From: Nitrospirales bacterium
Lineage (GTDB): Bacteria > Nitrospirota > Nitrospiria > Nitrospirales > UBA8639
Reading direction: 5' to 3'
Length of the DNA: 64,000 bases
NCBI GenBank assembly: GCA_021604005.1
Contig: BQIV01000005.1
Location: 62,001-126,000 of the forward strand
This document shows positions 1 through 64,000 of this stretch, piece after piece; position 1 is the stretch's first letter; each line of letters opens with the position of its first letter. Both the position numbers and the translations under genes were made by a program. The notes under the pieces were generated by a model, which saw only the letters and a list, made by a program, of their open reading frames with translations, had not been told where the DNA came from and made no database searches.

Positions 1-530
1 GTCTTTACCTCGGGCACGGAAAAACCACCTTTCGTCGCCTCTCCACTCACATTCACCTGTAACAATATAGCTTGAGTGATATCCATGTCCCGAGCACGCG
101 TGTCCATGGCTGTTGCTTGCTCAAGGCTTTCCACAGAATGAATGAGATGAAATTGGCCAACCACATCTTTTATCTTCCGACGTTGGACTTGACCGATAAA
201 ATGCCAAGACACATCACGAAGATCCTGCAAGGAACCTTGCTTCTGCTGGGCCTCTTGAAGCCGGTTTTCGCCAAACGTCCGAAGCCCGGAAGCATGGGCT
301 TGGCGCAGCCGATCGGCCATGACGGTTTTTGTCACAGCAACGACCCGGATGTCTTGAGGATCTCGTCCCGTGCGTAGAGCTGCCTGTTGAATCGACTGGA
401 CGACGAGTTGGATATTTTCAGCAATTGAACAAGACACAGGCTCTGCATTCACCATTCCATACGCAGAAGACAATGTTGCCTGACTTCTATTGTAATCCGA
501 AATCGCGTTTTCGTCACTCAATACTCTCAC
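1..530 (-). CDS. yggS: YggS/PROSC-family PLP-binding protein (3' part missing)
   Basis: Pyridoxal-phosphate-binding protein of the YggS/PLPBP family, which helps keep PLP and amino-acid pools balanced in the cytoplasm and has no firm enzymatic reaction. The reverse strand reads through the family hallmarks: VVAVTKT with the PLP-binding lysine, FGENRLQEA, WHFIGQVQRRK, IHSVESL and LLQVNVSGEATKGGF. The C-terminal half lies beyond position 1. It directly follows pgeF, a common pairing at the end of dcw clusters. The start is uncertain: a GTG at 530 lies 3 nt after the pgeF stop and keeps the frame open, while the first in-frame ATG is at 455. The residues between them have no family match that I recognise. 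Confidence 0.85.
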   Translation of the reverse strand, partial: MRVLSDENAISDYNRSQATLSSAYGMVNAEPVSCSIAENIQLVVQSIQQAALRTGRDPQDIRVVAVTKTVMADRLRQAHASGLRTFGENRLQEAQQKQGSLQDLRDVSWHFIGQVQRRKIKDVVGQFHLIHSVESLEQATAMDTRARDMDITQAILLQVNVSGEATKGGFSVPEVK

Positions 531-533
531 GCT

Positions 534-1274
534 TTAGGGTTTCAGCATAATTCCGCTTAACATCGTCCCATTGACCCGTCCTTCCCTCCTATACGAGAAA
601 AACCGGCTCGCATCACATTGTGTACAGGCAGCACTCTTGCTAATTGCCGCCAACGCAATACCCTGATGCTGCAATTGCTGAACAATGAATTCTTTCAGAT
701 CCACCGTGGCATGTGTTGAAGAAACCGGACTGATGACCTTGGCCCAATACGGATAGTGCGCTTTTATAGGATCGATGACGGGACCATCAACTTCAAAACA
801 GCATGGGCCGATCGAAGGTCCAATGGCGACACGAAGATGTTCGGCATGCGTCCCATACCGTTGTGTCAACGTTGCAAGTGTTTCTCCGACAATTCCAGCT
901 ACAGCTCCTCGCCATCCTGCATGAACCGCCGCCACCACACGGTTCTGAAGGTCGGCGAACAGAACAGGGACACAATCAGCCGTACGAACCACGAGCAAGA
1001 CATGCGGCTGACTCGTGACCAAGGCATCCCCCTCTTGAGTGAGCGTCGCATGAGACGCAAGAGGGTCGTCAAAGACTAAGACCGACTTCCCATGGACTTG
1101 CTTAACAGAAATGACCGAAGGAAAATCCGGTGGGACAGGCGTCACCTGTCCCACGTGGACCGTCTTGACAAGAACAGCTGGACTTTGCCGAGTCCCAAAA
1201 AAATGGACAAACCCACCCTCGGCAGGAATATGCTCAGGAACCGAAAGCGCGTCCACGTCCTTGACCGTTTCCAA
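534..1274 (-). CDS. pgeF: PgeF (YfiH/laccase-domain) polyphenol oxidase-family protein
   Basis: Member of the YfiH/PgeF family (Cu-oxidase_4). Family members act as peptidoglycan editing factors that stop wrong amino acids entering muropeptides, and some show purine-nucleoside phosphorylase or adenosine deaminase activity in vitro. At 246 aa it has the usual length. The metal-site motifs are present: KQVHG (His61), RTADC (Cys101), HAGWRG (His118) and IGPCCFEV (Cys158/159). The start is TTG at 1274, supported by an AGAGGG ribosome site 7 nt upstream. It sits directly downstream of ftsZ as the penultimate dcw gene visible here, which fits a wall-quality role. Confidence 0.93.
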   Translation of the reverse strand: METVKDVDALSVPEHIPAEGGFVHFFGTRQSPAVLVKTVHVGQVTPVPPDFPSVISVKQVHGKSVLVFDDPLASHATLTQEGDALVTSQPHVLLVVRTADCVPVLFADLQNRVVAAVHAGWRGAVAGIVGETLATLTQRYGTHAEHLRVAIGPSIGPCCFEVDGPVIDPIKAHYPYWAKVISPVSSTHATVDLKEFIVQQLQHQGIALAAISKSAACTQCDASRFFSYRREGRVNGTMLSGIMLKP

Positions 1275-1326
1275 GGCTGAGCCCTCTTGAAGCCTGTGTC
1301 ATACGAAGACTGATTGACAATCTGCC

Positions 1327-2562
1327 CTATGAATCTGATGATTTTCTCAAAAACGTCGGTACATCCCAATCGTCATCAACGAGCAAATTCCCATTTTCTT
1401 GATGAGCTCGCTTGGGAGCATACCGCCGCATGAACGTTGGACGATCCAATTCCTCATCGGAATAATTCAATTCGCTAGACACCGATGCCAAAAGAGGCTC
1501 CTCCGCCGGCTTGACGGCCAGAGCAGGAGCTTCGCGGGGCACTGGAGCCTCAGGAACCGTCTCCCGAACAACCTCTCGCTGTTGCTGACGAGTAAACCCC
1601 GTATCCTTTTGCTCAAAGCCCGTCGCAATCACCGTCACAATGATTTCGTCACCTGCTTCGGGATTGATCACTTGTCCGACAATGATATTCGCCTGCGGGT
1701 CAGCCGCCTCTTTCGCAATGGTCGACGCTTCATCGACTTCATGCAGCGTCAAGCTGGGTCCGCCACAAATATTCAAGAGCAGTCCTCGAGCTCCCGCAAT
1801 GCTTCCGTCTTCCAGAAGCGGGCTCGAAATCGCCTGCTTGGCGGCTTCCGTAGCCCGGCTCGGACCCCGTCCAACGCCCAATCCCATCACCGCCCGGCCC
1901 GAATAACTCATCACGGTCCGCACATCGGCGAAGTCGACGTTCACAAAACCCGGCGTCGTGATCACATCGGATATCCCCTGAATAGCTTGTCGCAATACGT
2001 CATCGGCAACTTTAAACGCTTCAAGAAGCGGCGTACTCTTATCCACTAAGGTCAAGAGCTTTTGATTAGGAATCACCAGAAGCGAATCGACATGTTTCTT
2101 TAATTCCCGCAATCCCTCTTCCGCATACGCCGTTCGCCGATGGCCTTCATACTGAAAGGGCTTCGTCACCACACCGACAGTGAGAATGCCGAGTTCACGG
2201 GCAATTTTGGCCGCGATGGGGGCTCCCCCGGTTCCGGTTCCTCCCCCCATTCCGGCGGTGACAAAGACCATTTCGGCATTTTCGAGCGCATCACGAATTT
2301 GCCCTTCACTTTCCATGGCTGCTTCCTTCCCTACTTCCGGACGTGCACCAGCACCCAACCCCCTCGTTCGTTCAGGACCTAACTGAATTTTAAACGGGGC
2401 CTCAGACTTTTCCAGAGCCTGAACATCCGTGTTCGCAACCACCATCTCTACGCGATTGAGCCCTGCGGCAATCATCGTATTGACCGCATTACATCCCGCT
2501 CCACCAACTCCAATCACTTTAATGCGAATGGCTGCGGATTCTTCCTCTGCTAATGAATACAT
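1327..2562 (-). CDS. ftsZ: Cell division protein FtsZ
   Basis: Tubulin-like GTPase that polymerises into the Z ring at mid-cell. The 411 aa are typical. The N-terminal GTPase domain carries [10 protein letters not shown] (about 18-27), the tubulin signature GGGTGTGG at 106-113 and a T7-loop [11 protein letters not shown] near 207. A proline-rich linker precedes the C-terminal peptide WDVPTFLR, the usual binding site for FtsA and ZipA-type anchors. A second, similar stretch, LDRPTFMRR, lies about 25 residues upstream, so the tail holds two PTFxR repeats. ATG start with an AGGAGG ribosome site 6 nt ahead. It follows ftsA by about 105 nt. Confidence 0.98.
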
Positions 2563-2667
2563 GTCGGCCTCCTTTCGCCAAACTCGGTATCCGAACCGTA
2601 ATGAAACACCTGTACAGTCATCGTTTCCGAAAAAAATCTATGCATGCCTTCAGCCCATGCCACCAGG

Positions 2668-3915
2668 TTAAAAAAAACTCAGGACGCGATCTTTCATACG
2701 ATCCAAGACCGAAAACCACCGTCCTCCTCCCACGCTAATCCCGCCAACTCCCATTCCCTGCAACACCGGCTCATGGTTCACCGCATGCAAAATCAATCCG
2801 ACGCCTGTTGCATACATGGGGTTGCTGACCACATCTCGTAACCCTCCGATACCGATCGGGCCTCCACTTCGAACCGGTAAATCCAAGATTCGTTCTGCGG
2901 CCTCCGCCATACCGGGAAGCAGTGAGGTACCACCAGTGACGACACCACCAGCAACGAGTATGCCGTCATACCCGGCACGACGAATTTCTCGACGAACCAG
3001 CTCGAACATCTCCTCCACTCGCGGCTCAAGTATTTCAGCAATATGACTTCGAGAAACCAAACGCGGCGGCCGACCTCCGACACTTGGCACTTCAACCGTC
3101 TCATCATCAGTGGCCTGCTCGGATAATGACACCCCATGGCGAACCTTGATTTTCTCGGCATCGGCATGAGAAGTGCGGAGTCCCACCGTCAAATCCTTCG
3201 TCAGATGATCCCCACCGATCGGAATCACGGCCGAATGCCGAATACTTCCATCGACATAAATCGCCACATCCGACGTTCCACCGCCAAGATCAATCATCAC
3301 CACACCAAGCTCCCGCTCTTCCGGCGACAACACCGCCGCACTCGATGCCAACGGTTGCAAGACAATATCGGCAACATCGAGTCCCGCTCGATTGACACAT
3401 CGCACAAGATTTTGCGCAGACGTCACCGCACCGGTCACAATATGGACGTCAACTTCCAATCGTGACCCGGCAATCCCAATCGGATCACGAATGCCTTCTT
3501 GATCATCAACAATAAATTCACGGGGCAGTACATGGAGAACCCGGCGATCCGACGGAATCACTGCACCGCAACGAGCGGTTTCAATCACCCGGCTCACATC
3601 ACCGTTCAACACCTCTCGTTTTTTCAGCGCGACCACCCCATGCGTACTTTCACTCGCAATATGACTTCCGGCAATGCCGGTATAGACGGAATTAATTTGT
3701 ACGGCGGCCATAAGCTCCGCTTCCTCCACGGCCTTTTTAATAGATTCCACCGTACTCTCAATATTGACGACGACACCTTTTCGTAAGCCTCGAGAGGGAT
3801 TAGATCCAACTCCAATGACATTGATAGACGTATCATCAAGGACCTCTGCCACCACGGCACAGATCTTCGTCGTCCCAATGTCTAATCCAACAATGATGGG
3901 GTCTTTCTTCGACAT
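2668..3915 (-). CDS. ftsA: Cell division protein FtsA
   Basis: Actin-like ATPase that tethers FtsZ filaments to the inner face of the cytoplasmic membrane. It is 415 aa long. The phosphate-1 motif VGLDIGTTKICAVVAE is at the N terminus, phosphate-2 appears as VMIDLGGGTSDVAIY, and the adenosine region includes ILVAGGVVTGG. The C terminus ends in an amphipathic segment (GGRWFSVLDRMKDRVLSFF), as expected for the membrane-targeting helix. The start ATG lies 6 nt after the ftsQ stop, with GGGAGTGATAGG upstream. The ftsQ-ftsA-ftsZ order is the canonical dcw arrangement. Confidence 0.97.
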   Translation of the reverse strand: MSKKDPIIVGLDIGTTKICAVVAEVLDDTSINVIGVGSNPSRGLRKGVVVNIESTVESIKKAVEEAELMAAVQINSVYTGIAGSHIASESTHGVVALKKREVLNGDVSRVIETARCGAVIPSDRRVLHVLPREFIVDDQEGIRDPIGIAGSRLEVDVHIVTGAVTSAQNLVRCVNRAGLDVADIVLQPLASSAAVLSPEERELGVVMIDLGGGTSDVAIYVDGSIRHSAVIPIGGDHLTKDLTVGLRTSHADAEKIKVRHGVSLSEQATDDETVEVPSVGGRPPRLVSRSHIAEILEPRVEEMFELVRREIRRAGYDGILVAGGVVTGGTSLLPGMAEAAERILDLPVRSGGPIGIGGLRDVVSNPMYATGVGLILHAVNHEPVLQGMGVGGISVGGGRWFSVLDRMKDRVLSFF

Positions 3916-3921
3916 GGCCTA

Positions 3922-4731
3922 TCACTCCCTTTTTCGAAGAATTACTTTTCCTGAATATCGCAAATCAATCTCTGTCGCTTCACTCGTAATTTGAGTTTCA
4001 ATCGAAGGGTACAACACTTGAAATCGCTGCCATTGGACCTCAATCGCATCCTGAAATTGAAAGCGGAGGTCCTGGGTGTCGGCCACAATCATCGAGGGAT
4101 GATCTACATAAATTGTTGGAACACCATCGAATTCCCTCGACAAGAAACTCCCCACACGTATGCCATCACGAATGTGTTTCCGTATATCGTCATTCGCGGA
4201 GCGCACAAAATCTTCGGGGATCCCCATGACCATCGGCAATCCGGAAAATTCATCATGTGTCACCGTCGAAAGTACCGCTGCCTGTGAATCAAGAACATAT
4301 CGAACGTTCTTGGACTGCCAAATGGCCGCAGGTTCTCGTTCATCGATTCGAATAGCCAACGTATGCGGAAAGATTCTTTCAACTGCCGCATTCCGAACCC
4401 AGGGGAGCGACTTGAGATCTGCAATAATCGAATCAGCCTGAATATGGAACAAACTGGTCTCAGGTAAGAGATTCAGCTTTGCAAGAATATCCGTTCGCTC
4501 TAATTCCTTCAGCCCCACAATGGTGACATGCTGAACCGTTGTTAAACTCATCGCGACGGATTCCACTCGATCAAACTCCCACACGCCAATGACGCACAGA
4601 GCCGCCAAGACCGTGACCATGAGCCAACGCCTCACTTTTTGCCCTAGCGTTGGCTTTTGACGTCGTCGACGCCGTCCGGTCCCCGTCATCGGTTGATTTT
4701 TCCGTACGGTTTTCTGACGAGTACGAATCAT
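3922..4731 (-). CDS. ftsQ: Cell division protein FtsQ (POTRA domain)
   Basis: Bitopic divisome protein linking early and late division proteins through FtsB/FtsL. The basic cytoplasmic N terminus is rich in Arg and Lys and is followed by one membrane helix (VTVLAALCVIGVWEF). A periplasmic POTRA-like domain begins near VQHVTIVGLKELERTDIL, and the FtsQ beta domain follows, containing YVLDSQAAVLS. I place the start at the ATG at 4731, which has an AGAGAGG ribosome site just ahead; an alternative TTG at 4752 would overlap the end of ddl by 8 nt. The C-terminal region IDLRYSGKVILRK is typical. Confidence 0.92.
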   Translation of the reverse strand: MIRTRQKTVRKNQPMTGTGRRRRRQKPTLGQKVRRWLMVTVLAALCVIGVWEFDRVESVAMSLTTVQHVTIVGLKELERTDILAKLNLLPETSLFHIQADSIIADLKSLPWVRNAAVERIFPHTLAIRIDEREPAAIWQSKNVRYVLDSQAAVLSTVTHDEFSGLPMVMGIPEDFVRSANDDIRKHIRDGIRVGSFLSREFDGVPTIYVDHPSMIVADTQDLRFQFQDAIEVQWQRFQVLYPSIETQITSEATEIDLRYSGKVILRKRE

Positions 4732-4744
4732 CGGCCTCTCTTCC

Positions 4745-5677
4745 TCACGCAAAGAGTTTGGATCGGTGCTTCACAGCACTGTTGAGCATACGTTCAACAA
4801 GTTCATCATATGGCAGACCGGCCTGTGCGGCGGCCATCGGGAGCAAACTACGCTCGGTCATGCCGGGAATAGTATTGACTTCCAGAATTACAGGACGACC
4901 TTGCCGGCTCAGTCGAAAATCCACGCGGGCCGCGCCTTCGCAACCCAGCACCTCATAGGCTTGAACCGCTAAAACTTGCATCCGGTTCAACGGGCCTTTG
5001 AGCAGCTTCGCAGGACAGACATATCGAGTATCTGACTTCGTATATTTCGCCTGATAGTCATAGAAACCTCCAGGCGCTTCAATCTCGACCGCCGGAAGCG
5101 CTTTCCCATCGATAACCCCCATGGCAATTTCTCGACCCTCAATATAGTTCTCGACAATGGCCTTTGAGTCATATTGATAAGAGCGACGAAGCGCCGAACG
5201 CCATGTCTTCGAACTTCTGACAATTGAGACCCCAATCGTTGAACCTTCACTGCTGGGCTTCACCACAACGGGCCATGTCAGACCAGCAGGGAGAGGCCGC
5301 TTGGGAAATTCGTTCTGCAACACAACACCTCGAGGAACTGGAATGCCATGCGCTTGAAGCAGGGCTTTTGTCGAAGCTTTATCCATGGCGATCGCGCTCG
5401 CTCTCACACCCGATCCGGTATAGGGAATCCCTAACACCTCAAGCAGGCCTTGCACCGTTCCATCCTCGCCACCACGTCCATGCAATGCGAGAAATGCCAC
5501 GTCGATCTTTTTCGACCGCAGGCTCCAGGGTAAGGATGTATCAGCCTCGATGGGCTTCACGAGATACCCACGCCTGGTGAGCGCGGCACACACGGCCTTC
5601 CCTGTCTGGAACGAAATGTCCCGTTCCGCCGACTGTCCTCCCATGATCACACCAACACGCAGACGTTTTTTATTCAT
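4745..5677 (-). CDS. ddl: D-alanine--D-alanine ligase
   Basis: ATP-grasp ligase making the D-Ala-D-Ala dipeptide used by MurF. The protein has about 310 aa. Visible landmarks are GVIMGGQSAERDISF at the N terminus, LHGRGGEDGTVQGLLE, GIPYTGSGVRASAIAMDK, VVKPSSEGSTIGV in the ATP-grasp fold and, near the C terminus, ARVDFRL followed by ILEVNTIPGMTERSLLP with the metal-ligand Glu/Asn pair. The in-frame TTG at 5686 gives three more residues, but the ATG at 5677 is preferred. It lies between murB and ftsQ, as in many dcw clusters. Confidence 0.96.
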   Translation of the reverse strand: MNKKRLRVGVIMGGQSAERDISFQTGKAVCAALTRRGYLVKPIEADTSLPWSLRSKKIDVAFLALHGRGGEDGTVQGLLEVLGIPYTGSGVRASAIAMDKASTKALLQAHGIPVPRGVVLQNEFPKRPLPAGLTWPVVVKPSSEGSTIGVSIVRSSKTWRSALRRSYQYDSKAIVENYIEGREIAMGVIDGKALPAVEIEAPGGFYDYQAKYTKSDTRYVCPAKLLKGPLNRMQVLAVQAYEVLGCEGAARVDFRLSRQGRPVILEVNTIPGMTERSLLPMAAAQAGLPYDELVERMLNSAVKHRSKLFA

Positions 5678-5773
5678 ACGTTTCAATGAAAAATATACAA
5701 TGAAAATTGAAAAATGCTGTGGAAAAAGATGGCTGCACGATTGAATGCTTCACTTGTTCACATTGCATTGTTG

Positions 5774-6691
5774 TTACAGTTCCCCCACAGTCTTTAACTC
5801 TAACTGCAGGGTTACACTGGTTTGTTGCGCTACGGTACGTCGAACGGTCCGAATAAGATCTATCACATCCTTCGCGCGAGCATGCCCCACATTCACAATA
5901 AAATTTCCATGCTTCGTCGATATCTGCGCGTCCCCGATCCGCGCACCTTTCAGTCCAACCTGTTCAATCAACGATCCCGCCGATTGCTCCGGAGGGTTCT
6001 TAAACACCGAGCCAGCATTCGGCAATGTGAGCGGTTGCGTTTCTTTCCGGTATCGAAGATAGTGCTTGGTTAACGATTCCACGTGTTCCTTAGTCGTCTG
6101 TGACAGCTGAAACCACGCACCAACAATCACGCGCTTTGGGACACGGGCATATCGGTACGCAAACGATAACTTCGAGGCATCAATTCGCTTCAGGTTGCCA
6201 GAATCAGTCACCAGTTCTATTGCCGTCAGCACATCTCGCATTTCACCAAGTCTGGTTCCAGCATTGGTAACCACCCCGCCTCCAACTGTGCCAGGGATTC
6301 CAGCCGCCCATTCAAAGCCTGACAATCGATGACGAATGGCATACCCCAACACGGTCGGCATGCGCGCACCAGCTTGGGCATACAACACATGATTGGCTTC
6401 ACGTCGAATGTGGTTCAGTTGCGCTAATTGAATCACAATACCTCGCACTCCTTTATCTCTCACCAACACATTCGTTCCACCCAACACCAACAACGGCACT
6501 TTGTTGAGTATGGCCTGCCGCACAAGCCGTTTGAGATCGTCGACATCCGATGGAATCACCAAGGCATCTGCAGGCCCGCCAATCTGCAACGAGGTATACA
6601 CGGCCAGAGGTTCATGAAATTTGACTTCCCCTCTGAAGCCGTCCAGCGCCTCCCGAAGCGATCGTCTATCAAATACGTGCATGCGCCCCAT
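5774..6691 (-). CDS. murB: UDP-N-acetylenolpyruvoylglucosamine reductase MurB
   Basis: FAD- and NADPH-dependent reductase converting UDP-GlcNAc-enolpyruvate to UDP-MurNAc. The FAD-binding region shows TSLQIGGPADALVIPS and LLVLGGTNVLVRDKGVRG, and FEWAAGIPGTVGGGVVTNAG carries the conserved glycine-rich turn. The NAGSVFKNPPEQSAGSLIEQ region contains the catalytic serine (GSVFKNP), and the end region includes GNFIVNVGHARA. The chosen ATG at 6691 begins just after the murC stop (6712); an in-frame TTG at 6751 would overlap murC by 40 nt. No strong ribosome site marks either choice. The short form fits the type I MurB length. Confidence 0.94.
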   Translation of the reverse strand: MGRMHVFDRRSLREALDGFRGEVKFHEPLAVYTSLQIGGPADALVIPSDVDDLKRLVRQAILNKVPLLVLGGTNVLVRDKGVRGIVIQLAQLNHIRREANHVLYAQAGARMPTVLGYAIRHRLSGFEWAAGIPGTVGGGVVTNAGTRLGEMRDVLTAIELVTDSGNLKRIDASKLSFAYRYARVPKRVIVGAWFQLSQTTKEHVESLTKHYLRYRKETQPLTLPNAGSVFKNPPEQSAGSLIEQVGLKGARIGDAQISTKHGNFIVNVGHARAKDVIDLIRTVRRTVAQQTSVTLQLELKTVGEL

Positions 6692-6711
6692 TGCATCATG
6701 ACAACCTTTGG

Positions 6712-8094
6712 CTATGACAGGCTCTCCAACAACGCTTTCCCGAATTTCCAAATGTCACCCGCACCAAGAGTGATGACGACATCTCCGGGCTGTAAATTCT
6801 TTTTCACTTGCTCAACAAGATCCGCGTTGCCGTTGACCCAATGCACCGATGTATGTCCGGCCCCTCGGATCTTTTCAACCACCAACTCTCCGGTAATCCC
6901 GGGAATGTCCGCCTCTCCGGCCGGATAGATATCCGTCACATAGACCACATCAGCCTGCTCAAAAGCCTTGGCAAACTCATCAGCGAGATCGCGGGTTCTC
7001 GTGTAACGGTGCGGCTGAAAGACGGCGACGACTCGACGATCCCATGCCGACTTTGATGCAGCAAGTGTTGCTCGAATTTCCGTCGGATGATGGCCATAAT
7101 CATCCACAACCATAATTCCCGCTTTTTCTCCACGTATATGAAACCGCCGCTCAACTCCGGAAAAGGCCGCTAGTCCGTTTCGAATCAGATCCACCGACAC
7201 ATCTAATTCCAAAGCCACCGAAATCGCAGCCAAGGCATTCGACACGTTATGACTGCCGGGGATGGGGAGACGAAAGGGGCCTAACTTTTTCCCTCGAAAA
7301 TGTGCACGAAACTCCACCGCGCGATCATTCGCCTTCATATCCGACGCATAGACATCCGGAGTCAGTGCCCCGGCGAAATCATGTAACCCATACGTTTGGT
7401 ACCGCTTCGTAATTCTCGGAAGAAGCCCGCGAACCCATTCATCGTCCGCACAGAGAATCGCCAGGCCATAAAAAGGAATTTTATTAATGAACTCCAAAAA
7501 GGCTTCTTGAATACCGTCCATCGTGCCGTAATAATCAAGATGTTCACGATCTAAATTCGTGACGACGGCAATCGATGGCGAAAGACGCAGAAAGGACCCA
7601 TCACTTTCGTCAGCCTCGGCAATCAGGAGATCGCTTCGTCCAAGACGAGCATGCGTCCCGACGGCATTGACCTTTCCGCCAACAACAAATGTCGGATCAA
7701 GTCCGGCCTGCGCCAAAATCGTTGCAACCATCGACGTTGTGGTTGTTTTGCCATGCGCTCCCGCAATGGCAACGCCATACTTCAATCGCATCAATTCCGC
7801 TAACATTTCCGCTCGTGGAATAACTGGAATGACTTTGGCCTTTGCCGCTTGGACCTCAGGGTTGGTATCAGACACGGCAGATGAGACCACCACCACTTGC
7901 GCCCCTTCTACATTCGATTCCTGATGACCGATGAACACGGTTCCTCCGATCGCTTCCAAGCGACGGACGGTATCCGATTGAGTCATGTCAGATCCAGTGA
8001 CTCTGTACCCTAAGGTCAGCAAGACTTCGGCAATCCCGCTCATGCCGCTCCCACCGATTCCCACGAGATGAATATTTTGAATTTTCCTGAACAT
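6712..8094 (-). CDS. murC: UDP-N-acetylmuramate--L-alanine ligase MurC
   Basis: Cytoplasmic ligase adding L-Ala to UDP-MurNAc. The N-terminal nucleotide-sugar domain begins IHLVGIGGSGMSGIAEVLL, the ATP P-loop is GAHGKTTTTSM, and the central domain holds EADESDGSFL and VVTNLDREHLDYYG. The C-terminal domain contains VVDDYGHHPTEI and VFQPHRYTRT, both highly typical of MurC. At 460 aa it is normal length. ATG start with a GAGGCG ribosome site. It lies between murG and murB on the same strand. Confidence 0.97.
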   Translation of the reverse strand: MFRKIQNIHLVGIGGSGMSGIAEVLLTLGYRVTGSDMTQSDTVRRLEAIGGTVFIGHQESNVEGAQVVVVSSAVSDTNPEVQAAKAKVIPVIPRAEMLAELMRLKYGVAIAGAHGKTTTTSMVATILAQAGLDPTFVVGGKVNAVGTHARLGRSDLLIAEADESDGSFLRLSPSIAVVTNLDREHLDYYGTMDGIQEAFLEFINKIPFYGLAILCADDEWVRGLLPRITKRYQTYGLHDFAGALTPDVYASDMKANDRAVEFRAHFRGKKLGPFRLPIPGSHNVSNALAAISVALELDVSVDLIRNGLAAFSGVERRFHIRGEKAGIMVVDDYGHHPTEIRATLAASKSAWDRRVVAVFQPHRYTRTRDLADEFAKAFEQADVVYVTDIYPAGEADIPGITGELVVEKIRGAGHTSVHWVNGNADLVEQVKKNLQPGDVVITLGAGDIWKFGKALLESLS

Positions 8095-8131
8095 AACGCC
8101 TCTTTCCGTCCTTAGCGACGCCGCCTGCGCC

Positions 8132-9238
8132 CTACGCCATCGAACGCATCAAGTCCTGACACTCCTGAATCATGAGCCTCGTCGCGTCGACCTGACGGCA
8201 CGCCAAGCTTTGTAGGCTCATGTCGTGCAACCGTTCAGGATGGCTCAACAGCATTTCCAATTCATACGCCAGACGTTCACCCGTGAGCTCAGACTCGAGA
8301 ATGACCGACGCGGCCCCCGTCGCCTCCATCGCTCTCGCATTTTTTTCCTGATGGCCGTGCGTCGCATACGGGAATGGAATTAAAATTGATGGTTTTCCAC
8401 AGGCCGCAAGTTCCGCGAGTGTTCCCGCGCCGGAACGTGAAACTACAAGATCAACCGACTTGAGTGCCTGCGGCATGTCATACAGGAAAGGAACCACATC
8501 CACATCACCTTCGGAGTTTCCATATAACGATCGTACCCGTTCATAATCAGACGCCCCGGTTTGATGAATCACGGCACATGTTTCTCGAAGCACAGAAGAC
8601 GTTTGAAGCGCATCCGCCACAGCCGTATTAATCGCTTTAGCTCCTTGGCTTCCTCCAACTACTAAGACCGTTTTTTTTCGATGGTCTGGTTTTGGAGCAT
8701 CCGCATGAAAGAACTCCTCTCGTACCGGCGTTCCCACCATTCGCACTTTTGTGCGATTGAAGTGGTCCTTCGCACTGTCAAACGCCACAAAGACTCGATC
8801 CGCAATCGGACCCAACACGCGATTGGCGAGTCCCGGAACGGCATTGGGCTCCATGACTATACGTCGCACCCCCAATAGTGCCGCAGCACACACGACAGGT
8901 GGGCTAAAATATCCGCCGGTTCCTATCACCAAGTCAGCCGACCGGGCACGCAGAATCTTCATCGATTGTCGAATCGCTTTGGGCAACAACAGCACGCTTC
9001 GCAGGCCACCCCACACTCCGAGTCCCACAATACCTTTGACATCAATATGCTCGACGACAAACCCTTCATGGGCGAGAATCGAGTTTTCCAAATGTTTGCC
9101 AGAACCGACAAATGTAATCATCGTCTCAGGGACCTGCCGTGTAAATTCTTTCGCCAGTGCAATAGCCGGATACAAATGCCCTCCCGTTCCCCCCGCCGCA
9201 ATCACGATGTTCTTGGGCACCTGTAAGCCCCGTGTCAC
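8132..9238 (-). CDS. murG: MurG N-acetylglucosaminyltransferase
   Basis: Membrane-associated GT28 glycosyltransferase converting lipid I to lipid II with UDP-GlcNAc. The protein is 368 aa. The N-terminal glycine loop IAAGGTGGHLYPAIALA, a second G-rich loop at VIGTGGYFSPPVV, VVGGSQGAKAIN in the C-terminal nucleotide-binding lobe, and SRSGAGTLAELAACGKPSILIPFPYATHGHQ with the UDP-binding residues are all present. It probably starts at GTG 9238; no ATG upstream keeps the frame. About 135 nt separate it from ftsW, a stretch holding no gene. Confidence 0.96.
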   Translation of the reverse strand: MTRGLQVPKNIVIAAGGTGGHLYPAIALAKEFTRQVPETMITFVGSGKHLENSILAHEGFVVEHIDVKGIVGLGVWGGLRSVLLLPKAIRQSMKILRARSADLVIGTGGYFSPPVVCAAALLGVRRIVMEPNAVPGLANRVLGPIADRVFVAFDSAKDHFNRTKVRMVGTPVREEFFHADAPKPDHRKKTVLVVGGSQGAKAINTAVADALQTSSVLRETCAVIHQTGASDYERVRSLYGNSEGDVDVVPFLYDMPQALKSVDLVVSRSGAGTLAELAACGKPSILIPFPYATHGHQEKNARAMEATGAASVILESELTGERLAYELEMLLSHPERLHDMSLQSLACRQVDATRLMIQECQDLMRSMA

Positions 9239-9374
9239 AAATACGACACCCCAGACGCATACACATCATGCGTCACATGCGAAAGCCCTACACTACGATC
9301 GTGGGCTCGAGACACCGGGACTCGAAACATCTGGAGCACCCCACTCTCTTACGAACAGCACAGGTTCCGTTCTG

Positions 9375-10571
9375 CTACACCTTCCCCACCCGTTGACGAG
9401 CAACACTGAGCAACACCCCAATAGCCATGAGGCTTGTGACTAACGAAGACCCGCCATAACTGACAAAGGGCAACGTCAACCCTTTCGTCGGCAACAACCC
9501 GCTCACGACTCCAGCATTCATCAGCACTTGAATGCCAAGGAGCAGCGTCACGCCAAGCGCCAGATACCGCCCAAACATGTCCGGGGCTTGAGCCGCCACT
9601 CGAAAGCCTTTCAGAAGCAAGACGATAAATAACCCGAGAAAACAGACGGTGCCCACGAACCCTAGCTCCTCTCCAATAAGGGCCAAGACAAAGTCCGTAT
9701 GGGCTTCAGGAAGGAACCCGCGTTTTTGCCCTCCTAACCCCAACCCTTGACCAAACACCCCCCCATTGCTAAAGGCTAAAAACGATTGAAGCAGTTGATG
9801 ACCCGCACCTAAAGGGTCGGCCTCTGGATGTAAAAAGCTGCTCAACCGTTCTAATCGCTCGGGAGAGCGGGCAATCAGCCACACGGATGGGGGAATGACC
9901 ATCAACGCCATCATCGCGAGATGGAGAACGCGCGCACCAGCAATATACAACATACCAAACAACACCAGGCCCAACACGACCGGAGTTCCAAAGTCTTCAA
10001 AAACCAGGAGGAGACTGAACAGTCCAACCACGCAAACGGGTTGCAAGAGTCCATTTTGCCATTTCGTCATTCGATGTTCGGCTTTGGATACATACTGCGC
10101 TAAGTACAGCACCACGACCAGCTTACTCAATTCTCCAGGTTGCATCGAAAACCATGACAGATGAATCCATCGACGCGCCCCGTTATTCTCCACACCCGCA
10201 ACCAGCACAACTCCCAACAGCGCGAGACACCCGAGTAAAAGCCTGGGAATATATGGCTGAATGACGGTGTAATCGATTCGAGCAATGAAGAACAGTGCGC
10301 TAAACCCTATCGCCAGCCAGATGGCTTGACGAAGAAAGAATAAGGTTGTGGATGACTCAAATCGCACATTGGCGGTATACCCGCTCGCACTGAACACGGC
10401 AATCAGACCACCAAGCGCTAACACGATTGTCACGCCAAGAATGACCCCATCGAGTGAACGGAAAAACGTCGCCCGGTGTGGATGATCAAATAACCCAGCC
10501 CAACTCGGCGCCATGGTTGATAAGTTTTTTTTACGAAAGACGACTGATCCCATGATATGCACAACCTTCAC
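9375..10571 (-). CDS. ftsW: Peptidoglycan polymerase FtsW (SEDS family)
   Basis: SEDS glycosyltransferase that polymerises lipid II at the division septum together with its class B PBP (ftsI in this cluster). The 398 aa contain about ten membrane helices. Family landmarks are RIDYTVIQPYIPRLLL, GARRWIHLSWFSMQPGELSKL, TDFVLALIGEELGFVGT and, near the end, GLTLPFVSYGGSSLVTS. The GTG start at 10571 overlaps the murD stop as GTGA, giving translational coupling. A later ATG at 10553 is possible, since the cytoplasmic N terminus is long and divergent. Confidence 0.96.
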   Translation of the reverse strand: MKVVHIMGSVVFRKKNLSTMAPSWAGLFDHPHRATFFRSLDGVILGVTIVLALGGLIAVFSASGYTANVRFESSTTLFFLRQAIWLAIGFSALFFIARIDYTVIQPYIPRLLLGCLALLGVVLVAGVENNGARRWIHLSWFSMQPGELSKLVVVLYLAQYVSKAEHRMTKWQNGLLQPVCVVGLFSLLLVFEDFGTPVVLGLVLFGMLYIAGARVLHLAMMALMVIPPSVWLIARSPERLERLSSFLHPEADPLGAGHQLLQSFLAFSNGGVFGQGLGLGGQKRGFLPEAHTDFVLALIGEELGFVGTVCFLGLFIVLLLKGFRVAAQAPDMFGRYLALGVTLLLGIQVLMNAGVVSGLLPTKGLTLPFVSYGGSSLVTSLMAIGVLLSVARQRVGKV

Positions 10572-12019
10572 GACAACTCGTGAACCAGTCTTTTGAATTC
10601 CTTGCCACGATGATCATAATTTTTGAACATATCGAAGCTGGAACATGCAGGGGAAAATAAGACAACATCACCAGGATTCGCCCGTTGTCCAGCGCAGGCA
10701 ATCGCCTCTGCGAGACTCTCAACCGCAATCATCGGCCTGACGTCGTTCAAAGAACGCATAATGCGCTGAGCCGCTTCACCGATAACAATCACGGCTTTGA
10801 CGTTTCGTTGAATGAGGTCGTGGAGTTGCGCGAAGTCTCCGCCTTTATCTTTCCCCCCAATGATCAAGAGAATCGGCTCATCGAAACTCGCAAGCGCCTT
10901 CTTGGTTGCATCGACGTTCGTCCCTTTCGAATCGTTGTAATATTTGACATCACAATGATCGCGAACAAACTCCAGAACATGTTCGGCCCCATAAAATGAA
11001 CCAAGGACTTGCCGGATATTTTCAAGCGAACATTGGCACAACAAGCCGACGGCCGCAGCGGCAAGGACATTGGCCAAGTTATGATCGCCCCGCAGCGCAA
11101 TGTGCCCTCGTTCCGCGACGGTATAGTCCACACCATCCATCCGTGCCCTGACAGCCGTTCCTTCCAACCACACCCCAGCCGTCAGTGAATGACACAGACT
11201 ACACGTCACAACCGAAGAGGGAAGTGAATCGGCTCGCGCCGCAATAAGCGGATCATCCATATTGACCACGGCAAAATCTTTAGCCGTTTGATTGGTGAAC
11301 ATCTTCCATTTCGCCTCTTGATATTCATCAAACGAAGCGTGACGATCGAGATGATCCGGCGTCACATTCAAGATCACTGCAATCCGGGGATGGAAGCGTT
11401 GGATCGTCTCGAGTTGAAAGCTTGACACTTCGACGACCGCATAATCATACGGCCATTCGGACGATATTCGCCCCTCTTCCTTAGCCGACAGATGCGCCAA
11501 GACGGCTTCAGACAACGGTATCCCCAAGTTCCCTCCAACAAAAGTCTTTTTGCCATTGGCCTGTAACAGTTCCCCGATCAATCGTACGGTGGTACTCTTC
11601 CCGTTTGTTCCAGTTACAGAAATAATGGGAATATCGACAAACCAACAGGCCAACTCCAGTTCTCCTATAATGGGGATATGCTGTTGCCGAGCCGGAACTA
11701 ACGCCTCATGACTGACTGGCACACCAGGACTGAGCACAATCCAATCGACTTGCTCCAAGGCTGCCTTCCATGATTTCCCGGCGACGTAAGGAATCGACTC
11801 TTGAGTCAACGTCGAGATCGGTGAATGGAGGACGGCTTCTTCCTGTTCATCAACAACCGTCACATGAGCCCCAATCGCCTTCAACAAACGTGCGGCAGCT
11901 AGCCCGCTCTTCCCCATTCCGATCACCGTCACAGCTTTCCCGTGAAGGTTAGGACATTCCGAATTTATGGTCTGATTGAAGGGAGACATCGTCGGTGCAT
12001 ATTCCAAGGTCGCTACCAT
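10568..12019 (-). CDS. murD: UDP-N-acetylmuramoylalanine--D-glutamate ligase MurD
   Basis: Cytoplasmic ligase adding D-Glu to UDP-MurNAc-L-Ala. The N-terminal Rossmann-like domain has AVTVIGMGKSGLAAARLL, the ATP loop is VTGTNGKSTTVRLIG, and the central domain carries NVTPDHLDRH. The C-terminal domain has YYNDSKGTNVDATKKALA and ILLIIGGKDKGGDF, both diagnostic of MurD. At 483 aa it is slightly long, because the segment before the Rossmann domain is extended by about 25 residues; the ATG at position 11 is an alternative start. It overlaps ftsW by 4 nt and follows mraY by 9 nt. Confidence 0.96.
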   Translation of the reverse strand: MVATLEYAPTMSPFNQTINSECPNLHGKAVTVIGMGKSGLAAARLLKAIGAHVTVVDEQEEAVLHSPISTLTQESIPYVAGKSWKAALEQVDWIVLSPGVPVSHEALVPARQQHIPIIGELELACWFVDIPIISVTGTNGKSTTVRLIGELLQANGKKTFVGGNLGIPLSEAVLAHLSAKEEGRISSEWPYDYAVVEVSSFQLETIQRFHPRIAVILNVTPDHLDRHASFDEYQEAKWKMFTNQTAKDFAVVNMDDPLIAARADSLPSSVVTCSLCHSLTAGVWLEGTAVRARMDGVDYTVAERGHIALRGDHNLANVLAAAAVGLLCQCSLENIRQVLGSFYGAEHVLEFVRDHCDVKYYNDSKGTNVDATKKALASFDEPILLIIGGKDKGGDFAQLHDLIQRNVKAVIVIGEAAQRIMRSLNDVRPMIAVESLAEAIACAGQRANPGDVVLFSPACSSFDMFKNYDHRGKEFKRLVHELS

Positions 12020-12028
12020 ACAAAAATA

Positions 12029-13105
12029 CTAACGAAGCTTTAAGGTACTGACGCTCAAGAGCCCTAAAATAATCGCAATAATCCATAGCCGCACGACCAC
12101 TTTCGGTTCTTCCCAGCCTTTCATCTCGAAGTGATGATGCAGTGGGGCCATGAGAAATATACGTTTGCCACGTGATTTAAAGGACAGCACTTGAAAGATA
12201 ACCGACACCGCTTCCATGACAAACACACCACCTACAATTAAGAGTAACAATTCGTGCTTGCACACCACGGCCACGGTTCCCAAGGCCGACCCAAGCGGCA
12301 AGGAACCCACATCACCCATAAAGACCGAAGCGGGATAGGTATTAAACCAAAGAAAACCCAGACTCGACCCCACAATCGAGGCGGTCAATACGGATAATTC
12401 TCCGGCCCCTTCGATATGGGGAATCAACAGATAGTCGGCTATCAACTTATTGCCCACAGCCCAGGCCACAATAGTATAGGCCATAGCCGCAATGACGGTT
12501 GGCCCGATGGCCAGCCCATCAAGCCCATCAGTCAAATTGACGGCATTTGAACATCCGACAATCACAAATATGGCAAACGGCACATAGAACAGACCAAGAT
12601 CCGGTGTGAAATTTTTAAAGAACGGGACACTCAATTGCGTCGAATAGCCTGGGGAATAATAAAAAAACATGGCAATCGCCAACGCCACGGCTCCTTGGCA
12701 CGCCAATTTCTGTACTGCGGTAAGTCCTTGCGAACGGCCTCGAAGAATCTTGATATAGTCGTCAACAAATCCAATCAATCCAAATCCGACGATGGCTAAC
12801 AAGACCAGCCAAATATAGAGATTCCTGACATCAGCCCACAGCAATGTGGTCAAGAGTACCGAAAAAATAATCAGCACTCCTCCCATGGTCGGCGTTCCGG
12901 TTTTCCCTAAGTGACCGCTGGGCCCGTCATCTCTGACACGTTGACCGATTCCCAATTCTTGGAATTTTTTAATCATGGGCGGCGCAAGCACAAAGGCAAT
13001 CAAAAACGCCGTAATCGCAGCATAAATCATACGAAAACTTAAATACCGAAATACGTTGAAGACGGCATATTCTGTGTGCAACGGGTAAAGCCAGAGATAC
13101 AACAT
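12029..13105 (-). CDS. mraY: Phospho-N-acetylmuramoyl-pentapeptide-transferase MraY
   Basis: Ten-helix integral membrane enzyme transferring phospho-MurNAc-pentapeptide to undecaprenyl phosphate, giving lipid I. The protein is 358 aa. The motifs DDGPSGHLGKTGTPTMGG, IGFVDDYIKI with the Asp-Asp pair, NAVNLTDGLDGLAIG with the catalytic aspartates, FMGDVGSLPLG and APLHHHFEMKGW are all clear. ATG start at 13105. It sits between murF and murD as expected; the 128 nt towards murF contain a repeat-bearing stretch described separately. Confidence 0.97.
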   Translation of the reverse strand: MLYLWLYPLHTEYAVFNVFRYLSFRMIYAAITAFLIAFVLAPPMIKKFQELGIGQRVRDDGPSGHLGKTGTPTMGGVLIIFSVLLTTLLWADVRNLYIWLVLLAIVGFGLIGFVDDYIKILRGRSQGLTAVQKLACQGAVALAIAMFFYYSPGYSTQLSVPFFKNFTPDLGLFYVPFAIFVIVGCSNAVNLTDGLDGLAIGPTVIAAMAYTIVAWAVGNKLIADYLLIPHIEGAGELSVLTASIVGSSLGFLWFNTYPASVFMGDVGSLPLGSALGTVAVVCKHELLLLIVGGVFVMEAVSVIFQVLSFKSRGKRIFLMAPLHHHFEMKGWEEPKVVVRLWIIAIILGLLSVSTLKLR

Positions 13106-13147
13106 AATTGACGCCTAACAAAAACTTCGAAATAATCTATATGTATT

Positions 13148-13211
13148 CGAGATACGCTTCATGCTTGTGCGCCAAAGCGCTACAGCGCGCAGGCACGAGT
13201 AACGAGATACG
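13148..13211. repeat. Short dispersed repeat unit (CGAGATACG pair) between murF and mraY
   Basis: The murF-mraY spacer contains CGAGATACG twice in the same orientation (13148-13156 and 13203-13211), bracketing a GC-rich imperfect hairpin formed by TGCGC and GCGCA segments. The same core, CGAGATACG, recurs inside the palindromic element at 26449-26512. I read these as members of one intergenic REP-like family. Whether the element is mobile, a terminator or an mRNA stabiliser cannot be told from this window. Confidence 0.4.
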
Positions 13212-13233
13212 TTTTTTCCTCTACGAACCACGG

Positions 13234-14664
13234 TCACCTTTTCTTTGTCCGCGCCACGAAATCTAAGACGTGCTCCATCTGTACACCGCGAGACGCTTTG
13301 AGCAGCACAACATCCCCGCGACGAACGAGGCCCTGCAACACGGTTGCTGCATCAGAGACCTGCTTGACATCGAAAATGGCCGACGCCGGCATCCCTTCTT
13401 TTCTTGCCCCATCCGCCAGCATCGTTCCGAGTTTTCCGCAGACAATAAGATAGGCAATATCCTTCTTCGCCACATAGCGCCCAACCTCTTCATGAAATGA
13501 AGCTTCGCCTACGCCCAACTCTCGCATTTCCCCCAACACAGCGATCGTGCGATTCCCCCTGGCCAAGTCAACGAGCAAATCGACTCCAGCCTCCATAGAA
13601 GCCGGATTCGCGTTGTAGCAGTCGTATACAAAGGTCACACCACCCACGCGATGAATTTGCGATCGCATCGAAGCCGCACGCATCGTACCGAGCCCTACGG
13701 CAATATCGTTCGCAGCAACCCCCAATGCATGTCCCACGGCCGCGCCTGCTAACGCATTTGAGACATTATGCTGACCGGCCATCCGAAGCTGAACGTGTGT
13801 GGTTCGAGTGCGATGAGGGAGATGCAGACGAAACTGGGCACCCTGACGATTCAACACGACATTGCTTGCTCGCACCTCAGCACGTGGTGAAAATCCAAAT
13901 GACAACATTCGACACCGCACTTGTCGGGTAAAGTCTTTATAATACGCATCATCCGCGTTCAAGACGGCCACGCCATCAGAGGGAAGCGCCGGCAACAGTT
14001 CACCCTTTGCACGAGCCGAGGCATCGATAGTTCCAAAAAATTCAAGATGATCAGGGCCGACATTGGTAATCACGCCAACCGTCGGCCGTGCGATTTCACA
14101 CAATCGAGTGGTTTGTCCCTCTTGATCGACTCCCATTTCTATGACAGCGGCCTTATACCGGTGAGTCATTCGCAACAGGGTATGCGGGACTCCAATTCTA
14201 TTATTAAAGTTACCGTGCGTTTTCATCGTACGCCAACGTGTTGCCAGCACATGACTTACCATTTCCTTGGCGGTTGTTTTCCCATTACTTCCCGTAAGGG
14301 CAATAAGTGGAATCGAAAATCGGCAACGATGATACGAAGCAAGATCTTGATACGCTTTGAGAGAATCATCGACTCCAATCACACACAGTGAAGCGGATGC
14401 ATACGTTCGCTGGCGACGATGAATCCAGGAAGAGATCGACGCCCATGCTGTCTCTGAAATCATTACGCCAACGGCCCCATCCGCAATGGCGCCTTTCACA
14501 AAACGGTGACCGTCAACGTGAGGACCCTTGAGAGCCACAAACAGATCGCCTCGCTTCACCTGACGGGAATCAGTCGTCACGCCTCGAACCCGGGCACGAG
14601 GCGTTGCACACAACACCGTGCCTCCCGTTGCATGAATAATTTCTTCCATAGTGAATGAGGCCAT
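13234..14664 (-). CDS. murF: UDP-MurNAc-tripeptide--D-Ala-D-Ala ligase MurF
   Basis: Cytoplasmic ligase adding the D-Ala-D-Ala dipeptide made by Ddl, which completes the UDP-MurNAc-pentapeptide. The N-terminal domain shows GVTTDSRQVKRGDLFVALKG, the P-loop is ALTGSNGKTTAKEMV, and further landmarks are NFNNRIGVPHTLL, VIEMGVDQEGQTTRL and NVGPDHLEFFG. The C-terminal domain has YDCYNANPASMEAGVDLL and VLGEMRELG. At 476 aa it is normal for the family. ATG start at 14664, 17 nt after the murE stop. Confidence 0.96.
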   Translation of the reverse strand: MASFTMEEIIHATGGTVLCATPRARVRGVTTDSRQVKRGDLFVALKGPHVDGHRFVKGAIADGAVGVMISETAWASISSWIHRRQRTYASASLCVIGVDDSLKAYQDLASYHRCRFSIPLIALTGSNGKTTAKEMVSHVLATRWRTMKTHGNFNNRIGVPHTLLRMTHRYKAAVIEMGVDQEGQTTRLCEIARPTVGVITNVGPDHLEFFGTIDASARAKGELLPALPSDGVAVLNADDAYYKDFTRQVRCRMLSFGFSPRAEVRASNVVLNRQGAQFRLHLPHRTRTTHVQLRMAGQHNVSNALAGAAVGHALGVAANDIAVGLGTMRAASMRSQIHRVGGVTFVYDCYNANPASMEAGVDLLVDLARGNRTIAVLGEMRELGVGEASFHEEVGRYVAKKDIAYLIVCGKLGTMLADGARKEGMPASAIFDVKQVSDAATVLQGLVRRGDVVLLKASRGVQMEHVLDFVARTKKR

Positions 14665-14681
14665 GCAGCCAAAATCCCTTG

Positions 14682-16208
14682 CTACGTCGACCGAACACGT
14701 TGCTGAAGGGCTTCATTGGCGACTTGACGGTCGTCAAAGTCCAATCGATTCGTGCCCACAATTTGATAATCTTCATGTCCCTTTCCGGCAATCAACACAA
14801 TATCGTGTGTCCCTGCCGCAGCGATAGCAGCTTCGATGGCCTCTCGCCGATCAGGGATCATGCGATAGTCAGAGCGCATAGGTTGGGGAATTTGAAAAAT
14901 TCCCGCTTCAATATCCTGCAAAATCTTCATAGGATCTTCCGTACGGGGATTATCGGACGTCAAAATCGCAAGATCACTGTGCCGCACGGCAACTTGTCCC
15001 ATCTTCGGACGTTTCCCGGCATCACGATCCCCGCCACAGCCGAACACTGTAATGACTTTGGTTTTCTTCAATGACTGAGCGGTCAATAAAACACGGAGCA
15101 ATGCATCTTCCGTATGAGCATAATCCACAATCACCGTAAAATCTTGACCACTGTCAATACGCTCAAACCGCCCAGGCACGTTCTTCACCGATGCAATGGC
15201 CGACTCGACGGTATTGAGAGGCATCCCTAATTCCAATCCCACTCCGATTGCCGCCAACACATTGTAGACATTATGCTCTCCAACCAGTTGACTATGGATG
15301 TCCAAGGCTCCATGTGGCGTGCTGACCTGAAACTGTGTGCCATCAATCGAAACGCTGATATCGCATGCCCGAATGTCGGCATCATGTCGAATACCATATG
15401 TCCAGACAGGAGCCTGACAGCGTTTGGCAAGTTTCGCTCCCCACTCATCATCCATATTCACAACCGCTTTCTTGGTATTGGATTTGTATTTTGGCGTTAA
15501 CAATTCAGTGAACAACAGTTGCTTGGCTTCAAAATACGACTCCATATCGCTGTGGAAATCAAGATGGTCTTGCGTTAAATTTGTGAATACCGCCACATCA
15601 AATTCGCATCCTGCCACCCGGCCTAACGCCAGCGCATGCGATGACACTTCTAGAATGGCTGCATCCAGGCCGGCTTGTGTCATGTTCCCTAACAATGCCT
15701 GCAATTGCACCGCGCCGGGCGTGGTATGTGAAGCCGGATACAATGCAGATCCAATAAAATAACCAACCGTTCCAACAACACCGGAACGTTTTCCGGCTTG
15801 TTCAATCAACGCACGAATCAAATGCGTCACCGTTGTTTTTCCATTTGTTCCAGTCACGCCAATCATGTTGAGATGACGAGACGGATCTCCATGAAGCCGC
15901 GACGCTAACACGCCAAGCGCCCGCTTGGAATCCTTGACAATGACCACGGGCGTGGAGACATCATCTGGAGAATCGGCCTTCCCCACGAACTCCTTCGGCA
16001 ACGAATCTTCTACAACAATTCCTGCGGCTCCATTCGCCCACGCTTGGGCCGTAAAGTCATGTCCATCCACCTGCGTACCTTTGACGGCGACAAACACACT
16101 CCCGCGCGTCACATGGCGAGAGTCATCGGTCACATCCAACACTTCCGCATTGAGGTCGCCTGAGGTTTTCAAAGGCTGAATGGGCTGAATGAGTTCGGCA
16201 ATCGTCAT
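14682..16208 (-). CDS. murE: UDP-MurNAc-L-Ala-D-Glu--meso-DAP ligase MurE
   Basis: Cytoplasmic ligase adding the third stem-peptide residue. The P-loop GVTGTNGKTTVTHLIRAL and NLTQDHLDFH are present, and the C-terminal domain carries TSDNPRTEDP. That DNPR motif marks meso-diaminopimelate as substrate, as in Gram-negative walls. The protein is 508 aa. I use the ATG at 16208; a GTG codon immediately before it (16211) could also serve. The gene lies between ftsI and murF with short spacers. Confidence 0.96.
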   Translation of the reverse strand: MTIAELIQPIQPLKTSGDLNAEVLDVTDDSRHVTRGSVFVAVKGTQVDGHDFTAQAWANGAAGIVVEDSLPKEFVGKADSPDDVSTPVVIVKDSKRALGVLASRLHGDPSRHLNMIGVTGTNGKTTVTHLIRALIEQAGKRSGVVGTVGYFIGSALYPASHTTPGAVQLQALLGNMTQAGLDAAILEVSSHALALGRVAGCEFDVAVFTNLTQDHLDFHSDMESYFEAKQLLFTELLTPKYKSNTKKAVVNMDDEWGAKLAKRCQAPVWTYGIRHDADIRACDISVSIDGTQFQVSTPHGALDIHSQLVGEHNVYNVLAAIGVGLELGMPLNTVESAIASVKNVPGRFERIDSGQDFTVIVDYAHTEDALLRVLLTAQSLKKTKVITVFGCGGDRDAGKRPKMGQVAVRHSDLAILTSDNPRTEDPMKILQDIEAGIFQIPQPMRSDYRMIPDRREAIEAAIAAAGTHDIVLIAGKGHEDYQIVGTNRLDFDDRQVANEALQQRVRST

Positions 16209-16225
16209 CACGCTACCGTTTCCAT

Positions 16226-17959
16226 CTAGAACAATCCTGCAACTTTGACGATTCCACCATCTTTCGGCATCACGTTTAATTGACGTAGCGCTTTCCCCGC
16301 GACCTTCCGAAAGACTGGAGCAGCCACTTCCCCGCCATACCCCTTCCCTTCCGGTTCATCAATGACCACAAGAATCGCGAGCCGTGGGTCTTCGGCCGGC
16401 ACAAAGCCGACGAATGATCCGATAGATTTTGTTCGTGAATAGGTTTTTGTTTTTGGATCAACTTTCTGCGAAGTCCCGGTCTTGCCCGCTACCGTATAAT
16501 CGAGAAGCGCCGCATTCTTTCCCGTTCCTTGGGCCACGGCATTCACCAACATCGCCTTCATGGCTTCCGATGTTTCATATGAAATTGGATTGCGGCGTAT
16601 TTCCACCTGCTGATTCACAACAACATTTCCTCGTACATCCTCCACCTGCGACACGACATAGGGACGAAGCAGTGAGCCGCCGTTCGCCACAGCCGACATA
16701 GCCGTCAACAACTGAATTGGCGTAACACTGACGCTTTGGCCGATAGCTAGCGATGAGAGCGTTCGTGAATCCCATTTATCGATAGGCAATAATTTCCCCA
16801 AGGATTCTCCAGGCAGATCAATTTCCGTTCGTTCACCAAAACCGAATGCCTTCAAACTTTCATAGACATTGGCTCTTCCTAAATTATTCGCAACTTTCAC
16901 CATGCCAATATTACTGGAATGCTGAATCACTCCTCCAAGCGTCATCCAGCCATGTTTTCCGATATCATGCATTTTGGTCCCCGCAATAGGCATCACGCCG
17001 TCGCCACAATAGATCAACTCATCCGGGCTCGACTTCTGTTGTTCAATGGCCGCCGCGGCAACCATCACCTTTAACGTCGACCCAGGCTCATATGGATCCG
17101 TCACGGCTCGATTGACATAGTGATCGTTGGGCCAATCTTGATAATGATTCGGATCAAATGTTGGACGAAGCGCCCATGCGAGCATGGCTCCGGTTCTGGG
17201 ATCCATGACGAGCACCCCTCCACGTTTGGCCTTCGTACGGTTCATCGCGTCATCCAACTCTTCCTCGACAATGTATTGAATCACTTCATCAATCGTGAGG
17301 GTGACACGGTAGCCCTCATGGAGCCGCCGCCCAACATCATGCACCAAGGCAATTCGGCCTTTCGAGGCATCACGTTGAAACCGGATCACCTCTTTCTGTC
17401 CACGCAAATAGGCGTCGAATCGCCACTCCACCCCCTCTAACCCCTGACTATCTTTCCCGGCAATTCCCAGCAAGTGCGCCAGAGCCGTGCCTTTGGGGTA
17501 AAATCGATGCGATTCCATTGTTACGGTAATGCCAGGTAACGCTAATGCCTGAACCGACTTCGCTTCTTCGTCTGTCAACTTGCGTTTTAATTGAATACGT
17601 GTCTTCTTTTTTTGCAGTTTTCGCTCCAGGGAAGACACGGACATATCCAAGATAGGGGCAAGCGCCCGCGCCACGTGCCCACGGTCATGCAGATCGGCTG
17701 ACTGCGCATACACGGATGGCACTTTGACATTGATCGCATAGGTACTCCCGTTACGATCGACAATAAGCCCTCGACTTCCCGTCACTTCAACATTTTCAAA
17801 ATGTTGGCCATGAGCCTGTAGGGCTCCTTCATTGGCCTGAATCACTTGTAGAAAAAACAGACGGGAAAAAATCACGACAAAACCGGCCAACAATCCAAAG
17901 CACACAATAGCCGTACGAAATCGACAGACGTGATTCACATGTGTGGGATTCGGGTTCAT
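16226..17959 (-). CDS. ftsI: Penicillin-binding protein FtsI (class B, PBP3-type)
   Basis: Division-specific D,D-transpeptidase, partner of FtsW. A single N-terminal membrane helix (IVCFGLLAGFVVIFSRLFFL) precedes a pedestal domain with GSRGLIVDRNG, then the transpeptidase domain. Its catalytic motifs are visible: SxxK in DPYEPGSTLKV, SxN in IQHSSNIGMV, and KTG in VAGKTGTSQKVD. The ATG at 17959 has an AAGGA ribosome site 7 nt upstream and is preferred over a TTG two codons earlier. No PASTA repeat is seen at the C terminus. It follows ftsL by about 18 nt. Confidence 0.96.
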   Translation of the reverse strand: MNPNPTHVNHVCRFRTAIVCFGLLAGFVVIFSRLFFLQVIQANEGALQAHGQHFENVEVTGSRGLIVDRNGSTYAINVKVPSVYAQSADLHDRGHVARALAPILDMSVSSLERKLQKKKTRIQLKRKLTDEEAKSVQALALPGITVTMESHRFYPKGTALAHLLGIAGKDSQGLEGVEWRFDAYLRGQKEVIRFQRDASKGRIALVHDVGRRLHEGYRVTLTIDEVIQYIVEEELDDAMNRTKAKRGGVLVMDPRTGAMLAWALRPTFDPNHYQDWPNDHYVNRAVTDPYEPGSTLKVMVAAAAIEQQKSSPDELIYCGDGVMPIAGTKMHDIGKHGWMTLGGVIQHSSNIGMVKVANNLGRANVYESLKAFGFGERTEIDLPGESLGKLLPIDKWDSRTLSSLAIGQSVSVTPIQLLTAMSAVANGGSLLRPYVVSQVEDVRGNVVVNQQVEIRRNPISYETSEAMKAMLVNAVAQGTGKNAALLDYTVAGKTGTSQKVDPKTKTYSRTKSIGSFVGFVPAEDPRLAILVVIDEPEGKGYGGEVAAPVFRKVAGKALRQLNVMPKDGGIVKVAGLF

Positions 17960-17977
17960 GAGCAATCCTTCAGATCT

Positions 17978-18304
17978 TTAATAACTATGCGCCACCTGCA
18001 ACGCCTTGTGGGGCGAAGAGGCTATTCCCGCCATAGCCGTTTCCGAAGCCACCATCACAATTTGACCCGGTTCAGGCATCTTCAATTGAAAGCGGTCCTT
18101 TGCCGCTTTCGCGATCTTCTGAGGAGCCGTAAGTTGCGAGAGTTGTAATTGCAAGGCTTCCTGCCGATGTTGCAAGGCGAGTTCTTGCTGCTTTAATTTT
18201 TCTATATCGTGTCCAACTCGAAGGAGATCAACCCGCATCCACACGTAAAGCAGACCAATGGCGCCAAAGAACAGCACCATCATGGTAAAGCCGCTTCGCT
18301 TCAT
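17978..18304 (-). CDS. ftsL: Cell division protein FtsL
   Basis: Small bitopic divisome protein of 108 aa that forms the FtsQLB complex. One membrane helix near the N terminus (MVLFFGAIGLLYVWMRV) is followed by a heptad-rich coiled coil (DIEKLKQQELALQHRQEALQ). Sequence conservation in this family is low, so the call rests on topology, size and the strictly conserved position between rsmH and ftsI. Its ATG overlaps the rsmH stop as ATGA, indicating coupled translation. Confidence 0.88.
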   Translation of the reverse strand: MKRSGFTMMVLFFGAIGLLYVWMRVDLLRVGHDIEKLKQQELALQHRQEALQLQLSQLTAPQKIAKAAKDRFQLKMPEPGQIVMVASETAMAGIASSPHKALQVAHSY

Positions 18305-19254
18305 CCTGACCTTTCGCCCGTCACACGTTCAGCCACTCGAAGTTTGGCACTGCGCGACCGTGGATTTCGCCGCTGTTCCTCGCGCGTGGGTGTCAGAGGT
18401 TTCTTGGTCAGGAGGGAGAGGAGCGGGGAAGGTTTTGCCGATAACTCACGAAACGTGTGCTTGACGATTCTATCCTCTAAGGAATGAAAAGCAATCACAC
18501 ACAATCGTCCGCCAGGACCTAGAAGCGAACTCGCATCACGCAGGACATCAGCCAATCCATCCAATTCTCCATTCACGGCTATGCGAAGAGCCTGAAAGGT
18601 TCGCGTGGCATAGTGAAGTCGTCCTCGCCGAGCTGGTATGGGAATCGCTCTCCGAATGATTTCAGATAGCCGGCTCGTGGTTGTAATCGGCTCTTGCCGT
18701 TCCTCGACAATGGCACGAGCGATTCGCTTCGCAAATCGCTCCTCACCGTATTCACGAAGAATACGCTCTAAGGCCTTTTCCGATATATGGAGGAGAAATT
18801 CCGCAGCAGTCGGCCCCGTCGACTGATCCATTCGCATATCCAAAGGACCATCTTTCATAAAGCTGAACCCTCGTTCGGCTTGTGACAATTGAGGAGAGGA
18901 AACTCCAAGGTCAAACACAATGCCGTCGACATGTGTGAATCCGGCCTCCTCAGCTATGGCTTTCAGCGACGTAAAGTTCCCATGCCGAAGCTCTACACGC
19001 TCATGATAGGGCGCAAGGACCTGATGAGCCTGAGCGATTGCTTCCGCATCACGGTCTATACCTAGCAATCTACCACTTGGGGCACTTTCCTGAAGGAGCA
19101 TTTCTGCCATCCCACTCATCCCCAACGTGCAATCAATATATGACTTTCCTTGATCAGGAGAAATCCAGTAAAGTACTTCATTTAAAAGGACTGCTACGTG
19201 ACTATGCCTAAAATCCAAGCAATTTTCAGTTTTTCCACTTTCATCTTTTAACAT
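18301..19254 (-). CDS. rsmH: 16S rRNA (cytosine(1402)-N(4))-methyltransferase RsmH
   Basis: SAM-dependent methyltransferase (MraW) modifying C1402 of 16S rRNA near the ribosomal P site. The N terminus has HVAVLLNEVLYWI, then the SAM motif IDCTLGMSGMAEMLL, LLGIDRDAEAIAQA, GIVFDLGVSSPQLSQAERGF and GPLDMRMD. At 317 aa it has the family length, and the C-terminal region NPRSRSAKLRVAER is typical. It is the first gene of the division cluster here. Upstream, where mraZ would be expected, there is none; the consensus promoter lies about 40 nt before its ATG. Confidence 0.97.
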   Translation of the reverse strand: MLKDESGKTENCLDFRHSHVAVLLNEVLYWISPDQGKSYIDCTLGMSGMAEMLLQESAPSGRLLGIDRDAEAIAQAHQVLAPYHERVELRHGNFTSLKAIAEEAGFTHVDGIVFDLGVSSPQLSQAERGFSFMKDGPLDMRMDQSTGPTAAEFLLHISEKALERILREYGEERFAKRIARAIVEERQEPITTTSRLSEIIRRAIPIPARRGRLHYATRTFQALRIAVNGELDGLADVLRDASSLLGPGGRLCVIAFHSLEDRIVKHTFRELSAKPSPLLSLLTKKPLTPTREEQRRNPRSRSAKLRVAERVTGERSG

Positions 19255-19293
19255 AAACTTTCACCCAATTCACGACACTTATCATCACAACGC

Positions 19294-19321
19294 ATTATAC
19301 GGTGTAGGCTCGAGTTGTCAA
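19294..19321 (-). promoter_or_regulatory. Sigma-70 promoter of the dcw cluster
   Basis: On the minus strand a perfect -35 hexamer TTGACA (19321-19316) and a perfect -10 hexamer TATAAT (19299-19294) are separated by 16 nt. Transcription would begin near 19287, leaving a leader of about 33 nt before the rsmH ATG at 19254. Both hexamers match the consensus fully, so strong constitutive expression of the whole rsmH-to-yggS run is likely. No obvious operator or MraZ-type repeat array surrounds it. Confidence 0.85.
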
Positions 19322-19944
19322 GCAACAAGCTCTGGACCATGGAGAACGAAGTCTTTCTCGCTCCTCAGTCGTGTACGCAATTACAGTATCTAGGCCATCA
19401 AGGATATGACGCCACATGTTCAGAAAATTGATAGGAAGGGGCAGGCAATGTTGAAAGTTGTCACGGACAAAAATCGTGCCATTTAACTTGCATCTATAAC
19501 GAATTGGGACACCTCGAAGAGTCAAGTTGCAAGGAAGCCGCGTGCGCAAACTCGCAGTGCGTCTCGAGCCTTGGTCAACTTCAGTTTCTTCGATTTGGAT
19601 AGAGACGACTATGGCATGATGAATCGGAGCAAATGCAGACGTTCGTAATCCAACTGCTGCTTTAGGATCATAGAACTCACCCGCCGAACGTCATTTGAAT
19701 CAGATACAGGACGTATCTATTCCACGGCGTAAGGATGGATACGCAGCCTCAACCACCACGTATATTTCACCGACGCAACGCCTTTACATTCTCGGAAAAA
19801 CAATGAGTTGCGCACAGAACTCTTCAGCAATCTCTTCGTGGCATATGCTCTGCATTACGATATCGTAGTGCTAACTCACTACGAACCCAGCCTCTCTTAA
19901 TGGGAAGGAAAGAGAGACGCTCACACTGTAGAAGGTGATTGACC
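19322..19944. other. Gene-poor stretch upstream of rsmH with two perfect hairpins
   Basis: I see no convincing gene in these 620 nt. Open frames here are short, lack ribosome sites and have unusual composition. Just before the small lipoprotein gene there are two perfect inverted repeats on the plus strand: CGTAGTG / CACTACG at 19864-19883 with a 6-nt loop, and CTCTCTT / AAGAGAG at 19892-19916. They could be leader structures or an operator for the downstream small gene. Confidence 0.4.
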
Positions 19945-20211
19945 ATGAACATTCTACATCAACATATCAAACCATACTTCTATCTCCCTTCACTCATACT
20001 TTTTATCGGTGGGCTAGCAGGATGTTCGGTAGGACCATGCATTGCTTGGGAAGAGCAACCGGTGACTCGCAGCATATGTCGTCCAGGGTCCTCACATGAC
20101 GGGTGCGGCGTATCCCACGCCACCAATACCTACACGACATTTGAAAAAGTTTGCACAGCACGACTTGCTCCAGACAATACGGAAGTCATCGTACACAGGC
20201 CAAATCCATAA
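19945..20211 (+). CDS. Small putative lipoprotein, cysteine-containing
   Basis: An 88-residue protein of unknown function. It starts at ATG 19945 with a GAAGGTGA ribosome site 6 nt upstream. The N terminus is a lipoprotein signal: a hydrophobic run (YLPSLILFIGG) and the lipobox LAGC at about residues 24-27. The mature part is only about 60 residues and holds four further cysteines (PC, SIC, DGC, VC), which might pair as disulfides in the periplasm. No known domain is recognised. The signal peptide and ribosome site support a real gene, but its surroundings are non-coding and AT-leaning. Confidence 0.5.
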   Translation: MNILHQHIKPYFYLPSLILFIGGLAGCSVGPCIAWEEQPVTRSICRPGSSHDGCGVSHATNTYTTFEKVCTARLAPDNTEVIVHRPNP

Positions 20212-20390
20212 CAGCCTGAAATGGCCTACATGATCATAAATATGGGTCTAGCAAAACCGGCAGCACGTAATCGGTATCCAAACATCACACAATTACGATT
20301 TTTCATTGATCCGCCGATAGAGAGAGTATATGTGACTGTTTTCCTGCAAAGCTGGAGAGACGACAACACACACCACAGGAGAAAGCGATC

Positions 20391-20528
20391 ATGAAATCGT
20401 CATCCCACATCCTGCACCATTATCTCCGCATGGCCGTAGTTTCGATTCTCTTTGGAATCGCAATCGCCGTCCGCAGCGTCAAGATGTATTGCCTGGCAAG
20501 GGGAACGAGAAACTCCTCCAACGGATAG
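20391..20528 (+). CDS. Possible 45-residue single-pass membrane peptide
   Basis: A short frame begins ATG at 20391 after an AGGAGA ribosome site with 8-nt spacing and ends TAG at 20526-20528. The predicted product has a short basic/histidine-rich start, one membrane-length hydrophobic segment (MAVVSILFGIAIAV) and a basic tail. No family is recognised. Only the ribosome site and the transmembrane-like segment support it, so it may equally be chance. It follows the small lipoprotein gene on the same strand. Confidence 0.3.
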   Translation: MKSSSHILHHYLRMAVVSILFGIAIAVRSVKMYCLARGTRNSSNG

Positions 20529-21273
20529 CACAGCGAGAAATTTCTCACAGATCATGCTCCAACCAACTCGAGTGCATACATTACACGTAGCACGCGTCAG
20601 AATGACGATGTAATAATCGTCACTCTCCCATACGTACGTATAGCCGCTTCCACATCCACCCTCACTTCAATTCGACTTACTCGTAAAAACATTTCTTCTT
20701 GTACGAATTCCCTGACTTACCGGAACTGCCCGTTGTATACACGAGTTGTATACAAGAGAGGATATCAACTTTTCCGGTACGTCAAACATACAATGATCAT
20801 GGTGTTTCATACATTACACATGTATGGAGCGCAAGGCACAGCCGACACTATTCCCTTTATCATAGATATCAGCCTGGTGAATATCCTGGCGACATTGACC
20901 CACCGGTCGTCGATCTGCAGCCACATAATCTTCCATCGCGATGATATCATGCCTCAATTTCCTCAACATATCGTATAGCACTCTACGATGTTCTTGGAGG
21001 TCTTCGTATGTGGAGGAGAGTAAATCTTGGCCATGGCTAACGTAGATCAGTTATACGTGTACCCATAGAGTCGCGAACGCAAACACAAGGGTCTACCACA
21101 CGTCTAATCCTGCACAGACGGAAATTTTGTCAACATTGAAACGGGACAGGGGCATTGAGGGGGCTGAAAAAAGGAAAGGCAAAGGCCAGAATGCCTATAC
21201 GGAACTCTATGCAGATTTACTGATGAGGCCTTTGATCAATTCGTCGTGCGTTATCCTCAATTCCACTAGTGCC
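20529..21273. other. Intergenic stretch without a recognised gene; repeat copy at 21129
   Basis: About 745 nt without a credible coding sequence. Two overlapping open frames around 20,700-20,980 have no ribosome site and biased, unfamiliar translations. At 21129-21150 there is one copy of an imperfect direct repeat whose second copy (21976-21995) lies on the other side of the toxin-antitoxin pair. The remainder shows nothing I can assign and looks like decayed accessory DNA. Confidence 0.4.
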
Positions 21274-21627
21274 TCACATCCAGTTGTTTAGATAAACCAA
21301 TTGATAAACAAAGTCTTCGGCAGAAAAGTTGGCGAGTAAGGAAAGCAGCGCCCGAACATTTGCTTTAGGAGAATCCTGTGTTGCCACGATTATCCCGGCA
21401 TGATGATTCCCTCTCTTCATGATTTCGTAATGCAAACGCGGGAAATCTGAAGAATTGTACGAGAGCATCACGTAGTCATTTTCTGCAGCGTACTGAATCT
21501 GCTGCAGATCACTCGTTCCTGCGAGACCGGCTTCCACGGTCGTCACTGCATCCCAACCACGAAGACTCAGAGCATGGGCAATTAGGTGGTGAACGTCTTC
21601 ATCGAGGTAGACTTTAATTGGTCTCAT
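21274..21627 (-). CDS. DUF5615 PIN-like toxin candidate
   Basis: 117-residue protein resembling the DUF5615 PIN-like family, usually the toxin (putative ribonuclease) of a type II pair. The start reads KVYLDEDVHHLIAHALSLRG, with an acidic pair typical of PIN-like folds, and GWDAVTTVEAGLAGTSDLQQ and YVMLSYNSSDF follow the family pattern. Its ATG overlaps the end of the DUF433 gene by 14 nt, so translation is coupled. RNase activity is inferred from family membership only. Confidence 0.78.
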   Translation of the reverse strand: MRPIKVYLDEDVHHLIAHALSLRGWDAVTTVEAGLAGTSDLQQIQYAAENDYVMLSYNSSDFPRLHYEIMKRGNHHAGIIVATQDSPKANVRALLSLLANFSAEDFVYQLVYLNNWM

Positions 21628-21928
21628 CAGATGGGTGAAGCGTGGGAGGATACTGATGAGCTGCTTGCGAGGAATTGGTCAGACCTGAGATTTCTTGATC
21701 GATCTGCATTTGATGATCATAGTAGAAGGAAAGCGCATCGTAGACCTGAGCTGGCGTGAGGTGAGGGAATTCTCGCAATATTTCTTCAACAGAACGGCCA
21801 CCCCGATGATTTTGGACAATGGAGCTGACGGGAAATCGTGTGCCTTTGATGACCGGCCGACCCCCTTGGACTCCAGCTATACATTCGATATAGGGGTGAT
21901 TCACTTCGACTGGTTCAACTGCGCTCAT
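21614..21928 (-). CDS. DUF433 antitoxin candidate
   Basis: 104-residue DUF433 protein, a helix-turn-helix-containing family commonly paired with DUF5615 PIN-like proteins. The signature appears as PVIKGTRFPVSSIVQNHRGG, then SVEEILREFPHLTPAQVYDA and LSFYYDHQMQID. The ATG at 21928 has an AGAAGGA ribosome site. A good promoter lies just upstream. It is expected to neutralise the downstream partner and repress its own promoter, as in other type II modules. Confidence 0.8.
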   Translation of the reverse strand: MSAVEPVEVNHPYIECIAGVQGGRPVIKGTRFPVSSIVQNHRGGRSVEEILREFPHLTPAQVYDALSFYYDHQMQIDQEISGLTNSSQAAHQYPPTLHPSDETN

Positions 21929-21951
21929 TTTCCTTCTTTCCTCATGAATTG

Positions 21952-21980
21952 ATAATAATAAGATAATTGGACCTCGTCAA
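21952..21980 (-). promoter_or_regulatory. Promoter of the DUF433/DUF5615 pair
   Basis: The minus strand reads TTGACG (21980-21975), a 17-nt spacer and TATTAT (21957-21952), close to the sigma-70 consensus. The -35 hexamer lies inside the second copy of the flanking direct repeat. Transcription would start about 15 nt before the antitoxin ATG. Confidence 0.7.
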
Positions 21981-21995
21981 CATTGAATGGGATAG
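21976..21995. repeat. Imperfect direct repeat flanking the toxin-antitoxin pair (copy 2)
   Basis: GTCAACATTGAA followed by TGGGATAG at 21976-21995 matches GTCAACATTGAA plus ACGGGACAGG at 21129-21150, allowing a small gap. The two copies are in the same orientation on either side of the pair. They may be remnants of insertion boundaries. Confidence 0.45.
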
Positions 21996-22068
21996 AAGTG
22001 CATAATGGCTACCCAAGAAAGAGAAGATGCAATCTGACATTCCATCGTTCATGGGGTACTATTAATGG

Positions 22069-22845
22069 ATGACCTTGAACATGACTCGGCATATCTTGAT
22101 GTTGCTTTTGACCGTTCTGTGCATCGTTTCACCGAACGTCCTCCAGGCCGAGGTAATAGAGGTAATAAATGAATCATTGCCGATTCAGGCCGATGAGTTA
22201 TACCAGTATTCCATCTCACTGTTAGGTCTACCTGCCGGCACTGGGACTCTTCAGGCCACGCATGATAGGAATTCCAAAGGACAGACACACCTTCGGCTGC
22301 TGTGCACCGCACAGTCTAATGACTTTATTTCGTTCTTTTTCCCCGTGAATAATCTCGTCGATTCGACGATTGATACAGAGACGTTACTGCCGCGGCACTT
22401 TCTGTTTCAGCGGCGGGAAGGGAGCGACCACGAAGACTTCGACGTCACATTCCATCATGAAAGACAAGAAGTCTCGATCATCAAAAATGGACAATTGAGC
22501 ACGATGTACATCCCTGCTGCAACACATGGACCGCTGTCTTTTCTCTATTATGTGCGAAACGTTCCACACCTCACTCCCGGACATTCGATACGTGTAGACG
22601 TCCATCACGACAAAAAAAATTATAAGATAGAAATACGAACTGAGGAGATCGAACGGATATCCGGTCCGTGGGGAGAGGTGGAGGCTATTCGCTTTGAAGC
22701 CGCCATGCCGTTTCGCGGCATCTTCGCCAACCAGGGCAGTTTTCATTTTTGGCTGACCAATGATCGCCACCGTGTTCCGTTGATGATGCAAGCAAAGGTT
22801 ATCGTTGGATCGGCAAAGGCCGTGTTGGAAGGGTGGACGCCATAA
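22069..22845 (+). CDS. DUF3108 domain-containing exported protein
   Basis: 258-residue protein with an N-terminal signal peptide (HILMLLLTVLCIVSPNVLQA) followed by a DUF3108-like beta-rich domain. Typical features are the opening YQYSISLLGLPAGTGTL, the middle LVDSTIDTETLLPRHFLFQR and the late GPWGEVEAIRFEAAMPF. The family is periplasmic or envelope-associated and of unknown molecular function. ATG at 22069; a second ATG at 22081 would also keep the signal peptide. It is convergent with the next gene, with a 33-nt gap. Confidence 0.82.
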   Translation: MTLNMTRHILMLLLTVLCIVSPNVLQAEVIEVINESLPIQADELYQYSISLLGLPAGTGTLQATHDRNSKGQTHLRLLCTAQSNDFISFFFPVNNLVDSTIDTETLLPRHFLFQRREGSDHEDFDVTFHHERQEVSIIKNGQLSTMYIPAATHGPLSFLYYVRNVPHLTPGHSIRVDVHHDKKNYKIEIRTEEIERISGPWGEVEAIRFEAAMPFRGIFANQGSFHFWLTNDRHRVPLMMQAKVIVGSAKAVLEGWTP

Positions 22846-22878
22846 ACCATAATCACTACACTCGTGGCTTTTCACCCG

Positions 22879-23967
22879 CTACTTGACCAGAGTCGTCACC
22901 CAGATCGGGTTGGCGCCTGTTTGATATTGCGTGATTTTCTCTAGTTCACCAGTATCGGCGTGAATCTCATAGGCGCCGAGCTTGGCATCGCCTTTTCCGG
23001 CCACATAGAGATATGTTCCGGATTTCGAAATACAGAATGAACGCGGAATATGCTCACTTGGGAAATGTTTGATGAGACTCAATCGTCCATTTTCCGAATC
23101 TATGCGAAACCCGATGATGCTGTCACGCTTCTTTTTATCGTCCCGATTTGAAATGTAGAGAAATGTATTATCGGGGGTAATGTGTAGATCAGCGGTGGTA
23201 ATACTTTTGACATCATCGTGGGTCGTTACAATATTCTCAATGAGCGTCAATGTACCTTTTTCCGGATTCCATTCCCACGTAGCGACACCTGGATGGATTC
23301 GTTCCTGCGTGGTGTAGACGATAGGCAATTGACGGTTAAACATAAGATGTCGAGGTTGCCGTGCTCCGCTTGTCGGCCCACTGGCAAACGCCGGAGTATT
23401 CAAGGCCACACGCCCGGTCGTTTCATCGAAAGTCATCTGAAACACCTTATTCGGACCAGTTGCCGGGACAAGAATATAGCGATTGTCTTGTGAGAACACC
23501 GTTGAATGCGCCTTTTGTTCCAATGTGAATTCTTGGACGGTCTCCCCTTCATACACACCTTCCGTTAATCTCCAGACCGACATTTTCCCTTTGCCGTAGT
23601 GACTTCCCGTGAGATACTGACCGGTTGCATCTGCATCTACATATTCTGTTTGCATGTTAATTGGTGATTGTTGCTGCAATGTCAGTTTCCCATCATTTCC
23701 AATCGCATAGGTCGCGATAAACGGCTGCCTCTTGGAACGTAGTTGTTGCTCCACAATGTAAAGGAAGGATTGCTCGGGAGAAATTGTAATAGGCCCCGTG
23801 CCGTCGAGTGCCAGAGTTTGATGGTCACGTAATGTTCCCGTAGTTTGATCAATGACTTTTACCGAAATCGTATTACCCGAAGCCAGGTAAAGAAATTCGG
23901 CAGCCGATGCATGGGTCGCGACACTCATGAAAACCATCAAAAAAACCATGCGTTTCAGAAAGATCAC
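22879..23967 (-). CDS. Exported lactonase-family beta-propeller protein
   Basis: Seven-bladed propeller protein of the lactonase / 6-phosphogluconolactonase-like family (PF10282 type). Repeating blade motifs include FLYLASGNTISVKVID, GPITISPEQSFLYIVEQ, HSTVFSQDNRYILVPATG and TYLYVAGKGDAKLGAYEI. I place the start at GTG 23967, because AAGGA lies 5 nt upstream and the product then begins with a clean signal peptide ending THASA. A longer form from ATG 24033 would bury that signal. Lactonase activity is not certain, since many exported members have no known substrate. Confidence 0.78.
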   Translation of the reverse strand: MIFLKRMVFLMVFMSVATHASAAEFLYLASGNTISVKVIDQTTGTLRDHQTLALDGTGPITISPEQSFLYIVEQQLRSKRQPFIATYAIGNDGKLTLQQQSPINMQTEYVDADATGQYLTGSHYGKGKMSVWRLTEGVYEGETVQEFTLEQKAHSTVFSQDNRYILVPATGPNKVFQMTFDETTGRVALNTPAFASGPTSGARQPRHLMFNRQLPIVYTTQERIHPGVATWEWNPEKGTLTLIENIVTTHDDVKSITTADLHITPDNTFLYISNRDDKKKRDSIIGFRIDSENGRLSLIKHFPSEHIPRSFCISKSGTYLYVAGKGDAKLGAYEIHADTGELEKITQYQTGANPIWVTTLVK

Positions 23968-24085
23968 TGCATTCCTTATTCCTATTTTGTTCGAGGTCAA
24001 TTGTTCACCATAAAGGATTGTATACGGTTCCATGAAACACGCCGGAACCCTCGCCTACCGATACGTCATTCGCTGAATGCGAACG

Positions 24086-24559
24086 CTACTGATATTTGCG
24101 CATGACGTAGCGGGTAAAGTCCACGTTCTTGAATGTAGTGCGTTCGATGTTCGTCACTTCGAATCCAAACTTTTCAAATAACGGTTTAGAGAATTCCGAT
24201 GCTTGAGTCGTAAGTTCACGCATGCCTTGCGATTCGGCCTCTGACATGAGCCGTTTCAGGAGTGCCGACGCGACGCCTTGACGCATGTATTCCGGTCGAA
24301 CAAACAGCGATGCGATCCGGCCCGTTTTCTCAAGTCCTCCAAACCCTACTGGCCCCAAATGTTCCGCGATGGCGACAACAGTCGATGCTTCCTGTACCCA
24401 CCGTGCGAACTCGTCTTTGTCATCCGGATAACTGGCCCAGGCTGTCACTTGTTCATCAGAATAGTATTCTTGTCCAGCAGTCAATATTGCCGTGCGATAG
24501 ATATCACCGAGTACAACACTATCTGTGTATTCGTATGGTTGAATACGCATCGTGTCCAT
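24086..24559 (-). CDS. GNAT-family N-acetyltransferase
   Basis: 157-residue single-domain GNAT protein. The acetyl-CoA binding motif A is visible as ASLFVRPEYMRQGVASALLK (the RxxGxA/G pyrophosphate loop is RQGVA). The N-terminal part WASYPDDKDEFARWVQEA and the late EKFGFEVTNIERTTF fit the small-molecule acetyltransferase type. The substrate is unknown. It lies downstream of asnS on the same strand, separated by a spacer with three perfect inverted repeats. Confidence 0.85.
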   Translation of the reverse strand: MDTMRIQPYEYTDSVVLGDIYRTAILTAGQEYYSDEQVTAWASYPDDKDEFARWVQEASTVVAIAEHLGPVGFGGLEKTGRIASLFVRPEYMRQGVASALLKRLMSEAESQGMRELTTQASEFSKPLFEKFGFEVTNIERTTFKNVDFTRYVMRKYQ

Positions 24560-24574
24560 AAGATGAAAACGTTA

Positions 24575-24647
24575 CTCTTCACCTGAAGAGACGTTTGCTG
24601 GCTGAATGCAGCAAACTCAAATATGAAAGGTATTCCTGCTCTTTCAT
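24575..24647. repeat. Three consecutive perfect inverted repeats between asnS and the GNAT gene
   Basis: The spacer contains CTCTTCA / TGAAGAG (24575-24590), GTTTGCTG / CAGCAAAC (24593-24616, 8-nt loop) and ATGAAAG / CTTTCAT (24623-24647, 11-nt loop). All arms are perfect. There is no T-run next to them, so they are not standard intrinsic terminators. They could form a structured leader for the acetyltransferase mRNA or a processing site. Confidence 0.6.
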
Positions 24648-24662
24648 GCCTTCATGACAACG

Positions 24663-25964
24663 CTACGGATACAGCGTATAGAGCATACGGGGAAAGGGGA
24701 TGGTTTCACGGACATGCTCTAACCCGCAGATCCAGGCGACAACCCGTTCGATACCCATCCCAAAGCCGGCATGTGGAACGGAGCCATATTTGCGAAGATC
24801 CAGATACCACCGGAACGCTTCTTCAGGAAGCCGATGTTCCTTGATCCGTGCAAGCAATGTATCGTAATTGTGAATACGTTGCCCGCCGCCGATGATTTCC
24901 CCATATCCTTCCGGGGCTAAGACATCCATGCAGAGCGCAAGGTTGGGAGCTTCAGGATCGGGCTCCATATAAAAGGCTTTGATCGACGCCGGATATCTAT
25001 GCACAATCACCGGCTTGTCGAATGATGAGGCTAAGACCGTTTCATCGTCTCCCCCAAAGTCATCACCGAATTCAATGGCGACACCTTTTTCTTTTAATAC
25101 CGTGATTGCCTCTTCGTATGTGACGCGAGGTAACGGCGGCACGACCACTTCAAGCTTTGACACATCACGCTCCAAGATCTTCAACTCGCTTTGACGGCGA
25201 TCTAATACACGCTCGACGACCATTTTCAATAGGCCTTCGGCTAAGTCCATGGCATCGACGAGTTCCGCAAAGGCCATTTCGGGCTCCACCATCCAAAACT
25301 CCATGAGGTGCCGCCGTGTTTTGGATTTCTCCGCCCGAAACGTCGGGCCGAAGCAGTAGACCTTGCCAAAGGCTGCCGCCGACGCTTCACTATAAAGCTG
25401 TCCGCTTTGCGCAAGATAGGCGGTTTGATCAAAGTATTGCGTTTGAAAGAGAGTCGTCGTGCCTTCACACGCATTCGGGGTAAAGATAGGCGTGTCGATC
25501 AACGTAAAGTCTCGATCATCGAAGAAGTCCCGGCAGGCACGGATGATTTCATGCCGGATCCGCAGCACGGCATGCTGCCGCCTGGACCGGAGCCACAAAT
25601 GCCGGTGTTCCATCAGAAACCCGACACTGTGTTCTTTAGGTTGAATGGGAAACGGTTCGGCTAACTGCACGATCGTGATCGTGTGAACATCCAACTCATA
25701 TCCGCTCGTGGCTCGTGGCTCGGCGCGTGGAGTTCCCGTGATCATCACCGATGACTCCTGAGTCAACTGTGCCGATCGCTCAAACTGTTCCGGCTCGACC
25801 GTCGCCTTATTGACCACGCCTTGTATTTCGCCAGTTCCATCCCGAATCACAAGAAAATGAATTTTTCCGCTCGACCTGCGCTGCCGTAACCATCCACGAA
25901 TCGTCACCTCTTGGCCAACAGCGTCCGCGATATGTTCAATGGAGATAGGAGAAAAGTTCGGCAT
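24663..25964 (-). CDS. asnS: Asparaginyl-tRNA synthetase
   Basis: Class IIb aminoacyl-tRNA synthetase charging tRNA-Asn. The N-terminal OB-fold anticodon-binding domain reads [19 protein letters not shown]. Catalytic motif 2 is in the region [20 protein letters not shown], and motif 3 appears as [16 protein letters not shown]. Family markers include [18 protein letters not shown] and ACEGTTTLF. At 433 aa it has the usual bacterial length. I take ATG 25964; upstream GTG codons add four residues. Having AsnRS implies direct Asn-tRNA charging. Confidence 0.96.
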
Positions 25965-26041
25965 ATGTACCACCACGTTGTGAAATGTTGTTATGCGTAT
26001 GCAGGTGCGAGTTTGCCCAGTCCCCTAGCCCGCTCTTCTCG

Positions 26042-26071
26042 TTGACAGCATAGAAAGCGTAGGGATATTAT
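26042..26071 (+). promoter_or_regulatory. Promoter of the rhodanese gene
   Basis: TTGACA (26042-26047), an 18-nt spacer and TATTAT (26066-26071) form a near-consensus sigma-70 promoter. Transcription would start about 25 nt before the ATG at 26102, leaving a short leader holding a strong AAAGGAGGTG ribosome site. Confidence 0.75.
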
Positions 26072-26101
26072 GATTGTCTATTCTAAAGGAGGTGTTGTCA
26101 G

Positions 26102-26422
26102 ATGAGCTATACCATGACTGTTCGGGAACTCAAAGATCGGCTTGATAAAGGGGATGATCTGTTCATATTGGATGTTCGTGAACCTCACGAGTATTCCATG
26201 GCGAAAATCGAAGGGTCCGTGTTAATTCCACTCGGAACGCTACCGACATCTCTTGACCAACTAGACCCCAATCGCGAAATTGTCGCCCTGTGTCATAAAG
26301 GTATGCGTAGCGCAGACGCCATGGGGTTTTTGTTGCAGCAAGGATTTTCCAACGTGAAGAACCTTGTAGGCGGCATCGATGCCTGGTCCGTGGAAATTGA
26401 TCAATCGGTCCCCCGGTACTAG
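26102..26422 (+). CDS. Single-domain rhodanese-like sulfurtransferase
   Basis: 106-residue rhodanese-homology protein, comparable in size to GlpE-type enzymes. The CH2A-type motif is at FILDVREPHEYSMAKIEGSV, the catalytic cysteine sits in ALCHKGMRSADAM (Cys in the active loop, followed by HKGMRS), and VKNLVGGIDAWSVEID closes the domain. It is likely cytoplasmic, since it has no signal peptide. It has its own promoter and a near-perfect ribosome site (AAAGGAGGTG). The sulfur donor and acceptor are unknown. It stands alone among minus-strand neighbours. Confidence 0.9.
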   Translation: MSYTMTVRELKDRLDKGDDLFILDVREPHEYSMAKIEGSVLIPLGTLPTSLDQLDPNREIVALCHKGMRSADAMGFLLQQGFSNVKNLVGGIDAWSVEIDQSVPRY

Positions 26423-26448
26423 TACGTCAGAATATATTTCCGTAAAGC

Positions 26449-26512
26449 GTCGTTCGTATTTCGTGTATCGGAGTAGCCATTCAGCATCTACGAACAACGA
26501 GATACGAGCGAC
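26449..26512. repeat. REP-like imperfect palindrome downstream of the rhodanese gene
   Basis: Arms at 26449-26473 and 26488-26512 are imperfect reverse complements, with about 20 of 25 positions pairing and a 14-nt loop. The right arm contains CGAGATACG, the same core found twice in the murF-mraY spacer. Lying between convergent genes, it may act as a bidirectional terminator or be a dispersed palindromic repeat. Confidence 0.5.
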
Positions 26513-26528
26513 ACATCTCCCGTACCCC

Positions 26529-27449
26529 TCACGATTTAAAATATTCAACCGTTTGAGCAAGACCTTCCGGAAGCGTCACATGAGCATCCCACCCAAATTC
26601 TTCTCTTAGCTTTGTCACATCTAACACGCTTCGAAGCTGCTCTCCCTTTTTCGCCGGACCATAGAGGTCCTTACAGTCCGACTTGGTAAATTCTTTGAGA
26701 TGTTTGTAACATTCGTTGACTGTGGTCTCCTGCCCTGTGCCAACGTTATAGATGCCTTGAATGTCTGGAGAGAGTGTCGCCATGATTGATTCCACCACAT
26801 CATCGACATACACAAAGTCTCTGGTCTGTTTCCCAGTGCCATTGATGATCGGCTGATCGCCCTTCAACATTTTTTTCGTAAAAATCGCAATGACTCCTGC
26901 CTCGCCTTCTGGCTCCTGCCTAGGACCGTACACATTGCCAAACCGTAAAGCCACATAGCGAATCCCCTGCTCGTGCGCATAATACGCCAGATATTTTTCC
27001 CCGGCCAACTTGCTAATGCCATAGGGAGAGAGTGGATCGGTTCGATGCGACTCTGAAGCCGGAAACACTTCTTGCTCACCATAGATCGCACCACCTGAAG
27101 AGGCAAAGGTAATTTTTCTCACTCCATGCTGCGTGGCATGTTCCAAAAGATTAATAGTCCCAAGGATATTGACCGACGCATCGAAGGTCGGATCTTCCGT
27201 CGAGAGGCGAACGTTCATCTGTGCGGCTAAATGGATGATCGCCGTCGGTCGTTGGGTGCGAAGCACTCGATCAATGCTTCGGCTTTGAATATCCATTTTA
27301 TAGAGCTTGGCTTTCTTATTCACATTTTTCCGCTTCCCAGAAGAAAGGTTATCCACAACAGAGACTTGATAGCCTTCCTGGACTAACCGATCGACAACAT
27401 GCGACCCGATAAAGCCCGCCCCGCCGGTCACCAACACATTCATAGACAT
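26529..27449 (-). CDS. NAD-dependent nucleotide-sugar epimerase/dehydratase (GalE-like SDR)
   Basis: 306-residue extended short-chain dehydrogenase. The NAD-binding motif VLVTGGAGFIGSHVVDRL is at the N terminus. The catalytic serine lies in ITFASSGGAIYGE and the YxxxK pair in LSPYGISKLAGEKYL. RFGNVYGPRQ is the usual substrate-domain marker. Closest in style to UDP-glucose 4-epimerase and WbpP-like enzymes that feed surface polysaccharide synthesis; the exact sugar cannot be read. ATG 27449 has a GGAGGG ribosome site. No polysaccharide genes are adjacent, although a synthase operon lies at 45-51 kb. Confidence 0.9.
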   Translation of the reverse strand: MSMNVLVTGGAGFIGSHVVDRLVQEGYQVSVVDNLSSGKRKNVNKKAKLYKMDIQSRSIDRVLRTQRPTAIIHLAAQMNVRLSTEDPTFDASVNILGTINLLEHATQHGVRKITFASSGGAIYGEQEVFPASESHRTDPLSPYGISKLAGEKYLAYYAHEQGIRYVALRFGNVYGPRQEPEGEAGVIAIFTKKMLKGDQPIINGTGKQTRDFVYVDDVVESIMATLSPDIQGIYNVGTGQETTVNECYKHLKEFTKSDCKDLYGPAKKGEQLRSVLDVTKLREEFGWDAHVTLPEGLAQTVEYFKS

Positions 27450-27631
27450 ACGATCCCTCCAGACAATTCATACCATGATCAAACACCACACCACGCAAGA
27501 ACGTTTCCCTATGCCAACCTCTCGGCGCATGCACGACACAACCCTACACCCTCTGAAACAGCGCATTCAACCAATCAGAGCCGAGTTACTTCGCATTGAC
27601 GCGAACCGAACGTATCGTCTATTTCACACAT

Positions 27632-28417
27632 TTACGTTTTGGATTTAAGCCCAATAAGAATTTCCCGATTTCCCTTTCGACCTAGAACGGGAGAATCCAT
27701 AACGCCAATCTGTGTAAACCCCAACGTGTCAGTAAACGCCAGCAGCTCATCTTTGACAGTGAGCCGTTTTCTCTCGTCACGAACAATGCCCCCACGATCG
27801 ACATGGCCTTTTCCGACCTCAAACTGCGGTTTCAATAGCATCACAACCGAGGCGGCCTTTCCAAGAAACTTCATGACACTCGGCAATACGATCCGCAATG
27901 AAATAAAGGACACATCAATGACGGCAAGGGCAATACGATCAGGGATATCCTCAACCGCCAGATATCGAATATTACATCGTTCATGTATGACTACTCGTGG
28001 ATCATTCCGAAGCTTCCAATCTAACTGTCCATACCCTACGTCAATCGCATAGACTCGTTTGGCTCCATGCTGCAGCAGGCAATCGGTAAACCCTCCGGTC
28101 GACGAACCGACATCCATCGCAATCTTCCCTGCACATTGCACGTGAAAAGCGTCAATCGCCGCCACAAGCTTATCGCCAGCTCGGCTGACGTATGTTGTGG
28201 CCGGAGGAGCAAGGACAATGTCCATTGCTTCATCCACAAGCTTTGCACGTTTATCAATTACCACGCCATCGACTCGTACGAGTCCGGCTAAAATGCACCG
28301 GTGCGCTTGCTCACGACTCGCGGCTAATCCGCGAGAAACCAACACATGATCCAACCGCTGCTTTCTGATCGTCTGACTTGGAGAATCCACAGTATGGTCA
28401 CTCAAGAAAATTTGCAC
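27632..28417 (-). CDS. tlyA: TlyA-family rRNA 2'-O-methyltransferase
   Basis: 261-residue protein joining an N-terminal S4 RNA-binding domain (RLDHVLVSRGLAASREQAHR) to an FtsJ-like SAM methyltransferase domain. The SAM motif is AMDVGSSTGGFTDCLL, followed by VYAIDVGYGQLDWKLRNDPR and ALAVIDVSFISLR. TlyA family members methylate cytidines in 16S and 23S rRNA. The first start codon is GTG at 28417 without a clear ribosome site; later starts are possible because the first 18 residues precede the S4 domain. It follows xseB closely, as is common. Confidence 0.93.
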   Translation of the reverse strand: MQIFLSDHTVDSPSQTIRKQRLDHVLVSRGLAASREQAHRCILAGLVRVDGVVIDKRAKLVDEAMDIVLAPPATTYVSRAGDKLVAAIDAFHVQCAGKIAMDVGSSTGGFTDCLLQHGAKRVYAIDVGYGQLDWKLRNDPRVVIHERCNIRYLAVEDIPDRIALAVIDVSFISLRIVLPSVMKFLGKAASVVMLLKPQFEVGKGHVDRGGIVRDERKRLTVKDELLAFTDTLGFTQIGVMDSPVLGRKGNREILIGLKSKT

Positions 28418-28435
28418 ACTATTGCTGAGAGACCC

Positions 28436-28693
28436 CTACGATGGCGTATCGGAGGAATCAGGTATCATGTCTCCATCGGAGAAGGCTTGGATTCGCTTTT
28501 TCCCATCCTTATTCTGAACGAGGATCTCCACTTTCCGCTCAGCATCATCCAGGACTTTCAGGCACGTTTTCGATAGTTTAATCCCTTCCTCAAAAATCTT
28601 TAACGACTCATCCAAGGGTAATTCGCCACGTTCTAATTCCGTCACAATCGTTTCTAATCTTGCCAATGCTTGTTCAAATTTCGGGGCTGCCAT
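28436..28693 (-). CDS. xseB: Exodeoxyribonuclease VII small subunit
   Basis: 85-residue helical subunit of exonuclease VII, which degrades single-stranded DNA together with XseA. The family pattern is clear: KFEQALARLETIVTELERGE, LPLDESLKIFEEGIKLSKTC and LDDAERKVEIL. ATG at 28693 with a GAGGAAG ribosome site. It lies downstream of xseA with a 174-nt gap and upstream of tlyA, so the three probably share a transcript. Confidence 0.94.
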   Translation of the reverse strand: MAAPKFEQALARLETIVTELERGELPLDESLKIFEEGIKLSKTCLKVLDDAERKVEILVQNKDGKKRIQAFSDGDMIPDSSDTPS

Positions 28694-28867
28694 ATCTTCC
28701 TCACCTTTTCTTCATATCGGCACTCAGTTGGGTTCAGGGCTCAATGTTCGTATCTGCGATCTCGACGGCTTTCACTCGTTCCTGGATAGGGTCTTTACTC
28801 GAAACATCTCCATGTCACATGGACAGCATCCCATCGTGGCGTCACATGCTAACGGCAAGGAGACCAG

Positions 28868-30217
28868 TCACGATTTCACCTTAATTGCTTCCACCAGACA
28901 TTCTACTGTTCCATCAACTAACTTCGCATGAATATGGTCTCCTACCGTAACATCGTTGACGCTTTTGACAAGCGTTTTTCGGTTCAAATCTTCAACGATA
29001 CTATACCCTCGAGATAACACAATGAATGGGCTCAATGTGTGAAGTATAGCCATCGTGGACCGACTTTGGTGTTGTTTTTCTTTTAATACACCGTGCATCC
29101 CGTGTAACATCCTGACCCAGAGTTGAGGAATCAACCGATGTCCCGCTTGCGTTCGATGTTGCGGCGTATTGGCCATAACACGAGATGCCAGATAGGTTAA
29201 TTCCACACGAAGCCGTTTGTGGAAGTTTCGTACCATATATCCCAGACGGGCCTCCAAGTCATCCACGCGCTGCCCATACCGATACAACCAGAGCACCGGA
29301 TCAGGCAGATCAGATCGAGTGGATTCAACAGCATGTCGATCACGCTGCAACCGAGTGTGCATGGATCGCGTCAGCCGGTTGACCAATTGCCTGATCTGAA
29401 CAAGCATGTCTTCCGAGGAGGGAGCCACGAGCTCCGCCGCCGCCGATGGTGTCGGCGCACGCAGATCCGCAGCCAAATCCGCTAAGGTCACATCGGTTTC
29501 ATGGCCAACCGCCGAGATCACCGGAATCTTCGATTCAGCAATGGCGCGAACGACCACTTCCTCGTTAAACGACCACAAGTCTTCAAGCGACCCTCCGCCT
29601 CTTCCGACAATAAGGACCTCTACCCCGCTCACTGTGTTCATGACATGGATAGCATGAGCGATTTGCCGAGCCGCGTCCATTCCTTGCACCAGAACCGGGT
29701 AAATAAGAATGGAAATCATCGGACAGCGCCGGTGCACAATATTCAAAATATCATGCAGGGCGGCCCCATGGCGGGACGTGATGATCCCAATCTTCAATGG
29801 GAAAGAAGGGAGCGGTCGCTTTCGGGCAAGATCAAACAGTCCTTCTTTTTCTAATTTGACCTTGACTTGCTCGAAGGCCAGTTGAAGCGATCCTATCCCC
29901 TTTGGTTCAACCGACTGGAGAATCAGTTGATAGTCCCCGCGTAACTCATAGGCCGTCACACTCCCACGGATAATGACGTCCAAGCCTTCTTCAAGCGAAA
30001 AAGAAAGATGTTGCGCTACTCCGCGAAAGAGCACAACCCGAATTTGACTCGACTGATCTTTAAGCGTGAAATACTGATGACCGGATGACGGTCGACGAAG
30101 ATTGGAAATCTGCCCTTCGACCCACACCACAGGAAATTGGTCTTCCAAGGTGCTTCGAATCTGACGGGTCAGTTCCGAAACGGTCAGAATGCGAGAGAGG
30201 ACATCCTGCAACAGCAC
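28868..30217 (-). CDS. xseA: Exodeoxyribonuclease VII large subunit
   Basis: Catalytic subunit of exonuclease VII, 449 aa. The N-terminal OB fold reads LTVSELTRQIRSTLEDQFPV and VWVEGQISNLRRPSSGHQYF. The catalytic core includes IGIITSRHGAALHDILNIV, VLIVGRGGGSLEDLWSFNEE and VISAVGHETDVTLADLAADL, followed by a long coiled-coil region and the C-terminal segment SPFIVLSRGYSIV. The start is GTG 30217, with an AAGGGG ribosome site formed by the end of ymdB. Confidence 0.96.
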   Translation of the reverse strand: MLLQDVLSRILTVSELTRQIRSTLEDQFPVVWVEGQISNLRRPSSGHQYFTLKDQSSQIRVVLFRGVAQHLSFSLEEGLDVIIRGSVTAYELRGDYQLILQSVEPKGIGSLQLAFEQVKVKLEKEGLFDLARKRPLPSFPLKIGIITSRHGAALHDILNIVHRRCPMISILIYPVLVQGMDAARQIAHAIHVMNTVSGVEVLIVGRGGGSLEDLWSFNEEVVVRAIAESKIPVISAVGHETDVTLADLAADLRAPTPSAAAELVAPSSEDMLVQIRQLVNRLTRSMHTRLQRDRHAVESTRSDLPDPVLWLYRYGQRVDDLEARLGYMVRNFHKRLRVELTYLASRVMANTPQHRTQAGHRLIPQLWVRMLHGMHGVLKEKQHQSRSTMAILHTLSPFIVLSRGYSIVEDLNRKTLVKSVNDVTVGDHIHAKLVDGTVECLVEAIKVKS

Positions 30218-30222
30218 GCCCC

Positions 30223-31002
30223 TTATTCATGGACTTGCAATCGTTGAATACCGATTGCTTTCCCTGTCATAGCATCGATGTTCATCAGTGCTGCGCGTAA
30301 CACGGCAGGACCTTGCGCGACCTCAAAACGCCTGGGAGTTTGCAAAAGAAATTTTTGAATAACAGAATCAGCTTTCATGCCAATCACGGAGTTTTGCGGC
30401 CCGGTCATTCCGATATCCGTCAAATAGGCAGTGCCTTTCGGGAGAATCTGTTCATCGGCTGTTTGAACATGCGTATGCGTTCCGACCACTGCGGAAACCT
30501 TTCCGTCTAGAAAGTGGCCCATCGCCATTTTTTCGGAGGTCGTTTCAGCATGCATATCCACAATAATGGCCGGTGTTCGCTCTTGCAACGTGGCCACTTC
30601 ACGTTCGGCAACTCGGAAGGGACAATCAAGAATCGGCATGAACACTCTTCCCATGAGTTGGAGAATACCAAGCGACTCTCCCGACGTCGTTTCAAGCACC
30701 ATCGCCCCGCGACCGGGAACCCCCTCAGGGTAATTCGCCGGTCGCAAAACGCGTGAATCTTTATTGATAAAATCGATGGCTTCTTTTTTATCCCAGGCAT
30801 GATTCCCGAGCGTAATCACGGCAAGACCCAAATCAAATAAGTCGCTGGCAATATCTGGGGTGATTCCGAATCCTCCTGCGGCATTTTCTCCATTACCAAT
30901 AACGACATCAACGTCATGTTGCGCAATGACCTTATGCAGACGCTTCATCATGACGCGTCGACCGGGCTCTCCAACAATATCACCGACAAAGAGAATATTC
31001 AT
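30223..31002 (-). CDS. ymdB: YmdB-family metallophosphoesterase
   Basis: 259-residue metallophosphoesterase of the TIGR00282/YmdB type. In Bacillus the homologue is a 2',3'-cAMP phosphodiesterase affecting biofilm and motility decisions. Metal ligands are visible in ILFVGDIVGEPGR, GNGENAAGGFG, ITLGNHAWDKKE and the late VVGTHTHVQTAD. It lies directly downstream of rny, the conserved rny-ymdB pairing. ATG 31002. The cyclic-nucleotide activity is taken from family knowledge. Confidence 0.93.
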   Translation of the reverse strand: MNILFVGDIVGEPGRRVMMKRLHKVIAQHDVDVVIGNGENAAGGFGITPDIASDLFDLGLAVITLGNHAWDKKEAIDFINKDSRVLRPANYPEGVPGRGAMVLETTSGESLGILQLMGRVFMPILDCPFRVAEREVATLQERTPAIIVDMHAETTSEKMAMGHFLDGKVSAVVGTHTHVQTADEQILPKGTAYLTDIGMTGPQNSVIGMKADSVIQKFLLQTPRRFEVAQGPAVLRAALMNIDAMTGKAIGIQRLQVHE

Positions 31003-31023
31003 GAATAGGGCTGCCGCTAACCG

Positions 31024-32625
31024 TTATTTTGCAAACTCTATAAAACGATTCTCCCGAATGACCGTAATTTTAATTTGTCCGGGATAGGTCATTTCTTGTT
31101 CGATTTTCTTCGCTAACTCGCGAGAAAGCGTGAAGGCTTCAGTGTCATTCAATTCACCCTGACGGACGACGACACGAATCTCTCGCCCAGCTTGAATGGC
31201 GTACGCTTTATCCACACCGTTAAAACCTGTGGCTAATGACTCTAACTTTTCAAGTCGCTTGACGTAAGCTTCAAGCGTTTCACGGCGAGCGCCAGGTCGA
31301 GCCGCAGACAAGGCTTCGGCAGCCGCAACCAGCACCGATTCCGGGCAAATCGGTTCGACTTGCTCATGATGTGCGGCAATAGCATTGACGATTTTCTCTG
31401 ATTCTCCATATTTTTTAGCCATTTCGGCACCAAGCATGGCATGCGTTCCCTCCTCTTCATGACTGACTACTTTCCCAATGTCATGAAGCAACGCCCCGCG
31501 TTTGGCTAGTTTCACATCAAGCCCTAGTTCCGACGCCATAATCCCGCAAATGTACGCTGCTTCGCGCGCATGATAGAGATTATTCTGGCCATAGCTGGTG
31601 CGATACTTTAAGCGCCCCAATAACTTCACGATTTCCGGGTGAAAATCGGATAGCCCCACTTCAAAAATGACCTTTTCCGCCTCATCCCGCATCAGCTTGT
31701 CCAAATCACCCTTGACCTTCTCAACAACTTCTTCAATACGAGTTGGATGAATACGCCCATCCTGCATTAACCGCTCAAGTGCGATTTTGGCAATTTCACG
31801 ACGAAGCGGATCAAACCCAGACACGATGACGGCTTCTGGGGTTTCGTCAATAATTAAATCCACCCCGGTGGCGGCCTCTAAGGCCCGAATATTTCTCCCC
31901 TCACGTCCAATAATCCGGCCTTTCATGCCGTCACTTGCAAGCGGGACCACCGATATGGTGGCTTCATTCACATAATCCCGGGTAATACGCTGAATCGATC
32001 GAGTGACCATTTCAAGCGCTTCCTTATCTGCATTTTCCCGAGATTCATCAAGAATTCGTTTGCTCAGGAGCGCTCCATCTAATTTGGCTTCGCTTTCAAT
32101 TTCACTCAATAACTGACGTTTGGCTTCTTCCACGGTCATCCCAGCCACCCGTTCCAGCGCCTGCCGGTGTTCACGCACGATTTGATCGCAGGCAGCCTCT
32201 TTGCTTGCGATACTTTCCTCTCGTTGCATGAGGGTTTTTTCGCGTCGCCGAGACTCTTCTTCACGTTTTTCCAAATTGGCATACTTACGATCAAGCCCTT
32301 CCTCCCGTTGCAGCAATTTTTTCTCTGTTGCTTGAAATTCTGAACGTAACTCTTTTTCTCGCCTCTGCATTTCAGACTTCGCCTGAAAGACCAGGTCTTT
32401 TGCTTCAAGTTTGGCATCTTTAATGATACGCTCGGCATCTTGCTCCGCATTGTGTGCCAGCTGACGTGTCTGCTCTTCGGCTTCTGAACGTTTTGATTCA
32501 TCCTTGTTTCGCTGCATTACCCCGTTCAAGATGAATCCAAGGGCCAATGCCAGAACGCCAACAAGAACTGAAATTGTGATCGTGGTAAAAATGGCAGCCA
32601 CCCCCTTCCATACTATACTATCCAC
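31024..32625 (-). CDS. rny: Ribonuclease Y
   Basis: Membrane-anchored endoribonuclease starting mRNA decay. One N-terminal membrane helix (FTTITISVLVGVLALALGFI) is followed by a long charged coiled coil (about residues 35-190), a KH domain (GRIIGREGRNIRALEAATGV) and an HD domain with GALLHDIGKVVSHEEEGTHA carrying the metal-binding His-Asp pair. The C terminus GQIKITVIRENRFIEFAK is typical. At 533 aa it has the normal length. The start is taken as GTG 32625; no ATG precedes the helix. Confidence 0.96.
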   Translation of the reverse strand: MDSIVWKGVAAIFTTITISVLVGVLALALGFILNGVMQRNKDESKRSEAEEQTRQLAHNAEQDAERIIKDAKLEAKDLVFQAKSEMQRREKELRSEFQATEKKLLQREEGLDRKYANLEKREEESRRREKTLMQREESIASKEAACDQIVREHRQALERVAGMTVEEAKRQLLSEIESEAKLDGALLSKRILDESRENADKEALEMVTRSIQRITRDYVNEATISVVPLASDGMKGRIIGREGRNIRALEAATGVDLIIDETPEAVIVSGFDPLRREIAKIALERLMQDGRIHPTRIEEVVEKVKGDLDKLMRDEAEKVIFEVGLSDFHPEIVKLLGRLKYRTSYGQNNLYHAREAAYICGIMASELGLDVKLAKRGALLHDIGKVVSHEEEGTHAMLGAEMAKKYGESEKIVNAIAAHHEQVEPICPESVLVAAAEALSAARPGARRETLEAYVKRLEKLESLATGFNGVDKAYAIQAGREIRVVVRQGELNDTEAFTLSRELAKKIEQEMTYPGQIKITVIRENRFIEFAK

Positions 32626-32711
32626 ACTCTAGAGTGGTGGAGTCGGTGAGCAGGAAACACTCATACTTGTGAGCGACCGACTCAACACGATGATTTGTGG
32701 GAAAGGAACTG

Positions 32712-33083
32712 TTACACGTATTGCTGTGCTGGAAGGACTGGCCGTCGAGAGAGCGAAGGTTTTGGGAAATATGTGCCGCGAAGACGTATCCGAGAGAAGG
32801 ACCTATCTCGAAAGAAACCACCCGTGTAGGGACCTAGATTTGTGACAGGAATACGCGAAGGGAAAAAATTCTGCAGAGGAAAAACAAGTTGATCACGAGG
32901 AGAGGCATTTAGCCTTACATACCTCGTCGAGGACTCACTTTTCCACCGAGTAACGATATTCTTCAGGTTGGATACGCAGTTGTTCGCACATTGTCTTCCA
33001 AAAACGATCATCAATAGGGCCAAAGACCCAAGTAACTTAGCCATTACCAGCACGGCTGTACGCTTAAAGACAGCCTCCTCCAC
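32712..33083 (-). CDS. Doubtful small exported protein upstream of rny
   Basis: An open frame of about 123 codons with a GTG at 33083, four nt after an AGGGGGG run. The product would begin with a signal-like segment (VFKRTAVLVMAKLLGSLALL) and continue as a basic, serine- and arginine-rich chain without any recognised family. It lies in the 620-nt spacer before rny, preceded by an AT-rich stretch with TATACAAT near 33110 that could be a promoter. It may be a real small gene or simply part of a long rny leader. Confidence 0.25.
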   Translation of the reverse strand: MEEAVFKRTAVLVMAKLLGSLALLMIVFGRQCANNCVSNLKNIVTRWKSESSTRYVRLNASPRDQLVFPLQNFFPSRIPVTNLGPYTGGFFRDRSFSRIRLRGTYFPKPSLSRRPVLPAQQYV

Positions 33084-33249
33084 ATTTCCCCCCTGCACCA
33101 CAGAAGGGATTGTATACTTTTTAAATTTTAATGATATAACACGCCTTTACAATACCAGAGCTAGGCAAAGACTTTCAAGTTCTCATCCTTCCAAGGCCTC
33201 CACCACACACGAACGTCCAATAACTCTCTGTTCCTAAAGCACATAGGGT

Positions 33250-33453
33250 TGGGATATGAGCACCACTACGAATGCCCGTTAGACCTACCAGGTTCACTCA
33301 ACGTTCGTAGCCTAGGCCACCTGTAAGCACAATAGCAGACCACACAAAACCCACAACAGCGATTGCTTGATTTCCGGAAGTATGAGAAAGCCGCAACCGT
33401 GTCCAAGATCTCTTGACATTGAGAACAGCAGGCAAAGCAATATCTCAAAGTCT
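33250..33453 (-). ncRNA. Candidate 6S-like regulatory RNA between zapA and rny
   Basis: A roughly 200-nt structured segment on the minus strand. GATAT (33444-33440) pairs with ATATC (33257-33253), followed inwards by GC/GC, GCC/GGT and CTGC/GTAG, forming an imperfect closing stem like that of 6S RNA. The 5' side has CTGCTGTTC and the 3' side AACGGGCATTCG, resembling the TGTTC and GGCATC regions that face each other in 6S RNAs. A weak promoter (TTGCCG, 16 nt, AATTAT) ends just upstream. The place next to zapA is the classical ssrS position in proteobacteria. The 3' part can alternatively fold locally (CTACGAA / TTCGTAG). The 6S identity is inferred, not proven. Confidence 0.45.
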
Positions 33454-33602
33454 GAAAATAATTCTGGCCTTACGACAGTCGGCAATTCACTATATATACC
33501 AACAATTTAGGCGATATACATGAAAAACGAAGAAATACGACGGAGCAAACGTGGGGGAATATCAAAGGGGGAGCGAAAGAAGCGAAATGGACGAAAACAG
33601 GC

Positions 33603-33896
33603 TTAAGCAGGATTCAGTTCAAGTTGATGATCGATGTGTTCAAGCATACTTTGCGTCAACCGCTCAAGCTCAACTTCGCCTGCCCGTTGATTGCGCTGGT
33701 GCTGAAACAACTGGTCCGCAATGTTGATAGCAGCCAAGATTGCCAATTTCGTTGGCGTGCCGGTCTTCATGGTTTGCGTTAATGTTCGCATCTGCTCATC
33801 AACATAGCTTGCAAGTTGCTTGATGTACACTTCATCACCTTCTCCCTGGAGTGCAAAGCACTGTCCATAGACTTCGACTTCAATAGGTTTTGTCAC
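33603..33896 (-). CDS. zapA: Cell division protein ZapA
   Basis: 97-residue FtsZ-ring stabiliser. The protein starts KPIEVEVYGQCFALQGEGDE (the ZapA N-terminal beta domain) and continues with a long helix, YIKQLASYVDEQMRTLTQ, TPTKLAILAAINIADQLF and a coiled coil. The start is GTG 33896: a perfect AGGAGG lies 6 nt upstream. Starting at the earlier in-frame ATG (33929) would overlap the upstream gene by 32 nt. It cross-links FtsZ filaments; its partner gene upstream looks ZapB-like. Confidence 0.93.
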   Translation of the reverse strand: MTKPIEVEVYGQCFALQGEGDEVYIKQLASYVDEQMRTLTQTMKTGTPTKLAILAAINIADQLFQHQRNQRAGEVELERLTQSMLEHIDHQLELNPA

Positions 33897-33897
33897 A

Positions 33898-34143
33898 TCA
33901 TCCCTCCTGGCGGTTACTTGCATTATCAAGAAACTCTAATTCACCAAGAACTTTCTCGATCCGAGACCGTATATTGGTCCGTTCATCCTCCCATCCCTGT
34001 GTGAGTTCATCGTGCTTGCCTAATCTCTCGCGCGCCACCTGTAATTCTTCTTCTAACGAGGCCTTGTCACGACGAAGCTCAACGACAAGATCGACTAACT
34101 TTCGTACTCGTACTTCTAGAGCTTCTATATTGTCCAAACTCAT
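33898..34143 (-). CDS. Short coiled-coil protein, ZapB-like
   Basis: 81-residue, almost entirely helical protein (IEALEVRVRKLVDLVVELRR, KASLEEELQVARERLGK, RSRIEKVLGELEFL). Length, heptad pattern and tight position 2 nt before zapA fit a ZapB-type division coiled coil. Sequence identity in such proteins is too low to be sure from reading alone. ATG 34143 has an AAGGGGGG ribosome site. Likely cytoplasmic, bridging ZapA and chromosome-linked factors. Confidence 0.7.
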   Translation of the reverse strand: MSLDNIEALEVRVRKLVDLVVELRRDKASLEEELQVARERLGKHDELTQGWEDERTNIRSRIEKVLGELEFLDNASNRQEG

Positions 34144-34197
34144 TGTCCCCCCTTCTCAATATTCTTGGATGAATCCACGAATCGGAATATAAAAATT

Positions 34198-36453
34198 TCA
34201 GCACATCCTGTCAAGCGAATCCGCCTGACAGGAATGCGACAAAAGCTCTCGATAGACGCGGTAACTCCCGAGCACTCGCTTCACATAGCCTCGTGTCTCA
34301 CGGTAGGAAATTCTTTCAACAAACTCATCAGATTTGGCTTGAGGGTCCTGTGCAATCCATCTCCGCACCACATGTGGACCCGCATTATATGCCGCAACGG
34401 CATGAACGAGGTTTCCGTTAAATTGCTCCAACAGTTGTCCCACATATGTTGTACCCAATTGAATATTGATAGTTGCATCAAATAAATCGTCCTGTTGGGG
34501 AGATGGCACACCTAATTGATGTGCGACTTTTTGAGCGGTTGCAGGCATCAGTTGCATCAAGCCACGAGCTCCAACGCGGGACAAGGCTCGTGCATCATAT
34601 AAACTTTCTTCACGAATGAGTCCCGCTACAAGATAGGGGTCCAGACCGGCAGGCGCATATTGTTGAATGGTCGGGATATAGCCAATGGGATAGGCGCCGT
34701 TCCAGGCATATGAAGATCGAGGGATACGATCTTCCTTCATCTTCTGTCCAAAGTGTCGTATGGCTAGACGAATTCCAAAGTCATAGGCTCCGGTCTGTTG
34801 CGCGAGGGAAATCAGTTCAACAAGATTGGCTGTTTTTGAAGTTGCACGTTTTGTGACAACCTTCACCTCCTTCGCCGCCTCAGGCAAGAGGCCTAGCTTC
34901 AGTAACTGACGTGCTTTTTGATAATGAAGGTCACCAACAAGATCGTTGGAAGCCGTGGATGGCGTTTGGTGCGTCTTTTGTCTCACCACCCCCACGGTCT
35001 TCACAGCGCCGGGATGCAGCACATGACCTTTTGCCAATTGACCATAATAGGTCAACGGCTGTTCTTTGACCAGATTCTGATACACCGCTTGGGCTTTGTC
35101 GGGCTGCTGTAATTGACCGTAAACCCGGCCTTGCCAGTATTGAACCCGTCTGCGAACGTCAGCGTCTCGAGAACTCTTCTGCAACGTCTTTAATGTCGCC
35201 AAAACTTTCTCATATTGTTCTTGTTCATAGTAAATCCACGTCATGCGCCATAAGGCATCCTGGCGCCGTTGCGATGAACGCGCGGCCTGAAACGCTTGCT
35301 GAAAGGCAGCCAATGCAGGCTCTGTTTTGGCTTGATCATGCAGCCATACTCCCGCAAAAATATGCAACAATGCCTGTCGATCCCTCGATAACCCTTTGAG
35401 ATGTGCCTGCTTATGTAGCGCAAGCACTTGAGAACCTTTCCCCTGCCGGAGATACGACCGTGCCAACCACACGGTCCCATCCTGCTTCCGACTTGATTGA
35501 GAGCGTGACACGCGATCGAAAACATTTTCGGCTTTATCGTATCGCTTTAATCGAGCCAAGGCCATACCGAGCTTATATTCCGCTTCATCATATTTTTTCC
35601 CTTTCCCAATCTGCTGGAGGTACTGTCGAATCCCAGCAATTGCCTGGTCAAATTGCGCAGCCCGATAGAAGGCCAGCGTACGTTTATACTGTTCATCGAG
35701 TGTCGGCTTTCGTTGATGCGCCTCAGGTAGTTGGTCAAGCAGTTTCTGCGCTTCTTTCCCTTCTGATGTATGAGGCACCTTCCACCAGACTTCTCGAAGA
35801 GCCTTTTGGGCATCATCCATCCTACCCAGCTCGCTATGACATTTTCCGATCTCTAGCAACGCGCTCGCAGCGTGCGACGATTTCGGGGCGCTTCTGATGG
35901 CACGAGAATACCAACGAATCGCCTGTTCGCACTCACCCGACTCACGCCAGGCTTGCCCCGCTAAGACCAACGCCTCATGTCTCAAGCGCGATTGAGACCC
36001 CCACGTCTCCACACCTTCTAACACGCTTGCCGCTTCATGCGGTCGCTGCGCATTCAAAAGCGTTTGCGCCAACCAGAATTGCAGATAATCTTGTAAGAGC
36101 GGAAAGGCATCATTCGCTTGACGAAAATAGGCAATTGCGTCAGCCGGAGACGTCTCTTTCAACATGAGACCAAGATGGACACCGGCTCGATCAGCCCAAA
36201 TCGTCCCAGGAAATTCGACTAAAACTTTTTTTAAATGGGCAATGGAATACGACTCGGGAACCACTGAGGCGGACCTGCGCAACTTAGGATTCACGGCTTG
36301 GTGAAAACAAGACTCTGCGGTTTGACAGAGCACAGGGTACGGTTCGGGGGTTGGCAATGATTCGGCCGAAAATGCCGACATTCCCAGAAACACACTTACC
36401 AACACACACTGAGCAGTCGAAATAGCTCGTCTTCGGGTAGAACGCATTGTCAT
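34198..36453 (-). CDS. Soluble lytic murein transglycosylase with TPR repeats (Slt70-like)
   Basis: Periplasmic enzyme cleaving the glycan strand to 1,6-anhydro-muropeptides. A signal peptide (AQCVLVSVFLGMSAFSAES) leads into about 500 residues of TPR-like helical repeats (WYSRAIRSAPKSSHAASALL, YKRTLAFYRAAQFDQAIAGI). The C-terminal SLT domain has the catalytic glutamate in GLIREESLYDARALSRVGA, then GLMQLMPATAQKVA and AYNAGPHVVRRWI. Total length is about 751 aa, longer than E. coli Slt70. The ATG at 36453 is favoured because AAGG lies 6 nt ahead. It precedes the zapB-like/zapA pair. Confidence 0.92.
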   Translation of the reverse strand: MTMRSTRRRAISTAQCVLVSVFLGMSAFSAESLPTPEPYPVLCQTAESCFHQAVNPKLRRSASVVPESYSIAHLKKVLVEFPGTIWADRAGVHLGLMLKETSPADAIAYFRQANDAFPLLQDYLQFWLAQTLLNAQRPHEAASVLEGVETWGSQSRLRHEALVLAGQAWRESGECEQAIRWYSRAIRSAPKSSHAASALLEIGKCHSELGRMDDAQKALREVWWKVPHTSEGKEAQKLLDQLPEAHQRKPTLDEQYKRTLAFYRAAQFDQAIAGIRQYLQQIGKGKKYDEAEYKLGMALARLKRYDKAENVFDRVSRSQSSRKQDGTVWLARSYLRQGKGSQVLALHKQAHLKGLSRDRQALLHIFAGVWLHDQAKTEPALAAFQQAFQAARSSQRRQDALWRMTWIYYEQEQYEKVLATLKTLQKSSRDADVRRRVQYWQGRVYGQLQQPDKAQAVYQNLVKEQPLTYYGQLAKGHVLHPGAVKTVGVVRQKTHQTPSTASNDLVGDLHYQKARQLLKLGLLPEAAKEVKVVTKRATSKTANLVELISLAQQTGAYDFGIRLAIRHFGQKMKEDRIPRSSYAWNGAYPIGYIPTIQQYAPAGLDPYLVAGLIREESLYDARALSRVGARGLMQLMPATAQKVAHQLGVPSPQQDDLFDATINIQLGTTYVGQLLEQFNGNLVHAVAAYNAGPHVVRRWIAQDPQAKSDEFVERISYRETRGYVKRVLGSYRVYRELLSHSCQADSLDRMC

Positions 36454-36697
36454 GCTCATCCTTGGGGAACCATTACAAGGTCAGAGATCACTATCATTAC
36501 CAACAGGGTTCTCTCAAGTATACCGAAGATATGCCTAGCTTCAAGAACAAACAGGTTTAAAAAATTTGAAAAACAGACTCTTCGTACCAGAGCATAGAAA
36601 TTTTAAATTTATCAGAACACAACGGCAAGCAATCAGCACTTGAATGAGAGAACCATCTCCCTGACGAACATCACATCGGACAGGAATTGCATCGCGG

Positions 36698-37642
36698 TCA
36701 GTCCAACCACGAAGAGACAAGAGATGGACGCCTAGCCCCAAAAGCCAAACCACCAGATTGATTCCACGAACTTTTTAACAGCAACGTACTTCGACAGGCT
36801 CTTGCATTGTCTTCATGCTTCAAGGTTTCGTGACAACGTGACGCCTCAGATGTTTGACAATCACTCTCATTCTTCAGGCTTAGACCTCCTAGGCGACGGT
36901 CTCGAGTCTGATAATCCAATAAGGCCATGAGCAATTCTCGACGGCGAAAATCTGGCCAAAGCGTTTGGGTAAAATACAGTTCGGAATACGCAATCTGCCA
37001 TAGCAAAAAATTACTGACCCGTGACTCCCCACTCGTTCGAATTACTAGATCGGGATCGGGCAAGTCAGCGGTGGAAAGATATTGAGCAAACTCTGCCTCA
37101 TTGAGACAATGGCGGTCAACCAACCCCTTCTCAGCATCCTGCACAATGTTATTGACGGCTGTAAGAATGTCATCTCGCCCACCGTAACTGAGCGCAAGCG
37201 TCAGGGTGAATGGCTGAGCACCATCAGTAGCTCCCTCAAGTTCCTGGATCATGACTTGAATGGGCTTCGGCAATAACTCCACACGACCAATGACTCGAAA
37301 GCGAACACCGTCTTGCAAGAATTGTCGACAATGTTGCTGAAAAAACTCCATGAACAGTTCCATGAGTAGCGTTACCTCTTCCTGAGGTCGTTTCCAATTC
37401 TCTAAAGAAAAGGCATATAGCGTCAGAGCCGAAATGCCAAGGTCCCGACAAAGAATGACGATATCACGAGCCGATTCAACTCCAGCTCGATGCCCTGCGA
37501 TACGTGAATACCCGCGCTGCAACGCCCATCTCCCATTCCCATCCATAATAATAGCAACATGCCGAGGGAGTGCATCAACACGCAACTGAGAAGCTAAGGT
37601 TTCGACTGAATCGTGGTGACATTCGAGATGAGAACGATGCAT
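36698..37642 (-). CDS. uppS: Undecaprenyl diphosphate synthase with an extra C-terminal tail
   Basis: Cis-prenyltransferase making the C55 carrier lipid for peptidoglycan and polysaccharides. Core motifs: HVAIIMDGNGRWALQRG with the catalytic Asp, GHRAGVESARDIV, LYAFSLENWKRP, LSYGGRDDI, and DLVIRTSGESRVSNFLLWQ followed by SELYFT. The enzyme normally ends soon after DYQTRDRRLGG (residue about 257 of the longest form). Here about 60 further residues follow, basic and of no known domain, so a stop may have been lost. ATG 37642 is chosen for an AGGA site 5 nt upstream; an ATG at 37657 is possible. Confidence 0.93.
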   Translation of the reverse strand: MHRSHLECHHDSVETLASQLRVDALPRHVAIIMDGNGRWALQRGYSRIAGHRAGVESARDIVILCRDLGISALTLYAFSLENWKRPQEEVTLLMELFMEFFQQHCRQFLQDGVRFRVIGRVELLPKPIQVMIQELEGATDGAQPFTLTLALSYGGRDDILTAVNNIVQDAEKGLVDRHCLNEAEFAQYLSTADLPDPDLVIRTSGESRVSNFLLWQIAYSELYFTQTLWPDFRRRELLMALLDYQTRDRRLGGLSLKNESDCQTSEASRCHETLKHEDNARACRSTLLLKSSWNQSGGLAFGARRPSLVSSWLD

Positions 37643-37757
37643 AGATGTCCTATTCATATGCAGATCATCCTGATACGTGTATTGTCCAAACCGCTAAAAG
37701 TGGAGAAACCATATGGAGCACGATCGTTCAATTGGTCGGTCAACATGCCACCGACAT

Positions 37758-38123
37758 TCAGGAAACTAAGCCATACACGAACAAGACAACTCCAACAAGC
37801 AAGGCAAAACCAAACAGCATCTGAAGGGCAGTTTTTTTCGCGGATGTCAGTGAGTTCCATTCATCGCACAACTCGGAAAGCCACTGCCCCTTTGTCCCTT
37901 GCCGATCGTGCGTCACGCCATGCAGCCCCTCCTTCTCTTCAGGTGCAGCGGGAGCCGTCAGCTCGACAAGCGGTATTTCGGCATCTTGAGGTTTGGGAGG
38001 GGACGTGGCTCCATGATCCTGAACAAGAACCGCCTTGGGAGCTGTTGGGTTCGTCTCTCCGCAATGCGGACAGGATCCTGCGTAGTTCGACATTTCCCCA
38101 TCGCATTGGGGACAGGAAGTCAT
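37758..38123 (-). CDS. Zinc-ribbon protein with C-terminal membrane anchor
   Basis: About 121 residues. Two CxxC pairs at the N terminus (SCPQCDGEM and GSCPHCGETN) form a zinc ribbon. A proline- and alanine-rich linker and a charged segment with GQWLSELCDEWNSLTSAKKT follow, and the chain ends in one hydrophobic helix (FGFALLVGVVLFVYGLVS). This layout suggests a tail-anchored cytoplasmic zinc-ribbon protein. Function unknown. The ATG at 38123 is used; a GTG two codons earlier is possible. Confidence 0.7.
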   Translation of the reverse strand: MTSCPQCDGEMSNYAGSCPHCGETNPTAPKAVLVQDHGATSPPKPQDAEIPLVELTAPAAPEEKEGLHGVTHDRQGTKGQWLSELCDEWNSLTSAKKTALQMLFGFALLVGVVLFVYGLVS

Positions 38124-38293
38124 GGCCACGTGATGACTCTCTTCTCACGACTCGTGCGAATCCGGATGAATTCCAGGTGAACCATGGGAACGTTCAACGC
38201 GGAATCAAACACGTCAAATGGACGGACGTTCATTGAATCAGTTATCGGATTATTCATTGGTAATATCACATGTATTCGTGTTTCCACGGCACA

Positions 38294-39460
38294 TTACGGC
38301 GTGACTACCGCGCCTTCAGCAAGTGGCACAATAACTTTAATGGGTTCTTGAATGGGTTGTTGATGTGCCAAATGCAGAAGATGCATCAATAATCCATCGG
38401 TCAATTGTTGCCCCTTACTGATAATAACTTTTCCGGTCTCATCTCTGACACCCTCAGCCAGAATCATGCTGGCGGTCAACCCTTCTAATGACAACTCCAT
38501 AATGGTGTATTTCTTATCTTTTTCGAAGGATTGTTTGAGTGCGTCGAGTAAAATGGGATCATACCAGCCTTCACGCTTTCGCAATTCATATATGGCCGCA
38601 TCCTGTTCCATGCCACCTGTTTCTAAGGTATCAAAATCCAAGACCACCTTTAGCATACGCGCTTCAACCGGGATTTCTCTTCCCTGATCCGATGAATCCA
38701 TCGGTGGTCCACTTCCATCATATCGTTTTTCTTGAAAACGAATGATTTTCGCGACTTCGTCCATGCGCGGAATAGCTTCCAGCAAATCACCTCCAATCTG
38801 CGGATGCTTGAAAAAGAGCTCTTCTTCCTGAGAGGTTAACGGTTCACCACAATACTGCTTTCGAAGCACCTCCTGGGGCATCGTCACCGTTCCAATTTGA
38901 GAGAGCAGCGCTGCGGTCTCAATAAGCCATGAGCAATCGACTCCCATGGGCCTCGTCATCCCCTTCATATATCGTTGAATACGTGAAGTCCGACCAAATG
39001 CCTCTGGGTTTGATAAAGAAAACACTTCTATGAGACTTTTTAAGCACCCATTCAATGTTCGCTCAAGAATATCGCGCTCCATACGCAACAACCGATGATG
39101 CTCAAGGCCAGCTTGAATAGTCTCAAGTAATAATTCATGCGGACATGGTTTTGAGAGAAATCGAAAAACCGCGCCATCATTGACGGCTTTCATCGCCGTC
39201 TCAACGTCGGCATAGCCCGTAATTAAGATCCGAGACGCATCGGGCATTTGTGCTTTGACCATCTTTAAAAACTCAATTCCATCGACATTGGGCATGCGAA
39301 AATCCGATACCACGACGGCAAACGGCCCATCGCTACTCAGTTTCTCGATTCCCCATTCAGGGCCTAAGGCCGTATCAATTTCAAACCCCTTACGAAACTG
39401 CCGCTTATACGCATCTAAAACATTTCGACTATCGTCAACAAATAAGACTTTTTCAGGCAT
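38294..39460 (-). CDS. Response regulator with degenerate HD-GYP output domain
   Basis: 388 residues. The N-terminal receiver is complete: LFVDDSRNVLDAYKRQF, phosphoacceptor Asp in VVVSDFRMPNVDGIEFL, switch Thr in ILITGYADVETAM and Lys in RFLSKPCPHELL. The C-terminal region follows the HD-GYP layout but lacks its metal ligands: HDIGK is AALLSQIGTV, HHE is IIRFQEKRYDG and GYP is GPP. It is therefore probably not a c-di-GMP phosphodiesterase. The ATG at 39460 overlaps the upstream HDOD gene as ATGCCTGA. It is the third gene of a three-gene operon. Confidence 0.85.
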   Translation of the reverse strand: MPEKVLFVDDSRNVLDAYKRQFRKGFEIDTALGPEWGIEKLSSDGPFAVVVSDFRMPNVDGIEFLKMVKAQMPDASRILITGYADVETAMKAVNDGAVFRFLSKPCPHELLLETIQAGLEHHRLLRMERDILERTLNGCLKSLIEVFSLSNPEAFGRTSRIQRYMKGMTRPMGVDCSWLIETAALLSQIGTVTMPQEVLRKQYCGEPLTSQEEELFFKHPQIGGDLLEAIPRMDEVAKIIRFQEKRYDGSGPPMDSSDQGREIPVEARMLKVVLDFDTLETGGMEQDAAIYELRKREGWYDPILLDALKQSFEKDKKYTIMELSLEGLTASMILAEGVRDETGKVIISKGQQLTDGLLMHLLHLAHQQPIQEPIKVIVPLAEGAVVTP

Positions 39461-40463
39461 AACCCAACTCCAGACTCTGAACCTTCGCCGCATATCGCTG
39501 CCATGTTGGCCACGGATCAACATAGCCATGTACCGCCAAATATTCCATGGCTCGATCAGAGGGAATCCCATCGCTATCTTGCGGCCATCCACCCCCATCA
39601 AGAGTATTGGCAGCAAAGACAGCAAGTGTTGGCGTAACTCCAGGTAATTCAAGCCCCAGAGGATCATCGTGAAAGGCGACCGCATCAACAATAGCTTGCG
39701 GAAACATGTGGCGGCGAAGATAGGCTGCGCCAATACTGTCATGAGAAAGACCTAATTCACGAAATTCAGCTGTCGCGAGCGAAAGACCTTCACGCCTCGC
39801 CCGTGACATGATGCGCGTATAACAGTTGACATCAAGCGACAGGGCTAGTACGGCCAACCCAATATCATGGGAATACCCTGCCACACAGGATTGCCTAATC
39901 ACATCAGCATCTCCACGCTCGCCTTTGGCCAGAACCCCTGCCAGACACCCCGTACGGACACTATGCTTCCACAACACATCAACGCTCAGATGCTCTTCTT
40001 TCTGTTTCTCCAATGCAGCAAAGATTTGCGCGACAACCAGCAGTTGCTTCACCGTCTTCGTTCCCAACCACTCCATGCCGTGCTCAACCGTCTCGGGCAG
40101 AAAATCGAAGACTCTCCAGGTCGTCTCCAACAGTTGCATCACCTTGACTCGAATGTGCGCATCGCATGCAGTCCACATGGCATGGTAAAGACATGGATCA
40201 TCCAATAGAGACAGACAACCTTCATGGCGAAGGCGAGGATTCAGGTCAAACGATGGGGTATCGAAATCATGTTCCTTACGGCCATCCGTTGAGTTATCAA
40301 ACGGCCTAAGAAGGTCCCAGGTAAGCGTCCTGCCCAGCAAGTCAAAACTTCTCTTAAGTGGAATCAAATCCACCTCTTTTGGAATAACCCACAAAGACAT
40401 ATGCGAACCTTGCTCTTGAGGAGACACATGTTCAGTACACACAAGATGACGAGTCCACTTCAT
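39453..40463 (-). CDS. HDOD-domain signalling protein
   Basis: 336 residues with a C-terminal HDOD domain (about residues 130-310), a non-catalytic or divergent HD-related fold found in signalling proteins. Family-like segments are VKQLLVVAQIFAALEKQK, LWKHSVRTGCLAGVLAKG, VAGYSHDIGLAVLALSLD, REGLSLATAEFRELGLSHDS and VDAVAFHDDP. The first 100 residues match nothing I know. The ATG follows the stop of the upstream kinase-like gene directly (TAA then ATG), and its end overlaps the downstream receiver gene. The three are thus translationally coupled. Confidence 0.82.
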   Translation of the reverse strand: MKWTRHLVCTEHVSPQEQGSHMSLWVIPKEVDLIPLKRSFDLLGRTLTWDLLRPFDNSTDGRKEHDFDTPSFDLNPRLRHEGCLSLLDDPCLYHAMWTACDAHIRVKVMQLLETTWRVFDFLPETVEHGMEWLGTKTVKQLLVVAQIFAALEKQKEEHLSVDVLWKHSVRTGCLAGVLAKGERGDADVIRQSCVAGYSHDIGLAVLALSLDVNCYTRIMSRARREGLSLATAEFRELGLSHDSIGAAYLRRHMFPQAIVDAVAFHDDPLGLELPGVTPTLAVFAANTLDGGGWPQDSDGIPSDRAMEYLAVHGYVDPWPTWQRYAAKVQSLELGYA

Positions 40464-42233
40464 TTACGTACACCGCGGCTTTCGACCGACGCCGGCTCCA
40501 AGGGGAAACCGTACGATAAACGTCGTGCCATCCAAAGAGAGTGATTCAAATGAAAGAAGGCCTCCATGCGTATGCACAATGGTCGAATGTGCAAATGCTA
40601 ACCACGGACTCGTCTCTGCCCCCTCACGAGTGAGAGTCAAACTTCGATCACACACTTTCGAGGGGATGGCTGGAGGAACTCGTGTTCCAGTATCGGCAAT
40701 ACGAATTTCAACCCACTCGTGAGTCTTCCGCGTACTAATCGTAATAGTGCCTTTTTCTCCTGAATCATGTCGCAGTGACTGTTGAATCGCTTGTGCCGCA
40801 TGAATAATGAAATCACACCACACTCGAATTAATTGAGTTGGTGTGCCGAAAATCTGAGGAAGATCCCTCTCAAAATCTGTCTCAATGTCAGCGATATCCT
40901 TCCACTGTGTAGGCAGAAGACTTATCGCGCTTTGAAGCGAATGCTTCAGGTCAATCGTGACTTTTGCCTCTGGCACGTAATAAGACGACTCAGGGAGTGT
41001 GCCGACGAACTCCTTCACTCGGTCTGTTCCTTTCAGACTTTTCGTGAAGACGGCAGGGATCTCTTTTAGCAGGCCTTCAAAATCAATGTCGTTCATGACA
41101 CGTGAGACCGTTTCAGAAATGTGGGGATTCGTACCATTGACGTCAGGCTGCTGAAAAAGCTTGCCATACGCATCGAGAAGTTTTTTGATGTCGTGAAAAC
41201 TCGTCTCTAAAAATCGAATATTTTCAGCAATACGATGAACCGAAGACGTCATTGCCTCTGCCTGGTCAACGGCGAATGGACGTATCGACGTCATTGCCTG
41301 AGAACCCACAGGCGAAGCCGACAATCCCTTACCTGACTCGCAAACATATCCAAGCATCACAATACCTACAGGGGTATCGGTTTCACCTCGGATAGGACTC
41401 ACGGTCAAATCTACACTACGTTCTGTTCGCGACGGGTCAAGATATCGCAACGTTGGAACTCGGACAGGTTGCCGTTGTTCACGGCAATCCTGGACAGCAG
41501 TCATGAGAGTATCCCAATCCCATTGAATGTCGGTTAATTGAAGTGCATTTCCTAAAATTATTGAAGACGGAATTTCAAACATCTGTTCAGCCACGGTATT
41601 CCACCGAATGACACGATTGTTCTCATCAATGCCAATTAATATTGAAGGAATGGCCGTCACCAAATTTTCCGTTTCGGCCAGCACATGCCGCAGGGCCTGT
41701 TCGGCCTGACTACTGGACGCCACACGTTCATTCGCTCGATGGGCGACGCTCCACTTCGTTGTGAGAGAATCCGCAAGCTGTCGGACTTCGATCATGTCAA
41801 AAGGTTTGCGTAAAATGAGTATCTTTTCGCTATGCCCTAACCGATGCATGATCTGATCCCATTGATGATCTGAGTACGCTGTGCAGATCACCATCTGTAA
41901 ATCCGGATCCACCTTCCAGATATATTCGATCGTCTCAATTCCATCCCACCCTGATGGCATGCGCATATCGACAAAGGCCATTGCGAAGGGACGGTTTTCC
42001 CGTGCCGCCTTTTGAACAAGTGCCAACCCGATTTGACCTTGGTCGGCACACTCAATCTCATACCCTCCTGATGTCCCGGCATCTTGGCTCTCACCAAACA
42101 GTATTTTCTGGGCCTCCGCTAAACCGTCGCTCCGGGAATTACCTCCGAGAATCTTCCTGAAATCTTCATGTATGGCCTGATTGTCATCAATAATCAAAAT
42201 CCGTCTGTTCATGTCAGGCACGATGTCAGTCAT
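40464..42233 (-). CDS. REC-PAS-HATPase-like hybrid protein lacking a normal kinase core
   Basis: 589 residues. An N-terminal receiver (Asp16/17, phosphoacceptor Asp89 in AFVDMRMPSGWDG, Lys143 in ILRKPFD) is followed by a PAS domain (about 185-300, IPSILIGIDENNRVIRWNTV) and a helical plus HATPase-like region (about 340-580). In the latter the N-box asparagine is replaced (DFIIHAAQAIQ) and the G1 box reads ADTGTRVPP. I find no canonical HE-x-x-P phosphoacceptor box, so ATP-dependent autophosphorylation looks doubtful. The first gene of the REC-PAS / HDOD / REC operon. Confidence 0.82.
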   Translation of the reverse strand: MTDIVPDMNRRILIIDDNQAIHEDFRKILGGNSRSDGLAEAQKILFGESQDAGTSGGYEIECADQGQIGLALVQKAARENRPFAMAFVDMRMPSGWDGIETIEYIWKVDPDLQMVICTAYSDHQWDQIMHRLGHSEKILILRKPFDMIEVRQLADSLTTKWSVAHRANERVASSSQAEQALRHVLAETENLVTAIPSILIGIDENNRVIRWNTVAEQMFEIPSSIILGNALQLTDIQWDWDTLMTAVQDCREQRQPVRVPTLRYLDPSRTERSVDLTVSPIRGETDTPVGIVMLGYVCESGKGLSASPVGSQAMTSIRPFAVDQAEAMTSSVHRIAENIRFLETSFHDIKKLLDAYGKLFQQPDVNGTNPHISETVSRVMNDIDFEGLLKEIPAVFTKSLKGTDRVKEFVGTLPESSYYVPEAKVTIDLKHSLQSAISLLPTQWKDIADIETDFERDLPQIFGTPTQLIRVWCDFIIHAAQAIQQSLRHDSGEKGTITISTRKTHEWVEIRIADTGTRVPPAIPSKVCDRSLTLTREGAETSPWLAFAHSTIVHTHGGLLSFESLSLDGTTFIVRFPLGAGVGRKPRCT

Positions 42234-42667
42234 CGAAACACGATTCCTCTTTCTCCGATAATAAGACCCTTGAGGTCATGGAGAATCTTAAAAGTCCGTA
42301 TCCTTATTTTCTCGGTCGGACACCTGGTACTCTTGAATAGAGAACAGGGATTGCTTCTCCATTCCTACTCCGACAGATTCAGCCTTATCCAGCAAGACAT
42401 GAATAGGAAAAAGTCAGACACCATTCATCTTAGCCCTTTCTATGGGCAAGACTCGTGGGCATTAAGGGCGAAACCGACTCACCTACCGCTAACGTCATTC
42501 ACCATGACACCATTAATAAACCACTGAGAAATGCCGAAGACGAAGAGAGACACGTGTAGTCTCTGACTGAGAGAGTCGTACCCTCTGTACTCCACTTTGG
42601 ATAGCAGGACTCCACAACAATCATTTCCAGGTAGCGACATTCACTCATCACTACAGTCGAGGACATA
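42234..42667. other. Divergent promoter region between two signalling operons
   Basis: 434 nt between the minus-strand gene starting at 42233 and the plus-strand kinase starting at 42668. I see no gene, RNA or strong consensus promoter here; the short frames lack ribosome sites. It should hold promoters for both divergent transcripts. A GAGG ribosome site just before 42668 belongs to the kinase. Confidence 0.4.
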
Positions 42668-44215
42668 GTGACGAATTCCAGTACATCAGTATCAAAAGAC
42701 TGTACGAATTTGGACATTCTCAAGAATGTGCTGGACTCATCACCATTTCCGATGGTCCTGATCGATTCATACGGCACAATTGCCATGGCCAATTGGTCCG
42801 CAGAATCGCTCCTGTGCTATGAACCCCAACAACTGGCCGAACAACCCATTGAATCGTTGTTTACAACATTGGCGAATGCGACCACACATCCTCACGGCTC
42901 TTCTCCATTTATTCAACTTTGGCGAGGATCGTTAGAAAAACAACAAGAACTCACGGCATTACGGAAAGACGGCGACCAATTTCCCGTTGAAGTGACCTTA
43001 TATCCTCGCAAAACAACCGCAGGGCTTTATCTGCTCGTGACGCTCATTGATGCCACAGAACGAAAGTGGGCCAAAAGCGAATTCGACCGATTAAGTCTGC
43101 ATCAACAATACATCCTGCAGTCAGCAGGGGAAGGTATCTACGGATTAAATTTGAACGGCCAATTAACCTTTATCAATCCGGCTGGGGTGAACATGGTGGG
43201 GTGGAAGGCAGAGGAAATCTTGGGACAGCCGCAACATTCGGCATTCGATCATGGCCGTCTTGATACACCATGCCGCAACTCCGAGGCATGCCATATCGTG
43301 GCGGCATTCCGGGATAGCGCGATACATCATGTTGATGACGAAGTCTTCTGGCGAAAAGACGGTACCTGCTTCCCTGTCGAATACACCAGTACGCCTCTAC
43401 ACGATGAAACAGACAGAGTCATTGGGGCTGTGGTGACATTTCGTGATATCACACAACGCAAACTAATGGAAAAAGCCGATCATGACCTACGAGTCATGAA
43501 GGACGAATTCATTGCCACAGCCTCTCACGAACTCAAAACCCCCATTGCCTCGCTTCGAGGCTTCATGAAGCTTATCCTTCATGGAAAAGTTACCGATCCC
43601 GTTGTTCAACAAGAATTTTTGGCTCGAGCCAACCAAGATGTCGAGCGACTGCTTACGTTGATTCACAACTTGCTGGATACATCAAAACTTGAAACCGGAG
43701 TGAGTCAGTTTTTATTGGAAGACGTGGAACTGAAGGTTATGTTCACCGACACATTTGCAACCCTCGAGCCGCTTGCCAAGAATAAAGATATTCGCCTCCG
43801 GCAGGAATTACCATCCGAACCCATCTTCGTCAAAGTCGATCGACAAGCATTCCAACGCGTACTGGAAAACTTACTGAGTAACGCTATCAAGTTTTCTGAC
43901 CCACAGCACCCTGTTCTCGTGACAGCGAAACAGACCACAGATGAGACCGTGATTCACGTCATTGACCACGGTCCAGGGTTTCCTCAAGAGGAGGCCAATC
44001 GCCTATTCGAAAAGTTTTATCAGGCGAAAAGCCTCACCAAGCGAGCTGACGGCGGTTCGGGCCTTGGCTTATTTATCGCGAAAAAAATCATTGAAGGACA
44101 TGGCGGACAGATTTCAGTAGAAAGCACAGTCGGACATGGAGCCACCTTCACCATTTCCCTGCCGACTCGGGAAATCACAACATCGATGAACAATGAGGAG
44201 ATCTCTTATGACTGA
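42668..44215 (+). CDS. PAS-PAS sensor histidine kinase
   Basis: 515 residues, no obvious membrane helix, so probably a cytoplasmic sensor. Two PAS domains (about 20-130, opening SPFPMVLIDSYGTIAMANW, and about 145-270, GEGIYGLNLNGQLTFINPAG, the latter ending in a PAC-like VVTFRDITQRK). A classical HisKA box follows, FIATASHELKTPIASLRGF, with the phosphoacceptor His. The HATPase has LENLLSNAIKFS (N-box), HVIDHGPGFP (G1) and SGLGLFIAKKIIEGHGG (G2). GTG 42668 with GAGG 6 nt upstream. Its stop overlaps the next gene, so the two form a two-component pair. Confidence 0.93.
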   Translation: MTNSSTSVSKDCTNLDILKNVLDSSPFPMVLIDSYGTIAMANWSAESLLCYEPQQLAEQPIESLFTTLANATTHPHGSSPFIQLWRGSLEKQQELTALRKDGDQFPVEVTLYPRKTTAGLYLLVTLIDATERKWAKSEFDRLSLHQQYILQSAGEGIYGLNLNGQLTFINPAGVNMVGWKAEEILGQPQHSAFDHGRLDTPCRNSEACHIVAAFRDSAIHHVDDEVFWRKDGTCFPVEYTSTPLHDETDRVIGAVVTFRDITQRKLMEKADHDLRVMKDEFIATASHELKTPIASLRGFMKLILHGKVTDPVVQQEFLARANQDVERLLTLIHNLLDTSKLETGVSQFLLEDVELKVMFTDTFATLEPLAKNKDIRLRQELPSEPIFVKVDRQAFQRVLENLLSNAIKFSDPQHPVLVTAKQTTDETVIHVIDHGPGFPQEEANRLFEKFYQAKSLTKRADGGSGLGLFIAKKIIEGHGGQISVESTVGHGATFTISLPTREITTSMNNEEISYD

Positions 44216-45356
44216 CAGGATCATGATCGTTGACGATGAACCAAACTTTTTACGCATGCTTGAATTCACCCTGCAGTCCGAAGGGTACGAGGTCGTCACG
44301 GCAGAAACAGGAAGGGAAGGCATAGAGAAGATTCAAGCTGCACAACCTCATCTCGCCATTCTTGATGTTTCATTACCCGATATCAGTGGAATAGAACTGT
44401 GCGAGCATCTTCGTCAAGACCCAAAGACCGTTGACATTCCAGTCATCATGTTAAGCGCTCGCTCACAAACATACGATAAGATTAAAGGGTTACGGGCTGG
44501 ATCTGACGAATATGTGACGAAACCCATTGATCCGGAAGAAATCGTCGCACGAGTCGAAGCTCTGCTGAGTCGCAGCCGTCACTTACGGCAATCAAGTGCT
44601 GCATCAATGAAAAAAGGGAAAATTTTTGCGTTCATGGGGAGCACCGGTGGAGTTGGGGCCACGACCGTCGCACTCAACATTGCCGCCGCGTTGAGCCAGC
44701 GATCCCCTGATACCGCGATCATTGAATATCGACCGTACACGGGAACCACGGCCCTTCAACTTGGCATGACGCCAGAGCGCACGCTAGGAGACCTTCTCGC
44801 TCTCGAGACTGATGATATCACACATCAACACCTTGACCGGCATTTGTCTACCCATGCCAGCGGCATGCGAGTGCTCTGTGCATCACAATCTCCGCAGGAA
44901 TATCGAGAGCTTCTCCCTGATCATACGGAATCCATTCTGCAAGGGTTAGCGGAAATCATGGACTATTCCATTCTTGACTTACCCTCAATACCGCTTGCCG
45001 TCTTGCCAACGGTTCTTCAGCATTGTCATGTCTTGTCTTGCGTCATTGAACCAGAACCCATCTCGCTCGCCTGCGCTAAAAATCTCATGCAGTTACTACA
45101 AGCATGGGGAAATACTCCCATTCGTGTCGTGCTCGTCAATCACGGACGCTCCTCTTCAAGTCTTTCGCTTTCAGAAGTGAAACGTCAACTCAACTGTGAA
45201 ATCCTGGGCGTGATGACTCCCGCCGCCGAACTGTGTGTGAAAGCCTGTAACACACAAACACCTGTCGTCCTCTCCCATCCCAATAGCCTCGCAGCCAACG
45301 CCCTCCTTGAAATGACAGATCGACTCGTCGAAGAGCATGTCATGGCGCTCGCATAA
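44208..45356 (+). CDS. Receiver fused to a CpaE/MinD-like ATPase domain
   Basis: 382 residues. The receiver (1-120) is complete: IMIVDDEPNFLRML, Asp in LAILDVSLPDISGIEL, Ser/Ala switch VIMLSARSQT and EYVTKPIDPEE. The second half is a CpaE-type MinD/ParA relative (KIFAFMGSTGGVGATTVALN). The Walker A lysines are missing (STGGVGATT instead of KGGxGKT), more degenerate than usual CpaE, which keeps the first lysine. CpaE proteins place pilus or Tad machinery at the pole; no pilus genes are nearby. ATG 44208, overlapping the kinase as ATGACTGA, after GAGGAG. Confidence 0.88.
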   Translation: MTDRIMIVDDEPNFLRMLEFTLQSEGYEVVTAETGREGIEKIQAAQPHLAILDVSLPDISGIELCEHLRQDPKTVDIPVIMLSARSQTYDKIKGLRAGSDEYVTKPIDPEEIVARVEALLSRSRHLRQSSAASMKKGKIFAFMGSTGGVGATTVALNIAAALSQRSPDTAIIEYRPYTGTTALQLGMTPERTLGDLLALETDDITHQHLDRHLSTHASGMRVLCASQSPQEYRELLPDHTESILQGLAEIMDYSILDLPSIPLAVLPTVLQHCHVLSCVIEPEPISLACAKNLMQLLQAWGNTPIRVVLVNHGRSSSSLSLSEVKRQLNCEILGVMTPAAELCVKACNTQTPVVLSHPNSLAANALLEMTDRLVEEHVMALA

Positions 45357-45384
45357 CGAAACCTCGCGATAGCGTTGCCTCGTG

Positions 45385-46638
45385 TTACTGTCGAGTAAAC
45401 CAGACCCAGACAATCATTTCTTGCCGAACATTTGGAGGGAGTGGATCACGAAGCAAGACTTTTACGGGATGGGCAAGTTGAGGAAGGTGCGATGGAGAGC
45501 GAGCTTTATCGGGACCGACGCGAAAGATATCCTCTGTTCTTCGTTGAGAGGGGTAAAGCATCGCAACATAGCCCTCCAAGTAATCATCTGACACACCTTT
45601 GATTTTGACCCATGCTTCTTGGTCTGGGGAAATTTCGGAAAAGACGTCACCTTCAACATACGCCTCTGCCCACACTTCTTTCGGATCCATCAGACCGACG
45701 ACGGTGTCGTTATGATCCACGACTTCTCCTACGGTCCGTGGCAACCATGACACAATACCTGCCTGTGCAGCCGTCACCTCCAATTCACTCAACTGCGACC
45801 TCACAGACTCCACATCCGCCTCCGCTTGCTGAACATCTAAACGAAGCAGAGCAAGATTATTTTTCGTTTTTTCCCGCTCATGCCTGTACGCTTTCAGTTC
45901 TTGATCCCAAAGAGCCTTCGCCCCTTGCATCGCGGCCGCCGCCTTGGCAAGACGAGCTTCAACAGCCAGAAATTCAGCCTGAACCGTCTCAAATTCCAAC
46001 GTGGACTGCTCCCATTCTCCAATAGTGAGTGCTTGAAGAAGGTACAGGCGCTTGGTACGATCCTGGACTTGTTGCATGTGCTCGAAATTGATCCGCGCCT
46101 TATCAAGATCTGCTTGCGCTTCGTGATATTCGTGGCGAGCAACAGTATAGTGTTCCTCACTTTGAAGGAGATGCATGCGAGAGGCTGGATCTAAACCAAT
46201 GCTCTCAAATAGTCTCAAACGAGCACGAGCCTGTTCTTCAGCAGCTTGAACCTTCTTCAGTTCGCTTTGTATCTCCCAGTCATCAAGTTTCACTAACACC
46301 TGCCCCTGTTTCACGGTGTCACCCTCTCGAACATGAATCGACGCCACTCGCCCTTTCAGAGGTGAGGTAATATAGGCCTGTTGGAACATCATGCGACCTG
46401 TCGTCATGATCCACTGCGACTCCCAATACCAGTAGCCCATCCCAGCAAGGAGAATAAGGCCAAGCACGACAAAGAACCAATGTCGAGGATTCATTTTTCG
46501 AGACACAGATCGCTGGAGGACATGAGAAGATGCCGAAGAAGAAGCCGTATCAGACTTTGTAGGCGAAGGCTGATCGATTGGAGGCGAATCGACAAGAGGC
46601 GCCGGGGAAGTTGGGTGATTGCCATTACGAAGTCGCAT
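45385..46638 (-). CDS. HlyD-type periplasmic adaptor (membrane fusion protein)
   Basis: 417 residues. A proline-rich cytoplasmic start of about 50 residues, one membrane helix (WFFVVLGLILLAGMGYWYW), then a half-lipoyl motif (GRVASIHVREGDTVKQGQVL), a long hairpin of coiled coil (about 135-275, rich in Gln, Glu and Ala), the second half-lipoyl (GIVSWLPRTVGEVVDHNDTV) and a beta-barrel domain (EAWVKIKGVSDDYLEGYV). This is the inner-membrane-anchored adaptor that joins a TolC-like channel. No ABC or RND pump lies nearby; its operon partner is a polysaccharide synthase. ATG 46638, 70 nt after the TolC-like gene. Confidence 0.9.
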   Translation of the reverse strand: MRLRNGNHPTSPAPLVDSPPIDQPSPTKSDTASSSASSHVLQRSVSRKMNPRHWFFVVLGLILLAGMGYWYWESQWIMTTGRMMFQQAYITSPLKGRVASIHVREGDTVKQGQVLVKLDDWEIQSELKKVQAAEEQARARLRLFESIGLDPASRMHLLQSEEHYTVARHEYHEAQADLDKARINFEHMQQVQDRTKRLYLLQALTIGEWEQSTLEFETVQAEFLAVEARLAKAAAAMQGAKALWDQELKAYRHEREKTKNNLALLRLDVQQAEADVESVRSQLSELEVTAAQAGIVSWLPRTVGEVVDHNDTVVGLMDPKEVWAEAYVEGDVFSEISPDQEAWVKIKGVSDDYLEGYVAMLYPSQRRTEDIFRVGPDKARSPSHLPQLAHPVKVLLRDPLPPNVRQEMIVWVWFTRQ

Positions 46639-46708
46639 TATATGTATACCCTCTCCAATCGATCACGACCTGAAAGTACCAAAGGCAGAGTGCCAAGCAT
46701 TGCCCGCT

Positions 46709-49093
46709 TCATAACGCGACGAGTGCCTCGGAAAGCAAAAGCCGTTGGTACCGGCGATAATCATGTATGGCAATCCCGAACGATTCAACCTCACCTGAAA
46801 GTTGAGTGTGAATGTGTTCACCAAGACCTTGCCATTGAAATTCCATACTCCGATCAACGTCATCCGATGTCGCAATATGGCGTGGATCGGCACTCACGCC
46901 AACCCATAGTCGTTTCTGGTGACGTTTGGCATAACCAATTTCATCCTGAAGCGCTTTTACAATTTTCCGAGGATGATCGTGATAGGCCATAACCGCCACG
47001 TCATCGACACGACTCCACACCGCCTCCATCAACGTCCCGTTCTCATACGATTCCTTATCAAGCCAGGATGGAATATCAACAACCAGAGGTAAGGCTGCCG
47101 ACGCAGTCATGTGATGAGCCCAGTCAAAAAAGTCCACGTATTGCATGATGAGAGCTTGACGGTCCGAGGTATCCCATTCCGGCAACGTATAGGGCTCGAC
47201 ATCAAGATGAATGGCATCAAATCTGGCATCGTCATGCTGTTGATTATAGTGAACGATGCCTTGAATAAATTCATGAGCCGCTTGTCGGCCTTCAGGCAAC
47301 ACCCATGAAGGGTCTCCATTTAACGCATGAACATGCAATCCATTCTGGTGCGCTTGCGTGATAAAGGGCTTGTAGAGATCAGAGGCATCATGTATCCGAT
47401 TTTTTGAAACGGAAAGAAAGATCGTTTGGATGTTCCGAAGCTTCACAAAATCTAGGAAAAACTTGCGTTGCTCGCGATTGTCTAAAAAGTCTGGCTGCCA
47501 AACCCACAAGGCTCGATCAAACAAGGCAGTTGGTGGAGCCGACGGAAGGATGCGCATGTTCGACGACTCTTTCACAGGGAGAAATTCCATGCCCTGCAAA
47601 CTCAATCCACTGGAGTAGCGTAAATCCAACGTTGCCTGCTGAATGGCCAAGTGTTGGGTCGCCTCCTGTTCAACGGTCTTCAAGTAATTCATCCGTGCCT
47701 CAAGAAGCGTCAAGCGATCCTTCGCCTTTCCCAACCGTTCCTGCTCTTCCAAGATATGTAGTTCTTGTTGGCGATGTGTTTTTTCAGCTCGAATCCACTT
47801 GAGGGTAGCATGAGCACTCCGAAGATCTTCATACGCCGTGACGACATTGACCGTAATTTCTCCCTGGAGACGGCTCCACTCCATTTCAAGCACATCGATA
47901 AAGGCCTGCTCTCGATCAGATCGTGCTCGCTGTAGCGGCCAGATCAAAAGCGGTGCGCTGATTCGCGCTCCTAAGGTAAATCCTTGAAAAAATCCGCCTC
48001 GCCTTCCGCTCCCCCCCGCCCCATACGATCCTTGCAAGTCAACACGAGGAAGCGACCAGAATGTTTCCCGTTTCGTCGCATAGGCTTGCTGAATATGAGC
48101 AAGGGCTTGAACCAGCTGCGGATGTTGCTCATTGACTGATTGAATCACTTCTTCAATCTGACCTGGGGTGTCAACGACAAGCGATTTATGCTCATACGCA
48201 ACGTCCGAAGTTCCCGTTTGGCCCATTACACTCTTGAGGGTGTAGTGCGCGATAGAACGGCGGCTCTTGATCGTTGCGATCTCTTCACGAAGGTCTAACA
48301 CGTGATCACGGAGTCTGGGGATATCCCGAGGCGACTGGCGACCATGATTGACAAGCAAAGCCCCCACACGCTTCGACTCCAAAGCCAACACCAACGCCGA
48401 CTCTTTCAGAGGCAAGAGACCCTCGGCATTGAGAAGCGTCAGATATTCGGACGCGGCACGACGAAGCACAGCCGCCCGCACATCACTATACTGGGCAATC
48501 GCTGCAATCAAATCCTCCTCAGCCTGGCTCATCCGCTCAGCTCGTTTGACAATTCCATCGATAATGGATTGCGTCAATCGTACAAAGATGCCGCTTGGGA
48601 TAAACCGTGTAAGCACACTGAACTCAGGGGTAAAGCTGACGTTGGCCTCTCGTAATTCAGCTCGCGCAGCAATGACGCGAAAAAGGGCTTGTCGAATTTC
48701 CGGATTTTGATACTCGACAATTTTCAGCAATTGCTCAGGAGACATCGAAGAGAACGAAGAAGAGATGTCTGTATTACGCAACGGGTCTTCTTCGTCTGTT
48801 GAGTCACCACGTTCTTGATGAATCGCATCAAGTAAGTCCTGCGCACGTAAATCACGCACATCAGTGGGTTCGACTTGATAAAGAAGCTCAGCCGCCTGCA
48901 TCAACTCACCTTGCGCATAGGCCATCAGCGCTTGATCAAAAAGCGCCACACCAGGCGAAGGGACTGGACGAGAAACACCAACGGTCGAACAGCCCTCTAA
49001 CAGCAACAAGACAAAGACTACCCAGAAGACCTGCCTCCAGATCGTGTTGAGCGTGTTCACTCTAGGGTCTTGGATAGAATACATCTTTTTCAC
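46709..49093 (-). CDS. Lipoprotein fusing a TolC-like outer-membrane channel to a GH18-like TIM-barrel domain
   Basis: 794 residues in three parts. Residues 1-35 are a lipoprotein signal ending LLEGC (Cys35). Residues 45-95 are a short helical-repeat segment. Residues 120-500 follow the outer-membrane efflux protein pattern: QNPEIRQALFRVIAARAELR, AAVLRRAASEYLTLLNAEG, FFQGFTLGARISAPLL, DREQAFIDVLEMEWSRLQGE and VVTAYEDLRSAHATL. Residues 520-794 look like a TIM-barrel glycosidase: FDAIHLDVEPY (Asp626, Asp631, Glu633) matches the GH18 DxxDxDxE signature except for one His, and VAVMAYHD (702-706) matches the GH18 MxYD strand. I know no described TolC-glycosidase fusion. It starts 5 nt after the GT2 stop. 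Confidence 0.85.
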   Translation of the reverse strand: MKKMYSIQDPRVNTLNTIWRQVFWVVFVLLLLEGCSTVGVSRPVPSPGVALFDQALMAYAQGELMQAAELLYQVEPTDVRDLRAQDLLDAIHQERGDSTDEEDPLRNTDISSSFSSMSPEQLLKIVEYQNPEIRQALFRVIAARAELREANVSFTPEFSVLTRFIPSGIFVRLTQSIIDGIVKRAERMSQAEEDLIAAIAQYSDVRAAVLRRAASEYLTLLNAEGLLPLKESALVLALESKRVGALLVNHGRQSPRDIPRLRDHVLDLREEIATIKSRRSIAHYTLKSVMGQTGTSDVAYEHKSLVVDTPGQIEEVIQSVNEQHPQLVQALAHIQQAYATKRETFWSLPRVDLQGSYGAGGSGRRGGFFQGFTLGARISAPLLIWPLQRARSDREQAFIDVLEMEWSRLQGEITVNVVTAYEDLRSAHATLKWIRAEKTHRQQELHILEEQERLGKAKDRLTLLEARMNYLKTVEQEATQHLAIQQATLDLRYSSGLSLQGMEFLPVKESSNMRILPSAPPTALFDRALWVWQPDFLDNREQRKFFLDFVKLRNIQTIFLSVSKNRIHDASDLYKPFITQAHQNGLHVHALNGDPSWVLPEGRQAAHEFIQGIVHYNQQHDDARFDAIHLDVEPYTLPEWDTSDRQALIMQYVDFFDWAHHMTASAALPLVVDIPSWLDKESYENGTLMEAVWSRVDDVAVMAYHDHPRKIVKALQDEIGYAKRHQKRLWVGVSADPRHIATSDDVDRSMEFQWQGLGEHIHTQLSGEVESFGIAIHDYRRYQRLLLSEALVAL

Positions 49094-49098
49094 AACAA

Positions 49099-50406
49099 TT
49101 AATGTAAAGGGACTTGCTGCCTAACCTTCTCAGGGGCAAAGGGATCGTGATACGACGTTCGGAAAAATATTTCTTGAACGCAGGCGACAATCCGAACAAT
49201 TTTTTCAATAATCCGATACAGCACCATCCCAGGTATGACGCTGATCAATCTCCAATCTGAGGCAAACCGTCCGGAGACTTGTAATGCAATAAGAATCTGA
49301 AGGAATTTTGCCGCACTGAACATAATCAGATTGATGACAAAAATGACGATGTAATTATGATGTTCGAACAACATGAGCTGAATCATGTAGACAAGCCAAA
49401 TTCCAGCCAGTCCAACAGAAAATGCTAAGGTATCCAGAAACGACACAATATTCTGCACATTGAAATGATCACTGTAGATATTAAACGTGTCTCGATGCTT
49501 TCGAATCCGATTTCTAATGATATTGCGATTCCAACGTAACCGCTGACGAACCCATTTCTCCCATGTAAGCGGAGCGTTCGTTAAGCAAATCGCCTTCGGG
49601 GCAAAGGCAACCTGTTTCCCCATTTTCCGAATCCGAATCGTTAAATCCGAATCGTTGCCTGGCCCCGGTTCGTGCCAACCAACGCGTTCCACCAAAGATC
49701 GGCGAAACGCACCGAAAGCACCCGATACAATCCCAAGGATTCCCATACCTGCTCGAAACTGCCGTCCCACGGTGATTCCACAGAGGTATTCAAATCCCTG
49801 AAGACGGGTGAGAAGGTTCGTATATAAATTTCTGACGCCAACATTCCCACCAACGGCACCCACATTTTCATCTTGAAATGGTTGTAAAATATGTCGAATA
49901 GCTCGGCGATCAAGCGACGAGTCCGAATCCATGAACACAAGATAGTCACCCCGCGCCACACGGCACCCATAGGTTAACGCCCCAGATTTCCCTTGCCGAT
50001 TTTCCATCGGAAACAAACGAATAGCCCCTTCTGCAGCCAATTTCCTACAGATATCTAGGGTATGATCTGTGGATCCATCATCAACCACGATAATTTCGAT
50101 ATTGGGATAGTCTTGTTCCTGTAAAGAACGAACAGACGCTTCGATCGTTCCTCCTTCGTTTAAGACCGACATGATCACCGAAACCTGGGGGGGAGGTTTC
50201 GTCGGACATGGAAAGGGCTCGCATACCTGCTTTTGAAATGATTTGCACAAGACATAGACATCAACAAACAGGTATCGATTAAGTTCAATTAAAAAAAAAG
50301 GCCAAAACAATCCAATTAAATGCGGCAAGCCTGAATGGAGAATTTCGTGCAACCCATCATCAAAATCAATGAAGAACCGCTGCAATTCTATGACGATGAC
50401 TTCCAT
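49099..50406 (-). CDS. Processive family 2 glycosyltransferase (exopolysaccharide synthase)
   Basis: 435-residue membrane GT2 of the hyaluronan/chitin/PNAG-synthase type. An N-terminal hydrophobic region (PHLIGLFWPFFLI) precedes the catalytic domain: VSVIMSVLNEGGTIEASV, IIVVDDGSTDHTLD (Asp109/110), FMDSDSSLD (DxD at 160-162), GPGNDSDLTIRI (Asp in the third acidic motif) and QRLRW (288-292), the QxxRW signature of processive synthases. Three hydrophobic segments follow (about 325-420). It lacks a PilZ domain, so c-di-GMP control, if any, must act through a partner. The sugar donor cannot be read from the sequence. Flanked by the degenerate GGDEF-like gene and the channel gene. Confidence 0.92.
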   Translation of the reverse strand: MEVIVIELQRFFIDFDDGLHEILHSGLPHLIGLFWPFFLIELNRYLFVDVYVLCKSFQKQVCEPFPCPTKPPPQVSVIMSVLNEGGTIEASVRSLQEQDYPNIEIIVVDDGSTDHTLDICRKLAAEGAIRLFPMENRQGKSGALTYGCRVARGDYLVFMDSDSSLDRRAIRHILQPFQDENVGAVGGNVGVRNLYTNLLTRLQGFEYLCGITVGRQFRAGMGILGIVSGAFGAFRRSLVERVGWHEPGPGNDSDLTIRIRKMGKQVAFAPKAICLTNAPLTWEKWVRQRLRWNRNIIRNRIRKHRDTFNIYSDHFNVQNIVSFLDTLAFSVGLAGIWLVYMIQLMLFEHHNYIVIFVINLIMFSAAKFLQILIALQVSGRFASDWRLISVIPGMVLYRIIEKIVRIVACVQEIFFRTSYHDPFAPEKVRQQVPLH

Positions 50407-50427
50407 GGGTCGTGTCCCGACAGTTAG

Positions 50428-51522
50428 CTAGACAGAAGGTTCCGAGGAACCAAGCGCCAACCTTTCTTCCTCCTGGACTTTCGTCCAGACGAGTTGAATC
50501 ATCTGATCTGCGCTTTCAATGTCTGTTGAAAACACACTCCATCCCATCGCCATATGGATAATAGAGCCAAGCTGTTGAAGCGAACGCTCTCGAATATGAC
50601 TGCGTATGCGTTCTCCGATATCAATCGCGTGATCTTCTATCGTCTCAGGCAACAACAGAACAAAGTTTTGCTCTTGATAGATCGATACAATATCGCAGTC
50701 ACGGCTCAACTCTTTGACCCACGTTGCCAAAGACTTCAAGACATTCCGCACCGCATCCGTTCCACCTTCCTCTTCATATTGTCCGAGGCAGTCGGGACGC
50801 ATCATCAATATGGAAAATGGACGATCATAGCGAGTCGCACGATGAATCTCGCGAACCAATTGTTCTCGGAAATATTGAAATGTATACAGTTCAAGGCCGT
50901 GATCGATGACAAGCATGCCACCTTTTTCACCATAGATACTTTCTTGAGATGCAGCCAAAATCCCACGTTCCGTTAACTGATAGGCATAAATTCTTTCAAT
51001 AAGCGCTCGATCAACATGAAACGATTCCCCGCAAGCCAGCGAGAGACACGAGGTCACCGCCTCAGGGAACAAGGCCGCACACGCGTGACACCGGAAATTG
51101 GTGGAGGCCCGTTCATAATCAACTCCGAGATGACGAAGTTGGTTCTGACATTTCGGGCAAATTAATTGCGTTCCCTTATGAAACTCATCTTCGTACGATA
51201 AATATCCACAGGCGTAGTGATGGAGCATTTCGACCAACTCGATATGATGACTTGAGCAGTCCGGACACGTTTCCCGGAAATTTAAGGCGAAATGCTTACA
51301 CGATGGGCAGAGGTGAACCTTGTCATGTAATTCCCGTTTAAACAATCCCAAATCAACAAGCTCATTCAGCACATCGAACTCCTGCCCAATTGGCACCCGT
51401 AGCGTTTCATGAGCCTCGAGCACTTGATACCCTATTGGAGAGTCGATGCACGGCACCGGCACAAGCTTGTCCACCTGTTTCTCAATCATGAAATGTAAGA
51501 GATGAATTCGTCGATCACTCAT
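50428..51522 (-). CDS. Zinc-ribbon protein with degenerate GGDEF-like C terminus
   Basis: 364 residues. The first half is rich in CxxC pairs: HLCPSCKHF, ETCPDCSSH, LICPKCQNQL, FRCHACAAL and later a CLSLACGES pair, forming several zinc ribbons; the layout recalls TackOD1-type metal-binding output domains. The second half follows a GGDEF fold: FREQLVREIHRATRYDRPFS, then ILMMRPDCLGQYEEEGG. The signature itself is lost (DIVSIYQEQNFVLLLPET, with YQEQNF in place of GGDEF). It cannot be an active diguanylate cyclase but might bind a nucleotide or a partner. ATG 51522, with an AGGA ribosome site abutting a 9-bp hairpin. First gene of the polysaccharide operon. Confidence 0.82.
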   Translation of the reverse strand: MSDRRIHLLHFMIEKQVDKLVPVPCIDSPIGYQVLEAHETLRVPIGQEFDVLNELVDLGLFKRELHDKVHLCPSCKHFALNFRETCPDCSSHHIELVEMLHHYACGYLSYEDEFHKGTQLICPKCQNQLRHLGVDYERASTNFRCHACAALFPEAVTSCLSLACGESFHVDRALIERIYAYQLTERGILAASQESIYGEKGGMLVIDHGLELYTFQYFREQLVREIHRATRYDRPFSILMMRPDCLGQYEEEGGTDAVRNVLKSLATWVKELSRDCDIVSIYQEQNFVLLLPETIEDHAIDIGERIRSHIRERSLQQLGSIIHMAMGWSVFSTDIESADQMIQLVWTKVQEEERLALGSSEPSV

Positions 51523-51530
51523 AATGAATC

Positions 51531-51555
51531 CTGTGTAGTCTTTCAAACTACACAG
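51531..51555 (-). promoter_or_regulatory. Perfect 9-bp inverted repeat abutting the ribosome site of the polysaccharide operon
   Basis: CTGTGTAGT (51531-51539) and ACTACACAG (51547-51555) are perfect reverse complements around a 7-nt loop. On the minus-strand transcript the 3' arm ends in the AG of the AGGA ribosome site, about 8 nt before the ATG at 51522. It could be a translational hairpin or an operator for a dimeric regulator. Confidence 0.6.
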
Positions 51556-51864
51556 CCTATGCGCTCATCATGCGTTTGTGGACTACGTTCAGGACGCAGT
51601 CACTGTGTACGCATGGGGAGCCCCTAAGACAAAAATATTGAGGAAAAATAAGGCTTTCGTTCCTGTTCTCGGAACACAGAAGACGAAACTTAAGAATTGG
51701 CAGCTATTTCCAGGGTCTCTCAACTAGTCATTCTCTGTTTACGAAGACCGTTAGACGAATTGCCATAAGCCTCGCTCTGTCCTATCCTCAGATATATTGG
51801 GTAGATATGTTCACACGACACTCAAAGAATGAGTGCGACTTCACCCTTAACTCGGGAGGCTAGG

Positions 51865-52764
51865 ATGGCCAAGAAATCATTAAGGGCAATTGTCATAATT
51901 GGCCTCGTTACGTTGACCCTACCAATATCCGCTTCAGCAATTACCTTAGACTTCCAAGGTGCGTTTGATTTTGACGGCGCCGATGGTATTGCGTTCAACC
52001 CGACAAGCGGAAACCTCTTTCTGGCACAAACGTTTTTTGATATTAACGATGATGCCATTCAAACCAGAGTTGTCGAAGTTACGACCTCTGGAACAGAAGT
52101 CTTAACGTTTAATCCTGAATTGCATGGCTTGACCGATGTCCAAGGGCTCAGTTTTCTTCCAAGCCCAAATGCAAATTTGCTCCTTACTGAACAGGACACT
52201 CCTCAAGGCGGGGTGTTGGAATTTACAACGACAGGCGATCCAGTTCCACTCGGCATTAACTTTTCGACGCTCCCGACGAGTGACGATGGCGATGGAGTCA
52301 TTTTTCATTCGGGAACAAACACGGTATTTATCGCCGATGACTTGACTGAAAGCATTTACGAATTCAACACCTCGGGTGGGCTCCTAAACACTATTTCGAC
52401 TCCAGGAATTCTTCCAGACTTCATTGATCCTGAAGGCATCACCTTTGATCCGGAAACCGGCAACTTGTTGGTCGTCGACGCCGTCGCAGGCACAAGAAGT
52501 CTCTATGAATTGACAACCGCCGGCGCACTCGTCTCGTCTGTGGATTTAGAGGCCTTAACCGGATTCGCTGACCCTGAAGGCGTGACAATTGATCGAAGCA
52601 CAAACACGCTCTATGTCGCCTTCGATCGTGATGATAAAATTGGAGCCTTTTCGATACAGCCAAGCCAGCCAGTCCCAGAACCCAGCACCGGATGGCTTGT
52701 TGGGCCAGCGATCGCAGGGCTTTTAGCTTGGAGAATACGTCAAAGGAGAAGATATATCGCCTAG
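51865..52764 (+). CDS. PEP-CTERM sorting-domain protein with an NHL/SMP-30-like propeller
   Basis: 299 residues. Signal peptide KSLRAIVIIGLVTLTLPISA, then propeller-like repeats (GIAFNPTSGNLFLAQTF, GITFDPETGNLLVVDAV, GVTIDRSTNTLYVAFD). It closes with a PEP-CTERM tail: PVPEPSTGW, a hydrophobic segment and a basic end RIRQRRR. Exosortase recognises such tails in bacteria that make exopolysaccharide. No exosortase gene is seen in this window. The start is ATG 51865, with GGGAGG upstream; an earlier in-frame codon at 51829 would add 12 residues and mask the signal. It is divergent from the polysaccharide operon. Confidence 0.88.
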   Translation: MAKKSLRAIVIIGLVTLTLPISASAITLDFQGAFDFDGADGIAFNPTSGNLFLAQTFFDINDDAIQTRVVEVTTSGTEVLTFNPELHGLTDVQGLSFLPSPNANLLLTEQDTPQGGVLEFTTTGDPVPLGINFSTLPTSDDGDGVIFHSGTNTVFIADDLTESIYEFNTSGGLLNTISTPGILPDFIDPEGITFDPETGNLLVVDAVAGTRSLYELTTAGALVSSVDLEALTGFADPEGVTIDRSTNTLYVAFDRDDKIGAFSIQPSQPVPEPSTGWLVGPAIAGLLAWRIRQRRRYIA

Positions 52765-52837
52765 AAACCTGTTGTCACTCGACAAGATGTGGGGTAGGGA
52801 CTGCATCGCATTGTGTCTTTTTGGAAAAGGACAATCA

Positions 52838-54745
52838 TCATACATCGGGAGGCATGGCAACAGGCAAGGTTAAGATAAATATTGCTCCGCATCCTTCACC
52901 ACCGCTTCGCACATGCAGCGACCCTCCCATGTTTTTGGCCAAGAGGGCCCCGCTGTGGAGGCCAAATCCATGACCGTCTTTCTTGGTCGTAAAGCCTTGA
53001 GAAAAAATATGCGTCAACTGACCAGGAGGAATTCCTACGCCTGTATCCGCAACTTCGAGTTGGACCATACTCCAGTCACGTGCCGCTGGCCCAATTCGAA
53101 CTGTGAGTATTTTTCGTGGGCTCTTCTGCATCGCTTGGGTACTGTTACGTATTAAATTCACTAAAATTTGTAACGTTTGATGCTTATCGACCATCACTTC
53201 TTCTGTGTTGACAAATTCCCGCACAATTTCTCCACCCAATTTCTCTAAGAGCACCTTATTGATCGTCAAGGCTTGCTCCATGAGGTCAGCCAACATCACG
53301 GGTTCATGCAGGCCTCCAGCCTTGACCATACCTTGCTGCATCGCCACACATTGCTTCGCATGCTCTGCACTCTCCACCAATGACTCCAGTTCATGGAGCG
53401 TCACCTGCTGCTCATCGATCAGATGGTCCGCTAACTGCGCAAGATAGCCTGGAATCTGCCGGCCTTTCGGATCGTGAGACACATAGGCATTGAGATCATC
53501 CATGTGGGTATTAAGCATGTGTGAAATTTTCCGCACATCGCCCACAAGGGATTGCCGTAGCGTCGTCCCCATGATTCCCACAGAGACATTAATACTGTTC
53601 AGGACATTGCCCACATTATGAAGTACGCTGGTCGCCACATCGGCCATACCTAGGCGACGAGAGGTCTCAACGAGTTGATCATGAAACTGCCGCCGCTCGT
53701 TTTCGAGACGCTTGCGTTCGGTAATGTCGTGCGCCACACACACCAATCCCTGTATCACGCCTCTCTCATCTTTCATGAGGGAACCGGACAGTGCCATGGG
53801 GATCGACTCGCCATTTTTGGCAAGATACGTCGTTTCAACATTACTGACCACCCCCTGAAAATACAACGCTTCCATAATAGGGCCTTGCGTCAATTCTTCG
53901 CCAAAGATCTTACTCGGACATTCCTCCAACAACTCGTCTTCTTCGTAGCCAAGCAACATCAATAACGAGCGATTCACCGCCTCAATGGTCATATTCGCAT
54001 TAATCACCAGTAACGTATCGGCCATGGATCTGATGATGTTTTCCATATGAGTCTTAGCGGCGGAAAGCTCATCTTTCGCTTTCGCCAGTTCACCATTCTT
54101 TCGCGCTAAATCTTTGGCTGTCCCCCCATACATTCCCTCATTCCTTTGACACTCACGAGCATGGACCGCGCCAGCATGTCCTTCGTGCAACGGCAGCGAT
54201 TGTTCATCAGGAATGGGGCACTCACCATCGAATTGGGGGCTTCTGCATTGAGAGAGGCACCATTTGTGCGTCAGAACCATAGCCATTTGAAAAACATCGA
54301 TCGCGTGAAATGGCTTACGCAACACTAAGAATTGTTCTCGATGTGTCCCTTCTTCTATCTCGACATCCGACACATGCTCCACACTGTCCGTACAGAGGAC
54401 ACATTGAAGCAAGGGGTCAACGTTCAAATATTGTACAAGCATGCGTCCTGCCGACCACTCTGACATCGCATTCAGATCGATAAATACAACCGCAAAGGGA
54501 CAGTTGGCTTCCACTGCGTGTTGAATCATGGCGATGCCGGCCTCGCTACATTCCACATTGTGTATGTCAAAACTTGGCCAACGGGAGAAAAATGCAGGAG
54601 TACGCAACGCCGCACCATTGGGCTGTGAACGATGTACCGAATCCGCGATCGGTGTCTGATCCAACATTTGACGAACATCCGAAGAAAAGCCCGGATTGTC
54701 ACCGACAACCAATATTCGGCTTCTTATTCCTTGCAGAACGTTCAC
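52838..54745 (-). CDS. Hybrid histidine kinase with a degenerate N-terminal receiver
   Basis: About 635 residues: receiver, coiled coil, PAS and kinase. In the receiver the acidic pair is partly lost (RILVVGDNPGFSS), though Asp in VVFIDLNAM and Lys in LRKPFHAIDVF remain. The PAS domain opens IIRSMADTLLVINANMTIEA and ends VCVAHDITERK. The H-box is of the HNVGN type, ATSVLHNVGNVLNSINVS. The HATPase has LVNLIRNSTQAM, ADTGVGIPPGQLTHIFSQGF and HGFGLHSGALLAKNMGG. Start uncertain: GTG 54745 has AGGGGG 8 nt upstream, while an earlier GTG at 54784 would add 13 residues. Downstream partner of the single-domain receiver at 54,804. Confidence 0.9.
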   Translation of the reverse strand: MNVLQGIRSRILVVGDNPGFSSDVRQMLDQTPIADSVHRSQPNGAALRTPAFFSRWPSFDIHNVECSEAGIAMIQHAVEANCPFAVVFIDLNAMSEWSAGRMLVQYLNVDPLLQCVLCTDSVEHVSDVEIEEGTHREQFLVLRKPFHAIDVFQMAMVLTHKWCLSQCRSPQFDGECPIPDEQSLPLHEGHAGAVHARECQRNEGMYGGTAKDLARKNGELAKAKDELSAAKTHMENIIRSMADTLLVINANMTIEAVNRSLLMLLGYEEDELLEECPSKIFGEELTQGPIMEALYFQGVVSNVETTYLAKNGESIPMALSGSLMKDERGVIQGLVCVAHDITERKRLENERRQFHDQLVETSRRLGMADVATSVLHNVGNVLNSINVSVGIMGTTLRQSLVGDVRKISHMLNTHMDDLNAYVSHDPKGRQIPGYLAQLADHLIDEQQVTLHELESLVESAEHAKQCVAMQQGMVKAGGLHEPVMLADLMEQALTINKVLLEKLGGEIVREFVNTEEVMVDKHQTLQILVNLIRNSTQAMQKSPRKILTVRIGPAARDWSMVQLEVADTGVGIPPGQLTHIFSQGFTTKKDGHGFGLHSGALLAKNMGGSLHVRSGGEGCGAIFILTLPVAMPPDV

Positions 54746-54803
54746 GCCACACATCCCCCTCTGAATCGATCCAGAAATTGACACATTGCGACATTTGCCA
54801 TAC

Positions 54804-55289
54804 CTAATTCAGGTGGACATGTTTGACGCGCTGCAGATTGTGCACAGGATGCCCCTTTGACCAGTATTTCGTTAATCCCTGCATAAGCTCTAAATATCCA
54901 TCTAAACTATTGGGTTTGGTCACAAACGAGTGGGCTCCCAAGTTATACGCACTATCGATATGTTTGGCAACGCGTGAGGTCGTTAATACCAACACAGGAA
55001 TATCCTGCAACGCGTGATCAGATTTAATTTCGACCAGTGCAGAGCATCCGTCTTTTTTGGGCATGTTCAAATCCAAAATAATCAGGCCGGGACGCGGTGA
55101 GGTTACCGGATCACCATAGGTCCCACGATGCGTTAAATAATTCATCAGCTCTTCGCCATCATGAACGAACCGCAATTCCTTTCCGAGTCGGCATTCATCC
55201 CAAGCCGCCTGGGCAACTAAACAGTCATCCGTGCTATCATCCGCCATTAACACAATGAAGGGAACGGCTTGCATACAAGTACTCATCAT
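54804..55289 (-). CDS. Single-domain response regulator (Rcp1-like)
   Basis: 161 residues, a stand-alone receiver. Acidic pair in FIVLMADDSTDDCLVAQAAW, phosphoacceptor in LIILDLNMPKKDGCSAL, switch Thr/Ser in VLVLTTSRVAKHID and Lys in SFVTKPNSLDGYLELM. The insert ELMNYLTHRGTYGDP is typical of Rcp1-type receivers that work with phytochrome-like and hybrid kinases. ATG 55289 has AGGAGG 5 nt upstream. It lies upstream of the 52,838 kinase (58 nt gap), so they probably form one operon. A c-di-GMP riboswitch lies about 410 nt further upstream on the same strand. Confidence 0.92.
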   Translation of the reverse strand: MMSTCMQAVPFIVLMADDSTDDCLVAQAAWDECRLGKELRFVHDGEELMNYLTHRGTYGDPVTSPRPGLIILDLNMPKKDGCSALVEIKSDHALQDIPVLVLTTSRVAKHIDSAYNLGAHSFVTKPNSLDGYLELMQGLTKYWSKGHPVHNLQRVKHVHLN

Positions 55290-55700
55290 CACACCCTCCT
55301 TTTTAACTCATGAAATCTGGTCGTCCGAGATTCAATCATGTGCGTGTGTTGTCGATAGGTTTTCTCCCACTACCCTTCTCCTTTACACACTGGCTTTGTT
55401 GCATGTCTGCATGCAACTCGGACTTCAACACGGAATAATTATGAGACAAGACAACTTTGGCATGAACATATTGTGATAGTGGAATAATAGGGTCAGCCCA
55501 TGATACGCGCTGCTCATTGTGGCAAGTCATACGACTGTTGCCCAAAGCCGAGTCCACGTTAAGGAGATTGCAACCAGGATGGAGAGAGCGGTCTATCGTC
55601 TAGACTGAGCAAGGATAGGAAACTGGAGGGAGAAGCGCGAGACTCCAAGGTCTTCGCCTATCACGTCGATAAACGCAAGAGATCTTGACGCTTCAGAGAC
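55290..55700 (-). other. Long spacer between the c-di-GMP riboswitch and the receiver gene
   Basis: About 410 nt with no convincing gene. A 73-codon open frame (55336-55557) lacks a family or a good ribosome site. I find no clear intrinsic terminator immediately after the aptamer; a CTATC / GATAG inverted repeat lies near 55591-55620. Either this is a long leader of the receiver mRNA or it hides a small RNA or peptide that is the true riboswitch target. Confidence 0.35.
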
Positions 55701-55800
55701 CAGTGTGGCGGCCAGGCGAACCCCGGGAATATCATGATCCCAACTCAGGTCCCTTAGCTTTGCGTCTTACCTTCTCAGGTAGTTTGCCCTGTGCACCCTG
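55701..55800 (-). promoter_or_regulatory. Cyclic-di-GMP-I (GEMM) riboswitch aptamer
   Basis: The minus strand carries the invariant GEMM-I core: CACAGGGCAAAC (GGGCAAA at 55789-55783), a short hairpin TACC / GGTA, then GACGCAAAGC (55766-55757) and the closing AGGGACC segment. The second helix holds a GGGA / TCCC hairpin and ends with GGTTCGCCTGGCCGCC, equivalent to the consensus GCCRGGYUGCC region. The outer stem also forms: CAGGGTG (55800-55794) pairs with CACACTG (55707-55701) with a single mismatch. This aptamer class binds c-di-GMP to switch downstream expression. It points towards the receiver/kinase genes at 55,289-52,838. Confidence 0.9.
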
Positions 55801-56090
55801 TTGTCTCTTGTATCGGCAATCTACACGATTTCTTGAGGAGAACATTCGTCAAAATTGTCTATGCGCAGCAGGACTTATGCCACAACCAGACACCTTCATC
55901 ACTCAAGACTATCGCAAATCCACATACGGTCCAAACAGGAATATACGATGAACTCCGCGCGGTACCGCCTGAACGTAAGGAAGGTTATGCCCGCCTGTAT
56001 GACCTGCAGGCGATTGACGGTTCGGGAAATCCGGATTCAGTGCGACGACATGCAGATTCGGCATAACTGAAACGGCTATAGCATGTATGA

Positions 56091-57599
56091 CTACACGTGA
56101 TAGGAACGTGCACACATTTCAGCCTCATGACCAGCCTCGGTAGGACGGCCCGCCGGTAGGGTAATCAGAAAGGTAGATCCTTGTCCAAGCCGGCTCTGCA
56201 CGGTGATCGTGCCCCCGCAACGATCGACGATTTTCTTACAGACAGCAAGGCCAACACCCGTCCCTTCGAATTCGTCTCTCCGATGGAGACGTTTGAACAT
56301 TCCAAAAATACGGTCTGTATACTGACTATCTATCCCAATACCGTCATCTTCGATTCGGAGCTGACACAACACATCAGAACGCCGTCCGTCGTGTTGACGT
56401 CGCTCATTCATGAGACTGGCCGATATGCGAACGACGGGGGCTTCATTAGGTTTATGAAATTTCAATGCGTTTCCGATTACGTTTTGCAATAATTGCCGCA
56501 ATTGCGTTCGGTCAAACTCAATCACAGGAAGTTCCTCAACTTCTATCCTTGCCTGAGACTCCTCAATACGAACCGCAAAATCATGCAGAATCTCGTTAAC
56601 CACCTCACCAAGCGCAACTGAGTCAACCTGTCGCTCTTGATGTTCCAAGCGCGAATACACAAGCAAATCTTGGATAAGATGCTGCATTCGGTCCGAGGCC
56701 TTGAGAATACGCCCCAAAAACTCGTGTCCCGTCTCATGTAACGCCTCTCCACACTTCACCCGTAATAAATCGCTAAAAACTTGGATTGTGTGAAGCGGTT
56801 CTTGCAAGTCATGGGCAGCCACGGAGGCGAACTGATCAAGCTCATGGTTTGATCGCACCAATTCTTCGGTTTTACACCGAAGCGCAAGTTCGGCACGCTC
56901 TCGTTCATGCACTTCGATCAACGCCTGATCCCGCGCTTCCCTGAGATCGTTGTTCCGTTGCTCCAAATCTCGAATCGACTTCGCCAGTTGTGTTTCTATC
57001 ACTTGCCGGCGAAGCACATCATGTTCTAATTGCGCATTCGCAGCATGGAGTTCCGCCATCCGTTGATCCACAAGATGCTCTAACTCTCCAAGGCGGAGCT
57101 TGGCATATCCTGCCCAATGCCATTTGTGTGTGAGCGAATTTGCTAATTGGCGAACTTCGATTGGATCAAATGGTTTTCGAAGAATGAGGAGTTGATCACG
57201 GTGTCCTAAGCGGGGAATCACTTCATCCCATGGATGGTCTGAGAATGCGGTACAGATCACAGCCTGAATGGCGGAATCAATTTCCCAAATCCGTTCGATC
57301 GTTTCGACGCCATCCCACCCGGACGGCATTCGCATATCCACAAACAGCACAGCATACGGTTTTCCCTGCTCTACAGCCGTTTTGACGAGCTCATACCCCG
57401 CAACACCCTGATCGGCACTGTCGACCAAAAACGATTCTTGATAGGGTATGGTCACGCCATCGTCAAATAATACGGCATGCGCAGCATGCATCGCGGAATC
57501 CGCAGTTGGCGAACCTAAGACTTTTCGGTAATCGTCAATGATGGCAGGATTATCATCAATCACCAAAATACGTCGATTGAGAGTAAGCGCGTCAGGCAT
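56091..57599 (-). CDS. REC-HisKA-HATPase hybrid histidine kinase
   Basis: 502 residues. The receiver is complete (RILVIDDNPAIIDDYRKVL, Asp in LFVDMRMPSGWDGVETIE, ICTAFSDHPWD, Lys in LILRKPFDPIEVRQ). A coiled-coil linker follows, then a HisKA box AAHDLQEPLHTIQVFSDLL and an HATPase with LLQNVIGNALKFHKP, EDDGIGIDSQYTDRIFGMF and GTGVGLAVCKKIVDRCGG. The layout matches bacteriophytochrome-type kinases without the sensor. ATG 57599, with GGAGG 8 nt upstream. Its receiver is closely related to those at 57,852 and 40,464. Confidence 0.93.
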   Translation of the reverse strand: MPDALTLNRRILVIDDNPAIIDDYRKVLGSPTADSAMHAAHAVLFDDGVTIPYQESFLVDSADQGVAGYELVKTAVEQGKPYAVLFVDMRMPSGWDGVETIERIWEIDSAIQAVICTAFSDHPWDEVIPRLGHRDQLLILRKPFDPIEVRQLANSLTHKWHWAGYAKLRLGELEHLVDQRMAELHAANAQLEHDVLRRQVIETQLAKSIRDLEQRNNDLREARDQALIEVHERERAELALRCKTEELVRSNHELDQFASVAAHDLQEPLHTIQVFSDLLRVKCGEALHETGHEFLGRILKASDRMQHLIQDLLVYSRLEHQERQVDSVALGEVVNEILHDFAVRIEESQARIEVEELPVIEFDRTQLRQLLQNVIGNALKFHKPNEAPVVRISASLMNERRQHDGRRSDVLCQLRIEDDGIGIDSQYTDRIFGMFKRLHRRDEFEGTGVGLAVCKKIVDRCGGTITVQSRLGQGSTFLITLPAGRPTEAGHEAEMCARSYHV

Positions 57600-57851
57600 A
57601 CTGAGCCGCCTCCGTTCTGAATGCAAGATTCAGAGTCAAAGGGAATTTCTCGTTATCACCATGTTTGCCCGTTGGTGACCCCATGCGGCATCTGACGTAG
57701 ACCCAGAGAACAGCACAATACAGACCAACCCCACGGGGTTGCATTCCGATTACACTTGAGTTTCGCAACGCCAGAATCTTGCACTCTGCACCACACACAA
57801 GTAATTTAACGATACGGAGCCGTTCGTCAACACATGAGAAGACCGCTGCCG

Positions 57852-58463
57852 TCAATCACCTGTCACAGGTGGCACAACCATTGCCAATTGAATTTGTTCA
57901 GCCTCCCGTTGCAATTCCTCCGCACGTTCATCGGCCAGTTGAGCCATCAGGTCGAATTGACCTTTGTCATGTTGAGCTTGATGCCATCGTTTGGTCAAAG
58001 AAGTGGCCAACTGCCAAACTTCAATATTATCAAATGGTTTCCGAAGGATAAGGAGCTGGTCATTTTTAGGTAATCGCTCCATGACTTGATCCCAATCATG
58101 GTCGGAAAATGCCGTGCAAATGACAACCTGTAAATTTCCGTCTACTTCCCAGAGATGCTCGATTGTTTCCACGCCGTCCCAGCCAGGCGGCATTCGCATG
58201 TCGACAAAGGCCACAGCATACGGCTTCCCCTGTCGAACAGCCTGTTGGACCATCCTATGCCCTTCCTGCCCTTGATCGGCAAAATCGAGGTCAAAGGTCT
58301 CGACAGCCTGTTGTACTGGAACATCATCAAACAGTCCTCCCCGTGCCTCATGAAGCAACGTTGCATCGAACCCTTGACACAAGATCTTGCGAAAATCTTC
58401 GTGGATGGCCACGTTGTCGTCAATCACAAGAATCCGCCGATTCGTCTGAATACTCTCCGTCAT
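57852..58463 (-). CDS. Receiver protein with C-terminal coiled-coil tail
   Basis: 203 residues. A receiver of the same subfamily as the one in the 56,091 gene: RILVIDDNVAIHEDFRKIL, Asp in VAFVDMRMPPGWDGVETIE, ICTAFSDHDWD and ILRKPFDNIEVWQL. A helical tail follows (DLMAQLADERAEELQREAEQ) but no output domain, so it probably acts as a phosphate shuttle or protein-protein module for the kinase gene 252 nt downstream. ATG 58463, with GGAGG 8 nt upstream. Confidence 0.9.
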   Translation of the reverse strand: MTESIQTNRRILVIDDNVAIHEDFRKILCQGFDATLLHEARGGLFDDVPVQQAVETFDLDFADQGQEGHRMVQQAVRQGKPYAVAFVDMRMPPGWDGVETIEHLWEVDGNLQVVICTAFSDHDWDQVMERLPKNDQLLILRKPFDNIEVWQLATSLTKRWHQAQHDKGQFDLMAQLADERAEELQREAEQIQLAMVVPPVTGD

Positions 58464-58801
58464 GAGTTGACCTCCATTGCAACAACAGGGAATTCAAAGT
58501 GAAACACTCGTCAGAACCCATTCTCCGGTCCTGCCGCAAGCAGCCCAGGTTTATACATACCGTCGGACCTGAAGAGCCAAATCTTAAGATCTCTAGCAAC
58601 ATCAGTATGCTTGGACACAGGCGTTGAACGACCCGGATGAACCTGACGGGCAATCAATAGAAGAGAGAATTCCTGCAACCATGAGAATATGTAAGGTTGG
58701 AACACAGTAACATTCGGGCAAGATACAGAGCTGTATTCGGTTAAGAATAAGGCTCTGCCATCTCTAATCTCATGGGGAAAAGACGGCTTGGCGTTTTGAT
58801 A
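58464..58801. other. Intergenic stretch without recognised features
   Basis: 338 nt between a receiver gene and a membrane-protein gene. I see no gene, strong hairpin or consensus promoter. The ribosome site GGAGG near 58471-58476 belongs to the receiver gene. Confidence 0.4.
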
Positions 58802-59485
58802 TTATGAAACTTCTTGTTTCCTGGCCCAGGGAGAGAGAATTGGGGGTTGCGCTTGTGTGGGAGAAGCTCCCGCCCCCTCTTGCTTTAGTCGACGTACCGT
58901 TTTCTTAGCCATTTTTTGGGCATGGCGATTGATGCATCGACGCATTCGCCAATACGACACTATCGGCCTCACTGTGCGGGGCGTTCCACCATCTACAAGC
59001 TGAAGAGTCACAAGACTACGTAGCGTATCTCGTTGAACCACCGGATAGGTCAGGGTGTAAGAATGGCCCCATTGATCCCGATAATAAATCGATAAGCGAA
59101 TACTATCCCGTTTTTCTTGAAGCAATGGTGACGTAGGATTGGCCTTAATCCACACCTCATGCTCCTGGCTTCCTACGGCCATGACAGGTATCACAGGTAA
59201 CGGTTCAACACCTTCTGCTCCATGCACCGTCACACGAATGTCAGAAGCCTGTGACCCTCCAAAATTTTGTAAGTATACTTTTAAAATGTCTTCTCTATTC
59301 GAATAGATCGTTGTGCTCTTTGTAATGTGCACATCAGGTTGCAGGGCTTGAAATGCACGTTGCGTTCTTTCCACTGTACCCAAGTAGCGCAGATACAGGA
59401 CGGAGAGAGCAATGAGCCCTAGTCCAACCACAAGAAGTAGGTTTACGGCAGTGGGTGTAAGAGTCAATGGCATATCCATACACAC
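58802..59485 (-). CDS. Single-pass membrane protein of unknown function
   Basis: 227 residues. One N-terminal membrane helix (LLLVVGLGLIALSVLYLRYL), then a domain with an immunoglobulin-like feel: DILKVYLQNFGGSQASDIRV, VIPVMAVGSQEHEVWIKANP, RLSIYYRDQWGHSYTLTYPV. A basic region (MAKKTVRRLKQEG) and a proline-rich end follow. No family recognised. The beta-rich part could be a CARDB-like fold, but I am not sure. GTG 59485 has a GAGG site 6 nt upstream; an ATG two codons later is possible. Confidence 0.72.
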   Translation of the reverse strand: MCMDMPLTLTPTAVNLLLVVGLGLIALSVLYLRYLGTVERTQRAFQALQPDVHITKSTTIYSNREDILKVYLQNFGGSQASDIRVTVHGAEGVEPLPVIPVMAVGSQEHEVWIKANPTSPLLQEKRDSIRLSIYYRDQWGHSYTLTYPVVQRDTLRSLVTLQLVDGGTPRTVRPIVSYWRMRRCINRHAQKMAKKTVRRLKQEGAGASPTQAQPPILSPWARKQEVS

Positions 59486-60366
59486 ATATCCTCTCTCTCG
59501 AGCACCTCTTTAATTCATCATGAGCAAACCTAGCAGACTCATAAAAGCTTTCATGTTCATTCCCGAACACCATGCGACTGCTGGAACTAAATGGAGCAAG
59601 AATAGCGCCAACATTCTTTCGAAAAAAGAATCGTCAGGATCTCCCGGTAACGCCTCACGACCCACACCATCGATCAGTATCATCTCCGACACACTGAATC
59701 ACGTTTTTGACGAGAGTGAGTCAATACGGAAAAATGCCCGACGTTCTCAATTTGTACAACGGGACACGAGAATGTCAGAACGAAACTAAGCAACAAAAAA
59801 TAGGAATAACCGAGCAAAAGGCGGCGCGAGGAAATGGTTAGGATACTTTACATCGAAGAGGTGTTGAACAACTGACTACACCACGCCAGTATTATGACTG
59901 CACACATCACGCTGACGCGTGAGGCGACAAGAAAATTTTCTAGAATGTTTGACAAAATAGGGACATTTGTTCTTCCACTCCGTAAACCCATTGCACAGAA
60001 AAAATGGCCCGACTTTTGCTCGCTTCAGGAGACATGTCTATACAACACACTACAACTACATATCCGTGGCAACAGCCCAAAGATGTCCAGACCTCTCTCA
60101 CCCCCAACACTCCAGGGGTAAGTAGTTTTCAGCATTCCCAAATCGAATTGATCACGGCATTGCTTGACCCCTGTCTTACCGTTGGAGAAGCAACCTTACA
60201 CGCTCTCATCCAACGTCATCATCCACCCAACCGACCTGGCTGACCTGCCAGAACGTACGCCTGCATCGTCTAAGGATCACACCTTCCGAACCTTCTCTTC
60301 GAGGCTTGCCATCGTTCTATTAGCCATACAGTCTATGAATACGAATCGGTAAATTTTCGGGCATTG
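59486..60366. other. Long non-coding stretch
   Basis: About 880 nt without a credible gene. A 79-codon frame at 60004-60243 has no recognised family and a poor ribosome site, so it is left out. A small perfect hairpin ATTCTTT / AAAGAAT lies at 59613-59631. Nothing else stands out. Confidence 0.4.
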
Positions 60367-60447
60367 TGGTACAATTCACAGAAACATATACCTGTCTCAA
60401 CAGATAATCATGGACAGAGGCTTTGTGTGCCTTCGCCTATCTGTCCA
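60367..60447 (+). promoter_or_regulatory. Extended -10 promoter and strong leader hairpin upstream of the MFS-PlsC-ligase gene
   Basis: TGGTACAAT at 60367-60375 fits an extended -10 element. About 35 nt downstream a hairpin forms: TGGACAG-AGGC (60411-60421) pairs with GCCT (60435-60438) and CTGTCCA (60441-60447), eleven base pairs with a 2-nt bulge. The leader to the gene start at 60646 would be about 265 nt. Its role is unknown. Confidence 0.45.
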
Positions 60448-60645
60448 CTTGGACATAACAAATTTTCCGCCGGACAATCAGCTATTCTTTCTCTCATGCA
60501 TAGACAATGGCATGAATCAATACCGCCTAATCGCACCTAAAGGAAAAGCCTGATACAATTGACTGAACACACTGTTAAGAACCTGAGTTTGTTCCACCCT
60601 GCCAATACGTAGCATGACCTTACCCTGTTCATATCCAACGGACGT

Positions 60646-63600
60646 ATGACCTCATCATCCTCACCACATCCACTTCGCGGCCTCCTCATTACACAGTTTT
60701 GCGGAGCATTTAACGACAATGCCTGGAAACTCATGGTGGCCCTCCTAGCCATCAAACAGGTCTCCAGTGAGCTAGGGGGTACCGGGCCTGAATTTGAGGC
60801 AGCAGCTCAGACACACACCACCATCACATTTGTCATATTCACCTTGCCGATGATGATCATCTCCGTCGTTGCCGGCGTTTTCTCAGACCGGTTCAGTAAA
60901 CGAAGCGTCATCATCGCCATGAAATGGGTTGAAGTCGGATTCATGGCATTGGGCACCGTTGCACTCTTTCATAATCCAGCAGGTGGAATCCTTCCCCTCG
61001 TCATTCTGGCAGGGATGGGGGCCCAAAGTGCCCTGTATAGCCCAGCCAAATATGGAATCCTTCCGGAAATCCTACCCCATGAACGTCTGACTGCAGGAAA
61101 CGGGTCTATCGAATTATGGACATTTGCCGCGATTATCACCGGAACGGCAGCCGGAGGTATTCTTCTTGATATGACCGGCGTGACCACATGGCTCGCAGGA
61201 TTCTTCCTGACTACCCTCGCCCTTGTAGGCTTGCTCGCCTGTTATGCCATTCCACACGTGCCTCCCGCCCGTTCGGAAGGAGGCGTGTCTGCTACAGTCG
61301 CATCGGCATGGACGGCGGTACAATCGGATCAGGTCCTGCGCTTCGGTATTTTGGGCGCGATTATGTTTTGGACGATTGCCAGCTTAGTCGGGCAAGACAT
61401 TATTATTTACGGGAAAGCGGTCTTAGGACTATCGGACTCTCAGACCGGGCTCCCATTAGCTGCATTTGGTGTGGGGATTGGAATCGGGGCTGTGCTTGCT
61501 GGAAAATTATCGGGCCCCAAAGTTGAGTATGGGTTGATCCCGTTAGGCGCCGTTGGACTCAGCCTGTGCTTACTCTGTCTGGGGTTTTCAACTCCGCAGC
61601 TTTTCGGCACGCTCCTCTGGATGTGCCTGCTAGGCGTAGCAAGCGGATTCGTCGTGGTTCCGATCAATGCCCTCATTCAATGGCGTGCCCCCCACGACCG
61701 GCGTGGCGCGGTTATCGCCATGTCAAACTCCGCGGTATTCAGCGGAGTCTTCATCGGGTCTTTAAGTGCGGGACTGTTCTCGGGAATCGGCATAAGCACC
61801 AGTGGCATACTGATCGTGTCCGGAGGATTCACCTTGTGTGCCACCATATGGGGACTGACATTGCTGCCCGATGCATTTCTCCGTGTGGTGTTGAGTCTTT
61901 TGACCAATACCTTTTACCGGCTCACGATTGTCCATCGTGAACATGTTCCCCAAGAAGGCGGAGCATTGCTCGTCGCCAACCATGTGTCCTTCATTGACGG
62001 ATTGTTAATCTTAGCCAGCCTCGACCGCCCGGTACGGTTCATTGTGGACCGGTACTACTACGAACACCCTCTCTTTCGCCGTTTAGCACGCATTATGGGA
62101 GCCGTCCCTATCTCCTCGACTGGCACTCCTAGAGAAATCCTCACCGCGCTTCGTGACGCAGGACGTCACTTAGATGAAGGCGATTTGGTATGTATATTTC
62201 CAGAAGGTCAAATTACGCGAACGGGAGGGCTCCTCCCGTTCAGACAAGGCTTTGAACGCATCGCCAAAGGCCGGGATGTTCCAATCATCCCGGTTCATCT
62301 CGATCGCGTATGGGGAAGCATCTTTAGTTTCATTGGTGGAAAATTCCTCATGAAACTCCCTGAGCGAATTCCATATCCAGTCACCGTGTCGTACGGAGCC
62401 CCGCTCCCATCCGACACACCAGCCCACACCGTCCGGCATATTATCCAGGAAATGGGAGAGGCCGCATGGCATCACCGAAAATCCAGCGCGAGACCGTTAC
62501 ACCATTCTTTTGTCTGGGCGATGCGACGTCATCCATTCCGATTCGCCTTTGGAGATCTCACACGTCCACACGTCTCCTGCCTTGAGGCCCTCACTGGCGC
62601 CGTCGCGCTCGCGCGAGCACTTCGTCCTCATTGGGATGGACAACACACCGTTGGCATCCTGCTCCCAGCCAGTGTTGCCGGGGCACTCACCAATGTCGCT
62701 GCCACGCTTTCAGGACGGACCACGGTCAATCTCAACTTCACCGCAGGGCAAACTGGAATGGAATCCGCAGCCAAGCAAGCCAGCCTCCAAACAATTGTGA
62801 CTAGCCGAATGTTCGTCGAAAAAGCTACGCTTCATCTCCCGAAAACCCTGACGATCATATGGCTTGAGGATATTCGAAACACGATCACGTCAACCGAAAA
62901 AATGCTCTCCATGCTCCTTGCCGTTTTTGCTCCCATGACCCTTCTTGAGCGAAGTACAGGTGCCGCTTGCCGACCCACAACAGACGACCTTGCCACCATC
63001 ATTTTTAGCAGTGGAAGTACCGGGGAACCTAAAGGCGTCATGCTGAGTCATTTTAATATCGACTCCAACGTAGAAGCCGTCGCCCAATCTTTACATATCG
63101 ATAAACGAGATCGCATACTCGGCATCCTTCCGTTCTTTCATTCATTTGGGTATCTGGCCACGCTATGGTTTCCGACTATTCATGGCGCAGGCGTGGTCTA
63201 TCACCCGTCGCCGCTCGACGCCGCGGCCATTGGAAATCTCGTCCACCAATATCGCATCACCGTCCTGCTGACCACACCCACATTTCTTCAGCTGTACTTA
63301 CGGCGATGCACACCAGAACAGTTCGGCGCTCTTCGAATGGTGGTCACCGGCGCAGAAAAACTGTCTAATCGCTTACTCGATGCGTTTGAAGAACGATTCG
63401 GTATTCGCCCCATTGAAGGCTATGGGGTGACGGAATGTGCTCCGGTCATTGCTGTCAATTGTCCAGACTTTCGTGCGGCAGGGTTCTTCCAACCGGCCTC
63501 TCGCCGCGGTACTGTAGGACAACCGCTTCCCGGCGTCTCAATCCGGATCGTTGATCCGGATTCATTTGAACCGTTACCCATCGACTCGCCTGGCATGCTG

Positions 63601-64000
63601 CTCGTGAAAGGCCCCAATGTCATGAAAGGATATTTAGGACGAGAAGACTTGACCGCAAATGCCATGCGCGACGGGTGGTATATTACTGGGGATATTGCCA
63701 AAGTCGATGAAGACGGTTTTATTGCGATTACCGACCGGCTTTCTCGATTTTCCAAGATCGGAGGGGAAATGGTGCCACACGGGAAAGTGGAAGAAGCCCT
63801 GCATCATGCCGCACATGCCGAAACGCAAGTCTTAGCCGTGACATCCGTTCCAGATGAAAAAAAGGGAGAGCAATTAGCCGTTTTGCATATGCTCGATGAA
63901 GAAACCATACCCGAACTTCTCGACAACGTCTCTGCCAGTGGTCTACCGAATCTATTTATCCCTCGAAAAGATTACTTCATCAAGGTCGAACAACTGCCCG
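60646..64000 (+). CDS. aas: Tri-modular MFS transporter / PlsC acyltransferase / AMP-ligase protein (LplT-Aas type, 3' end missing)
   Basis: An open frame of at least 1,118 codons that runs past the window end. Residues 1-410 are an MFS transporter of the LplT lysophospholipid-flippase type (ITQFCGAFNDNAWKLMVALL, AGVFSDRFSKRSVIIAMKW). Residues about 420-610 are a PlsC-type acyltransferase with the HxxxxD motif in NHVSFIDG and FPEGQITRTGG. From about 630 on comes an acyl-AMP ligase: FSSGSTGEPKGVMLSH, EGYGVTECAPV and GWYITGD. The product is expected to import lysophospholipid and reacylate it in the inner membrane. ATG 60646 has only a weak GGA ahead. Confidence 0.92.
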   Translation, partial: MTSSSSPHPLRGLLITQFCGAFNDNAWKLMVALLAIKQVSSELGGTGPEFEAAAQTHTTITFVIFTLPMMIISVVAGVFSDRFSKRSVIIAMKWVEVGFMALGTVALFHNPAGGILPLVILAGMGAQSALYSPAKYGILPEILPHERLTAGNGSIELWTFAAIITGTAAGGILLDMTGVTTWLAGFFLTTLALVGLLACYAIPHVPPARSEGGVSATVASAWTAVQSDQVLRFGILGAIMFWTIASLVGQDIIIYGKAVLGLSDSQTGLPLAAFGVGIGIGAVLAGKLSGPKVEYGLIPLGAVGLSLCLLCLGFSTPQLFGTLLWMCLLGVASGFVVVPINALIQWRAPHDRRGAVIAMSNSAVFSGVFIGSLSAGLFSGIGISTSGILIVSGGFTLCATIWGLTLLPDAFLRVVLSLLTNTFYRLTIVHREHVPQEGGALLVANHVSFIDGLLILASLDRPVRFIVDRYYYEHPLFRRLARIMGAVPISSTGTPREILTALRDAGRHLDEGDLVCIFPEGQITRTGGLLPFRQGFERIAKGRDVPIIPVHLDRVWGSIFSFIGGKFLMKLPERIPYPVTVSYGAPLPSDTPAHTVRHIIQEMGEAAWHHRKSSARPLHHSFVWAMRRHPFRFAFGDLTRPHVSCLEALTGAVALARALRPHWDGQHTVGILLPASVAGALTNVAATLSGRTTVNLNFTAGQTGMESAAKQASLQTIVTSRMFVEKATLHLPKTLTIIWLEDIRNTITSTEKMLSMLLAVFAPMTLLERSTGAACRPTTDDLATIIFSSGSTGEPKGVMLSHFNIDSNVEAVAQSLHIDKRDRILGILPFFHSFGYLATLWFPTIHGAGVVYHPSPLDAAAIGNLVHQYRITVLLTTPTFLQLYLRRCTPEQFGALRMVVTGAEKLSNRLLDAFEERFGIRPIEGYGVTECAPVIAVNCPDFRAAGFFQPASRRGTVGQPLPGVSIRIVDPDSFEPLPIDSPGMLLVKGPNVMKGYLGREDLTANAMRDGWYITGDIAKVDEDGFIAITDRLSRFSKIGGEMVPHGKVEEALHHAAHAETQVLAVTSVPDEKKGEQLAVLHMLDEETIPELLDNVSASGLPNLFIPRKDYFIKVEQLP

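Follow-up and report, generated by a model that had tools for sequence, protein, structure and literature searches.

What hydrolases do inside the machines that export exopolysaccharides is an open question. In the window, the whole stretch of 64,000 nucleotides from a Nitrospirales bacterium that was analyzed here, this question is raised by a gene on the minus strand (46709..49093) encoding a 794 aa protein in which a TolC-type channel is fused to a putative hydrolase. Because channel and hydrolase are present 1:1 in such a fusion, the hypothesis that the polymer is cut at the entrance to the channel can be tested directly. The earlier note on this DNA, made from the sequence alone, described the fusion but omitted the HlyD gene, the gene for a TackOD1/degenerate GGDEF protein and the conserved four-gene system, which together are the larger finding.

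The reading frame had been described as one without a stop, and this was confirmed: it runs uninterrupted on the minus strand from a GTG at 49093, with an alternative ATG three codons further in, and contains zero internal stops. At the local base composition, the computed probability of a stop-free stretch of 794 codons is about 1e-16. The source genome is distributed over 92 contigs, which could speak for a frameshift, a misassembly or a chance open frame, but proteins of the same fusion length are found independently in three other genomes (see below). Homologues and stop-free probability together rule out a chance frame or misassembly. We give this explanation virtually no chance and regard it as refuted, and the fusion and its operon are almost certainly genuine.

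The channel part comprises residues about 116-496 (47606..48748, minus strand) and belongs to the OEP/TolC family, as had been proposed: it matches Pfam OEP (PF02321) with an E-value of 3.4e-28 and 99.2 bits at a cut-off of 22, in two stretches of which the best spans residues 314-496. Cys35 (48989..48991, minus strand) lies in a possible lipobox, LEGC, whose Gly-Cys is also present in the homologue of Nitrospirae bacterium J017. Since the glutamate at position -2 is atypical, lipidation at Cys35 is only likely. Residues 47-95 (48809..48955, minus strand) presumably form TPR-like helices, as suggested by the sequence pattern and by AF2 helices with a pLDDT of about 55-70; Pfam gave no TPR match in this stretch. 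A full-length AF2 model of the fusion based on a two-sequence alignment was poor (pLDDT 44), and for this reason we infer the domain arrangement. The C-termini of TolC-family proteins are periplasmic and do not, as had been stated, end near the barrel strands; therefore, the domain added C-terminally is expected to sit in the periplasm.

The last 275 residues of the fusion (520-794; 46712..47536, minus strand) yielded zero Pfam matches. When modeled separately by AF2 with two sequences, they gave eight alternating strands and helices (pLDDT 74, pTM 0.79), and Foldseek comparison of this eight-stranded barrel with solved structures returned TIM barrels, among which GH20 and GH18 proteins were prominent, though not alone. 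The top match was a GH20 protein (E 2e-6), and the chitinases 4wiw, 5jh8, and 6k7z were also returned. The TIM-barrel-like domain postulated from the sequence thus holds up; the Foldseek result settles the predicted fold of residues 520-794, not their family. In the PDB, entry 10yv_A from Cellulomonas fimi was matched over most of the domain, with an E-value of 3e-9 for the single sequence and 1.7e-23 for the family profile, which also reached the GH18 chitinase 5xwf (E 0.001). Entry 10yv was deposited as 'putative GH97' yet aligns with the GH18-related family, so its name may be wrong. The top fold match of the barrel in BFVD was a giant-virus protein, A0A3G4ZKF2 of Terrestrivirus (TM 0.79, E 2e-13, 15% identity), and a search for sequence relatives in viral contigs and phages found none.

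Over 12 diverse members of the barrel family, W532, A590, G593, D631, E633, P634, P675, D697, M702, Y704, and H777 are near-invariant. They include the ends of three barrel strands: strand 4 ends in the catalytic-type motif D631-V-E633 (47195..47203), strand 6 (residues 698-703 in the model) in M702-A-Y704 (46982..46990), and strand 8 in His777 (46763..46765), all encoded on the minus strand. The positions of D631 and E633, where strand 4 ends in the model, and of Y704, just past strand 6, match the layout of GH18. The segments FDAIHLDVEPY (residues 625-635) and VAVMAYHD (residues 699-706) had been likened to the GH18 motifs DxxDxDxE and MxYD. This is correct for the last Asp and the Glu (D631, E633) and for M702-x-Y704, but the second Asp is replaced by His629, giving D626xxH629xD631xE633, i.e., DxxHxDxE, and the family does not conserve the Asp of MxYD. 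Similarly, the designation as GH18-like agrees with the layout of the active site but not with curated membership: the fusion protein has no match to PF00704 (GH18), only two of 11 relatives do, and a full-length relative from the genome G080 scored 26.7 bits at a cut-off of 29.6. Because of His629, the lost Asp of MxYD and the small share of relatives reaching Pfam GH18, we classify the barrel on the basis of sequence and model as GH18-related, from an unnamed family, and not as GH18 proper. Kinship to PgaB (GH153) was not detected, as no PgaB occurred among PDB profile matches up to E 10 and there was no family match.

With His629 present and the Asp of MxYD not kept, catalysis could differ or be lost. 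As judged from the motifs, the barrel probably does hydrolyze the polymer made by the operon. GH18 and GH20 enzymes use the N-acetyl group of their substrate, and for this reason the kept D-x-E and Tyr favor a 2-acetamido-sugar polymer as putative substrate. The accompanying statement that GH18 includes deacetylase relatives is not upheld; deacetylases are not known from this family.

The fusion gene is part of a four-gene operon on the minus strand (51546-45385) with the order TackOD1/GGDEF-like, GT2, fusion, and HlyD, the genes being 21, 5, and 70 bp apart. A promoter and terminator scan over the operon region gave results no better than shuffled sequences. The first gene (50428..51546, minus strand) encodes a 372 aa protein composed of a TackOD1 domain (residues 10-191, Pfam 6e-44) and a degenerate GGDEF domain (1.6e-12), which we propose to be a c-di-GMP receptor controlling the synthase. 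Its GGDEF signature reads QEQNF and is missing in all its orthologues; a function as active diguanylate cyclase was rejected because a GG(D/E)EF signature is absent. The protein has an RxxD motif resembling an I-site, R282-D285 (50692..50703, minus strand), which is invariant in three Nitrospirota orthologues and reads RPSD in the fourth, that of G080. All four Nitrospirota copies retain RxxD but have lost GGDEF, which is the motif pattern of PelD; in alphaproteobacterial triads RxxD is lost from the TackOD1 protein.

The second gene (49099..50406, minus strand) encodes a 435 aa GT2 synthase (Pfam GT2 5e-37) with the intact motifs VDDGS, DSD, and QRLRW and directly adjoins the fusion gene, in accord with the linked GT2 mentioned earlier. 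Its nearest NCBIfam equivalog is PgaC/IcaA (TIGR03937), matched with an E-value of 5e-50 and 170.7 bits, far under the cut-off of 422.3. This PgaC/IcaA-like character supports an amino-sugar polymer, suggested before as a possible substrate, as the likeliest one. The last gene (45385..46638, minus strand) codes for a 417 aa HlyD-like periplasmic adaptor (HlyD_D23 8e-15 in Pfam; RND_mfp 7.6e-23 in NCBIfam, below cut-off). Genes for GT2, HlyD, and a TolC-type channel are therefore linked in one operon-like run, as for Xcs-type export, which supports the presumed export role, and synthase-dependent polysaccharide export by the operon is likely. Divergent from the operon (51829-52764, plus strand) lies a gene whose NHL/SdiA-regulated-like product carries a PEP-CTERM sorting signal and might belong to the same matrix as a surface protein. 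The regions flanking the operon (38294-45356 and 52838-57626) are densely occupied by genes for histidine kinases, response regulators, and HD-type and HDOD proteins.

The domain order and the linked GT2, for which a homologue search had been recommended, were both found in Nitrospirae bacterium J017 (RFGF01000011.1; L017 = L052), together with the gene order. Its fusion homologue is full-length (36% identity over residues 34-791), and the four genes follow in the same order with identities of 43% (TackOD1), 58% (GT2), 36% (fusion), and 40% (HlyD). In the search of genome contigs, the single protein as query gave no match and the two-sequence alignment gave only J017. Two genomes of other families, G080 and G197, encode proteins of 769 and 714 aa whose C-terminal part is again this barrel, and genes for HlyD, TackOD1, and GT2 lie alongside. 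For the N-terminal parts of these two proteins, Pfam OEP, hhalign to the OEP part of the fusion and a PDB search were all without match; by eye, position and pattern suggest that they are TolC-like. The window genome, J017, G080, and G197 thus all carry TackOD1/degenerate GGDEF, GT2, a protein of channel-hydrolase length, and HlyD. Among 296 sampled genomes of the phylum, TackOD1 was present in three, the same three of the sample that carry the fusion (chance 2e-7 if genomes are independent).

The barrel also occurs in other surroundings. In seven loci of another family of the phylum (f3: L019-L023, L059, L060), it is part of a protein of about 550 aa (343 aa in L019), whose gene lies between those for a different GT2 (28-31%) and for a neighbor of about 600-800 aa. 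The neighbor tested, that of L020, combines TPR with a YaiO-type outer-membrane barrel. By their gene content, these loci appear to be a second, Pga-like export cluster with the barrel family. Since the barrel lies there beside a GT2 and a TPR/outer-membrane barrel protein, it tracks polysaccharide export even though the channel type changes. At L018:9893-11803 (G005) the barrel follows a weak CBM30-like region and is adjoined by genes for a sodium:solute symporter and a GH3 protein; this is possibly a catabolic relative. On plasmids of Methylocystis iwaonis, TackOD1, GT2, HlyD-like protein, hydrolase, and TolC are encoded by five separate adjacent genes, and the hydrolase is a secreted single-domain barrel (FDGLHFDVEPNAVPDW). 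One lineage has channel and hydrolase fused, another has their genes side by side; therefore, both belong to one process. A plasmid search with the G080 fusion gave no match. Single-domain barrels are also present on Bacillus, Priestia, and Paenibacillus plasmids (L091:5890-6792, L092:4872-5792, L094:5995-6804), where they are annotated as 'amidase' or hypothetical, a label at odds with the sequence family.

We favor the view, with a probability of about 0.6, that the four genes encode a c-di-GMP-gated, synthase-dependent exopolysaccharide system using a GT2-HlyD-TolC route and a channel-tethered periplasmic hydrolase. In this system, c-di-GMP would bind to the RxxD motif of the TackOD1 protein and thereby activate the GT2. 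The precedent is PelD, whose degenerate GGDEF domain binds c-di-GMP through RxxD and so triggers Pel synthesis (PMC8461298). The GT2 would polymerize an activated sugar, probably an N-acetylated amino sugar, and the chain might pass from the GT2 via HlyD into a trimeric TolC-type channel, around whose periplasmic belt three barrels would hang. These would hydrolyze the polymer, presumably by a substrate-assisted mechanism of the GH18 type, and the cutting could serve chain release, length setting, or clearance of misrouted polymer. Systems with a separate periplasmic hydrolase include BcsZ, PgaB, PelA, and AlgL. For BcsZ, AlgL, and PgaB, roles in release, length control, or clearance have been suggested (PMC5933820). 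By the fusion, one hydrolase would be fixed to each channel subunit, a job that elsewhere, as in Methylocystis, a separate periplasmic enzyme might do.

The replacement of a GH18 Asp by His629 and the unkept Asp of MxYD would also fit a barrel that does not cut but acts as a polymer-binding guide, holding the chain in the periplasm and feeding it to the channel; the C-terminal domain of PgaB was likewise first described as PNAG-binding and critical for export (PMC5933820). We consider such a guide doubtful, as an acid pair is rarely kept so strictly in pure binding domains and the 12 diverse relatives, some of which are secreted single-domain proteins without a channel, hardly vary at D631, E633, M702, and Y704. 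The secretion of the Firmicute homologues, one of them annotated as 'amidase', would fit yet another reading, namely local cleavage of peptidoglycan by the barrel, which would open the wall for the assembly of channel and adaptor. Tethering of a wall-cutting enzyme would account for its fusion to the channel, and the GH18-like spore-cortex enzyme SleL, which acts on peptidoglycan, is among the fold matches at rank 38. Ordinary TolC systems, however, work without such an enzyme, and the barrel gene accompanies polysaccharide synthases both in Nitrospirota, even with another kind of channel, and in Methylocystis, which makes wall cutting unlikely.

The exported substrate itself might also be something other than a polymer. 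HlyD and OEP proteins are used by many exporters, and the HlyD of the operon resembles RND/EmrA adaptors, so that efflux or type I export of a small molecule or protein could be envisaged, with GT2 and hydrolase modifying a lipid-linked or secreted glycoconjugate. We regard this as very unlikely, since no ABC, MFS, or RND pump gene is located between or beside the four genes and the processive-type GT2 is the sole inner-membrane partner seen in the operon.

Among known systems, the Xcs model of cyanobacterial cellulose export resembles the operon in its tripartite route of GT2, HlyD-like XcsB, and TolC, which has been proposed but is unproven (PMC12430437; Maeda et al., 2018). The Xcs gene set has a separate glucanase, XcsC, whereas the hydrolase of the operon is channel-fused and GH18-related, and the synthase of the operon is PgaC-like and lacks PilZ. 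The Xcs genes of Thermosynechococcus lie apart from each other and the Xcs model is hypothetical, whereas in the window all parts are encoded in one operon. With its parts encoded together, the operon offers a compact test case for the GT2-HlyD-TolC route. With the Pga system for PNAG it shares a PgaC-like GT2 and an export-linked TIM-barrel hydrolase (PgaB, GH153), but it lacks the PgaA porin, PgaD, and a deacetylase domain, and its barrel has no detected sequence kinship to GH153; of the two acids of the D-E pair, the second is missing in PgaB (PMC5933820). Common to Pel and the operon are a degenerate GGDEF/RxxD regulator, an operon-encoded hydrolase, and an outer-membrane channel. PelD, however, has GAF and membrane helices where the operon regulator has the zinc-ribbon-like TackOD1, and Pel uses GT4 and a TPR-barrel porin instead of GT2 and a TolC-type channel. 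A c-di-GMP-activated GT2 with an HlyD-like partner, as proposed for the present operon, is known from the two-gene operon for rhizobial mixed-linkage glucan, BgsB-BgsA (PMC9495663; PMC5567048), but BgsA binds c-di-GMP at its own C-terminus, and no TackOD1, hydrolase, or channel gene is described in the Bgs operon. GH18 chitinases and 10yv share with the fusion the TIM barrel, the acid pair past strand 4, and MxY past strand 6; the barrel differs from GH18 by DxxHxDxE and the lack of a Pfam GH18 match and forms a different family. This unnamed family of putative hydrolases may act on biofilm polymer.

The TackOD1 domain (PF18551), with conserved CXXC motifs, is known from archaeal response regulators and its function is obscure (PMC5847659). 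In the operon, the same domain with its CXXC motifs is tied to a polysaccharide synthase instead, which suggests a function for this orphan domain. In open-access papers, no description of a TolC-hydrolase or TackOD1-synthase system was found, and the TackOD1-GT2-HlyD class behind the operon is possibly previously undescribed. Slightly short of an even chance, in our estimate, is the broader proposal of a widespread undescribed class, ranging from Nitrospirota to alpha- and gammaproteobacteria, of c-di-GMP-gated TackOD1/degenerate GGDEF, PgaC-like GT2, and HlyD, whose most integrated form would be the new GH18-related hydrolase family fused to a TolC-type channel, with three cutters per channel. 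A GT2 of the operon's kind was located directly next to TackOD1 in all 15 bacterial plasmid records that contain TackOD1, followed by an annotated HlyD gene in five inspected loci and by a hypothetical protein in others. Many of the bacterial TackOD1 triads examined have no hydrolase alongside. The link between TackOD1 and GT2 may reach archaea: on the Halorussus halophilus plasmid NZ_CP044524.1 (~13233-15693), matches to both lie within 1.5 kb.

Follow-up and report, generated by a model that had tools for sequence, protein, structure and literature searches.

On the minus strand of the window, by which we mean the whole 64-kb stretch of DNA that was analysed, a c-di-GMP-I riboswitch aptamer lies between a candidate promoter and the leader of a receiver gene. 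The features discussed below are as follows.

55810-55836, minus strand: candidate FliA/sigma-28-type promoter, TCAAGAAA-N11-GCCGATAC, 11 nt upstream of the aptamer; seen in 5/5 orthologs, exact pattern match in this genome.
55704-55798, minus strand: c-di-GMP-I (GEMM-I) riboswitch aptamer; RF01051, 45.9 bits, model positions 1-87.
55758-55767, minus strand: aptamer core AGACGCAAAG, whose complementarity to the 5' arm of the hairpin below would allow pairing (putative antiterminator).
55652-55678, minus strand: terminator-like hairpin without a U-run; U-rich tail in 3/5 genus orthologs.
55605-55635, minus strand: pyrimidine-rich, G-poor stretch, conserved, a candidate Rho-loading region.
55292-55304, minus strand: ribosome binding site AAAAAGGAGGGTG of the receiver gene, kept among orthologs.
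54804-55292, minus strand: stand-alone CheY-like receiver of 162 aa, first gene past the leader; PF00072, conserved association.
52838-54784, minus strand: PAS-histidine kinase of 648 aa, 19 nt past the receiver gene and probably in the same operon.
50428-51546, minus strand: TackOD1-GGDEF protein with a degenerate motif.

The Rfam scan of the window returned one match at gathering level, to RF01051, which covers the full model with an E-value of 8.5e-6 and exceeds the gathering cut-off of 35 bits. The preliminary description, which had placed a well-formed minus-strand c-di-GMP-I riboswitch at 55701-55800 and had proposed the Rfam GEMM-I model as a check, is borne out by this match. Its coordinates and motifs were correct, and the aptamer contains GGGCAAA, GACGCAAAGC, a GAGA tetraloop and the closing stem. 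Judged by its sequence, the aptamer is thus confirmed as a genuine c-di-GMP-I riboswitch, and it is an ordinary, even weak, member of the GEMM-I family. It scores lowest of the five GEMM-I aptamers in its genome (5-7 are present in each of the five genus genomes), and its RF01051 alignment marks four non-standard pairs, one of which closes the first hairpin and is C.A here, with G in the four orthologs.

That the locus shows directly that c-di-GMP is sensed, as was also claimed, is too strong a statement, since we infer the ligand from the sequence, and the terminator U-run and one aptamer pair have been lost in this genome; the aptamer stands, the word "directly" does not. The same description had reported several broken GGDEF and HD-GYP proteins in the region. 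Among the 15 window proteins that were scanned (7 plus 8, a subset of all), this holds for the TackOD1-GGDEF protein, which is probably inactive as a cyclase because its GGDEF motif appears to read QEQNF, and fails for the HD-type match at 39453-40463, which is an HDOD domain.

The next minus-strand gene, the receiver, starts at 55292, 411 nt past the aptamer, in agreement with the CheY-like receiver and the distance of about 410 nt described earlier. The very long leader suspected there recurs throughout the genus: the order aptamer, leader, receiver is kept in 5/5 genomes with leaders of 402-588 nt, and in the alignment promoter, aptamer, hairpin, ribosome binding site and gene follow one another in all five orthologs. 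Nine further family aptamers, from other genera, precede a receiver 36-56% identical to ours, with leaders of up to 288 nt; start codons outside the genus are automatic (longest ORF), so these lengths are approximate, and at one locus (L227) the called receiver start falls within the leader. In total, the aptamer-then-receiver order is found at 14 family loci of several genera, with receivers 36-87% identical to ours. Because this pairing recurs across loci, the receiver operon is the likely target of the aptamer. A global structure of the leader was considered and rejected, as our 541-nt leader folds no better than its shuffles (z 0.64). A wide search did not place the receiver family more closely: its best relatives beyond the genus were generic receivers, 47-58% identical, from cyanobacteria, Nitrospirae and others.

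The preliminary description included neither the promoter nor the GEMM-I aptamers, treated further below, on a second FliA/WhiG gene. FliA/sigma-28 promoters follow the consensus TAAAGTTT-N11-GCCGATAA, and TAAAG(TTT)-N11-(G)CCGATAA-like boxes are present upstream of our aptamer; the corresponding block in the sister genome G001 reads TAAAGAAT-N11-ACCGATAC in the ortholog alignment. The exact promoter pattern occurs at 42 sites in the five genus genomes, against 10 for the reversed pattern, and 15 of the 42 sit 9-52 nt before a GEMM-I aptamer. It is also found upstream of flagellin in four of the five genomes, which supports reading the conserved block as a FliA motif. A search for sigma-70-type promoters found none in 54700-56300, where 2.1 would be expected by chance. 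We infer that the promoter at 55810-55836 is used by a sigma-28-type RNA polymerase.

Downstream of the aptamer, our hairpin (55678-55652) has 2 T in 9 nt and no U-run, so that the hairpin-plus-U-run layout of a terminator is missing in this genome; the U-run has been lost in G001 as well. The receiver homologs of other genera carry a hairpin and a T-run about 20-35 nt past the aptamer in 9/9 cases (the L237 hairpin was read by eye). In eight of these nine, the 5' arm of the hairpin can pair, around one bulged A, with an aptamer hairpin strand plus the core; the duplex has -16.4 to -20.3 kcal/mol, and no more than 1.2% of shuffled arms do as well. Of the 28 loci where a GEMM-I heads the sigma factor paralog FliA2 (see below), 21 likewise give a core-arm helix, 6 bp or longer, that ranks top among the aptamer pieces. 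At these loci core and arm covary (GGACGC/GCGTYC versus GGGCGC/GCGCCC, an A-to-G change in the core being mirrored in the arm), with three loci (L084, L092, L023) fitting the pairing poorly. Our own duplex, at -11.1 kcal/mol, is of modest strength, with 5% of shuffles doing equally well; in the sister genomes that have a U-rich tail, three in number, it is not clearly above shuffles (15-19% as good), and G001 has none (69% as good).

The Cd1 riboswitch of C. difficile is described as a transcriptional OFF switch whose antiterminator uses a strand of the ligand pocket (PMC9262584). Since antiterminator and ligand pocket would share one strand here too, OFF is the likely sign. The terminator and the core-arm pairing of the other-genus homologs suggest an OFF switch, and our locus would have the same sign. 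With Cd1-type switches the locus has in common the aptamer class and a core-consuming antiterminator that competes with the terminator; it differs by the sigma-28-type promoter just upstream, the receiver/kinase operon as target and the erosion of its own terminator.

Considering these results, we think it fairly probable that the locus is a sigma-28-transcribed c-di-GMP-I OFF switch leading the receiver and PAS-kinase operon, with termination weakened or Rho-dependent in this genome. The riboswitch would open the leader of the operon, and a polymerase carrying a sigma-28-type factor, either FliA or FliA2, would initiate at most about 10 nt before the aptamer. In the ligand-free RNA, the strand GGTAAG(A)CGCAA of the aptamer would pair with the 5' arm of the next hairpin and act as an antiterminator. 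Upon c-di-GMP binding this strand would be held in the aptamer, the hairpin would form, transcription would stop and expression of the receiver and kinase would be lowered. In the relatives the hairpin would serve as an intrinsic terminator; in our genome, where the U-run is gone, termination would be weakened or would depend on Rho through the C-rich leader. The locus would thereby be part of a family-wide circuit in which sigma-28-type promoters precede GEMM-I aptamers and a GEMM-I also leads the FliA2 gene. A point against this account is that a terminator 30 nt past the aptamer does not account for leaders of more than 400 nt.

Riboswitch control may thus be weakened, Rho-dependent or vestigial at our locus. 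If vestigial, promoter and leader would still drive the operon, control having been lost in this species through decay of terminator and aptamer. The loss of the U-run here and in G001, the broken aptamer pair and the rank of weakest GEMM-I of the genome would fit. However, core motifs, tetraloop and spacing are intact, the promoter is kept, and our core and hairpin arm have changed together (GGTAAG(A)CGCAA with TTGCGTTTATC), a coordinated change which suggests upkeep of the switch; we consider full loss of control unlikely.

We give a similarly low probability to a Rho platform, in which the ligand would expose or hide the C-rich, G-poor stretch and Rho would end transcription inside the leader, whose length would then be explained. 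C-minus-G reaches a maximum of +19 per 78 nt just past our hairpin, a value found in 0.06% of minus-strand windows, and because the stretch is so extreme for the window, Rho may act on our leader. Four terminator-less sister loci (L002, L019, L020, L026) reach +17 to +20, and L017, with a strong terminator, only +1. On the other hand, the orthologs with a U-rich tail share the C-rich stretch (+15 to +17), the rut motifs are loose, and the signal is one of composition only.

A free RNA in the manner of merRNA, an abundant aptamer transcript soaking up c-di-GMP while the receiver gene has its own promoter, seems to us improbable. Its precedent is the 445-nt c-di-GMP riboswitch RNA of Bdellovibrio, and the promoter at the aptamer, the early stop site in the relatives and the long gap to the gene would agree with it. 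Nevertheless, merRNA is reported to have no conserved downstream gene (PMC3627812), whereas here the receiver follows the aptamer at all 14 loci, and the search of 54700-56300 for sigma-70-type promoters gave the receiver none.

A separate small RNA within 55290-55700, offered by the preliminary description as an alternative target, would be possible but is not needed, and the small peptide proposed for the same interval can be dismissed as very improbable: the 73-codon GTG ORF at 55336-55557 has no counterpart of similar place, frame and length in the four orthologs, none was flagged with a ribosome site, and no conserved small ORF (leader-peptide gene) was found in the leaders of the five genus genomes, so that a hidden leader peptide is not supported.

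A c-di-GMP riboswitch is normally one leader on one gene. The family sample comprised 138 GEMM-I aptamers in 32 of 48 genomes, 135 of them with usable upstream sequence (left out were L247, with 3 nt upstream, G030:C220 and G025:C129). A sigma-28-type site, counted when at least 12 of 16 positions matched within 150 nt upstream of the aptamer, precedes 79 of the 107 loci that do not head FliA2 and none of the 28 that do (a truncated FliA2, L228, being counted among the latter). Related loci in this count are not independent; the sites nonetheless precede unrelated genes. Such sites were found in 1 of 132 control windows downstream of aptamers and in 2-3% of shuffles. Our own promoter scores 11, below the threshold, and is therefore not among the 79. 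The first genes past the 107 aptamers, classed by clustering with Pfam run on representatives, encode secreted Fn3/repeat proteins (44), Flp pilins (16), receivers (14), receiver-kinases (5) and others. At the same threshold the link was not found outside the family, where 2 of 41 loci have a site (phylum 1/28, sister family 1/8, class 0/5).

Genomes of the sister family (L279-L285) have a single GEMM-I, which in most cases precedes a short gene of flagellar rod type (7/8 loci by reading, with Pfam run on one). Within our genome, another GEMM-I (L004:1501-1580, G000:C26:54764-54843) is preceded by a sigma-28-type site and followed, about 600 nt on, by Flp pilin genes; in its sister loci, ATCTTGTC...GACAAGAT could form a shared hairpin at the start codon of a small ORF, the beginning of which reads RFW. 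Pairs of GEMM-I about 600 nt apart were also seen near Flp pilin genes (G021:C24, G024:C49, G027:C1:275023-275662). The leaders of secreted Fn3/repeat proteins at L001, L007, L013 and L016 look like translational switches, as CTCCT before the aptamer could mask the AGGAGG ribosome site. The aptamers of L020, L026 and L063 have an A at the position of the G that we take to set the choice between c-di-GMP and cGAMP, and are possible cGAMP or relaxed sensors.

Two TIGR02479 (FliA/WhiG) paralogs are present in most family genomes that have FliA/WhiG. The canonical FliA is found close to flhA where coordinates permit the comparison. By coordinate comparison, a GEMM-I immediately precedes the gene of the other paralog, FliA2, in 28 of 29 genomes (the exception being G020), and in most cases a strong intrinsic terminator comes after the aptamer. 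In our genome this aptamer is L003 (L003:1501-1595), and L084-L103 are of the same kind; the L003 product scores 200.9 bits against a FliA/WhiG subfamily cut-off of 189.6 and aligns well with the canonical FliA. FliA/WhiG is present in 32/32 GEMM-bearing family genomes and GEMM-I absent from 15/15 genomes without FliA/WhiG; one genome (G019) has two FliA and no GEMM-I. In G026, listed as 99% complete, we found no match for flagellin, FlhA, canonical FliA or Flp pilin. It keeps a GEMM-led FliA2 and a GEMM-I with a 14/16 sigma-28-type site, which makes a non-flagellar role of FliA2 probable. Exact-pattern sites are not enriched in G026 (7 versus 6 for the reversed control), the one suggestive site being that in front of locus L238.

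These observations lead us to propose, tentatively and at somewhat less than even confidence, a two-tier c-di-GMP circuit: a riboswitch would set the level of FliA2, FliA2 would transcribe receivers, Flp pilins and surface proteins, each itself riboswitch-led, and the arrangement could outlive the flagellum.

In Bdellovibrio a FliA-type sigma factor is reported to control many non-flagellar genes; the motif given is TTAAG-N16-CCGATA, and the entry for merRNA leaves the FliA-promoter column blank (PMC3627812). This attack-phase regulon resembles our system in its c-di-GMP riboswitch RNA and in a motif that is nearly our own; the difference is that in our family FliA-type sites precede many riboswitches, and these lead conserved genes. 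In Actinobacteria, c-di-GMP acts through the sigma/anti-sigma switch WhiG-(c-di-GMP)-RsiG, whose output in Rubrobacter is type IV pili (PMC8325347). In both cases c-di-GMP would control a FliA/WhiG-family sigma factor, there through an anti-sigma protein and here through riboswitches on the sigma gene and on its apparent target genes. We found no report of c-di-GMP riboswitches in Nitrospirales-type bacteria in the open-licence literature searched, and as far as that search shows, neither the pairing of promoter and riboswitch nor a riboswitch ahead of a FliA/WhiG paralog has been described for this clade.

Altogether, a promoter class and a riboswitch class co-occur family-wide, and the gene of a sigma factor that may recognise these promoters is itself headed by a riboswitch of that class. 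If the two-tier circuit is true, the same messenger would be read at the sigma factor and then again on the target RNAs. c-di-GMP would in that case control a sigma regulon by RNA at two layers, as a counterpart of the WhiG/RsiG protein switch, and one messenger would gate a regulator together with the genes it targets.
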